Assembly (NCBI GenBank): GCA_016936215.1
Contig: JAFGPL010000014.1
Span: 1 to 41,188 of the forward strand
DNA: 41,188 nucleotides
From: Bacteroidales bacterium
Lineage (GTDB): Bacteria; Bacteroidota; Bacteroidia; Bacteroidales; UBA10428
Reading direction: 5' to 3'
Each line of letters starts with the position of its first letter. Position 1 is the stretch's first letter. The position numbers and the translations under genes were made by a program. The notes beneath the pieces were generated by a model that was not told where the DNA came from, did not search any database, and saw nothing but the letters and a program-made list of their open reading frames with translations. Of the stretch, positions 1 through 41,188 are shown piece after piece.

Positions 1-2
1 CT

Positions 3-1499
3 AGTTCATTGTACAACGTATTGATGAATGCTGCAGGAAGTTCATCATACCTTTTGAACAACGATCTTTCTGTTCAAAACAACCTCACCATTCAAAACGG
101 AACTTTTGACTTGTCATCTGATGGTGGGATGACCAGCTATAATCTTAATATTGGAAACAGGTTATCAATTTCTGGAGGAAGTCTAAACGGAAGAAACGGT
201 CTGATTGAAATAGGTGAAAACCTGATTATTAACGGACTTGGAACTTTCACTTGCGGAACTGGAACAGTTTCAATGCTTTCGAACTCGGGTATCCGTACAA
301 TTGCTTCCAGAAACAATGCCTTTTATAATATTTCTTTCGATGGAAGTGCTTCTTTCAGGTTATCAGGCAATCTTTATGTGAATAATGATCTGACAATTTC
401 TGCAGGTATACTTGATTTGGGTGCTTCACCCTCATATAACGTTTATTTATCCGGCAACTGGATAAACAATGCATCTTTTGTTCCGCGGGCAGGAACTGTA
501 ATTTTTAATGGCACAAACCAAAGTATTACTAAAGCGCTTGATGAAACTTTTTATAACTTAACAATTAACAGTGGCAACATTCTTTTGAATACCGGTGTTA
601 ATATTGTAAACTTTTTTACACTTGTTTCTGGAGAAATTAACACGCAGGGCAATTCGGTCATACTTGGTACAGGAGTTTCTAATACCGGAAGCTTTAGTTA
701 TACATCGGGGACCATTATCGGGTATTTTGAGAGATGGGTGAATACCCTGGAAACAGACTATATTTTTCCGGTTGGGGTTTCCGGCAATACTAATGCAGCT
801 TACCTTAGGTTTATTACAAACCTCAATCCCGGTTCTGTGATGGCTTCGTTTATTGCTTCTGATCCGGGTACAGCAGGACTACCGGTTACAGATAACGGAA
901 TGCCTGTGGACGATGTATTTACTGATGGATTCTGGAGATTATCTTCAAAGAATGGTATGTCTTCTTCCGATTACAATATACATCTGAATGGGAACGGATT
1001 TATAAGCCATACAATAGATACTGCTACAAGAATATTAAAGCGGAACAACAATGGCAACTGGGCCATAGACGGTTCACATCTATCAGCAACAGGCGATGTA
1101 TGCCACAGAACAGGACTGAATGGTATTTCTGTAGTTTCGACCGATTTCTGTTTCGGTATTATAAGTTGCACAGGCGGCTTAATTGGTTATAGCGATTCTG
1201 TTTGTGCAGGTGATGATGTTGTTCCCTTTATAAATGTTGCCTTACCCACAGGTGGAAGCAGCTATACCTATACCTGGCAATATACTACAGAATTAACTGC
1301 CGTACCTGGTGATGCAAACTGGACAGATTTAACAGGGTCTAATTCACTTACATACGATTATGGTAATTTGTATAATTCAACACTCTTTATCAGAAGGACC
1401 AATGGGACAGGTTGCCCTGCTACATATTCAAATATTGTTTTAATCCATACATTCCGCAAACCTGCCCCTGGCCCTGTACACCATATACCAAACGATTAG
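3..1499 (+). CDS. 3' end of a large secreted beta-helix/PKD adhesin (truncated by window edge)
   Basis: The reading frame is open to the left edge, so the N-terminus and any signal peptide lie outside the window. The first ~230 visible codons are short strand-turn repeats rich in N, G, S and T (patterns such as YNLTINSGN and NNDLTISAG), typical of right-handed beta-helix surface proteins. A region from about residue 245 to 390 (FPVGVSGNT, then FWRLSSKNG) matches in layout the end of the last module of the giant adhesin at 8354-19258, so the two are paralogues. The last ~110 residues form a cysteine-containing Ig/PKD-like domain (WQYTTEL, FIRRTNGTGCP). The protein ends in FRKPAPGPVHHIPND with no T9SS sorting domain after it. 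Adhesion is inferred from architecture; no catalytic motif is visible. A second exported-protein gene begins 17 bases downstream. Confidence 0.8.
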   Translation, partial: SSLYNVLMNAAGSSSYLLNNDLSVQNNLTIQNGTFDLSSDGGMTSYNLNIGNRLSISGGSLNGRNGLIEIGENLIINGLGTFTCGTGTVSMLSNSGIRTIASRNNAFYNISFDGSASFRLSGNLYVNNDLTISAGILDLGASPSYNVYLSGNWINNASFVPRAGTVIFNGTNQSITKALDETFYNLTINSGNILLNTGVNIVNFFTLVSGEINTQGNSVILGTGVSNTGSFSYTSGTIIGYFERWVNTLETDYIFPVGVSGNTNAAYLRFITNLNPGSVMASFIASDPGTAGLPVTDNGMPVDDVFTDGFWRLSSKNGMSSSDYNIHLNGNGFISHTIDTATRILKRNNNGNWAIDGSHLSATGDVCHRTGLNGISVVSTDFCFGIISCTGGLIGYSDSVCAGDDVVPFINVALPTGGSSYTYTWQYTTELTAVPGDANWTDLTGSNSLTYDYGNLYNSTLFIRRTNGTGCPATYSNIVLIHTFRKPAPGPVHHIPND

Positions 1500-1516
1500 A
1501 AGCAGATAAACATCAG

Positions 1517-2413
1517 ATGAGATTAAATCCTGAAATACTGATTCGTGTGATTTTTGCAATAACTGCAAATAGCATATCTATTTATGCAGTATGTAATATT
1601 TATAGTGCAGACAGTTGCAATTTAAGAATACAAGCTGAGATAAATGAAGTTTCTTGTAATGGCTTTCATGATGGTTCCATTGATCTTAGTGTATCAGGAA
1701 AAGAAGCATATTCATTTCTTTGGAATACCGGATCAATCAATGAAGACCTTTATCATATTCCTGCAGGTATTTATACAGTTAAAATTAAGGCAGGCGATTG
1801 CATCGTTACCAGGTCATTTAAGGTTAAAGAACCACCTTTACTGCAATTAGCGATTGACAATCTGAAGAGTGTTACCTGCCCGGGGGGTGCCGACGGCGAG
1901 ATTTCGTCACATGCACAGGGCGGAACACCACCTTATATTTTTACTTTGATGGATAGTTTAACAAATCCTGAGGGTGTCTTCCGAAACCTTTATGCGGGCG
2001 TTTATAGTATAAGCGTAAAAGATTTTCAAAAATGTACAACCGGGTTAATCCTTGAAGTTAAAGAAGCGGAGATTTATACAGTAATCCCAGGGGGTAACTA
2101 TACGGTTTTTTCGGGGGAAGAATTCATACTTGATGCTGGTGAAGGTTTCTTGGAATACAAATGGAGTAATGGGGAAAATTCACAAATGATATCTGTTTTA
2201 TTGAATGCCCTGGAAGCTGTTCAACAAAATTTTATGGTAGAAGTTAAAGATAAAAACGGGTGTTGGTATACTTCCGGAGAAATAACCCTGAATATTTTAC
2301 CGCAAACTGTTTCAGATTACAACGATACAATTTCTAATGAGAATATTTTATTTGATGAAGATATAAGCCCTGAAGACGAGGTATCTACCCAGGAAGGATT
2401 AGAACCGGATTAG
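1517..2413 (+). CDS. exported SprB-repeat protein with acidic tail
   Basis: I start at the ATG at 1517 rather than further upstream, because it gives a hydrophobic N-terminal segment (ILIRVIFAITANSISIYAV) consistent with a signal peptide and avoids overlap with the preceding adhesin. Two SprB-type repeats follow (VSCNGFHDGSIDLSVSG... and VTCPGGADGEISSHAQGG...), each ending in the usual GxYTV/GVYSISVKD strand. After them comes a PKD/Ig-like strand region (VFSGEEFILDAGEGFLEYKWSNG). The last ~30 residues are strongly acidic. SprB repeats are known from Bacteroidota cell-surface proteins such as the gliding adhesin SprB. No T9SS C-terminal domain is visible. It lies 17 bases after the adhesin fragment and probably shares its transcript. 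A surface or periplasmic partner role is inferred. Confidence 0.75.
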   Translation: MRLNPEILIRVIFAITANSISIYAVCNIYSADSCNLRIQAEINEVSCNGFHDGSIDLSVSGKEAYSFLWNTGSINEDLYHIPAGIYTVKIKAGDCIVTRSFKVKEPPLLQLAIDNLKSVTCPGGADGEISSHAQGGTPPYIFTLMDSLTNPEGVFRNLYAGVYSISVKDFQKCTTGLILEVKEAEIYTVIPGGNYTVFSGEEFILDAGEGFLEYKWSNGENSQMISVLLNALEAVQQNFMVEVKDKNGCWYTSGEITLNILPQTVSDYNDTISNENILFDEDISPEDEVSTQEGLEPD

Positions 2414-2611
2414 CAGGTAAAGTATTGAATTACCTGGTATAAACTTCTTCTAAATTCTTTTTATACAGCACTTAGTTCAGAATCTTATAATATAATATTC
2501 CTGCGTGTCTCAGGAAATACAAATATTATCTGAATTGATAATTTTTAAATTCAAATAACCGGGCAATTCATTTTTTTTTATTAATATTATTATAAAAATA
2601 ATTTTACCATT
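2414..2611. other. AT-rich intergenic spacer
   Basis: No coding signal is seen. A 6-bp inverted repeat (TTCCTG at 2498-2503, CAGGAA at 2511-2516) could end the upstream transcript, but it lacks a T-tract. The 3' half is almost purely A/T and ends in a T-run before the next ATG, so it probably holds the promoter of the TPR gene, although no clean TAnnTTTG box is present. Confidence 0.3.
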
Positions 2612-3859
2612 ATGGCCACGAAAAAATACCGTAGTCTGTTTATTGCTGTTATTGTTATAATAATCGGTTTATTCACAACATTGTTTATTTCCCGTAACCG
2701 CATTAGTGAACATTATTTAGCAAAGGGTTCTGAATACCTTGAACAAAAAGAATTTGAAAAAGCAGTTAAATATTATAACAAGGCCATAAAATGGAACAAA
2801 CAGGCGGCCATGCCTTATCTTGGCAAAGGAAAAGCTTTGTATTATAAGGACGATATGTCTGCTGCCCTTGAAAATATTAACCTGTCTATTGCAAGGGACA
2901 GCATTTTTGCCGAGACTTATTATTACAGGGGATTGATTTTTGTGAAGCAAAACGATACCAAAAACTCACTGAAGGACTTTACAACAGCAATTTCACTTGA
3001 TTCGTTGTTCGCACTTGCCTATTATCAGCGGGGGCTTGTGAAAGCCGGAATGGGCGAGTTAAAAAAGTCCATAGAGGATTATAAGAAAGCCATAGAAATT
3101 GACAAAGATATGGTAGATGCATACCTGAAGAGTATCGAGGCCAAATCTGCCATGGAAGATTATATGGGCGCCATTGAAGATTATGACAGGCTTCTTGCTA
3201 TAGACAGTATGAATGCAGATGCATATTATAACAGGGGGTTTTTTAAAATGAGCCTGGCAAATTACATCTCAGCCATTGACGACCTGAGCAAAGCCATTAA
3301 AATCAAACCGGAACTGGGCGAAGCATATTACCACAGGGGAGTGAGTTACGCGCACGAAAAACAGCTTGAAAATTCAATAAAGGATTTTACCAAAGCCATT
3401 GAGTTGAAACACCGCCCGGGTAAAAGCTATTATAACAGGGCGCTCTCGTATTTGCACAGCCGTAACCCTGATAAAGCATTCGCCGATCTAAAAAAATCTG
3501 TTGAAAATGATGCCACCGATCCCCAGGCTTTCTTCCTGTTGGGGGTTACATCTTCTATGAAAGGGGATTTTAAAGGTTCAGTTGATTACTATTCAAACGC
3601 GATAAAATTAAACCCCGGTTTTGCCGATGCTTATTTTAACAGGGGGGTGTCAAAGGGAAACCTGAAACTTTATGAACAGGCCATTGCCGATTACAATAAA
3701 GCTATTGAGCTGAATAATAACTATGCAGATGCTTATTACAGCCGGGGTCTTTCCAAAATAAACCTTTTCAGGTATGATGATGGCTGTACCGATCTTAAAA
3801 AAGCCATAAGCCTGGGCAATAAGCCATCGGTTGAACTGGCTGCACAGTTTTGTAAATAA
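2612..3859 (+). CDS. membrane-anchored tetratricopeptide (TPR) repeat protein
   Basis: Residues 9-26 form one hydrophobic segment (LFIAVIVIIIGLFTTLFI) after a short basic N-terminus, so this is an uncleaved membrane anchor or signal anchor. The rest is 11 consecutive 34-residue TPR units, recognisable by AYYNRG near the start of helix A and a KAI-L/I-P/N/D ending (for example ADAYFNRGVSKGN and ADYNKAIELNN). TPR arrays are protein-protein scaffolds; no enzymatic domain accompanies them, so the partner cannot be read from the sequence. Only 24 bases separate it from the next gene, suggesting an operon with the YD-like protein. The repeats are all full length with no frame break. A scaffold facing the periplasm is the likeliest reading. 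Confidence 0.85.
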   Translation: MATKKYRSLFIAVIVIIIGLFTTLFISRNRISEHYLAKGSEYLEQKEFEKAVKYYNKAIKWNKQAAMPYLGKGKALYYKDDMSAALENINLSIARDSIFAETYYYRGLIFVKQNDTKNSLKDFTTAISLDSLFALAYYQRGLVKAGMGELKKSIEDYKKAIEIDKDMVDAYLKSIEAKSAMEDYMGAIEDYDRLLAIDSMNADAYYNRGFFKMSLANYISAIDDLSKAIKIKPELGEAYYHRGVSYAHEKQLENSIKDFTKAIELKHRPGKSYYNRALSYLHSRNPDKAFADLKKSVENDATDPQAFFLLGVTSSMKGDFKGSVDYYSNAIKLNPGFADAYFNRGVSKGNLKLYEQAIADYNKAIELNNNYADAYYSRGLSKINLFRYDDGCTDLKKAISLGNKPSVELAAQFCK

Positions 3860-3883
3860 TAAATGTATTAAAGAATAAATGCG

Positions 3884-4750
3884 ATGAAACCTGGGAAAAA
3901 CAATTTTATACTCTTAAGCATCTTATTCATACTGATTTCATTGAACTGTTATCCGCAGAAAGACAGCATAAGGGTAATAATTACCTATAACTACGGCCTT
4001 GAAAACGGTAAAAGGACAGGTTCAAAAACAGTGATTAACCAGAAAACTTATACCCTTGAAGGGAAATTATTGAGGGAATTGAAACTTGACCAAAACACAG
4101 GCGTCATCAATACATATGTTGTATATTTTTACAATGATAATGATATGCTACTGTCTGAAGAGGAATTCAATATGAAAGATTCGCTTGTCTCGGGTACAAA
4201 ATACAGTTACGATGCACAAGGCAGGTTGACCGAAATTCGTTACTACGGATCTTCATCTGCCACTGTTCCCCAAATGGAAAAAAGAGAGGTGATTAACTAC
4301 CTTAACGATACACTAAAAAAGTCTGTTATTGCCTATTCGCCCAATAAGAAGAAGCTGTGTACGGTAAAATACAAATATGATACACAGAATAGCAAAGTTC
4401 AAATTGAATCGGCTTATAAAGTGCCGGAAAATGGTATTTCAAAAATCACTGAAATTCAAACGGTGGAAAACGGAAAGTTAAAAGATACGCAGAAGTCAAT
4501 CCGTTTTGCAAACGGTAGCACCTCTGCAGAAAAAAGGGAATTTGAATACAACGATAAAAATTTGCTGGTGGCAGTAAAGGTTTTAAACGGGGAAGAGGTT
4601 GTGTCGGTGACTAACTATAAATATTTTGCAAACAATCAGTTACAGGTAATTGAAGTGACCGGTGCAGATGGAATAGTCTTATCATATAAAACGGTTGATT
4701 ACAAGTTTAACTATATCAACCTTGGCTCAAATAAAAGCTACCTTAAGTAG
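3884..4750 (+). CDS. exported protein with YD/RHS-like strand repeats, unknown function
   Basis: The N-terminus has a clear hydrophobic core (FILLSILFILISLNCY) ending near PQKD, which reads as a signal peptide; the cysteine at about residue 22 could alternatively make it a lipoprotein, though the flanking residues are not a strong lipobox. The mature region is a run of short beta-strand units in which Y-D/N-x-x-G/N-x-L patterns recur (SYDAQGRLTEIRYYG, EYNDKNLLVAVKVLNG, YKYFANNQLQVIEV). These resemble the YD repeats of RHS-type proteins and the MORN-like repeats common in Bacteroidota exported proteins. At 288 residues it is far too short for an RHS toxin, and no toxin domain is present. It lies 24 bases after the TPR gene. 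The function is not recognised. Confidence 0.7.
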   Translation: MKPGKNNFILLSILFILISLNCYPQKDSIRVIITYNYGLENGKRTGSKTVINQKTYTLEGKLLRELKLDQNTGVINTYVVYFYNDNDMLLSEEEFNMKDSLVSGTKYSYDAQGRLTEIRYYGSSSATVPQMEKREVINYLNDTLKKSVIAYSPNKKKLCTVKYKYDTQNSKVQIESAYKVPENGISKITEIQTVENGKLKDTQKSIRFANGSTSAEKREFEYNDKNLLVAVKVLNGEEVVSVTNYKYFANNQLQVIEVTGADGIVLSYKTVDYKFNYINLGSNKSYLK

Positions 4751-4785
4751 GGAAGTATTATACCTTGGGTTTTAGAAGTTATTTC

Positions 4786-4919
4786 AAGGGTATCTCTACG
4801 AATCTGCTCCGTTCTCGAGACCCCAGTGCGGCGATCTGTTAAACTGTGCGTTTTCGTTGAGATTACGTCACTGCGTTCTTATGATGGCTTCGTTTTAAGG
4901 GATTTTTAGAGATGCCCTT
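4786..4919. mobile_element. MITE-like inverted-repeat element, ~134 bp
   Basis: The left end (from 4786) reads AAGGGTATCTCTACGAATC. The reverse complement of the right end (to 4919) reads AAGGGCATCTCTAAAAATCC, giving terminal inverted repeats of about 20 bp with only a few mismatches. There is no open frame inside. It lies between two converging genes, a usual landing spot for non-autonomous elements. No convincing target-site duplication was found. It could instead be a diverged remnant of a larger insertion sequence. Confidence 0.6.
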
Positions 4920-4976
4920 AATTAAATAATTTCCGAATTTTTCAATAATACTTTCTGTTTAAATCTTTAGGGATTT

Positions 4977-6020
4977 CTAATACCTGTTCAGCCAGCGGTA
5001 CCTTCTTGCATTGTCGCCGAATTTCATGCCCAGCATTAGTTCGTGCGAACCAATGCTGTATTTGGATATTGCGCTAAGGTTATAATCGAATGCATAACCG
5101 AAATAAAACTTATCGAACCTGGCCCCACCCATGATAATCACAGATGAACCTCCACCACCGATTGATTCTTCGCTTAGACTGTAACTTCCACCTGTACGGT
5201 AAGATAATCCCGCCCAGTAATCTTCCCTGATGTATACCTTTCCGTTGAAATCAAGCTGTGAAACGAAATTTTCAGTAGTTTTTAAAAGAAAGGAAGGTTC
5301 AATATAAACATTATCGTTGATCATAAAGCGGTAGCCGGCCATCGCAAAATAATGCCTTACCATTTTAAAATCTGCCCCGTCTTGGTCGGTGAGTTTCAGG
5401 GTATTTTCGAAAAGCTGAAGGGCAGAAAAACCGGCATACAGGTTTCTGTCTGAGTAATATACGCCAAAATTGGCATCCGGTATCATTGCCGATTTATCCA
5501 TGGAATAGTAAAAGGCATCATCGGTATATAACCTTATTTTCTCATCATCAATCCTAAACTGGTATCCGGTGATCGAAGCGCCGAAAGAAAGTTGCGATTT
5601 CCTGAAAGTAAGATGATAGCTGTAAGTATACTGTGCCCCTGTACGATTAAAAGCCCCGTTCCAGTCACTAAAAACATAAATACCCATGCCGACCCTTCCG
5701 CTGCGTGACATTATCCTTCTTCTTCTCTTAATGGATGCGCTGCGTGAGATAAAACTGTTTTTAAGCAACCTGGTCTGGGCGCTGAGGGCATATGTAGAAG
5801 GGGCATCCTTCAGCCCAAGCCACTGCTCGCGCCCCGTGATATTGATGCCGGTATAGCCTTCATGCCCCGCTATTGCAGGGTTAAGCAAAAATCCATTGAG
5901 CATATACTGACTATATATGGGCAACTGCTGCGCTTTTATACCTGTTTTTAGTAAAAACATACTAAGCGCGAGGATATTAAGTATTAGTAACTTACGGATA
6001 TGTAACCTTTTTTTTATCAA
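4977..6020 (-). CDS. PorP/SprF family type IX secretion outer-membrane protein
   Basis: The 347-residue product has an N-terminal signal peptide (LLILNILALSMFLLKTGIKA) followed by the family hallmark at about residues 31-52: QQLPIYSQYMLNGFLLNPA, then IAG. GREQWLGLKDAP is also typical. The remainder alternates strands and turns up to the C-terminal LGMKFG, as expected for an outer-membrane barrel of ~14 strands. Family members (PorP in Porphyromonas gingivalis, SprF in Flavobacterium johnsoniae) sit in the outer membrane and are needed to export or anchor particular T9SS cargo; recognition of type B sorting domains is the established pairing. Here the gene is last in a cluster with a type B sorting-domain protein and a giant adhesin, with 86 bases to the upstream gene, so it is probably their dedicated partner. 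Confidence 0.92.
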   Translation of the reverse strand: MIKKRLHIRKLLILNILALSMFLLKTGIKAQQLPIYSQYMLNGFLLNPAIAGHEGYTGINITGREQWLGLKDAPSTYALSAQTRLLKNSFISRSASIKRRRRIMSRSGRVGMGIYVFSDWNGAFNRTGAQYTYSYHLTFRKSQLSFGASITGYQFRIDDEKIRLYTDDAFYYSMDKSAMIPDANFGVYYSDRNLYAGFSALQLFENTLKLTDQDGADFKMVRHYFAMAGYRFMINDNVYIEPSFLLKTTENFVSQLDFNGKVYIREDYWAGLSYRTGGSYSLSEESIGGGGSSVIIMGGARFDKFYFGYAFDYNLSAISKYSIGSHELMLGMKFGDNARRYRWLNRY

Positions 6021-6106
6021 TTATACTGTATTTTTCAGTTTTTCATCATCCTGTTTATGCTTTTCCGCAGGGCAGACTGAGACTTCAAGTTATATGGAGG
6101 TGCACG

Positions 6107-7126
6107 TTATTTTATTATATTAATTGTTCCCACCAAAGGTTTTGAATTCCTATACTTGAGGTCTATCACATAATAATATGAATCCATCGGCATCTCTTTA
6201 CCGGCTTGCGACCGTCCGTCCCATACATTAAACGGGTCGGGGTTTTCCACGTGATAAATCAGCCTGCCCCACCTGTCAAAAATTTCAACCACAGCCCCCG
6301 GGAAAAGGTCAATATGTTCGAGTATCCATTTTTCATTCGGACTGCCATGTCCCAGGATGATGGTGTTAGGAATATTCGCGAAAAATTTTTCCACATCGCA
6401 CTGGAATACTACCAGGGTGTCGGATGCACGGCACCCGTTAAAGTCGGTTACCATAACCGAGATAGTGTCAGCCAGGGTACTGGCCGGCTCAATACTTATC
6501 GGGTTGGAAATCTCACCGGTTGACCAGTTGTAAAGTGCAAAGAAACCTGCATCAAGGTCTAAGGTAGATGTACCGCAAAGGGAAGTATCCCGTCCAAGGT
6601 CAACTATCGGTAAAGGATTAACGATAATGGTGGCCGAGTCGAAATTATAACAACCATCGGTACCCGTGGCACGCACCCAGACAATTCCTGCCTCATCTGT
6701 TGTAAGGCTGTTGCCGGTGCTGCCATCGTTCCATTCAAAAGTGAGCGGGTTGAAATAGTCTGCTTCAGGACGTATGGTGATGAAATCATCTTCACAAATC
6801 TCAATCCTGTTGCCTATATCAATATCCGGGGCGTTAACGCTCAGGTATGCTTCTACAGGAGTACCGATACAGTTTGCATCGGTTACCTCAACCACTTCAA
6901 GACGATGTGTACCCACATTCCAGTTCCATTCGACTACAACAGTATCGCTGTAATCTTCAACAATAACACCACCTTCTATTGTCCATATAAAGGTGGAGTT
7001 TTCATAACCTTTTACCCCATAGGCTTCCCTGCTGCCCGCACAGGCATACGGTAACGTCTGACCATGCAGGGCAACAGGGATTAGTGCCATGAGAATAAGG
7101 GTAATTATGTTAAATTTTGTAGCCAA
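6107..7126 (-). CDS. small PKD-type surface protein with T9SS type B sorting domain
   Basis: A signal peptide (IITLILMALIPVALHGQ) is followed by LPYACAGSREAYGV, then three Ig/PKD-like domains separated by proline-rich joints (VNAPDIDIG, VNPLPIVDLG). From about residue 250 to the end is a gliding-motility-associated C-terminal domain: NTIILGHGSPNEKW, VEIFDRWGRLIYH, a WDGRS turn, a SYYYVIDL strand and the final GTINIIK. This is the type B signal for export through the T9SS. It lies directly between a small PKD-like protein (52 bases upstream) and PorP/SprF (86 bases downstream). Its small size compared with usual type B adhesins suggests an anchor or adaptor for the operon's giant protein, which has no sorting domain of its own; that role is inference. 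Confidence 0.85.
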   Translation of the reverse strand: MATKFNIITLILMALIPVALHGQTLPYACAGSREAYGVKGYENSTFIWTIEGGVIVEDYSDTVVVEWNWNVGTHRLEVVEVTDANCIGTPVEAYLSVNAPDIDIGNRIEICEDDFITIRPEADYFNPLTFEWNDGSTGNSLTTDEAGIVWVRATGTDGCYNFDSATIIVNPLPIVDLGRDTSLCGTSTLDLDAGFFALYNWSTGEISNPISIEPASTLADTISVMVTDFNGCRASDTLVVFQCDVEKFFANIPNTIILGHGSPNEKWILEHIDLFPGAVVEIFDRWGRLIYHVENPDPFNVWDGRSQAGKEMPMDSYYYVIDLKYRNSKPLVGTINIIK

Positions 7127-7178
7127 TGGAACTTTATAATCTGTTTATACGGTGAAAATTAATGAGTATAAACCAGAA

Positions 7179-8147
7179 TTATTCAGCCCAGTTATTAGGT
7201 ATATGATAAATCGGACCGGTTACAGGTGCAGGGTTAACCCTGATTGTAATGGTTTCGGCCGTTGTATCATACCATGTCCAGCCGGTTGCCAGTTCGGTAG
7301 GATTGCCCAGATAGTCTGATTTACGGGAAATCCTGTCGTTCACTGCGTTCAGACTGTAAATATAAACTGTCTGCCTTTTCACATTGTCATCGGGGTCTTC
7401 GATAGAGATAAAACCACCGGTGGGTTTTGCAAGGTTATAGGTGCCTGCTGCCGCACCAACTGTTTGCTGCAGACCGGTTGCACGGGGATATTCCAGCGCG
7501 TTGCCTGCGGCACCCAGTTTGGTGGCATTGTCATCATCAAAATAGGCAACTACGGCGTCAGTTACATCCCTGGTAGTGATCTGCAGGTGCCAGTCGAGCT
7601 GCCAGCTCCTGATACCGGTTAAAGTAGCCTGTACATTATCGCTCAGCCTTGCATCGCCTTCGCATACCGTAAGGTTAGTACCAATAATGGTACCGGGATT
7701 GTCAGCTGTAAATGTTACAGTAGGACTTGCAATAACTGATACATAAACGTTGGTATCGCCAGAGCAGCCACCAAATGCTGCAGGGGCAGTTTCAGTTACT
7801 GTTACATTGTAGGGGCCGCCGGCAGTACCTGACCAGTCAACCTGCACCCATACATCGTTAGTTGTCTCGCCGGCATCTACTGTACCTGCACCGCCCGGTA
7901 CATTCCAAGTCCATGTGAAGTTCGGAGTTAAAGCCCAGGTACCCACCGCTGTGTAATTCGGGTGAAAATAAGCATCGGGTTTCACATACAACCGGGTGGT
8001 AGACCCAACCGTTACAGAGTCAATCTCGGTAGCAGCGCCGGAAATGGCTGTATAATCCGAAACCTCTACCTGTGCAAAAAGACCATTCGCTACAAACAAT
8101 GACATTGCAATGCCTGTAATCAATTTAAGTAAATTACCTCTCTTCAT
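7179..8147 (-). CDS. small exported PKD-like protein with GPxYHIPN tail
   Basis: I choose the ATG at 8147. Upstream in-frame ATGs exist at 8153 and 8183, but 8147 gives a normal signal peptide (MKRGNLLKLITGIAMSLFVA, cleavage after GLFAQ). The ~300-residue mature protein has an N-terminal Ig-like domain with several WxW strands (WTWNVPGG), a cysteine-bearing central part (VTVTETAPAAFGGCSGD), and a second domain ending near ITIRVNPAPV. It ends GPIYHIPNNWAE, the same tail type found on the giant adhesin just upstream and on the adhesin at the window's left edge. No T9SS sorting domain or enzyme motif is visible. The gene lies 206 bases after the giant gene and 52 bases before the sorting-domain protein, so it is part of the same surface-protein cluster. 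The function is unknown. Confidence 0.78.
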   Translation of the reverse strand: MKRGNLLKLITGIAMSLFVANGLFAQVEVSDYTAISGAATEIDSVTVGSTTRLYVKPDAYFHPNYTAVGTWALTPNFTWTWNVPGGAGTVDAGETTNDVWVQVDWSGTAGGPYNVTVTETAPAAFGGCSGDTNVYVSVIASPTVTFTADNPGTIIGTNLTVCEGDARLSDNVQATLTGIRSWQLDWHLQITTRDVTDAVVAYFDDDNATKLGAAGNALEYPRATGLQQTVGAAAGTYNLAKPTGGFISIEDPDDNVKRQTVYIYSLNAVNDRISRKSDYLGNPTELATGWTWYDTTAETITIRVNPAPVTGPIYHIPNNWAE

Positions 8148-8353
8148 AATCATAAAATTTAAAATTAAACAATAGCAATTCATATTTTATTTATAATAGT
8201 TACATGTTACAAGTTTCAGTTTTTTAGTACTGAGTTGCATTTTCAAGGTTTATCTGCAACTTCATGTTTTTTACCTTTATATCGTAAATCCGAACCATTG
8301 GTTTCATTTTTTTGAGTAACATATCAAATTTTTATATTAAAATATCTATATGT
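8148..8353. other. AT-rich spacer inside the surface-protein operon
   Basis: These 206 bases separate the giant adhesin gene from the small PKD-like gene on the - strand. They hold no open frame of note and no clear terminator hairpin. The gap is larger than the others in this cluster, so an internal promoter or RNA-processing site is possible, but I see no exact TAnnTTTG box. Confidence 0.25.
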
Positions 8354-11300
8354 TTATGGAACATTGTCATTAGGTATATGGTGTGCCGGTCCCGGTTCTG
8401 GTAATTTAAATACCCATACAGGCAGTACTGAAGGCGAAGCTGCAGTACAACCGGAACCATTGGTATAAGTTACACTTATGGTATGGTCTTCATAACCATC
8501 CCATCGTATTGTAATGCTGTTATTGGTTGTGCCACCCCCTGCAGTAATTGTATGATCTGATGTACCATCTTCATTGGTTACCGTCCATACATAATTACTC
8601 ATACCCGCTTCCGTAGTATATACCACGGTTGTTCCCTGGCAAATGGTGTCAGATCCGGTGATGGTGGGGATGGGCAGGGGCGTAACCGTTACATTGGCCA
8701 GATCAGCAATTACCTGGCTGCAAATATATTCGTTGGTAACCAGTATGTTATATATAGTGGAAATGGATGGATCAATCAATATATCAATATCACCTCCCGG
8801 GCCGCTGCTAACTGCGGCTCCTGCATTGCTGTTATCGCTTTCAAGCCTTAATTGCAAAGACAACCCGGCTGCAACCGCTGTTATGGTAATAGTTGCCGTG
8901 TCACCCACGCAGATTGACGGGTCGCTTACTGAATATCCGATTGGTGGCAGGGGATTAACAGTAACGGGTAATGTATTGTCTCGGGTTTCTGTACCTGCCG
9001 TTTCATCAACCCTGACTGAATACACTCCTGCCGTGGTCCATTGCACAACTACCGAGTCGAGATTGCCTGCCCCGATGATATTTCCACCACCGTCAGGTAA
9101 TGACCATGAATATGTGTGCCCGGAAAGCAATGGTGTACGGTATACTACTGTTTGATTGTTACATACCGGGGTTGAACCAGAAACAAGCGGATTGGGTATA
9201 TCAGAAATCTCTACTTCATATTGATCAGTTGTAACATTGCACCCTCCTGAACTAACCGTTTCTGTTAGTTGCACCCAGGCTGTTCCATAAGACGATGGAA
9301 AGTTAACAGTAATGCGATAGGTACCTTGTCCCGATGCAATGGTTGCACCGGCAGACACTGCCCAGGAATAAGTATGTCCCGGTATATTGCCTGTACCGCT
9401 TGAATATACAACACCCGTTTCCCCATACCCAACAGTGGTATTACCTGTTATTGAAGGATTAGGAGACTCGTTCAGGGTAATAGTTACTGTGTCGGTAAAG
9501 TACCGTATTCCTGTGCTTCCTGTGGCATCACTTATATAAGACATATTAAATTTGTATTCTCCCGGGCCTTGTGAAGCCAGCGGTTCCAATGCATTTGAAA
9601 CCATTATTGTATAAGGTGAGTTGGCAATATTGTTAATGGTAGTCTCATTTGCACCATTTATCCTGTATCTGATGGTCCAGGGTGAGGATCCTGTTAAATC
9701 TATACTGATCCCGGTTGATGTACCGTCGTCGCAAATGCTGGAGTCACCACTGGTAATCGTTACTGTAGGTAAACTCTCTACCCCAATGGTAAAATAATGA
9801 TTGCCATTTACAGAAACTGAGGGATTTGTTTGAATTGTACCAGACACCTGACCACCGTCAATAATTACATTGCCACGATTAGTCCATGCAATTCCGTTCC
9901 ATTCAACAATACGTAATTTTGCACGGCTATCGGCATCGGCTGGGATTAAGCCACTTTGGTCATCCCATCGTATTCTGACATTTGCTGTTGCGACAGGGCC
10001 ATTTATACGCCAGTATTCATTATTGCTAACCATATCTATGGGTGTTACGACACTTAAAGGATCGAACCCATCATCACCGGGATTATGATTGTAATATTGT
10101 GCCATGTAATCTCCTGCAGCGGTAACATTTGAGATATAAATATTCCCGTATCGGGTTCCATTTCCGTTCCCAACGGGGAAACTAAAATAAGAACCGGAAT
10201 TAATACGTTTCTGCAATGGACCGTTTACAAAGGATGAACTTCCGCCGCCAACTACTGCTGAAGTAGCGGAATAATTCAGACTTAACAGATTGGTTGCATC
10301 GGTATTGATGTTTCCAAGGGTAAGGTATAAATTACGGTTTACATCAACTTGGCCGTTTCCGTCAAGTGTAACTCCAGCAGCATTGTTAATCTGAAAATGA
10401 TAAAACTGTTCGGTTGTTGCACCATTAGCAACTGTTAAGGTTTGCGCAGCCGCGCCATTAAATACTACCCGGCCTGTTCCCGGAACAAAACCGCCGGTTG
10501 CAGAAGCAGAGTTGTCGGTCCAGTCGCCCAGAATGGTGAGCGTTTTGTTATGCAAGGTATTGTTCAGTGTACCATCATTGATGGTCAGGTCACCCAACAC
10601 GCGCATGTTTTCTGCGCTCATGTATTTCACACCTGAACCCGAGAAGATGACATTTTGATAAGGCTTGTAATCATTGCCCGGTTTCAGCGGCAGCGTTGCA
10701 GGTACAGCACTGTTGTTATAAAATTCAATGGTGCTGGCCGTATTCTCCATGAATTCATCATATACACCGGCCGGAAAGATAAAACTGCCGGCTGCAGTGC
10801 TTGTCAGGTTAATAGTTCCTCCACCCCTGATATGGCCCAGACTGTGGTATAGTGTAGTACCTACAGCAAGTGTTCCGTTAATATTAACCGAATAGGCAGT
10901 CTGGCTGTTTGAATTTAATGTTATGGTATGTCCTGCAAGAATAACTACTGCATTACCCTGTGGGTATGATGGGGCAGGGCCACCGCTGCCGTCGGAATTA
11001 AGTGTCCATGCGTTCGGGTCTGTCCAGTTACCTCCGCTGGTGGCATTGCGGCTGTAATATATAGGCATGTCCTGAAAATTGGGGCTCGGGGCAATATTCA
11101 CACCACAGGTATACTCTCCGTAAATATAATTTACACCTGTAAGGGAGAAATAATCAGAAGCAGCATTTACAGCACCTTCGGATGGTACATCCCATGAAAA
11201 GATATCAGGTGTGTACCTTCCTACAACATAATTCGTTTCGTCGGGCAATGCATCACCGCCATCGTAATGGTATTCATGATCAACTGTCAAGCCGCTGAAA

Positions 11301-14300
11301 CCGGTGCTTACAGCATACCAATAGTATTGCAGTTCATTGGTTGCAGCAGGATTTTCGTAGGTTGACGGATGCTTGTAATTAACCGGTCTTACCAGAATGG
11401 TTCCGTTAGCGCCGTTAGATGTGACATTGTAACGTGCAGGAGTGTATTTACCGGCAACACCTATCGGAAAAGTAAAGTCGGCAGCGCCCGCGGGGTATAA
11501 CTTTTTAACCCCCTGATCGCTGACAACACCGTTCAGCATGATCATGTTGTCGGCATTGGGCGTACCGCCAATGGTGGCATTGGTGCCGAATGTCAGCAGG
11601 TAATCGTCAATATAAAGGTTTCCGCTGCTAAAAGTAAGCTGACCATTAATTACACTGTTATCAATCATTTCAATACCCAATGGATTGTATAATGTAATAT
11701 TCCCGAACTCGCCAAATCCATTTCCTGAGATTGTTTGTACCTGTGAGCCATTCATCATGATGCCTCCGGTTGGGGATGGACTGGTATGAATGGCATTGTT
11801 TTCAATGTTACCAATTACCGTTATGCTGTTACTGCCATCATTCAATGTTCCTGAGTTGATTGTCAGATTACTATTGACCTGAATGTTTGTATTGGCAGAT
11901 AGTGTTAACGAAGTGGTTGGGTTAACGACCAGATTTGCAAAATTGGTCAGGTTACCGGCAACTCCGGTAATTAGTTGTGCAACTGAGCCATTGAATGTAG
12001 TTATCTGGGTTAAGCTGCCGGGTTGATAACCTCCGGTTGACACCCCTGTACCAGCGTTGCTATTATTGTTAATGAGCGTACCTCCAATTGTTAAATCCAA
12101 GCCGTTAGCACGATAATCGGAGTTTCCTTCAATGGTCAGGTTGTTTAAAACTGTCATTGGGTAAATACGCTGATTAGCAGTCTTAGCTGTCGAACCATCT
12201 ATAATTACATTCCACAATGGTATGGCACATACATTATTTGATTGGGTATTATCTGCAGCCGTACTAGATCCGATCCTTACAGTTCCCCCAGTAACTGAAT
12301 AGGTTTCGGGTACCAGATATAAATCATTATAAAGAGGGTTATTGAAGTTGTTTCTTATAATAAGTGTACCTCCCGACATTGTAAAACTGCTTCCGGAGTT
12401 TAATACCTCGAACATGCTCCGTGCAACATTGCGTTGCCGACCATAAATAATTACCTGTGAAGTACCTCCCTGTGTATAGTTCAAAGAGCCTGTTGAAATT
12501 GTCAAAGGTCTGCGGATTTGCCCCATAACTATCAGTCTCCCGTTACCGGTTACGATTATTTCAGGGTTTCCTCCCGACGCATATTCTATGTCGTTATTAT
12601 AATTACCTGTACCAATGTTAACTACTCCATTGTTTATTATTTCCAACCTTCCTGCAAGTATTAAGTCACCGTCATTGCTCGTGGTACCAATTGTAACTGT
12701 TCCCTGGTTTACCGAAAGAGCTGCCGTGGTAGGGATTGTAAATGCCGTGGTAGTTGAAAGGGTAAATGCCAGCGAGGAATTGGATACCCTGAAAGTACCA
12801 TTGTTCAGCACCAGCGCAGCACCCCCTGTATATGACAAAGTAAGGTTATTGGCTGTAACATCAAGGATAGTATTTCTTGAAGTGCCTTTATCAACATAAA
12901 GGATATTGAAATCGTTAGTCCCGGTACCGGAGATCGCCTTATTTTCATTACCGGTGAAATATACGTTTCCGAATAAGGTGGCCGATGTGTTCAAATCAAA
13001 TGTGCCATTGTTGTTGAGGTTACCATTAATATAAAGAAGGTTAGTAACCCCGGTGCCTCCGTTTCGCACATTAAATTCTGCCCCGCTGGAAATATTTATG
13101 TCATTGTTTACGTATATTGTCTGAGCAGTTCCGTTATAATATTGTAATGTACCGCTTAATATATTGATATCGCCTTCAACAGTTAGTATTCTCGTTGCAG
13201 TTGTATTTAAACGAGTGGTTGCACTTAAATCTGCCCCGTTAATCGTATAATCCCCAAAAACAGTAAGATCGGTATTGGGCATGGATATATATCTGCCCGA
13301 TGTTGGCGAAATGGTAAGGTTATTATAATATGTTTTAGTTGTAGGCACCACAAAATCTTGTGTTCCAGTATTATAATACTCAACTGTTCCGCCTCCTGCT
13401 ATAAGGAAATTACCAAAATCACCTCCGGGAAAGGTTGCAGTCCCGGATGAAGAAGAGATTTTCAATATTCCTGTACCGGTAACTTTGCTATCTGGAATAG
13501 CTCCAAAATTGTGTCCGATTGTAGTTGTAATGTCCAGTTCAGAGCCAGAATTGATCTGCAAACCGCCTATTGATATGTTATCATATCCGGCTGGAACTGT
13601 CACAATGTGATTAATACCAGAACCATCACCAATTACTACCGGATTATTTAGTCCTGGTAACACAGATGCGTTTGCCGGACCGGCATTTGAGATAGTTGAC
13701 CAGGTGGATAACTGGTTCCAGTCGCCTGATGTGCAACTGTAATATACTGTTACAGGTTGAAAAGCGTCTATTTCGCCTGCTGTGAAATCTCCACTTGCAT
13801 AGTTAACATTGTTAAACCTTATATCGTTTGAAGCATCAACAACCTGAGATATGTCGTTAATGTAAGTCCATGAAAACGGATTGTAAACACCGGGAATATA
13901 ATTGGCTTCTGTTCCCCTGCCTACCAGGTCTGAATCAACATAACGGTATGTATGCGAAACCGATGAGATACCGGCGAACCCTGTTTGGGTTATTTTCCAG
14001 TAGTAATCAAGTGAGTTTGCTGAGGTAACAAATGGATTAAACTGCGCCACCGGTTTAATATTCAGCGAACCCCAGGTGGACGGGGCAGCATTGAACTGAA
14101 TGGTAGCTGGCGTATAATCTGAAGCTGTACCCACCGGAAAAACAAATGGGGTAGTAGAATTATAATCTTTGGTCACCCCGCCATCACTCATATTGCCTGC
14201 AGTACGTATCATCTTGGTGCCGGAAAAAACAGCAGTGGTGGCAGGATATAAGGCGTCGTATATGTTGGTGGTTGCACCAAGCGTGAGGTTATAAGTATTA

Positions 14301-17300
14301 ATATCAAGCAAACCGTTGGCCAGCCTGAGGTTACCGGATATAGTCTGATTGGCTGTCAAGGAGGCTGTACCTGCTGTTTTATTAATCACCAGGTTGCCAA
14401 AGATGCCGGTGCCTAAACCTCCTATACTTTGGTTTACAGTTCCGTTAACAAATACACCACCCCCTGTTTGACTTGTATGTGTCCCTGAGTTGGTGATTTG
14501 TCCTGCAACATAAATATCGTGTCCCATATCCTGAAGGAAACAGCCTCCGTCAACTGAAAGGTTATTAAGAACCGTAAGATCTTGCGTTATTGAGGTATTG
14601 CTTGAATTTTCAATAGAAAGGTTATAAAGCCCTGTTGTAATGGTGCCGTTATTGGAAAAAATTTGTCCTTCAGTACCATTAAAAATTGTGGTATTAGTGC
14701 CGGGTGTGTATGTTGTTCCAACAGGTATTGTAAAATTCCTGCCAACCTGTATATCAACATTATTTGGTCCCGATGTCAGCACGGCTGTTGTTTGCAATGT
14801 AAGATCATTTTTTACTATCAGGGGTTGTGCTGGAATAGCTGTCGGAACTGTTGCATTTGCTGTATAGGTACGAGGTTGTGCTGAACGTGTGGTTACATTG
14901 GATATGATATTTAAATCCCAGAAAGGCGCTGTGGATGCAATATAGGCATTTCGCGCAGCGGGTATTGTAAGGTTTATGGTACCTCCGGTTACATTAATAT
15001 TTGTCGGATTGGCTCCAATAACTATACTGAAATCACTGCCCGATCCGCCGCCAATAGGATTTGGCGACAAAATGTTAATGGTACCTCCTGAAATATTGAT
15101 GGTATTATCAGGGTAGGGCAATGTCCAGGCACCATATACATTCATCCCGCCCAGGTTGGGAAGGTCTTCACCGCGAATTGTCAATTCACCGCCAGACATT
15201 GTAAAGGCGCCGCGATGTGTACCGGCAACATAAGAAGTTCTTACACATTCAGTTGTAATGGTACCACCTTCAATTAAAATCGAAGCAGTGGTCCTGGAAA
15301 CCAGTCCTTGTTTGCTGTTGTCATTTAAAGTTGAGTTGGTGGATACTTTTAACCCTCCGTATATAATTAATGCTGTTCCATCGTCTGTATTGGCAACAGT
15401 TGAGTATGTGAGACTGCCTCCATCAAGCCAAATCATGGCATCTTCATCAATATTGTATAATTCTTCTTCAGCTAAAGACGGCAATACGATATTCTCACCA
15501 AGACGTACTGTTCCGGCCAGCAGTCCTAAAGCCTGGGGATTTGGTATACTCGGTGGTGTGCCGGACGGATTGAGGTTGGTCCTGCCCCACAGGTTAAAAT
15601 ATGAGGGGTCGGAAGCATCTATGTTCAGGATAAAGGTCTGGTCTGTACCTTTATCTATTTCTATCCTGTAAAAACGGGACAATCCGTTTAACTCCAGGTT
15701 TTGATGACTGGTTGGATTATTGAAAACAACATCTACCCGGTTATTAGGGTGATTGGCACTGCCATATGCCGGAGCTGCAAGGTTTGTAAAGCGCACATCT
15801 CCATTATTTGTAAAGTCGCCCTGAATGATAAACCGGTGCGCATTGTTATTACCGGTACCTACATTACCCGTGCCTAAACGTATCAAACCATTCGCTTCAA
15901 CAAGCACGTTGCCATAAACAGTCAGGTCGAGCCTTGTTGTAGAAGCATTGTTGTTAATACTGAATGTGCCTTGCTCAACGGTCAGGTCTCCGTTTACAAT
16001 AAGGTCACCTAAAACTGTAGCAACGATAGCACTGCCGGAAAGGTTAAAAATCAGGTTATTGTATGTTAACCGGTTAAGGTCAAAATTTGCAGAATTGTAA
16101 TATTCAACAGTACCTCCATCAGCAGAAACAAAATCATCATAAGTTCCGGCAGGAAAATTACCTGTAGATAACCTCATCCAGCCTTTACCTCTAACGTCGC
16201 CAAAATTATGACCCGTAGTTCCCCCAATATCAAGTATACCGCCTTCATTAATTTGTGTTGACATCACAGAATACCCGTTTGCTGTGGTAGTAACTGTGCG
16301 ACCGTTCAGTATTACCACCCGGTCATCGGCACCAGGGACTGAGGGATTGACCGACAAAGTACCCGAGGGGTCAGTGGTCCATGTAGAGGCTGTATTCCAG
16401 TTCCCAGATTGGTATGAATAAAAGGTGTATATGGGTTCGCGTGCAGTCCATTGTGCATCCAGGTAAGATGTTCCTGATACCGTTATGGTGTTGGTGGTAG
16501 CATTTACGCTACCGGAAGGGGTTAACCAGGTAGAGGTGAAAGCTGCAGGTTCATAAATATTTTCATCGCCGCCCGAAATATCTGCATCATTATATATAAA
16601 GGAAAGAGATGCGTTGATGGATGATAATCCTGAAGAGCTCATGATCCAGTGCCGTCCAAGGTCGGTAATATTGGCGGGAGGGGGACCAGGTGCCAGTGTC
16701 CCGTCAACAAGCAATGAAATAATGCCTGTACCACTAACGGAGGCAGACAAAGCGCTGATCTCCATAGGTGTATAATACCCGTTTGTTCCTACAGGGTATA
16801 CCATTACAAATCCGGCGGTAGTTGAGCTTTGCCTTATAACATTGCCATTACCGTCGCATACGATCATGTGGCTGTTGTCGAAACTGCCTGTTGTGGTAAT
16901 GGTGGCCCCATCGGCAATGGTGAGGTTTGCACTGCCCGAACCCAGGCTAAGGTTACCGTTGTTCAGCGAAAGGTTATTGAGAATGGAAATGTCATCCTGG
17001 ATGGTTTTAATATTGCCTCCTGAAATGATAAGATTTCCGTAATCTGCTGCAATTATTGCCTGTGCGCCTGCATAACCATAGTTTATTGTTGATGCAGCTC
17101 CAAATAGCTCTGTTCCGGTGAAAATATTTGTTGAATTCACGTTGTGGTTAAGCGTTCCGCCATCATCTACCTGAAGAATGCCAGTAGCAGCAAGTGTGAT
17201 ATTGCGTGTTTCAGTTAATTCACCACCGTTTTGAACCTGAATGGATGAATAGGCGCCGGTAACATTCCACACTGCTGAAGAAGTAGTCATGGTATGGCCG

Positions 17301-19258
17301 GATTGAATGGCAAATATCTGGTAAGGATCGGTGAAATTGGCAGGGGTGCTTCCCCCGCCGCCTGCATTGGTATTCCAATTTGCCAGGGTGTTGGTGTTAC
17401 CTGATCCCTGTGAATAATATATCGTAGAAATGGTAAGATCCGGAGATATATAAACCGAATTTCCGGGGCCACAACTGCCGTTGTTGTTGCCAAACCAGCA
17501 GTCTGCTTCATTTACAACATCGAAGGTGAGATTGTTCAGACCTGTACCTGCCGGGGCTGTGACATCCAGATTATAGGTGCGTGATTCACCCGGTGCCAAA
17601 TCATTGGCATCAACACGTACAAGGTAATCGGGGTCTGCATTCCATTTTACACCAATATTAATATCAGGTGAAGCATTTGTCCATGTGGCAGTTCCGGTAT
17701 TTGTAACGGTTACTGAAACAGTGCGTGTTTCACCGGCATACCATGATGTGGAACCTATGTCCATGGCAGTGAACAGTGCCTGAAATGGGGGTTCCCAGGT
17801 GATGATTACCTGGCCGTTGGCGCCGGCACCGCCGGCCCTATTTCCGTCTCCTGCACCTCCTCCACCACCTCCGGGTATGCTGCCTGATGAACCATTGTTA
17901 CCTGAAGAGCCACCATTGCCGCCAATACCAGCACCATTTGGCGCGGGATCGGCAAAACGTGTTGTCCATGGGTTATCACCAGATGAGCCATTTGATTCAT
18001 AACCTGCAGAAGAACCTCCTGGACCACCCTGACCAGTATTGTTATTTCTTCCAGCGCCCCCATCACCTCCACTATATTTTATAGTGCCAACGCCACTGCT
18101 GGCAATGCCGCCTGCACCACCAACTCCACCATTTCCACCAACAGGAGAAAATCCTCCATTTCCTCCTTTGGCTAATACTGTACTTACATTTCCGAACCAG
18201 GTATCTCCTCCGTTTCCGCCATTGCCAGTGCTGCCAACTAAACCTGTGCCAACTGTAAAGGTATAGCTGGTTCCGGGAGTCACGGCCAAAGTGGAGCTGC
18301 TATAGGCACCTCCACCACCTCCACCGCCACCATCATTGTTTGTTGGATTACCGCCACCGGTACCGCCTGCACCCCAGCATTGAACAGTAATGGATGTTAC
18401 ACCTGAGGGCACTGTAAAAGTTCCGGATGTTGTATATGATCGGCCAGCCCAGGTGATCCTGACTAAACCTTCTCCTCCATCACCACCTTCATGGTTGCTA
18501 CCATCATCGCAAAAGGCACCACCACCGCCACCACCATAATTAGAACCTTGGTTACCATTTCCTTCAGTAGTGGGGGCCCCATTTCCACCATCTCCGCCAT
18601 CTATAGGAGAACCAATACCAGCATTTCTATTTGTTGCATTTCCTCCATTTCCAGAAGAACCAGCGCCACCGCCACCTCCGCCACCTCCGTTTGCATCAGT
18701 GCCATTCGCTCCGTTACCTCCGGCATAAACAACATCGCCCCTACTGTTTGCTGATGATCCTTGCCCACCCGGCCCGTCGCCGTCGTATGCAACTGCAGAA
18801 CCACCTTCACCGCCCTCGGCATAAACAGTGTTTATATCTCCAAACCACGAAGGTTGACCATCTTCCCCATCTCCCTCATCACCGTTACTCGACTGAGCCA
18901 CAGTTACCGTGTAAATTTCTCCGGGATTAACAGTTAGCACACTTCTTGCATAGGCTCCGCCAGCACCACCTCCCGCACCTGCATTATCTAACCCGTCATC
19001 AGTTCCTCCCCCACCGGCGCCTCCGCCTCCCCAGCATTCAACAATGATTTCTGTTACATCTGGCGGAACCGTGAATGTGCCATTGGTTGTGAAGGTTTCT
19101 GTGATCGTCTGTCCGGAAGCAGCGTTTGCAAAAGAGAGTATAATAATAAAGAGTACGGATTTAAGTATTAACAGCTTCGGTGTTGAAGCATATCGTGTTG
19201 CCTTTAAATATTTTAATATCTTCTTCTTCAAATTCAAAGTAATATTCAAATCTGCCAA
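8354..19258 (-). CDS. giant modular secreted adhesin (3634 residues), no sorting domain
   Basis: The first ~50 residues contain a basic stretch and a hydrophobic segment (LLILKSVLFIIILSFANA) ending near ASGQ, read as a long signal peptide. Next come two glycine-rich domains (about 55-270 and 272-488), each opening with GTFTVP and a CWGxGG strand. A CARDB/Ig-like domain follows (about 490-610, WYAGETRTVSVTVTNTG). Then come four beta-helix modules, each opening with YYS/YSY...W...W; the openings fall near residues 613, 945, 1837 and 2732, so the later modules recur about every 890 residues. Modules carry FPVG and YYW signatures near their ends. PKD-like and Ig-like domains occupy about 3160-3620. 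The protein ends FKLPEPGPAHHIPNDNVP, with no type A or type B sorting domain. Cell-surface adhesion is inferred from architecture. It heads a cluster with a type B protein and PorP/SprF. The single unbroken 10.9-kb frame argues for selection. Confidence 0.88.
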   Translation of the reverse strand: MADLNITLNLKKKILKYLKATRYASTPKLLILKSVLFIIILSFANAASGQTITETFTTNGTFTVPPDVTEIIVECWGGGGAGGGGTDDGLDNAGAGGGAGGAYARSVLTVNPGEIYTVTVAQSSNGDEGDGEDGQPSWFGDINTVYAEGGEGGSAVAYDGDGPGGQGSSANSRGDVVYAGGNGANGTDANGGGGGGGGAGSSGNGGNATNRNAGIGSPIDGGDGGNGAPTTEGNGNQGSNYGGGGGGAFCDDGSNHEGGDGGEGLVRITWAGRSYTTSGTFTVPSGVTSITVQCWGAGGTGGGNPTNNDGGGGGGGGAYSSSTLAVTPGTSYTFTVGTGLVGSTGNGGNGGDTWFGNVSTVLAKGGNGGFSPVGGNGGVGGAGGIASSGVGTIKYSGGDGGAGRNNNTGQGGPGGSSAGYESNGSSGDNPWTTRFADPAPNGAGIGGNGGSSGNNGSSGSIPGGGGGGAGDGNRAGGAGANGQVIITWEPPFQALFTAMDIGSTSWYAGETRTVSVTVTNTGTATWTNASPDINIGVKWNADPDYLVRVDANDLAPGESRTYNLDVTAPAGTGLNNLTFDVVNEADCWFGNNNGSCGPGNSVYISPDLTISTIYYSQGSGNTNTLANWNTNAGGGGSTPANFTDPYQIFAIQSGHTMTTSSAVWNVTGAYSSIQVQNGGELTETRNITLAATGILQVDDGGTLNHNVNSTNIFTGTELFGAASTINYGYAGAQAIIAADYGNLIISGGNIKTIQDDISILNNLSLNNGNLSLGSGSANLTIADGATITTTGSFDNSHMIVCDGNGNVIRQSSTTAGFVMVYPVGTNGYYTPMEISALSASVSGTGIISLLVDGTLAPGPPPANITDLGRHWIMSSSGLSSINASLSFIYNDADISGGDENIYEPAAFTSTWLTPSGSVNATTNTITVSGTSYLDAQWTAREPIYTFYSYQSGNWNTASTWTTDPSGTLSVNPSVPGADDRVVILNGRTVTTTANGYSVMSTQINEGGILDIGGTTGHNFGDVRGKGWMRLSTGNFPAGTYDDFVSADGGTVEYYNSANFDLNRLTYNNLIFNLSGSAIVATVLGDLIVNGDLTVEQGTFSINNNASTTRLDLTVYGNVLVEANGLIRLGTGNVGTGNNNAHRFIIQGDFTNNGDVRFTNLAAPAYGSANHPNNRVDVVFNNPTSHQNLELNGLSRFYRIEIDKGTDQTFILNIDASDPSYFNLWGRTNLNPSGTPPSIPNPQALGLLAGTVRLGENIVLPSLAEEELYNIDEDAMIWLDGGSLTYSTVANTDDGTALIIYGGLKVSTNSTLNDNSKQGLVSRTTASILIEGGTITTECVRTSYVAGTHRGAFTMSGGELTIRGEDLPNLGGMNVYGAWTLPYPDNTINISGGTINILSPNPIGGGSGSDFSIVIGANPTNINVTGGTINLTIPAARNAYIASTAPFWDLNIISNVTTRSAQPRTYTANATVPTAIPAQPLIVKNDLTLQTTAVLTSGPNNVDIQVGRNFTIPVGTTYTPGTNTTIFNGTEGQIFSNNGTITTGLYNLSIENSSNTSITQDLTVLNNLSVDGGCFLQDMGHDIYVAGQITNSGTHTSQTGGGVFVNGTVNQSIGGLGTGIFGNLVINKTAGTASLTANQTISGNLRLANGLLDINTYNLTLGATTNIYDALYPATTAVFSGTKMIRTAGNMSDGGVTKDYNSTTPFVFPVGTASDYTPATIQFNAAPSTWGSLNIKPVAQFNPFVTSANSLDYYWKITQTGFAGISSVSHTYRYVDSDLVGRGTEANYIPGVYNPFSWTYINDISQVVDASNDIRFNNVNYASGDFTAGEIDAFQPVTVYYSCTSGDWNQLSTWSTISNAGPANASVLPGLNNPVVIGDGSGINHIVTVPAGYDNISIGGLQINSGSELDITTTIGHNFGAIPDSKVTGTGILKISSSSGTATFPGGDFGNFLIAGGGTVEYYNTGTQDFVVPTTKTYYNNLTISPTSGRYISMPNTDLTVFGDYTINGADLSATTRLNTTATRILTVEGDINILSGTLQYYNGTAQTIYVNNDINISSGAEFNVRNGGTGVTNLLYINGNLNNNGTFDLNTSATLFGNVYFTGNENKAISGTGTNDFNILYVDKGTSRNTILDVTANNLTLSYTGGAALVLNNGTFRVSNSSLAFTLSTTTAFTIPTTAALSVNQGTVTIGTTSNDGDLILAGRLEIINNGVVNIGTGNYNNDIEYASGGNPEIIVTGNGRLIVMGQIRRPLTISTGSLNYTQGGTSQVIIYGRQRNVARSMFEVLNSGSSFTMSGGTLIIRNNFNNPLYNDLYLVPETYSVTGGTVRIGSSTAADNTQSNNVCAIPLWNVIIDGSTAKTANQRIYPMTVLNNLTIEGNSDYRANGLDLTIGGTLINNNSNAGTGVSTGGYQPGSLTQITTFNGSVAQLITGVAGNLTNFANLVVNPTTSLTLSANTNIQVNSNLTINSGTLNDGSNSITVIGNIENNAIHTSPSPTGGIMMNGSQVQTISGNGFGEFGNITLYNPLGIEMIDNSVINGQLTFSSGNLYIDDYLLTFGTNATIGGTPNADNMIMLNGVVSDQGVKKLYPAGAADFTFPIGVAGKYTPARYNVTSNGANGTILVRPVNYKHPSTYENPAATNELQYYWYAVSTGFSGLTVDHEYHYDGGDALPDETNYVVGRYTPDIFSWDVPSEGAVNAASDYFSLTGVNYIYGEYTCGVNIAPSPNFQDMPIYYSRNATSGGNWTDPNAWTLNSDGSGGPAPSYPQGNAVVILAGHTITLNSNSQTAYSVNINGTLAVGTTLYHSLGHIRGGGTINLTSTAAGSFIFPAGVYDEFMENTASTIEFYNNSAVPATLPLKPGNDYKPYQNVIFSGSGVKYMSAENMRVLGDLTINDGTLNNTLHNKTLTILGDWTDNSASATGGFVPGTGRVVFNGAAAQTLTVANGATTEQFYHFQINNAAGVTLDGNGQVDVNRNLYLTLGNINTDATNLLSLNYSATSAVVGGGSSSFVNGPLQKRINSGSYFSFPVGNGNGTRYGNIYISNVTAAGDYMAQYYNHNPGDDGFDPLSVVTPIDMVSNNEYWRINGPVATANVRIRWDDQSGLIPADADSRAKLRIVEWNGIAWTNRGNVIIDGGQVSGTIQTNPSVSVNGNHYFTIGVESLPTVTITSGDSSICDDGTSTGISIDLTGSSPWTIRYRINGANETTINNIANSPYTIMVSNALEPLASQGPGEYKFNMSYISDATGSTGIRYFTDTVTITLNESPNPSITGNTTVGYGETGVVYSSGTGNIPGHTYSWAVSAGATIASGQGTYRITVNFPSSYGTAWVQLTETVSSGGCNVTTDQYEVEISDIPNPLVSGSTPVCNNQTVVYRTPLLSGHTYSWSLPDGGGNIIGAGNLDSVVVQWTTAGVYSVRVDETAGTETRDNTLPVTVNPLPPIGYSVSDPSICVGDTATITITAVAAGLSLQLRLESDNSNAGAAVSSGPGGDIDILIDPSISTIYNILVTNEYICSQVIADLANVTVTPLPIPTITGSDTICQGTTVVYTTEAGMSNYVWTVTNEDGTSDHTITAGGGTTNNSITIRWDGYEDHTISVTYTNGSGCTAASPSVLPVWVFKLPEPGPAHHIPNDNVP

Positions 19259-19708
19259 AAAACAAGCGTTAAATTATAGCTGATGTCAAAACCTTGCAAA
19301 AAAAGTTATTAACACCTCATTTAAGTATTAAATTACAAATAATTGTTGAATTATTTGTTGTAACAACTGCTTTATGTACGATGATTTCGGTCACTTGTTT
19401 CATTTTCAGTACTTATTTAATTACAGGTTGACAACTATTTGATGGATAATAGATTTTTTTTGGTAAAGTGCTTATTTAACCTGATAAAAATCGTATTGAA
19501 TATTATTATAGGATAAATCATAATAAATGATATCAGCATATATATCTGAAAGATAATTATATATTTATGTATAAGCAAAGGTTATTTACCCAATTTGCTG
19601 AGGGGGGAGGCCGACATTAATTTAACGGTTTTCACCTATATACAAATGGGTATTTACCGACAAATTTAAACCGGTGCAGGAATGATGCTGATAATACTAA
19701 TTTACAAT
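19259..19708. other. upstream region of the giant adhesin operon
   Basis: This AT-rich non-coding stretch lies between the adhesin start and the repeat-like tract beside mdh. Apart from the palindrome listed separately I see no RNA gene, riboswitch fold or exact promoter box. It presumably carries the operon promoter on the - strand. Confidence 0.35.
19335..19358. promoter_or_regulatory. palindromic operator-like site upstream of the giant adhesin
   Basis: A perfect 9-bp inverted repeat, ACAAATAAT at 19335-19343 and ATTATTTGT at 19350-19358, is separated by 6 bp and begins 77 bases upstream of the adhesin's start codon. Its size and spacing fit a dimeric regulator site better than a terminator, since no T-tract follows. 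It is AT-only apart from one C and one G, so chance occurrence in this AT-rich spacer cannot be excluded. Confidence 0.35.
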
Positions 19709-19835
19709 AATCTGTGATTATCTGCTGCATCCGTGTCATCCGTGTTCTAATAAAATGGCACACGGAAGGCACAGATTGAAAGGATTTTCGCTAATCTGAA
19801 GCTATTCGCCACATCTGTGTCGTCTGGGATTTTGT
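19709..19835. repeat. intergenic repeat tract with nested inverted repeats
   Basis: AATCTGTG at 19709-19716 pairs with CACAGATT at 19770-19777, and CCGTGT at 19740-19745 pairs with ACACGG at 19760-19765, forming nested arms. Phrases of the kind ATCCGTGTCATCCGTGTTC and ACATCTGTGTCGTCTG recur within the tract. I associate such word patterns with dispersed intergenic repeats of Bacteroidota, but this window has only one copy. The tract ends at the stop codon of mdh and could also serve as its 3' end. Confidence 0.4.
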
Positions 19836-20771
19836 TTACCCGTGTTGCAGCTTATCCAGCACATCCATTTGTTCTTTTACGGCATCGGCAGATTTCTGCA
19901 GTGCCTCGTGTTCTTTATCGGTAAGCTTTACATCCATAATCTTTTCCACACCGTTTTTACCCAAAACAACTGGCACACCAACAAACACGTTTTCCAGTCC
20001 GTACTCACCTTCAAGTTTTACACAACATGGCAGAACACGTTTCTGGTTGCGGGTGATAGCCTCGGCCATACGCGCGGCAGCAGACCCCGGTGCGTACCAT
20101 GCAGAGGTGCCCATGAGCTTTACCAGTTCACCGCCTCCAAACCTTGTCCTTTCAATAATGGCATCTATTTTTTCTTTCGAGAGGAGTTCGGATACAGGTA
20201 TACCGCTTACAGTAGTATATTGAGGCAAGGGCACCATGGTGTCGCCATGCCCGCCAAGCAACAGTGCATGCACGTCTTTGGGTGAAACATTCAGCTCGTC
20301 GGCAATAAATGCCCTGTAGCGGCCGGCATCGAGTATGCCTGCCATACCCATCACTCGTGTACGCGGAAACTGTGATGTAAGATAAGCCTGATAGGTCATA
20401 ACATCGAGCGGGTTAGACACCACGATGATAATGGTACAGGGCGAATATTCGATGATTTTTTCGGTAACTTCTTTAACGATAGCCGCGTTGGTGCTGATGA
20501 GGTCGTCGCGGCTCATGCCCGGTTTTCGCGGAAGGCCTGATGTTATTACCACCACATTGGAATTGGCTGTCTGCGAATAATCATTGGTCACCCCTATAGT
20601 CTTGGTGTTAAACCTGTCAATGGGTGCGCTTTGCCAGATATCAAGCGCCTTTCCTTCAGCCAGCCCGGGTTTGATATCAACCAACACTACTTCATGGGCA
20701 GCATCTTTGTGCGCCAGCACATCGGCACAGGTAGCCCCCACATGCCCGGCCCCTACAACGGTTATCTTCAT
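19836..20771 (-). CDS. mdh: malate dehydrogenase (LDH-like type)
   Basis: This 311-residue enzyme interconverts malate and oxaloacetate with NAD in the cytoplasm (TCA cycle). The Rossmann nucleotide loop GAGHVG is at residues 7-12, and an aspartate at the end of the second strand (VLVDI, Asp32) predicts NAD rather than NADP. The substrate loop PRKPGMSR (about 81-88) carries the two arginines typical of malate rather than lactate specificity. The catalytic pair is visible as Asp148 with Arg151 (GILDAGRYR) and His175 in GGHGDTMVP. Length is normal for the family. It stands alone on the - strand, with no partner gene close enough to suggest an operon. The start has no competing upstream ATG in the same frame. 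Confidence 0.97.
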   Translation of the reverse strand: MKITVVGAGHVGATCADVLAHKDAAHEVVLVDIKPGLAEGKALDIWQSAPIDRFNTKTIGVTNDYSQTANSNVVVITSGLPRKPGMSRDDLISTNAAIVKEVTEKIIEYSPCTIIIVVSNPLDVMTYQAYLTSQFPRTRVMGMAGILDAGRYRAFIADELNVSPKDVHALLLGGHGDTMVPLPQYTTVSGIPVSELLSKEKIDAIIERTRFGGGELVKLMGTSAWYAPGSAAARMAEAITRNQKRVLPCCVKLEGEYGLENVFVGVPVVLGKNGVEKIMDVKLTDKEHEALQKSADAVKEQMDVLDKLQHG

Positions 20772-20969
20772 ATATTGCGGAGTTTGTTATAATTAAATTA
20801 ATATTTGTAACAATAATAACCATTTTATTCTTATTATACCACCCTTTTGTAATGCAGCGGGTATAATGTATGATTTAAAACTTAAACAGATTTTTTACAG
20901 TTTTTGTTCAGGGCAGGATAATGAAAATAAACGGTCTATTCGAATTAATCAGTTTATTTTATATGATGA

Positions 20970-21764
20970 TCAGGACACAAATTCTTTTTCGAGTATCCTG
21001 AACAATACCTTGGTGTCTACGCGCTTTATCCTTCCCGATTCGGCCAGCGAGATTTCGCCTGTTTCTTCAGAAATTATAATCACCAGGGCATCGGTTTCTT
21101 CTGTCAGCCCGATGGCAGCGCGGTGCCTTAACCCGTAGTTTGCAGGCAGTTCAAAATTATCGGAAACAGGAAGGATACACCTTGCAGCCCTTATTTTATT
21201 ATTTATAATGATAACAGCCCCGTCGTGCAGCGGGCTGTGTTTGTTAAAAATACTTTCAAGCAGCCGGCTTGATATTAGCGCGTCTAATTTGTCCCCGCTC
21301 TTTTCATAAGAATCGAGCAGCGATTTTCTTTTAAGCACGATAAGCGCCCCGGTACGGTTTTTGGCCATATTGATGCATGCCTTTATAACCGAATTTACCG
21401 GCAGGTCTTTTTCACCGGCCGAGCCCGGGAATAAATTGTCGAGTGTAATGGCGGTTTTTGAAAGATAGCGTGTGCTGAACAGCACCAGGAACCTTCGCAG
21501 TTCAGGCTGAAAGACCACAATCAATGCAATGGCGCCCACGCTAATAATCTGGCCAAGTATGGAACCAAGCAGTATGAGGTTGTCTTTCACCAGCCACCAC
21601 AACAGCCAGAACGCAAGAACAGTTATGAATAAATAAATGGCTATGGAGCCTTTGATAAGGATATACACCTGGTACATTAAAAAAGCTACCAGGAGGATGT
21701 CTATTATATCAATAAACCTTATGGGTACTGGTCCGATATGCATCGCGTAAATGGTTATTGACAA
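20970..21764 (-). CDS. cdaA: diadenylate cyclase, CdaA type
   Basis: It makes the second messenger c-di-AMP from two ATP. The N-terminal ~90 residues hold three membrane helices (IDILLVAFLMYQVYILI, IAIYLFITVLAFWLLWWL, IISVGAIALIVVF), the CdaA layout. The catalytic DAC domain follows, with the two hallmark motifs DGA at 181-183 (HSPLHDGAVII) and RHR at 213-215 (GLRHRAAIG). A second start at 21743 (seven codons in) begins MHIGPVPIRF and may be the real one. In other Bacteroidota I recall this gene lying directly after folP; here folP is about 5.5 kb upstream on the same strand, with a peptide/GLPGLI/barrel island between. No gene for a CdaR-type regulator is adjacent. Confidence 0.93.
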   Translation of the reverse strand: MSITIYAMHIGPVPIRFIDIIDILLVAFLMYQVYILIKGSIAIYLFITVLAFWLLWWLVKDNLILLGSILGQIISVGAIALIVVFQPELRRFLVLFSTRYLSKTAITLDNLFPGSAGEKDLPVNSVIKACINMAKNRTGALIVLKRKSLLDSYEKSGDKLDALISSRLLESIFNKHSPLHDGAVIIINNKIRAARCILPVSDNFELPANYGLRHRAAIGLTEETDALVIIISEETGEISLAESGRIKRVDTKVLFRILEKEFVS

Positions 21765-22232
21765 AAATATTAAAAAAATAATACTGTAGCCGGCATTTGG
21801 GTAAAATGTTGTAAACAGGGTGGGGGAAGAAGGCAGCAGGCTTTAGGTCGTAGGCGAATAGGGGAAGGGATTGCAGGTTTCGGATTCCATGTTCCGGGTT
21901 TGTCAAAATGTCAATGTCACATGGCCTTTGGCGCTATTTCGCAAAGATGCGCAGGGCAAACGCGAAGTGGCGCAAAGTGAGGCTAAGGCAAAGGTTGAAG
22001 AAAATAAAGGCGGCAGTTTGATTTTACAGCAGAAAAAATATCATAAATATTAACAAAAATGAAAGTTATGAGTCGTCTCCAATCCCTCTTTTCAACATAA
22101 ACACTTATATTTGATAAATAAATTGTCCAGTCCTATTAGACCATCTCACTATCTACCTTGTTTATTTTATGACATGCATATTCGAATCTATGACAAAAAG
22201 ATGATTTGCCTCCAATCAGATACATAAAATGC
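21765..22232. other. non-coding gap with degenerate repeat tract
   Basis: This 468-bp stretch separates the end of the barrel-protein gene from cdaA. Around 21931-21985 it contains purine-rich phrases (GCGCTATTTCGCAAAGATGC, then GTGGCGCAAAGTGAGGC) like those of the tract at 31429-31525, so it is probably a decayed dispersed repeat. The 3' half is AT-rich without recognisable signals. A 60-codon frame across it is mainly translated repeat and is not called. Confidence 0.35.
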
Positions 22233-24917
22233 TCAAAATCTATACTCAATCCTCAATAGAATACACCTTGGCAATAACATGTATTCTGTTATCATTAAAC
22301 TTATATCGCTTACTGCTATATCAATGCATTTTTCTGTATTGAAAAGGTTTTTACCCGTAAAGCCAATATTAAGTTTATTTTTTATTAGTTTATATTGACC
22401 TGTAAAGTCTAAAAAATAGAATGAATTTACACTTTGTTGCTTTCCAAAATAATATCTTTCAGACTGTAACTGAATGTTAAAATTATCATTAATGATAAAA
22501 AATAGATCTAAAAAACTTAAATTTTTCTTAAACGTATTTGTTAAGGAAGTTTTCACGATACTATTTGTCCATTTTGAGCCTATATGAAAGTTAAAAAATG
22601 ACCTAAAACCTGTTCGAAACTCCATACCATAATTATAAGTTTGAGTTAATACCGTTCTAAGTTCAGTGTCATTAACAATGTTCTTGTATTCACTTTTAGT
22701 ATAACCTAAATCAAATTTCCCGTTGGACGAGATGAATTTAAAGTAGTAATCAATTTTTAAATTTAAATTCAATAACTTTCTATCCTTTATTATTATTTTT
22801 TCAGACTGCGCATAATTTTGAATGATGTAAGTGTTGGTTGAAAAGAACTCATTACTTCTACTATATAATGCGAAAGTGTTTGCAAAAAACCTATCATTCC
22901 AATTACCTAACTGATAGTTTAAAACAATATTAGAAGAATTCAATTGGTTAAAATCACCCAATCCTTTAGTGAATGAGTTATAACCAGTTAAAATATAATT
23001 GTCATATATATCTATAACCTTGGTATTTGTAGTGTTGAAATTATACGCTGATGTAATTTTATTTCTTTTGTTTAACTGCCAATCTAATCCAAAGCTAGGG
23101 TTTACAAAAATTAAATTTTGCTTTTTAAATGTATTATTGTTACCAAGCATATTATAAAGGTGATGAAACTCGACTTTATTAATAATGCTGCACCATCGCC
23201 CAATGTTGCGTGAGTATTTTCCTTTAATGTAAAAATCATTCACCTTGTATTGTGTTTGATTTTTATAATTGTCTGGATGATTTAACACCGAGTCTCCTTT
23301 AAGAAGAAAAAAGTCTGAAAACAATAAATCTTTTCGATATTCATTACCAGTTTGTATTTCTAACAAGTCATTCTTCTTTGTTTTCAATATAAAATGACCA
23401 TCGATACCGGCAAATGACATTTGATTCGCATAAATTTGTTTTACATTGTCCGAATAATCAAATTCAGGGAATAAGTCTTTAAAAAAGAACTGGTTAAATG
23501 AATATTTTTGAGGAAATTTTTCATTAATAAACCTCCCAGTTAATAATAGGACTTTTTTGTTTTTTAACTTATACGTATAATTAATTTTTTGATCTATCAG
23601 GGTAGTCTGGTACCGAAGATCTTCAATGGTAGAATTGCTATTGAATATCAGGTCAGATTCATCATAAAATTCACCACTGCTATATTTAGTGACAGACTCT
23701 AGTAATTTATTATTTTTGTTATGAATAATATCCAGTTTAGCGAAAGTATATGTTTGTTTTTTTCGCAATAAATAATCCTCGGTATTAGTAAATTCTGTTT
23801 CTCCTACATCGAATTTGGTAACAGAACTCCTGAAATATTCGTTATTATCCCAGTTAATAAATATTAATGGTTTGATTTTTAACTTTTCTGTCGGGCTATA
23901 TATAGAATTCAAAGACAATAACCGGGCATTATTAAAATTTATTCTACTACGTTTGAAACCAGGATAGTAAGTAAATAATTCAATAACCGGGAAAGCTTGT
24001 TGGTTATCTCCAATCTGTGCTGATTCGTTTATTCTTGCAGGATGAATTAGGTGTTCAATATCACCATGTGCATCATAACCAATATTGTTAAGATTAGTAA
24101 AAAAGTAATACTTGTTTCTTTTTCCGAAATTCATCAGATTACCTTTAAATAGGTAAAAATAGTCGTTACCTACGTTTACATCCAAGTTACCAAACCATAT
24201 ATTTTTTGACTGATCATTAAGTTTTAAGTTTAATGCCACTTTATCACTATTTTCAATACCTTTCAATAAATGGTTGCTGGAGTATTTATTGATGATTTCA
24301 ACTTCATCAATAGGGTAAGCTGGCATATTCTTGGATAAAATTTTATAACCTTTTTCAAAAAGATCATCGCCATCAATCATGAGCTTTTCAATTTCCTGAT
24401 CCCCAATTCTTATTGCTCCCTCGTCATCAACATTAATGCCAGGTATTTTTTCCAATAAATCTTCAACAGTTTGTTCTGTTCCATTAACAAAGTACTTCAC
24501 ATTAAAACTAATAGTGTCATTCCTAATAGAAATTGGTTTTTCTGCGTGAACAATCACTTCATCAAGGCTCACTATAGTATCATCCAAAGTAATTAATAGG
24601 TCAATATCGGAATTGACGTAAATAGGTTTAATTTTTTTCTTATAACCGATATTAGAAATAGTTATTATGTAACTACCTTCACCCACATTCTGAAAAATGA
24701 AACAACCACTATTATCTGTTATTGTCGTCTTAATAACCTTATCGATCGAATCGGTAAAGATTATATTTGCTAAGAATACTGGCGTATTTTGTTTATTTTG
24801 GACTAACCCTGATACCGTATTCTGTGACAAAACTTTTGTTATCAAAAGCTGACTAAATATCAGAATTGATATAGTTTTAATAATGGGCCAAGGTTCATAG
24901 ACTTTTTTCAATATCAT
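22233..24917 (-). CDS. TonB-receptor-like outer-membrane barrel with carboxypeptidase-regulatory domain
   Basis: A signal sequence (IIKTISILIFSQLLITKVLS) precedes a carboxypeptidase-regulatory-like beta-sandwich at about residues 33-115 (VSGLVQNKQNTPVFLANI ... GYKKKIKPIYV). A plug-like region follows (VEDLLEKIPGINVDDEGAI, IDGDDLFEKGYKILSKNMPA). The remaining ~650 residues are barrel strands ending in a C-terminal phenylalanine (LLRIEYRF), the usual outer-membrane insertion signal. This architecture is that of TonB-dependent receptors and their GLPGLI-linked relatives. Its start overlaps the end of the GLPGLI gene by 23 bases, implying translational coupling. No SusD gene is nearby, which argues against a glycan-uptake system. 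Base composition is visibly AT-richer than the flanking folP and cdaA. The substrate is unknown; export or uptake of the two small peptides encoded upstream is an inference. Confidence 0.85.
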   Translation of the reverse strand: MILKKVYEPWPIIKTISILIFSQLLITKVLSQNTVSGLVQNKQNTPVFLANIIFTDSIDKVIKTTITDNSGCFIFQNVGEGSYIITISNIGYKKKIKPIYVNSDIDLLITLDDTIVSLDEVIVHAEKPISIRNDTISFNVKYFVNGTEQTVEDLLEKIPGINVDDEGAIRIGDQEIEKLMIDGDDLFEKGYKILSKNMPAYPIDEVEIINKYSSNHLLKGIENSDKVALNLKLNDQSKNIWFGNLDVNVGNDYFYLFKGNLMNFGKRNKYYFFTNLNNIGYDAHGDIEHLIHPARINESAQIGDNQQAFPVIELFTYYPGFKRSRINFNNARLLSLNSIYSPTEKLKIKPLIFINWDNNEYFRSSVTKFDVGETEFTNTEDYLLRKKQTYTFAKLDIIHNKNNKLLESVTKYSSGEFYDESDLIFNSNSTIEDLRYQTTLIDQKINYTYKLKNKKVLLLTGRFINEKFPQKYSFNQFFFKDLFPEFDYSDNVKQIYANQMSFAGIDGHFILKTKKNDLLEIQTGNEYRKDLLFSDFFLLKGDSVLNHPDNYKNQTQYKVNDFYIKGKYSRNIGRWCSIINKVEFHHLYNMLGNNNTFKKQNLIFVNPSFGLDWQLNKRNKITSAYNFNTTNTKVIDIYDNYILTGYNSFTKGLGDFNQLNSSNIVLNYQLGNWNDRFFANTFALYSRSNEFFSTNTYIIQNYAQSEKIIIKDRKLLNLNLKIDYYFKFISSNGKFDLGYTKSEYKNIVNDTELRTVLTQTYNYGMEFRTGFRSFFNFHIGSKWTNSIVKTSLTNTFKKNLSFLDLFFIINDNFNIQLQSERYYFGKQQSVNSFYFLDFTGQYKLIKNKLNIGFTGKNLFNTEKCIDIAVSDISLMITEYMLLPRCILLRIEYRF

Positions 24918-25665
24918 TGCTACCTTCTTCAGTTAATTCAATAGTTGCTCCTCGTGGAAGCTTTGAGGTAACTTTACTGATAAATGCTTCTCTTGATTTA
25001 TTTTTTGCCTGATATTTCAATTCAAAAAAATTATCAATAGTAATGGTATTTTTTAAACCAGGCATTTTAGTTTTAATATCCTCGTTATATGGGTATTTTA
25101 TATTTATGAGATTCATTGAAACTTCATTTGTTAAATCTATTACCTCAACTATCAAACCTGGTAATCTATGAAATTTCCATGGCCCAATGGATACTGGGAT
25201 ATCTTTAGAATACCATACGATATATTCTCTTCCTCTAAACTTTGTAATAGCTTTATTACATAAATACTTGTCAATTTGCTTTGTCTCATTGACAAGTTTC
25301 CATTCTATTGTAATTGGTTCGCTTACAATATATTTTTTATAAGTTGTTCCATCATCATCTGTTAAATATTCAATTGAAATGATTTTGTTTTGAGCAAAAT
25401 TAGTGATAATTAGAGGCTGAATACTGTCAGGTGTTTCTGGATTAATATAAAGGTCTCCTGTTTCATAGTCATCTACAAATCTCTCAGGATTATCTTTTTT
25501 TATAAATTTAAAAACTGATTTTCCACCTGAATTAGAAAGTTCATAATACATAGGTGCATAACCGTTTTTTGCAAGAATTAATTTATATTCAGCCTTAAAC
25601 CCATTCTGAGAAAAAGCAATAAATGAAATAATTGCTAATGATAATATTAATGTTGTTTTTTTCAT
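24895..25665 (-). CDS. GLPGLI family exported protein
   Basis: The 256-residue product has a short signal peptide (TLILSLAIISFIAFSQ) and the family's best-conserved segment in mid-protein: VSIGPWKFHRLPGLIVEV, in which RLPGLI stands for GLPGLI. The upstream WYSKDIP and the Cys of KYLCNKA are also typical of this Bacteroidota-specific family. Its biochemical role is not established. GLPGLI genes often lie beside TonB-receptor-like genes, as here, where its last 23 bases overlap the barrel gene. The protein is probably periplasmic or surface-associated. It follows two small exported-peptide genes, with an inverted-repeat element in the 233-base gap between. The C-terminal third is charged and ends without an anchor. 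Confidence 0.88.
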   Translation of the reverse strand: MKKTTLILSLAIISFIAFSQNGFKAEYKLILAKNGYAPMYYELSNSGGKSVFKFIKKDNPERFVDDYETGDLYINPETPDSIQPLIITNFAQNKIISIEYLTDDDGTTYKKYIVSEPITIEWKLVNETKQIDKYLCNKAITKFRGREYIVWYSKDIPVSIGPWKFHRLPGLIVEVIDLTNEVSMNLINIKYPYNEDIKTKMPGLKNTITIDNFFELKYQAKNKSREAFISKVTSKLPRGATIELTEEGSNDIEKSL

Positions 25666-25703
25666 AATACGTTACTTTAATTAGTTATTAATTGATATTA
25701 AAA

Positions 25704-25889
25704 GAGGTTATGTAAAAAAGTCAATTTTTAATACGCTATGTCATGTTAGAACGAAAGTGTACTTAGCATAGCCTGTCTGACTGCTGTATCCAAACAGGCT
25801 ATCTCGTGTAATTAACATATCATAGTCTATATTGTAGATTCTTTGCTTTCATTCAACATTTCAAGAAAATTGACTTTTTACACAGCCTC
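25704..25889. mobile_element. MITE-like element with GAGGCTGTGTAAAAAGTCA-type ends
   Basis: The left end begins GAGGTTATGTAAAAAAGTCA at 25704. The reverse complement of the right end (25866-25889) begins GAGGCTGTGTAAAAAGTCAA; the two arms match over about 24 bp with two substitutions and one indel. The 186-bp element has no open frame. Its core holds a perfect hairpin, ATAGCCTGT at 25768-25776 and ACAGGCTAT at 25794-25802. Similar ends recur at 31406-31546. It lies between the 70-residue peptide gene and the GLPGLI gene, so it may affect how far transcription runs through the cluster. Confidence 0.6.
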
Positions 25890-25898
25890 ATAAAGAAA

Positions 25899-26111
25899 TT
25901 ACCTCAATAGACTTACAAGTTTAAAAGCAGCACAAGTTACCAATGAAACATCATGTAAGGTAATGGTATATGAATCGCCATTTATTCTAATTTTACCTGT
26001 GCAATCAACCTTTGCCAAAAAAGATGTTTGCTCATTCCCGTTAGAAAATGCTTGTAGTGAAACAAAACAACTTACAAACATTACAATAATTGCTATCTTT
26101 TTTTTCATCAC
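25899..26111 (-). CDS. small exported two-cysteine peptide (70 residues), paralogue of the next gene
   Basis: A basic start (MMKKK) and a hydrophobic core (IAIIVMFVSCFVSL) lead to a probable signal-peptidase site at AFS-NG. The mature part is only ~47 residues and contains DCT (Cys37), then GDSY at 45-48, then IT-L-H-x-V-S, then Cys60 followed by Ala. The 88-residue product of the gene 9 bases upstream has the same AFSNG cleavage region and the same DCT...GDSYxITxHxVS...CA pattern, so the two are duplicated. Two cysteines about 22 residues apart in an exported peptide suggest one disulfide. I do not recognise the family. A signalling peptide, bacteriocin-like peptide or structural small protein are all possible. 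Confidence 0.7.
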   Translation of the reverse strand: MMKKKIAIIVMFVSCFVSLQAFSNGNEQTSFLAKVDCTGKIRINGDSYTITLHDVSLVTCAAFKLVSLLR

Positions 26112-26120
26112 ATAATAGGT

Positions 26121-26387
26121 TTATTTAAGGATTAATGATCTTAATAATTCAGCACAACTCACACCATGAACAGTAATATTATAACTATCACCAGTTTTAT
26201 TATTTGTAACGGTAATAGTACAATCAGCTAATTTTAACATTGTTTTAGTCATTGTGGCTGTTTGTTCATTGTATGACACCAGCTGATCGTCAATTTTATT
26301 GAAAGCAGAGTTGGCATCACCGTTGGAGAAAGCTAATGTAGCAGTCAACATAAAAATACTGCCGATAATTAAACTTTTTATTTTCAT
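26121..26387 (-). CDS. small exported two-cysteine peptide (88 residues)
   Basis: The signal peptide (LIIGSIFMLTATLAFS) ends at the same AFS-NG junction as in its paralogue. The mature ~67 residues start with a hydrophilic, probably helical segment (about 24-54) and continue into the shared core: DCT at 55-57, GDSYNITVHGVS at 66-77, Cys78-Ala79, and a hydrophobic end (LLRSLILK). The paired cysteines are 22 positions apart (56 and 78). It is the first gene of the peptide/GLPGLI/barrel cluster, only 9 bases before the 70-residue paralogue. The last ~10 residues of both peptides are hydrophobic with a basic end, which could help membrane association. The family is not recognised; export is well supported, function is not. 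Confidence 0.7.
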   Translation of the reverse strand: MKIKSLIIGSIFMLTATLAFSNGDANSAFNKIDDQLVSYNEQTATMTKTMLKLADCTITVTNNKTGDSYNITVHGVSCAELLRSLILK

Positions 26388-26881
26388 TTTCGTCTAAATT
26401 TGTAACGTTAAACATTTGGTTTAGCTGCCTCATCCCAAAGTTGATTTAGCGGTCACACAACGGGGTGAGGTTTTTTGCTTCTGGAAAGAAAGCGCGAAAA
26501 CTCCCCGGTTATCCCAATGCCTTGCACTGTATAACCCGAATAATTAATTGATTTTCCCCTTAAATTTTCAAAAAACGATTAATGCTTCAATAAATATTAT
26601 TACAATAATATTACATTTTTATACATTGTGCAATACCCCCCCAATTTGGAATGATTTTAAATAAGGAAGGCATATAAGGCAAAAAGGTATAAGGCAAAAG
26701 GCTTTTAGGGTAAGAGAAAAGGAGTTTCGGGGTCAGGTAAGCTTCGGAGGAGCAACAGAATGAGAAAGAGAATGCGACAGGCATCAGGGGATAACCCAGG
26801 GTTCAAACCTCATGCTGCAGGCTTTAGGCCTTTAGAGAAAGACAAATGGGTAGCGGGTTTAATGTTTCGTCTGAGTTGCCG
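26388..26881. other. non-coding leader region before the peptide island
   Basis: This stretch holds the hairpin at 26428-26470, an AT-rich tract around 26560-26630 and a purine-rich segment (26660-26780) resembling simple-sequence decay. No credible gene or RNA is seen. The promoter of the peptide cluster should be here on the - strand, but I find only a one-mismatch TAnnTTTG-like box (reverse complement of CAAAGTTG) near 26436-26443. Confidence 0.3.
26428..26470. promoter_or_regulatory. hairpin upstream of the peptide genes
   Basis: CCTCATCCC at 26428-26436 pairs with GGGGTGAGG at 26462-26470 (one G-T pair), with a 25-base loop, and TTTTTT follows on the + strand. As a terminator it would act on + strand transcripts, yet no + gene precedes it. 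On the - strand it falls about 40 bases before the 88-residue peptide's start codon, so it may instead fold in that leader. The role is undecided. Confidence 0.3.
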
Positions 26882-27155
26882 ACAAGATCAATCGTGGGCA
26901 AAACAAGACCATTGGTGTATAAGACAAGCAAAGCCAATATACAGGCAAGATTACCTGAAGAACAAACAAGAATGCATTTGTAACAGACAAGAACACCTTT
27001 ACAACAGACAAGATTGCGCGTGTAACTTGACAAGACCGGCTGTGTAATAGACAAGCAAAGGCTTAGTACTGATAAGATTGCCCTAACATAAAACAAGATA
27101 AGCCAGGGTATCGGCAATTTTATCAAAGGTACCGGCAAGATTGCAAATGTTATTG
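26882..27155. repeat. 21-bp tandem array, 13 diverged units
   Basis: ACAAG or a close variant begins a unit at 26882, 26903, 26924, 26945, 26966, 26987, 27008, 27030, 27051, 27072, 27093, 27114 and 27135. Every step is 21 bp except one of 22. After the conserved start (ACAAGA) units often read TTGCC in the middle and end TGTGTAACAG or similar, so whole units are related, but the last two thirds have diverged. Fainter copies seem to continue to about 27197. The array crosses one- and two-frame open stretches on both strands that translate as heptad-like repeats, which I treat as by-products. A 21-bp step is two turns of B-DNA. Confidence 0.8.
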
Positions 27156-27254
27156 ATCACTTAAGGCATGTAACCGGACAGCAGGCCTGTGGTATAAATA
27201 ATCATACCTGTGGAAGAATGACAATTTTCTGCATTTCTGATTCGTTATCAGGTG

Positions 27255-28136
27255 TTAATGATGATGTAGTTTTATGGTATCTGTCAGCCTTATGGCTTCC
27301 CTGGCCTCTTTTACATCGTGTACACGCAATATGCTGGCGCCGTTCATCAGGGCAATGGTGTTTAAAACCGTTGTGCCGTTATGGGCTTCTTCGGGTGTTA
27401 CGCCAAGATGCTTATAAATCATTGATTTGCGCGATAATCCCGCCATGACAGGCAATTCAAGTATTTTTTTAAAATCCCCCAGGCGGCCCAAAAGTGCGTA
27501 ATTGTGTTCTATGGTTTTGCCAAACCCAAACCCGGGATCAACAATAATATCGGCAATGCCGGCAAGAGTGGCTTTTTTTACTTTTTCTGAAAAAAATTTC
27601 AGCAGGTCGTTTACTACATCATCATAATGAGGGTTGTTTTGCATGGTGCGGGGGGTGCCCTGCATGTGCATCATAATATAAGGTATGCCCAATCGTGATA
27701 TTGTTTCAAACATTTTTTCATCGTTTCCCCCGGCGGTAATGTCATTTATCATGTCTACCCCGTATTCTCTCACCGCAAATAATACAACCTCTGGCCGAAA
27801 AGTGTCCACGGACAAAATAGCATCCGCGTACTTTTTTCTTATTATTTTCAGCGCGGTATCAAGTCTTTTTATCTCTTCTTCTGTTGAAACCTCATCAGCC
27901 CCGGGCCGGGTTGAACAGGCTCCTATGTCAATAAAATCAGCTCCTTCTGAAATCATTTTATCAACCTTTCCGGTGATGGCCCCCTCTGTTGTATAACGGC
28001 CTCCATCGTAGAATGAGTCAGGTGTTATATTCAATATCCCCATTACCCTTGGTTGTGAAAGGTCTATCAACCTGCCTTTGCACCTGATGGTGGTTTTTCC
28101 TGAAAAAAAAGTATCTTTATCGCTCATCCGAAACAT
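27255..28136 (-). CDS. folP: dihydropteroate synthase
   Basis: It condenses 6-hydroxymethyl-dihydropterin pyrophosphate with p-aminobenzoate in folate synthesis (cytoplasm). The first signature, PRVMGILNITPDSFYDGGRY, is at residues 29-48 and contains the metal- and pterin-binding NITPDSF. The second, DIGACSTRPGA (about 70-80), is also intact. Further barrel motifs are visible: VDTFRPEV, NDITAGG, MHMQGTPRTMQ, DPGFGFGKT and the SRKSM loop. The length (293) is normal. A start three codons in (28127) is also possible. It is divergent from tmk across a 47-bp spacer. In related genomes I recall cdaA following directly; here a 21-bp array and a peptide island intervene. Confidence 0.96.
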   Translation of the reverse strand: MFRMSDKDTFFSGKTTIRCKGRLIDLSQPRVMGILNITPDSFYDGGRYTTEGAITGKVDKMISEGADFIDIGACSTRPGADEVSTEEEIKRLDTALKIIRKKYADAILSVDTFRPEVVLFAVREYGVDMINDITAGGNDEKMFETISRLGIPYIMMHMQGTPRTMQNNPHYDDVVNDLLKFFSEKVKKATLAGIADIIVDPGFGFGKTIEHNYALLGRLGDFKKILELPVMAGLSRKSMIYKHLGVTPEEAHNGTTVLNTIALMNGASILRVHDVKEAREAIRLTDTIKLHHH

Positions 28137-28183
28137 ATATTTGAGATAAAAGTAATAAAAAGTAAAAACGAATTTTTTCCGGC

Positions 28184-28861
28184 ATGAAATTTTTTGTCAC
28201 CGAAGGCCTTGACGGCTCAGGCAAATCTACGCAGGTCAGGCTGCTTACCGGGTATTTCGAAGACAGGGGGATACCTTTTAAATACCTTCATTTTCCACGC
28301 ACCGGTTCACCTGTCTTCGGTGAATTGATTGCACGTTTTCTACGCGGCGAATTGGGCGAGATCAACCAGGTACATCCCTACCTTGTGGCATTGATTTACG
28401 CGGGCGACAGAAAAGATGCTGCGGATAAAATAAGGCAGTGGCTTGACGAAGGGTACGTGGTGATGCTCGACCGGTATGTGCATTCCAACATAGCTTTTCA
28501 ATGTGCCAAACTTAATGACACGGACGAGAAGAAAAAGCTGCGAGACTGGATCAACCATCTCGAGTATGATTATTTTAAAATCCCAAAACCCGAAATCAGC
28601 CTTTTTCTCGACGTGCCTTTTTCATTCACTGCCCAGAAGCTTTCGCAGGGCAGGGATGGCGACGACCGGGGTTATCTTGCAGGGGCAAAAGATATTCATG
28701 AAGAGGACCTTTCGTTCCAGCAAAAAGTGAGGGATGTATACCTGTGGCAGGTGCAGGAGGAAGCAGATTTTAAGCTGATTGACTGTCACGGAGAAAATAG
28801 TGAAATGCTGCCGCCGGAAAAGATTTTTCAAAAAATATTAACAGCCCTGGGATTTATATAA
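28184..28861 (+). CDS. tmk: thymidylate kinase
   Basis: It phosphorylates dTMP to dTDP with ATP. The P-loop EGLDGSGKST is at residues 7-16. The base-recognition segment FPRTGSPVFGELI follows, then the catalytic DRY motif in VVMLDRYVHSNIAFQ. The lid segment SQGRDGDDRGYL is arginine-poor at its usual ATP-facing end but present. The length (225) is slightly above the usual ~210. The N-terminal MKFFVTEGLDG fits the family start exactly, supporting the ATG at 28184. It diverges from folP with a 47-bp shared promoter space. The 109-bp gap to the next gene carries a possible promoter, so it may be transcribed alone. Confidence 0.93.
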   Translation: MKFFVTEGLDGSGKSTQVRLLTGYFEDRGIPFKYLHFPRTGSPVFGELIARFLRGELGEINQVHPYLVALIYAGDRKDAADKIRQWLDEGYVVMLDRYVHSNIAFQCAKLNDTDEKKKLRDWINHLEYDYFKIPKPEISLFLDVPFSFTAQKLSQGRDGDDRGYLAGAKDIHEEDLSFQQKVRDVYLWQVQEEADFKLIDCHGENSEMLPPEKIFQKILTALGFI

Positions 28862-28909
28862 CATACAGCCCGGAGGCATTGTTAATTCCATCGCAGGTGA
28901 ATTATCGCC

Positions 28910-28939
28910 TTGAAAAAACAACCAAAAGTATTTATTTTG
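28910..28939 (+). promoter_or_regulatory. possible promoter of the DoxX-like gene
   Basis: TTG at 28910-28912 and TATTTTG at 28933-28939 resemble the Bacteroidota -33 (TTG) and -7 (TAnnTTTG) boxes, one base short in the second. They end 31 bases before the ATG at 28971. Support is by position and partial match only. Confidence 0.3.
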
Positions 28940-28970
28940 CACCTTGGTTTTAATAAATATGAAGTAAGCT

Positions 28971-30203
28971 ATGAAATCTATTCGCATTTTCAGCCGTATT
29001 TTCGTTGGTCTGGTATTTCTTTTCTCAGGTTTTGTAAAAGCAGTTGACCCGCTTGGAACTGCTTACAAGTTTTTTGATTATTTTGAGGCTTTTCATCTCG
29101 CTTTCCTCAACCCGTTAACTTTGGTTTTGTCAGTTTTGCTCAGCTCAGCCGAGCTGATCATCGGCATTAACCTTTTGCTGGGTTTAAGGATGAAAGTTAC
29201 AAGCTGGGCGCTCATGGTGTTTATGGGTGTTTTCACGTTAATCACGCTTAAACTGGCCATCAGCAACCCCGTGACTGATTGCGGTTGCTTTGGCGATGCC
29301 ATCATACTTACCAACTGGCAGACATTTTGGAAGAATGTTATCATTCTGGTACCTACTGTATTGATCTTTTTTCAGCGCGACAGGTTTCTTCCTTTTTATG
29401 GGACAGGTAAAGAATGGGTGTTGGTTGCTGTATTTACCTTCACCTTTGTTGCTTTTTCCGTTTACAATTATAACAATTTACCCCTGCTTGATTTCAGACC
29501 TTATAACATTGGTGCCGATATACCTGCAAAGATGACCATTCCTGAAGGAAGCCCGAAAGATGAGTATGAATTTGTTTTTATTTATGAAAAAAATGGCAGG
29601 CAGCAGGAGTTTTCATTGGATAACCTTCCCGATTCAACATGGAATATGGTTGACAGAAAGGAGAAACTCATCAGCAAAGGATATGTGCCGCCTGTACACG
29701 ATTTTTCCATTACCACGCTCGATGGGGACGATATTACACAAGATGTGCTGGATGATGTAAATTATACCTTTCTTATTGTTGCTTACGACCTGCAGAAAGC
29801 CAATAAAGAGTCGCTTACCGGGTTAAGTGCCATGGCTGAAAAATATACAAATGACAATATGAGGTTTATCTGTCTTACTTCATCTACTTTTGAGGTTATT
29901 GAAGGATTTATTGCTGAAAACAAACCGGCATTTGAAATATGCACTGCCGATAACATCACCCTAAAGACCATTGTGAGGGCTAATCCCGGGCTGGTACTGC
30001 TCAAAAAGGGTGTGATTATTGGAAAATGGCACTTCCGTAACATTCCTTATGAGTGTGAGGGTGACCTTTTAGCCTTTTCACTTAATGAGCAGAGAATTTC
30101 CAGGTCGCGTATGTCGGTAGTTATTTCTGCATTGGGAATTATGATTATTGCTTTGGTATTTCATCTACTTAACAAAGAAGGGAAAAGAAAAACCTCCCGG
30201 TAA
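28971..30203 (+). CDS. DoxX/MauE-type membrane protein fused to a thioredoxin-like domain (BT_3928 type)
   Basis: Residues 1-140 contain four membrane helices of the DoxX/MauE kind (IFVGLVFLFSGFVKAVDPLG; the GFxK-DP pattern is characteristic) and a CGC motif (DCGCFGDA, Cys104 and Cys106) between helices 3 and 4. A fifth helix follows near 147-165. The central and C-terminal part (about 225-375) has the strand order of a thioredoxin-like domain (FSITTLDGDDITQDVLDD, YTFLIVAYDL, NPGLVLLKKGVIIGKWH), but the position of the redox CxxC is taken by AYDLQK. A last helix (VISALGIMIIALVFHLL) and a basic tail end the protein. Its place directly before tpiA is common in Bacteroidota. A redox or membrane-maintenance role is inferred. 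Confidence 0.85.
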   Translation: MKSIRIFSRIFVGLVFLFSGFVKAVDPLGTAYKFFDYFEAFHLAFLNPLTLVLSVLLSSAELIIGINLLLGLRMKVTSWALMVFMGVFTLITLKLAISNPVTDCGCFGDAIILTNWQTFWKNVIILVPTVLIFFQRDRFLPFYGTGKEWVLVAVFTFTFVAFSVYNYNNLPLLDFRPYNIGADIPAKMTIPEGSPKDEYEFVFIYEKNGRQQEFSLDNLPDSTWNMVDRKEKLISKGYVPPVHDFSITTLDGDDITQDVLDDVNYTFLIVAYDLQKANKESLTGLSAMAEKYTNDNMRFICLTSSTFEVIEGFIAENKPAFEICTADNITLKTIVRANPGLVLLKKGVIIGKWHFRNIPYECEGDLLAFSLNEQRISRSRMSVVISALGIMIIALVFHLLNKEGKRKTSR

Positions 30204-30331
30204 TGCATTTAGCTGATCTTAGTGAATGACCAGTCGCCTGAATTTTTATACTCATGACATAGTTTATTAAGCTGGAGTTAATCATCCCAAGCCTGTCCCA
30301 ATACTTTATGCATCTGTTCAAAAAAAAATTC

Positions 30332-30339
30332 TAAATTTG
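30332..30339 (+). promoter_or_regulatory. tpiA: -7 promoter box of tpiA
   Basis: TAAATTTG matches the Bacteroidota -7 consensus TAnnTTTG exactly. It lies 38 bases before the ATG of tpiA, giving a leader of about 30 nt. The expected upstream -33 TTTG is not clear, which lowers confidence. Confidence 0.5.
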
Positions 30340-30377
30340 CGGCTTCCATCAATAGTAATTTATTAAACCAATAAAAA

Positions 30378-31127
30378 ATGAGAAAAAAGATAGTTGCAGG
30401 AAACTGGAAGATGAACAACACGCTCCAGGAGGGTATTCAACTGGCAAAAGATGTTTGTAACAAGACCATTCCGCAGGATGTTAAGGTGATACTTGGCACT
30501 CCTTTCATTCATCTTACCGAGGTGGCAAAAGTAGTTAAGGGCACCCCCGTGGCTGTTGCCGCGCAAAACTGTGCCGATAAGGCCGCCGGGGCCTATACCG
30601 GTGAAGTATCTGCCGCCATGATTAAATCGGCAGGTATTGAATATGTCATCCTTGGTCATTCAGAGCGCCGTGCCTACTATGGCGAAACAAATACCATTCT
30701 TGCAGAAAAGGTGAAGCTGGCGCTTGAGAACGGTTTGCTCCCCATATTCTGCATCGGCGAAGTGCTTGAAGAGAGAGAATCCGGTATTTTATTCGATGTG
30801 ATAAAAAAACAACTTGAAGAGGGTTTATTTTTTCTCGGTGCCGATGAGTTTAAAAAAGTGGTTATAGCTTACGAACCTGTATGGGCCATTGGTACAGGAA
30901 AAGTGGCAACTCCCGCGCAGGCACAGGAAATGCACGCGTATATACGCCAACAGGTTGCTGCTAAATACGGCAACACCATGGCCGATGATACCACCATTTT
31001 GTATGGCGGCAGTTGCAAAGCTTCCAATGCCGGTGAACTCTTTGCCAATCCCGATGTAGACGGCGGGCTTATCGGAGGTGCTTCGCTTAAGGCCGACGAG
31101 TTTCTCGGCATTGTAAACGCTTTCTGA
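30378..31127 (+). CDS. tpiA: triosephosphate isomerase
   Basis: It interconverts dihydroxyacetone phosphate and glyceraldehyde 3-phosphate in glycolysis (cytoplasm). The active-site residues are all visible: Asn9 and Lys11 in AGNWKMN, His94 in ILGHSERR, and Glu166 in [12 protein letters not shown], whose AIGTGK part is the flexible lid. The phosphate-binding [10 protein letters not shown] and GGLIGGASL near the C-terminus are intact. The length (249) is standard. The start is fixed by [12 protein letters not shown] and by the promoter box 38 bases upstream. It follows the DoxX-like gene after a 174-bp gap and is followed by ~500 bp of nested inverted repeats. Confidence 0.98.
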
Positions 31128-31142
31128 TATAAGGCTTTTGTT

Positions 31143-31400
31143 AATTCCTTAAATCTTCGAGTTATTATTTATATAATTGGTGATAAACACCCTTCGACTG
31201 CGCTCAGGCTGACGAAAGTGTCAACTAATTATTAAATAGTGGTTTAGCACTATCGAGGTCTCAGGGTGACAACCCCTTCGACTTCCCACCTGCCTAATCC
31301 GCCTGAGGCCGAGGCGGACAGGCACTCAGGGTGACAGTCAGGCTGAGCGCAGTCGAAGCCTGATAGGAAAAACAAAAATAAATTGTGGATTTAAGGAATT
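31143..31400. mobile_element. nested inverted-repeat element between tpiA and prmA
   Basis: A perfect 13-bp inverted repeat (AATTCCTTAAATC at 31143-31155; GATTTAAGGAATT at 31388-31400) encloses a second pair of 22-bp arms at 31192-31213 and 31337-31358. The outer arms could be ends of a small non-autonomous element into which another repeat was inserted, or part of a long 3' hairpin of tpiA. No open frame is present. Confidence 0.45.
31192..31358. repeat. REP-like inverted repeat (CTTCGACTGCGCTCAGGCTG type)
   Basis: The left arm, beginning CTTCGACTGCGCTCAGGCTG at 31192, and the right arm, ending GAGCGCAGTCGAAG at 31358, are inverted copies of 22 bp with one mismatch. Between them lies a GC-rich hairpin around 31290-31323 (TGCCT..TCCGCCT paired with AGGCGGACAGGCA) and repeated CTCAGGGTGACA words. 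The GC content contrasts with the surroundings. I associate this word with abundant intergenic repeats of Bacteroidota; only one copy is in this window. Confidence 0.65.
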
Positions 31401-31405
31401 TTATA

Positions 31406-31546
31406 AGGCTGTCCAAAAAGTATTTTAATTCCACGCGAAGCGCGCAGCGATAAATAACTTAATATCCGCAAAAGGTTATCATGCACTTTGCGCGCTTTGG
31501 GATAATTTTAGCGATCTTTGCGTGGAACTGACTTTATTCACAGCCT
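31406..31546. mobile_element. second MITE-like element with AGGCTGT...ACAGCCT ends
   Basis: The left end AGGCTGTCCAAAAAGT at 31406 and the right end ACTTTATTCACAGCCT ending at 31546 are inverted copies, close to the ends of the element at 25704-25889. Just inside, TTCCACGC (31429-31436) pairs with GCGTGGAA (31519-31526), and the core is rich in GCGCGCTTTG-type words. There is no open frame. The core is unrelated to that of the first element, so only the ends are shared. Confidence 0.55.
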
Positions 31547-31647
31547 CTTTTATTCTATTGAATTATATACCAAAGACATCTTATAAAACAAGGTAAAAGC
31601 TTAAATACACAATTTTGCCTTTTTGTTTACAGAAGATATCATTCAGG

Positions 31648-32487
31648 ATGAAATACACAGCAGTACATTTTAAACTAAGCCGGCCGACTGAAGAATTACG
31701 CGAAATCATCATTGCAGAGTTGAGCAACACTAAGTTTGAAGGATTCCTTGAGACAGAAACCGGTGTTGTAGCGTATATTGAAACAGGAGTTATTGAAAAT
31801 ACTGATCTGCAAGGCTTTTCATTTATGAAAAACCCTGCTTTCGGTAAGATCATTACCGAGACCGAATTCATCCTTGAGAAAAACTGGAACGAGCTGTGGG
31901 AAAGTAATTACGAACCTGCCATTATTTCAGATGAAGTGGTTATTAAAGCCCCTTTTCATAACCTTGGCAAAAGGTATAAGTACGAAATAACCATCGAGCC
32001 GAAGATGTCTTTTGGCACCGGGCACCACGAAACCACCTCGCTGATGATGCAGCAGTTATCAGCATTGGATATAAAAGGACAAAGCGTGCTTGATGTGGGT
32101 TGCGGTACCGGGGTGCTGGCTATTTACGCTTCGCTAAAGGGTGCAACATCTGTCACCGCGATAGATATTAACGAATGGGCAATAGAAAATACCATCGAAA
32201 ATGCCGTAAAAAACAATGTAATAAACATTCGTGTATTGCCCGGTAATATTAATGTTCTTGAAAACGAACAGTTTGATACGGTTATTGCCAATATTACCCG
32301 CAATGTCCTTATTGAAGAAATTCCACAATACTGCAGGAGATTAAACCAACATGGTGTGCTGCTTTTAAGCGGCTTTCTGAAACCCGACCTCGGTGATATT
32401 ACCCGTGCAGCGGCAGATTACGGCATGAAATATGATTCGCATGTTCAAAAGAAGGACTGGGTAGCAGCAAAATTTTTGAAGATTTAG
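31648..32487 (+). CDS. prmA: ribosomal protein L11 methyltransferase
   Basis: It trimethylates ribosomal protein L11 using S-adenosylmethionine. I take the ATG at 31648, which gives the family-like start MKYTAVHFKL; an upstream TTG/ATG-type extension to 31615 adds only unlikely residues. An N-terminal substrate-recognition domain (about 1-100, with the WNELWESNYEP segment) leads through the KAPFHNLG region and IEPKMSFGTGHHETT, the PrmA hallmark, into the Rossmann methyltransferase fold. There VLDVGCGTGVLAIYASLKG binds the cofactor, AIDINEWAIENT follows, and the catalytic-loop strand is DTVIANITRNVL. The length (279) is normal. A good terminator follows at 32510. Confidence 0.94.
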   Translation: MKYTAVHFKLSRPTEELREIIIAELSNTKFEGFLETETGVVAYIETGVIENTDLQGFSFMKNPAFGKIITETEFILEKNWNELWESNYEPAIISDEVVIKAPFHNLGKRYKYEITIEPKMSFGTGHHETTSLMMQQLSALDIKGQSVLDVGCGTGVLAIYASLKGATSVTAIDINEWAIENTIENAVKNNVINIRVLPGNINVLENEQFDTVIANITRNVLIEEIPQYCRRLNQHGVLLLSGFLKPDLGDITRAAADYGMKYDSHVQKKDWVAAKFLKI

Positions 32488-32509
32488 ATTAACTTTAAGG
32501 TTTATTATT

Positions 32510-32539
32510 CCGGCATAAGCGTTATATGCCGGATTTTTC
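32510..32539 (+). terminator. Rho-independent terminator after prmA
   Basis: CCGGCATA (32510-32517) and TATGCCGG (32525-32532) form a perfect 8-bp stem with a 7-base loop, followed by ATTTTTC. It lies 23 bases after the prmA stop and 18 bases before the next start codon, so it separates prmA from the 1501-residue gene or attenuates reading into it. Confidence 0.8.
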
Positions 32540-32557
32540 AGACAAAAACCTTTTGTT

Positions 32558-35500
32558 ATGAAGAAATATTGCCTTTTTGTTTTTGCTTGCTTCTGTTTTA
32601 CAATAGCCTATAACCAGACGCTAAAGGAATTTTCTTCTGATCGTGAAAAATTTACAGACGATCTTGAAAAATTCATGCGCGTAAATATTACACTCAATAC
32701 AGAGGTAATTTTAAGTGATTTTCTTACCGTTTGGGGAAAGGATAGCGTGAGCACCCTAACCCCGGAGGAGCAAACCTCGGTTATTGAGATTTCGAACCTT
32801 ATGCTTAAGCGGAATTTTAAACCCGATCCGCATTTTAAAATGTTTTTGCAGAGCATTGTCTCTTTCAGCAATTCCGGGCGAAAAGATGCTTTGTTCATTC
32901 CATGGAGGGATGGGTTGCTTGAACTGCTTGACAAACGAAAAGTTTCGACTTCAAAAACTTATGAGTTCATCAGATTTCCTTCTGCACTGCTTGATTCCGG
33001 TTCATTATCTTATTCTTCTTCAACTGTTTGGCAAGCGAGTGCGACAGATTACAAATTTGTTAATGATAAAAAAGAATTTTATGTCCTTTTTGGAAAGACC
33101 GATCTTACTTGTTATGCCAAGCGTGACAGCATTGCAGTTTTTGCTACCGGGGGCCGGTATGAACCGATTGAAAAAACATGGACAGGATCGTTGGGCCTTG
33201 TCACATGGGAGAGGGGAGGGTATAGCCGCGATTCGGTATTTGCTGTGCTTGCCGATTATACCATCAACATGTCGAAGTCGGAATATACTGCTGAAAATGT
33301 ATCTTTCACAAATAAATATTTCTTTACCAAGGCACTTACAGGTACTCTTACCGATAAGGTGAAATACATACAAACAACAGGTGATGCCACTTATCCCCAA
33401 TTTGATTCTTACCAGAAAGACTTCTTTATAAAAGACCTTTATGATAATATAGATTACGAAGGAGGGCTCTCGATGCAGGGCTCAAAACTGGTGGGTACCG
33501 GTACCAGGGACAGGAATGCCCATATCAATATCTTCAGGAACGATACCCTGATGGTTAAAGCGCAAAGTGGTTATTTCGCCTTCAGGGCCGACAGGGTGAT
33601 CGGTATAAATACCAGCGTGACCATAGAGCTTCAACGTGACTCAATTTTTCATCCCGGCCTCAATTTCAGGTTTATGGTCAAAGACAGGGAACTTACCTTG
33701 TCGCGTTCTGATAACTTTACATCGCAAAGCCCTTATTTCAACTCTTACCACAACATTGACATGAGCTTTGAACAGCTTTCGTGGAAGATAAACGAACCTC
33801 TGATGCATTTCAAAGCCCCTATTGGCGCGGCAACAGGGATCGCCAACTTCGAGTCGGTAAACTTCTTTAATTACGACCGCTTTACCCAGATGCAGGGCAT
33901 GGACGATGTACACCCGTTAATTCTTATCCGCAGCTTCGCGCGTAAGGAGAAATCGGAAGAGTTTCATGCCGAAGATTTCGCCAACTACCTGCGATTGCCC
34001 GTACACCTTGTAAAGCAAATGCTGATGCGTATGTCGGTAGCCGGGTTTGTGTTTTATGATGCTAATACTGAAATGGCTGCTATTAAACCAAAACTGCATA
34101 CCTATATTGCCGCGAGTGTTGCAAATATTGATTATGATGTTATTAGTATTCCGTCGCGCACAAATGCACCTGTCGAAAATGCCATCTTCGACCTGCGCAC
34201 ATTCGACCTGACCATTAACGGTATACCGCAAATCTTTGTCAGTGATTCACAGAACGTGGCTATTTTTCCCGATAAGGAGCGAATAGTGATGAAAAAGAAC
34301 AGGGATTTTCAGTTCAACGGCACAGTGGTGGCGGGTTTGTTTACTTTCGAAGGCAATAATTTCTTTTTTAGTTACGACTCGTTCAAAATTAACCTTTTGA
34401 ATGTTGATGTTCTAAGAATAAAGTATCTCACAGGTGCAGTTGATAATTTCGGAAGATCTGAAGTTGGCGATATTGATAATGTGATCAGGCATGTTACCGG
34501 TGAAGTGCTGGTTGACAGGTCTGATAACAAGTCAGGTCGTGAAAATTATCCCGAATACCCCATTTTTATCAGTAAAGAGAGCTCTTATGTTTTTTACGAA
34601 AGATCTGATATCCAGAGCGGTGTGTATGATCAGAACGAATTTTATTTTGAGATATACCCGTATACCATGGATAGTCTCGATAATTTCAACAGGAATTCAA
34701 TGCTTTACGAGGGAGAATTTGTATCTGCCGGAATTCTTCCACCTATCGCCCAGACATTATCACTGCAAAAAGACAAATCTCTTGGGTTTAAACATGCTAC
34801 CCCAGCAGAAGGGTTGCCGCTATATGGAGGCAAAGGCAATTATATAAGCGAGATTGAGATGACCAACAGCGGACTAAGGGGAAAGGGTACCATTGAATAT
34901 CTTACTTCGGTTACGCAATCGGATGATATTCTCTTTTTCCCCGATTCACTAAATGCGAATGCCACCGATTATACCATTGCCAAAAAAACAAACGAAACGC
35001 AATATCCCCAGGTTACCGGTAAAAACGATTACATCCACTGGCTTCCTTATGCCGACGAGATGTATGCTTATAAAAAAGATATTGACTTTAAAATGTTCAA
35101 TGACTCCACCCGTTTACAGGGGAACCTTAAACTCGAACCTGCAGGATTGTCCGGCTGGGGAAGAATGGACCTGAAAAACTCCGATATCATTTCCGACAGG
35201 TTTACATATAAGTCCGACGAGATTTTTGCAGACACATCCGATTTTTATCTGAAATCATTACATTCTACTGGTTTTACTGTACTTACAGACAATGTTAAGT
35301 CGCATATTGATTTCAGGTCGAAAAAAGGATTTTTCGATTCAAACGAGGATTATTCTTTGGTGAATTTTCCCGAGAACAGGTATATCAGTTACCTCGATTA
35401 CTTTATCTGGGACATGGACCGGAAAGAACTTGAAATGGGTGCCAGGAAAACTGCCGGTACAGCGCCTGCAGACACGTTGGAAGATGCACCGGCCATAGGG

Positions 35501-37063
35501 CCTACCTATATTTCGGTTCACCCCAAACAAGATTCACTTAATTTTGTGTCCCCGCTTGCTTATTACGATTACAGCAAAAACCTGCTGAAAGCCACAGAGG
35601 TGAAGTATATTGATGTTGCCGATGCACGCATCTATCCCGATAAGGGCAACGTCGTTATTGAATCGGATGCCAGGATGCAGCCATTGGTAAATTCAAGGGT
35701 GAAGGCCAATATGACCACGAAGTTTCATAAGTTTCATTCCTCTACCATTAATATTTATGGCAGAAAGAATTATGATGGTTTCGCCAATTACGATTATGTG
35801 GATGAGAATAACGAAATTCAGAACATTCATTTTAAAAATATCGGGGTGGATGAAAACCTTCAGACCATTGCCAGCGGTGAAATATTTGAACCCGATAAAT
35901 TCAGGCTCAGCCCGAATTATTTGTATATGGGAAAAGTGTTGCTTGAAGCCGAAAAACAATACCTGACATTTAAAGGAGGCGTTAAAATAGAACATAACTG
36001 TGATAAAATTGAACCCAAGTGGCTGGATTTCACCTGTGAAATCAATCCCAACCAGATATATATCCCGCTGCCCGAGCAGCCTCTGGATATCAACAAGCAA
36101 AAAATCTATGCCGGGCTTTTTATGTATTATGATTCCGTGCACATTTACCCCGCTTTTCTTACCCCCCGGAAAAATTACAGCGACAAGGCCATGCTGCCTG
36201 TCAGTGGTTTTCTTTATTATGATAAACCTACGCAGCTTTATAAGATATCTTCAATGGAGAAACTATACGACAGGGAAGTAAATGGCAATTACCTGAGCCT
36301 GCATCGAGAAGATTGTGAAATGTACGGAGAAGGAAAACTCGACCTGGGCTTCGACCTAGGGCTTGTAAAGACTTATACTGCCGGCAATTTCAGGCACAGC
36401 ATCAATAACAACACTACGGTACTTGATGTTGTCATGGGTTTCAATTTCTTTATACATGATAATATAATTGATATCATGGCCGGTGATCTTGACAGTATTC
36501 CCAATGCGATAGCTGCCGATCTCAACCGTACCACATACAACAGGGCGATATCAGAGCTTGCGGGCAAAGCCGGTGCGCAGGCCTTTAAGGATGAGCTTAA
36601 CCTTTTCGGCACTGTGAAAACAATTCCCGAGGGTCTTAAGCATACCATCCTGTTCAATGACCTTAAACTGGAATGGAACCCGGATACCCGATCGTATATG
36701 TCGGTTGGCAAAATCGGTATTGGCAGCATTAACAATACGCAGGTCAACAAGCTGGTGGACGGGTTCATCGAGATTCAGGTAAAACGCAGCGGTGATCTTT
36801 GTGATATCTACCTCGAAATTGATAACAAATGGTATTATTTTGGTTATACGCGAGGTGTAATGCAGGTTTTATCATCCAACAAGGCATTCCTCGACCCCAT
36901 TATAGCCCTTAAACCAAAAGAAAGGAAACAAAAGATTTCCGGAAAATCACTGGGTATGTCATACATATACATGGTTTCAACAGACAGGAAGAAGTCTATG
37001 TTTTACAACCGTTACCGTGAGGTGATGGAAATGAGGAAAGGCAGCCCGGAAAGCGGGGATTAA
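32558..37063 (+). CDS. very large exported protein of unknown function (1501 residues)
   Basis: A clear signal peptide (YCLFVFACFCFTIAYNQ) starts the protein, so it acts outside the cytoplasm. About residues 20-130 look alpha-helical. The rest is dominated by alternating beta-strands with recurring phrases such as GKGTIEYL, KSHIDFRSKKGFFDSN, RIYPDKGNVVIESDARM and TFKGGVKIEHNC. These suggest long OstA- or AsmA-like beta-sheet scaffolds, but I cannot assign a family. At about 465-515 a compact helical segment (FHAEDFANYLRLPVHLVKQM, then VAGFVFYD) looks like a winged-helix fold, unusual in an exported protein. There is no T9SS sorting domain and no terminal barrel signature. Its start falls 18 bases after the prmA terminator and it converges on carbamate kinase. 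The frame is intact over 4.5 kb, so it is under selection. Confidence 0.85.
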   Translation: MKKYCLFVFACFCFTIAYNQTLKEFSSDREKFTDDLEKFMRVNITLNTEVILSDFLTVWGKDSVSTLTPEEQTSVIEISNLMLKRNFKPDPHFKMFLQSIVSFSNSGRKDALFIPWRDGLLELLDKRKVSTSKTYEFIRFPSALLDSGSLSYSSSTVWQASATDYKFVNDKKEFYVLFGKTDLTCYAKRDSIAVFATGGRYEPIEKTWTGSLGLVTWERGGYSRDSVFAVLADYTINMSKSEYTAENVSFTNKYFFTKALTGTLTDKVKYIQTTGDATYPQFDSYQKDFFIKDLYDNIDYEGGLSMQGSKLVGTGTRDRNAHINIFRNDTLMVKAQSGYFAFRADRVIGINTSVTIELQRDSIFHPGLNFRFMVKDRELTLSRSDNFTSQSPYFNSYHNIDMSFEQLSWKINEPLMHFKAPIGAATGIANFESVNFFNYDRFTQMQGMDDVHPLILIRSFARKEKSEEFHAEDFANYLRLPVHLVKQMLMRMSVAGFVFYDANTEMAAIKPKLHTYIAASVANIDYDVISIPSRTNAPVENAIFDLRTFDLTINGIPQIFVSDSQNVAIFPDKERIVMKKNRDFQFNGTVVAGLFTFEGNNFFFSYDSFKINLLNVDVLRIKYLTGAVDNFGRSEVGDIDNVIRHVTGEVLVDRSDNKSGRENYPEYPIFISKESSYVFYERSDIQSGVYDQNEFYFEIYPYTMDSLDNFNRNSMLYEGEFVSAGILPPIAQTLSLQKDKSLGFKHATPAEGLPLYGGKGNYISEIEMTNSGLRGKGTIEYLTSVTQSDDILFFPDSLNANATDYTIAKKTNETQYPQVTGKNDYIHWLPYADEMYAYKKDIDFKMFNDSTRLQGNLKLEPAGLSGWGRMDLKNSDIISDRFTYKSDEIFADTSDFYLKSLHSTGFTVLTDNVKSHIDFRSKKGFFDSNEDYSLVNFPENRYISYLDYFIWDMDRKELEMGARKTAGTAPADTLEDAPAIGPTYISVHPKQDSLNFVSPLAYYDYSKNLLKATEVKYIDVADARIYPDKGNVVIESDARMQPLVNSRVKANMTTKFHKFHSSTINIYGRKNYDGFANYDYVDENNEIQNIHFKNIGVDENLQTIASGEIFEPDKFRLSPNYLYMGKVLLEAEKQYLTFKGGVKIEHNCDKIEPKWLDFTCEINPNQIYIPLPEQPLDINKQKIYAGLFMYYDSVHIYPAFLTPRKNYSDKAMLPVSGFLYYDKPTQLYKISSMEKLYDREVNGNYLSLHREDCEMYGEGKLDLGFDLGLVKTYTAGNFRHSINNNTTVLDVVMGFNFFIHDNIIDIMAGDLDSIPNAIAADLNRTTYNRAISELAGKAGAQAFKDELNLFGTVKTIPEGLKHTILFNDLKLEWNPDTRSYMSVGKIGIGSINNTQVNKLVDGFIEIQVKRSGDLCDIYLEIDNKWYYFGYTRGVMQVLSSNKAFLDPIIALKPKERKQKISGKSLGMSYIYMVSTDRKKSMFYNRYREVMEMRKGSPESGD

Positions 37064-37099
37064 AACTTTTAAAATTGAAATTTTAAGTTCGCGGTCGGT
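37064..37099. terminator. AT-rich hairpin between converging genes
   Basis: AACTTTTAAAATT followed by GAAATTTTAAGTT forms an imperfect AT-only inverted repeat in the 36 bases between the converging 1501-residue gene and arcC. It could stop transcription in both directions, but the stem has no GC base pairs in its centre and is weak. Confidence 0.35.
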
Positions 37100-38092
37100 T
37101 TACGCATTACCATAGTTGTCTGTATGTCTTACATCACCTGCATTATAATGCATAGTGATTTTTGACCCATATCTTTTGTCTGCAAGCTTTGCAGCCTCTG
37201 TAATGATGCTTTTGCTGCCTCCATGTTTTAAAAAGCTGAGTGCTGCTTCAACTTTTGGTTTCATATTGCCTTCACCAAACATGCCCATCTCAAGGTACCT
37301 GACGGCATCTTTATAATCAAGAAATTCAGCAATCTGCTGGTTGGTCTGTTTGTAATTCAGAAATATATAAGGGACGTCCGTTAAAATATAAAATTCATCT
37401 GCGCTAATGGTTGCCGCGAGCAGTGCCGAAGCAATGTCCTTGTCAATTACAGCTTCCACCGGCCTTAAATCATTGTTTTCATCCATATAAACCGGGATAC
37501 CGCCTCCACCTGCGGTAATCACTATATTTCCCTGTTCAACCAGTTGTCTTATAATTTCGGTATTCATGATTTCAACCGGTTCGGGTGATGGCACAACCCT
37601 GCGGTAACCTCCGCTGGTTTTTTGTTCCTCCTTGAATATCCAGCCTTTGGTTTTTGACAGTTTTTCGGCTGTATCACCCGGGTACATCCTTCCTATCCTT
37701 TTCGAAGGGTTTATAAATGCTGCTCCCTGGTGGTTAACTTTTACCTGACATATAAGGCTGATAATGTTTTTGGCAATACCGTGCTTGCCCAGGACATTGT
37801 AAAGTATTCTTTCTATCATGTAACCAATTTCTCCCTGTGTGCCTGCAACACATATGTCTAATGGCATCTGGGGGATATTGTAAGATGATTCACCGGCGTC
37901 GTTTTTTAACAGGATGTCACCTACCTGTGGACCGTTTCCGTGCGTTATCACCAGGTTGTAACCGTCTTTTAAGAGAAAAACAAGGTTTTCGAGTGTATCA
38001 AACGTGTTCTGTTCCTGTTCCTCGATCGTCCCTTTCTGATAATCACGCTGCAGGGCATTACCCCCTAATGCAACAACTGCCAGTTTAGCCAT
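37100..38092 (-). CDS. arcC: carbamate kinase
   Basis: The amino-acid-kinase fold enzyme transfers phosphate between carbamoyl phosphate and ADP. Visible landmarks are the N-terminal LAVVALGGNALQ phosphate-binding loop, THGNGPQVG, DICVAGTQGEIGYMIE, the carbamate-kinase-specific VPSPEPVEI, VITAGGGGIPVY, and the DKDIASALLAATISADEFYI nucleotide site followed by ILTDVPYI. The length (330) is slightly above the usual ~310. No arginine deiminase or ornithine transcarbamylase gene is next to it, so an arginine-fermentation operon is not supported; it may serve agmatine, allantoin or carbamoyl-phosphate turnover. It lies 83 bases after the rhomboid gene on the same strand. Confidence 0.95.
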   Translation of the reverse strand: MAKLAVVALGGNALQRDYQKGTIEEQEQNTFDTLENLVFLLKDGYNLVITHGNGPQVGDILLKNDAGESSYNIPQMPLDICVAGTQGEIGYMIERILYNVLGKHGIAKNIISLICQVKVNHQGAAFINPSKRIGRMYPGDTAEKLSKTKGWIFKEEQKTSGGYRRVVPSPEPVEIMNTEIIRQLVEQGNIVITAGGGGIPVYMDENNDLRPVEAVIDKDIASALLAATISADEFYILTDVPYIFLNYKQTNQQIAEFLDYKDAVRYLEMGMFGEGNMKPKVEAALSFLKHGGSKSIITEAAKLADKRYGSKITMHYNAGDVRHTDNYGNA

Positions 38093-38175
38093 AAAATAAT
38101 GTTTTTCAGTACCTAAAGTTAGTACGTTGATTTCTAAACAGAAATGATTATCGTCAGTCTCGTGTGCTCGCTTGC

Positions 38176-38865
38176 TTAATATGGATACCTTTTTCTTTTT
38201 ACAAACATTTTATACAAAACCCATCCGGCGATAAATCCGCCGATATGTGCCCAGAAAGCGATACCTGAGGCAGTGCCGTGAAACATAAGGTGGCTCGCCC
38301 CGCTCAAAAGCTGCAGTATAAACCAGATGCCGATGAAAATAAATGCGGGTATCGGGACGAAAAGCGGAATGATGTAAAAAACCGGGATAAGGGTAATGAC
38401 TTTACTTTTTGGGAAAAGAAACATATAGGCAGCCATAACCCCGGATATGGCCCCAGATGCACCAATGGCCGGGACCGGGGAATGGATATAAAGCACGAAA
38501 TGTGTGGCGCTGGCAAGTACACCGGTGAGAAGATAGAAAACAAGGTAACCGAATTTTCCCATCCTGTCTTCAACATTGTCGCCAAAAATAAAGAGAAAAA
38601 GCATATTGCCCAGAAAATGCCATAGCCCGCCGTGAAGAAATATATTGGTAACAAAGGTGTACAGTATCTTATAGCTGCCCTCTTCCCCGCCAAGGAGTGC
38701 CGGAAGGATATTGGCCGGTACAAGCCCATACCTGTAAAAAAGCTCGTTCAATTGTGCTTCGGGCAACCTGATTTCAAAAATAAAGACCACCAGGTTGGCC
38801 AGGATCAATAAATAATTGATTACCGGGAAACTTTTCGAAGGAATGGTGTCTTTAAGCGGTATCAT
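38176..38865 (-). CDS. rhomboid family intramembrane serine protease
   Basis: A 229-residue protein with about six membrane helices that cleaves substrates within the bilayer of the inner membrane. The catalytic serine is in GASGAISG (Ser137) and the partner histidine in FWAHIGGFIAGWVL (His207). The HxxxN oxyanion-side motif reads LWHFLGNMLFLFIFGDN (His83, Asn87). All three are in the expected spacing, so it should be active. It lies 22 bases after a small exported barrel-like protein gene and before arcC. The substrate cannot be inferred from context. Confidence 0.94.
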   Translation of the reverse strand: MIPLKDTIPSKSFPVINYLLILANLVVFIFEIRLPEAQLNELFYRYGLVPANILPALLGGEEGSYKILYTFVTNIFLHGGLWHFLGNMLFLFIFGDNVEDRMGKFGYLVFYLLTGVLASATHFVLYIHSPVPAIGASGAISGVMAAYMFLFPKSKVITLIPVFYIIPLFVPIPAFIFIGIWFILQLLSGASHLMFHGTASGIAFWAHIGGFIAGWVLYKMFVKRKRYPY

Positions 38866-38887
38866 TTTTTAAAAGTTAAGTAAGAAA

Positions 38888-39535
38888 TTAGTTTTTTGAT
38901 TCAAAGCGATAACCAATTCCCAGAGCCCCCATCGAATTAAAAAATTCGTAATTTGTAAAATAAGATGGATTGTTTCGTGAAAGCACAAGCCCAAGTGCCA
39001 GTTCTAAAAACCAATGACGATATTTGCCCAGGTTGATCATCCCCCCGCCATTTATATTCATGCCATAGCTTGCCTCTGCAGGGCCATCCTCGGGTTTTAT
39101 AACACCGTATGCGCCATAGCCAAAATTAACAAAAACAGATTTGACCGACAACTGAACCCCTGCATTTGTGGTGAGTTTTCCCAAAGGGGTGGTACCCATA
39201 CCAATAATTAATCCTGAATTATTTTTACCGATCAGCATTTTGGTGCCGATTACACCATAACTCGGTCCAAAACCCACTCCTAAATTAATCCCGGAATTGG
39301 TTAAAGGTTTTTTCACACCGTATTGAATTCTTAAGATATCCTTTTTATCAAGGTAGGTGTCAATTTTTTGTTTTTTATCATTATACATTTCAAAATATAC
39401 CCGGGCGCTGTCTTCTTTAATTATTTTACATCTCGCATGGTTACCGCTTACCGTGTAAATTGAATCAATCTGGGAAAACACGGTATTGGTAATAACGGAC
39501 AGCAATACCATGATTGTGAAATGCTTCATTTTCAA
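38888..39535 (-). CDS. exported barrel-like protein of unknown function (215 residues)
   Basis: A signal peptide (FTIMVLLSVITNTVFSQ) is followed by a short beta-sandwich-like N-terminal part (DSIYTVSGNHARCKIIKEDS, then VYFEMYNDKKQKIDTYLDKK) with the single cysteine, a layout I have seen at the N-termini of Bacteroidota envelope proteins. From about residue 85 the sequence alternates glycine-rich turns and amphipathic strands (GVGFGPSYGVIG, NFGYGAYGVI, GMNINGGGMINLG) up to a C-terminal YRFESKN, consistent with a small outer-membrane barrel of roughly 8 strands. The family is not recognised. It lies between a T9SS type B protein (58 bases upstream) and the rhomboid protease (22 bases downstream), so co-transcription is likely. 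Confidence 0.75.
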   Translation of the reverse strand: MKMKHFTIMVLLSVITNTVFSQIDSIYTVSGNHARCKIIKEDSARVYFEMYNDKKQKIDTYLDKKDILRIQYGVKKPLTNSGINLGVGFGPSYGVIGTKMLIGKNNSGLIIGMGTTPLGKLTTNAGVQLSVKSVFVNFGYGAYGVIKPEDGPAEASYGMNINGGGMINLGKYRHWFLELALGLVLSRNNPSYFTNYEFFNSMGALGIGYRFESKN

Positions 39536-39593
39536 TTAATTTATAATCAGTTAATGTTAAATCGGATGATATGAGGATTTTAATATGCAAGAA

Positions 39594-40982
39594 TTACCTG
39601 AACAAATAAATATAGCCGGTTTTATTGTATTTACCCAAAGGGTCTTCGGATGCAGAAGAAGTTAAAATATAAAAATACACACCCTGGTTGAGTTCCATCC
39701 CGTATTCGGTCTTGCCGTCCCATACAATTTCTGTACCTTCACCCTCATATACCAGCAATCCCGAGCGGCTGTATATCTTGATGGTCAGGTTTACACCACC
39801 TCCGCTTATCATAAAGTAATCGTTTCTGCCATCACCGTTGGGTGTAAAAACATTTTGCACCGTTACTTCAGGGGTAAGGATTACATCCTGCACCGATGAA
39901 CTGATGCACCCGTGGGTGAGGTCTTCAATGGTGAGGGAAGCAGACACAGTGTCGGGCTCATTGTTAAAGGTATAAATCGGCCTTACATCGTTGCTTTCAG
40001 AGAACCCTTCCATCTGCCAGGTATATTGGTAAACTGCCGCTGTATCTAATAACGGGTCAAGGCTGTAGCATACCTTAATAATACTTGTTGCATTCGACAA
40101 TGTGTCGTCACATCTGAAATCGGCTTTAACCATGCGGTGAAGGGTAATAAAATCTGACTTGATGAGGACATTGTTTGGGTCGCCGTTAAAAATGACCCTT
40201 ACTGTATAATTCACGGTAGGTGTGTTCCCTGCCCTGTAAACCACAGTATCAGGGTCAATAATGTTACTGCTGGTTGTATTTCCAAAATCCCACAAAATAG
40301 GGGCAATGGTATCGGGGTTAACATTTATAAGGCTGAACTTTACCTTTAGTGAATCACAACCTTCGGTAACACTTGCAACAATATCGGGCACGCCAGCCTG
40401 CGGCAGTACATTAATGGTTTGCAACCTGGTGTCGGTACATCCAAAGTCATCGGTAACATTCAGCGATACATTGTAACTGCCAGGGGATGAATATGTGTGG
40501 ATGATGTCCCTGCCTGCTCCTGTGTTCCCATCGCCGAAATTCCAGGTATAAGCGTAAGTAGCGGTAACATCGAAAGGCTGGTCGAGGTGCTCGAATGAAT
40601 AAGCATAAGGATCTATTTCAGCGGTGTCTTTCAAATTAAAGTCTGCTGTTACGGTGCGGTGTATCCTTATATAATTAAACTTTGAAGCAACCTCCGGATC
40701 ATTGGCGTTATTTATATATACTACTACCGGATAGGAGGAAGGTATATCATATTTGGCGGTTAATATTTCAGAAACACTATAGGTCGTATCATAGCCTCCC
40801 GGTTTATAAAGGTCCCATATGATATAATCTATTGAATCATCTGTAGCTGTAGAGGTAAAGGTATAATTCACCGTAAGGGAATCGCACCCCTGTGTTACAT
40901 CTGCACTAAAATCATATTGCCCGTAAAGCGCCACAGGCCATAACATCAAAAGAAAAATGAATATTTTATACTTTTCGGTCAT
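39594..40982 (-). CDS. PKD-domain surface protein with T9SS type B sorting domain
   Basis: A signal peptide (IFIFLLMLWPVALYGQ) precedes two PKD-type units. The first includes the standard WNFGDGNTGAG and HTYSSPGSYNVSLNVTDDFG; others begin VTQGCDSLTVNYTF and VTEGCDSLKVKFSL. At about residue 377 the gliding-motility-associated C-terminal domain begins with VFTPNGDGRNDYFMISG. It continues with IKIYSRSGLLVYEGEG, VWDGKTEYGMELNQGVYFYI and the final GYIYLFR, the complete type B export signal. The start codon overlaps the stop of the upstream permease gene by one base (TGATG), so translation is coupled. No PorP/SprF gene is adjacent. Surface adhesion or binding is inferred. Confidence 0.92.
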   Translation of the reverse strand: MTEKYKIFIFLLMLWPVALYGQYDFSADVTQGCDSLTVNYTFTSTATDDSIDYIIWDLYKPGGYDTTYSVSEILTAKYDIPSSYPVVVYINNANDPEVASKFNYIRIHRTVTADFNLKDTAEIDPYAYSFEHLDQPFDVTATYAYTWNFGDGNTGAGRDIIHTYSSPGSYNVSLNVTDDFGCTDTRLQTINVLPQAGVPDIVASVTEGCDSLKVKFSLINVNPDTIAPILWDFGNTTSSNIIDPDTVVYRAGNTPTVNYTVRVIFNGDPNNVLIKSDFITLHRMVKADFRCDDTLSNATSIIKVCYSLDPLLDTAAVYQYTWQMEGFSESNDVRPIYTFNNEPDTVSASLTIEDLTHGCISSSVQDVILTPEVTVQNVFTPNGDGRNDYFMISGGGVNLTIKIYSRSGLLVYEGEGTEIVWDGKTEYGMELNQGVYFYILTSSASEDPLGKYNKTGYIYLFR

Positions 40983-41188
40983 CAGGTTTGCAGGCTTAGG
41001 TTATCCATTCGTTTGGTCAGGTGTTTTACTACCCTGAACTGGTAAAAAAACTCTCTGGCGAACCCCCGCAACACGGTATACGCTGGTATTGCCAGCATCA
41101 TCCCGATAACACCGGCCAGATGGCCGGCTATAAGTATCACCAGGAAAACCTCCATGGGGTGCGCGTTAATGCTTTTAGAGAATATCAA
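40982..41188 (-). CDS. AI-2E family permease, C-terminal end only
   Basis: The frame runs off the right edge, so only the last 68 or so residues are visible. The segment INAHPMEVFLVILIAGHLAGVIGMMLAIPAYTVLRGF is typical of the last membrane helices of AI-2E/YdiK-type permeases: an HP followed by a glycine-rich helix, then a proline-broken helix. It ends in a short cytoplasmic tail. These proteins transport small molecules or ions; the substrate cannot be read here. Its stop overlaps the start of the following gene by one base. Confidence 0.8.
   Translation of the reverse strand: MIFSKSINAHPMEVFLVILIAGHLAGVIGMMLAIPAYTVLRGFAREFFYQFRVVKHLTKRMDNLSLQT

Follow-up and report, generated by a model that had tools for sequence, protein, structure and literature searches.

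It is puzzling how giant adhesins such as P0003 are held at the cell surface, because this protein has an apparent signal peptide (by eye) but no T9SS sorting domain (CTD). CTDs of types A, B and C are named in the available text of a review (PMC10202324), and the available portions of three other papers describe type B proteins as being held by dedicated PorP/SprF carriers (PMC12618676, PMC9143113, PMC12635249). P0003 is encoded in the window, the whole stretch of 41,188 nucleotides from a Bacteroidales bacterium that was analysed here. The minus-strand genes around it run in the order P0003, P0002, P0004 (type B CTD) and P0005 (PorP/SprF).

Three C-terminal tails in the window

The initial annotation reported a GPxxHIPN ending on three exported proteins, P0001, P0002 and P0003, and this is correct (Table 1). 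A degenerate DNA pattern for the motif has three sites in the whole 5,315,248-base genome, all of them these tails, and the reversed control pattern has no match in the same 5,315,248 bases. The 40-position tail profile, which itself contains the P0001–P0003 tails, gives 12 rows in this genome at E<=10, with the three tails at 3e-13 or better. The other nine rows have E values from 1.1e-4 upward. Eight of these end by profile position 29 and the ninth, at profile positions 29–39 in a 37-residue frame (E 1.56), is at chance level.

The absence of a T9SS sorting domain from the three proteins is borne out by Pfam and NCBIfam at E<=0.01, using the models for type A (PF18962/TIGR04183) and type B (PF13585/TIGR04131). 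P0001 has no Pfam or NCBIfam family whatever at this threshold, and no fimbrillin family is among the Pfam and NCBIfam matches of P0001–P0005 at E<=0.01. The three proteins were also said to share little else near the end. This does not hold, as the tail contexts have in common a last Ig/PKD-type strand followed by a 'V.V.P.P' linker that is also present between PKD repeats. The frame after P0001 (1412–2413, plus strand) encodes SprB repeats (PF13573, E 2.3e-14); its protein has no further Pfam match at E<=0.001 and ends EVSTQEGLEPD, without the tail.

Table 1. Location of the tails, their proteins and the adjoining type B and carrier genes within the window
Feature	Coordinates	Strand	Remarks
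P0001, 3' end of a CTD-less adhesin	3..1499	+	truncated at contig left edge
P0001 C-terminal tail, FRKPAPGPVHHIPND	1452..1496	+	DNA pattern and tail profile
P0005, PorP/SprF family outer-membrane carrier	4977..6020	-	E 7.2e-73
P0004, 339-residue type B CTD protein, proposed anchor	6107..7126	-	CHU_C at residues 251-335, about 6122-6376
Proposed docking domain at the mature N-terminus of P0004, PKD-like, first strand apparently absent	6773..7060	-	
P0002, small two-domain Ig-like protein	7179..8183	-	homologues, fold model
P0002 C-terminal tail, VNPAPVTGPIYHIPNNWAE	7182..7238	-	DNA pattern and tail profile
P0003, 3634-residue CTD-less giant adhesin with PKD_6 domains	8354..19258	-	Pfam
P0003 C-terminal tail, FKLPEPGPAHHIPNDNVP	8357..8410	-	DNA pattern and tail profile

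P0004 has a type B CTD by both models, CHU_C in Pfam (E 1.7e-14) and TIGR04131 in NCBIfam (E 4.3e-10), each above cut-off, and the PorP/SprF gene P0005 adjoins it. The layout is common across loci: a giant CTD-less adhesin, a small Ig-like protein, a short type B CTD protein and a PorP/SprF protein. Where loci are long enough, giant and small protein alike end in the tail, with the type B gene next. Two other frames lie in the window. Another CHU_C protein, with PKD domains, is encoded at 39594–40982 on the minus strand, distant from the tail operon, and a frame of 1501 residues at 32558–37063 on the plus strand is without a Pfam family at E<=0.001.

Distribution and position of the tail

Homologues of P0002 are found in 18 of the 22 other genomes of its family and in none of 17 genomes from other families in the order. 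Identity to P0002 is 27–54% for 17 of the 18 P0002-family sequences, and across 18 tail sequences T322 and I325 are invariant and G323, P324 and Y326 are conserved at 90% or more. Judged from these alignments, the tail is the best conserved segment of fast-evolving proteins. NCBIfam gave three stray matches among the 23 members of the P0002 family, each to one member.

The 40-position profile (A3) was built from 37 tails. It matches 20 of the 23 family genomes at E<=0.01, among them G404 by an internal junction only. Within the order, at least 68 of 295 genomes match at E<=1e-3, and full matches reaching HIPN occur in at least 27 of the 295, as read from the matches listed. Partial matches end near profile position 28 and are mostly within long open frames. 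In a phylum sample of 395 genomes, searched at E<=5e-4, full matches are found solely in the window's own genome, with partial matches in nine others. A relaxed DNA pattern matched 100 of the 395 phylum genomes, but its reversed control was about as widespread (by eye), so this pattern is uninformative outside the family.

In 72 loci and the window, with 2416 unique open frames in all, every one of the 85 full-tail matches (E<=0.01) ends five or fewer residues from the stop, a count that informs position rather than frequency, since 37 of the 85 were training sequences of the profile and most loci were fetched by tail or P0002 homology. The profile search suggested in the initial annotation returned full matches that are C-terminal and that recur in the order; neither of the outcomes that would have spoken against the tail, full matches scattered inside proteins or restricted to this locus, was seen.

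Conservation and a C-terminal position on probable surface proteins would also be features of a cleavage or covalent-attachment signal, whether sortase-like or for attachment to a glycan. Since 80 of the 85 full matches leave 0–2 residues ahead of the stop, the tail is not followed by a hydrophobic or charged trailer, and a signal of this kind is very improbable. A role in sorting, docking or cleavage had been proposed for the tail. Nothing pointing to cleavage was found, and docking is the best fit of the three.

The N-terminal domain of the type B partner

In 27 loci a domain with the consensus LPxACAGSxExYGVxG..NSxFxW, referred to here as the docking domain, opens the type B partner shortly past an apparent signal peptide (by eye). 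In P0004 it aligns with PKD_6 at profile positions 14–82 of 82, a weak match under the family cut-off (E 0.062), and 13 of the 27 docking domains match PKD_6 at E<=1, the best at 3.3e-4. From sequence comparison it resembles a PKD domain whose first strand is absent. Larger proteins in six loci contain relatives that are uncut, and these have a strand before the Cys (VYPKPIPVFVDKVENAC, VFPVPAPVFIEKDDNGC, VWPLPEPVFVEKTEHVC). Internal junctions matched by the tail profile continue to a Cys within 22 residues in 50 of 51 cases (median 10), and an ITG-like strand is present at 25 of the 51 (for example VNPLPVPTITGPATVCASS and VNPLPVPTITGPATVCASSTGNVYTT). Linker, strand and domain are uninterrupted in ordinary PKD chains (NPLPVPTITGPATV-CASS). 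Near the stop the tail is VNPAPVTGPIYHIPN, and the anchor starts QTLPYACAGSREAYGV. Set against the continuous PKD junctions, these two ends make the chain look as if it were severed between strand A, which would be the tail, and strand B, in the docking domain.

The tail is therefore proposed, with a probability of about 0.7, to be a beta-strand donated in trans that links the giant, the small protein and the T9SS anchor in order. We infer tail-slot binding, the order of the chain and the export route as follows. A PKD/Ig-type domain would be split just after its first strand (A). The A strand and its linker would form the C-terminus of one exported protein, and the remainder of the domain would form the extreme N-terminus of the next. 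The tail would occupy the open slot, joining the two proteins non-covalently. In the operon the links would run from P0003 (and P0001 in trans) to P0002, from there to the type B anchor P0004 and on to the PorP/SprF protein P0005, with P0002 as a possible middle link. A single T9SS type B anchor would in this way keep the CTD-less adhesins at the surface, and they may also be exported together with it.

Internal PKD junctions match the profile over its first half, which could also mean that the tail is a non-functional remnant of a PKD repeat protein that stops just past the next linker. This is scarcely credible, as full matches, including PIYHIPN, are C-terminal in every case among the 72 loci and the window, and conservation of the segment in many families of the order is not what drift would yield. 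The same match to PKD junctions weighs against a short signal for T9SS export or sorting that replaces the CTD and is recognised by either the translocon or the PorP/SprF carrier. Such a signal would suit P0001–P0003, which are without a CTD match and adjoin type B and PorP genes, and it would suit some tailed giants for which the fetched stretch contains no type B gene (L130, L131, L138). Yet the proteins with tails match no CTD profile, the partner opens with a PKD-like domain that seems to miss exactly this strand, and the tails of giant and small proteins differ at a fixed position (see below). An export signal is quite improbable on these grounds.

At E<=1e-5 the docking profile matches at least 129 of the 295 genomes of the order, many of the matches being in long repeat proteins. 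A match is present in all 27 genomes with a full tail and in at least 102 of the 268 others at this threshold, although the profile was built partly from those 27 genomes. A search with a narrower docking alignment (A8) found eight loci, seven in Bacteroidales and one in Bacteroidota, all from MAGs. By hhalign the first domain of P0002 is itself a relative of the docking domain (probability 93.4%, E 2.5e-7). P0002 is less cleanly short-ended than P0004, because about 20 extra residues are present at the N-terminus ahead of the domain (by eye). The middle proteins in L186, L190 and L191 open with a short-ended PKD-like domain (by eye), that of L190 being QTSAQDTVCVGATGVKYWV.

Structure models

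In L046, a locus from a relative, the small protein and the type B gene share one frame and were therefore folded as a read-through single chain. The AlphaFold model used L046 and 24 other sequences and passes through the signal peptide; L051 and L048 were excluded from the alignment (A6) because of their long spacers. The mean pLDDT of the tail is 82 at residues 161–170 and 70 at 171–180, with a strand at 170–172. Block means are 86–97 for the docking domain and 24–59 for the small domain before the tail, which is largely unfolded. Among the 50 VIA alignments listed, for which the ranges give first and last aligned residues only, 37 begin at model residues 157–166, with the tail, six begin at 214–217, without it, and seven begin elsewhere. 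The match to 7nit_C was aligned as a single domain over the range 161..293 (Z 8.4, rmsd 2.3, 82 residues). This one model of a read-through chain predicts that the tail lies in the first-strand slot of the docking domain.

When P0002 is folded alone, the last Ig strand is at 274–280 and the tail, at 281–297, is without a strand; 49 of the 50 alignments listed end at or before residue 286 of 297. The suggestion that the tail might be the last strand of an ordinary Ig domain is not supported by this model, in which the last strand precedes the tail. The pLDDT of the tail is 86 and 76 in P0002 alone, no lower than in the read-through model. As a test of docking pLDDT fails, since the unbound control tail scores equally high, and the confidence of the model alone proves nothing.

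Pairing of tails with type B genes

A total of 43 type B genes were examined, two of which have no upstream gene in view. For 38 of the other 41 the upstream product ends P-x-T-x-x-[IV], the divergent cases being L141, L189 and L195, and these 38 pairs were kept; most of the type B loci had been picked for their tails or for P0002 homology. A fairer set is provided by the nine docking-hit genomes without a listed full-tail match (G566, G618, G663, G483, G654, G499, G571, G466 and G565). The nearest upstream Ig-type frame is tailed in six of eight (G618, G663, G483, G571, G466 and G654), the ends are divergent in G499 and G565, and the ninth genome has no upstream gene in view. In G483 the tail frame is about 1.2 kb away and in G654 the tail is on a contig-end fragment. 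The link between the tail and a type B partner that was proposed earlier has good support.

All 31 tails adjoining a type B gene have I or V after GP, against 18 of 50 elsewhere (Fisher p 5.7e-10; the 54 non-adjacent tails are 18 with I/V, 32 with another residue and four that the pattern leaves unassigned, which are outside the Fisher table), a contrast that is partly between small and giant proteins rather than one of position, because many of the non-adjacent I/V tails are on small proteins. In the tails of the giants GP is mostly followed by Q, A, S, E or P. This difference between type B-adjacent and other tails suggests, at the level of sequence, two kinds of joint, with different sockets for the giants and for the small proteins. 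In operons with several small proteins (L141, L142, L194, L198 and L199) there is a different tail at each step. In L141 (G453, 3–7723) there are five proteins ahead of the type B gene, with drifting ends (PVTGPMYRQPNQ, PVTGPVYHLPNN, PTPTTGTINHVAP, KAPKPKTYHIKNK and TTAEPKIIHLRDLNKK).

These differences bear on whether there is an ordered chain at all. The type B anchor might have one site that serves every tail, with P0002 as another client. The GPxxHIPN motif common to the tails of P0001, P0002 and P0003 fits with a single site, as does the frequent presence of multiple tails per genome. Against it are the uniform I/V of the tails next to the anchor and the other residues of the giants, the change of tail at each step in operons with several small proteins, and the relatedness of the first domain of P0002 to the docking domain. 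Binding of all tails to one site is therefore rather unlikely. The reading in which the links are ordered draws on the relatedness of the P0002 domain, the short-ended middle proteins and the stepwise different tails.

Across 37 operons (the 38 pairs minus L194), the distance correlations are 0.28 between tail and docking domain and 0.27 between tail and CTD. Covariation of tail and docking domain beyond that with the CTD of the same protein is not significant (partial Mantel r 0.16, p 0.11, n=37), and the partial Mantel value for tail and CTD is about equal (0.14, p 0.12).

Anchors may be shared among adhesins, since there are tailed giants without a nearby type B gene and P0001 is on the opposite strand. 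The giants in question, in L130, L131 and L138, are a tandem pair with no type B gene within the fetched stretch, suggesting an anchor elsewhere. A second, shorter class of tail is present in L185, L186, L190, L191 and L192, for example PITPPIFHF, PSTSPIFHF and PITSGITHY. The partners of this class are type B proteins that start Q..DTVC or similar.

CHU_C proteins elsewhere in the genome

Ten further C-termini near PorP/SprF genes of the same genome were used as a control. CHU_C is above cut-off in eight of these, one is type A and one has a sub-threshold match only. Six of the eight CHU_C proteins are long, four of them at 1444, 1924, 1362 and 2009 aa and two, truncated by contig ends, at no less than 1427 and 1509 aa; the remaining two have 572 and 375 residues. 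The tail is absent from the same-strand upstream gene in all four cases in view (L204, L207, L209 and L213). Of the other four CHU_C genes, two have their nearest upstream gene on the opposite strand and two are themselves cut by the contig start. Since CHU_C in the six long proteins sits on the adhesin itself, the usual form in this genome looks to be a single protein with both adhesin and CTD. The operon in the window looks like a split form of this. The 375-residue protein of L213 (5874–6998, minus strand), with a terminal CHU_C (E 8.3e-8) and no obvious signal peptide (MKRIEKYELIERYLLG), is encoded after another same-strand gene.

Relation to known systems

The operon is similar to SprB–SprF of Flavobacterium johnsoniae, described in the source text available as a giant adhesin with a type B CTD and a dedicated PorP/SprF carrier as surface anchor. 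The difference is that adhesin and CTD are on separate proteins in the window. Donation of a strand would be analogous to the assembly of chaperone-usher pili and of type V fimbriae (FimA/Mfa1), in which, from the portions of the sources available, the next subunit supplies the strand that an Ig-like domain lacks. A C-terminal donor strand has been proposed for FimA, and the available text of the same paper calls the donor end unclear (PMC5954841). Unlike in these pili, the receptor in the window would seem to be made strandless rather than uncovered by a protease, and the units are T9SS-linked PKD adhesins rather than pilins. Among the open-licence papers listed on T9SS, donor strands, type V pili and grappling hooks, no title or abstract opening was found to be about such a tail.

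If the strand is donated as proposed, donor-strand joining would extend beyond pili to T9SS adhesins. A strand-donation tag of this type would explain how one set of giant adhesins is held at the surface, and it would allow tail-bearing proteins to be listed from sequence. The tail peptide of about 20 residues and the domain of about 85 are a testable pair. In SpyTag/SpyCatcher-type split Ig domains the terminal strand and the remainder are likewise on two chains, which are engineered and are locked by an isopeptide bond. More broadly, and with odds somewhat below even, CTD-less giants may be clients of a short type B 'adaptor' through a C-terminal beta-strand, with the anchor shared in trans and the links in gene order. 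This would be a further T9SS route, in which adhesins are exported and anchored through the sorting domain of another protein.

The sole PDB match of the docking profile at E<=0.01 is the grappling hook protein GhpA of Aureispira (PDB 9flp and others), with an E value of 5.4e-19 that sums many weak repeats, none significant singly. GhpA structures hold Foldseek ranks 1–7 for the read-through model and 7 of the 50 VIA rows listed. GhpA is one chain of 5898 residues with its domains in series, unlike the split proteins of the window.
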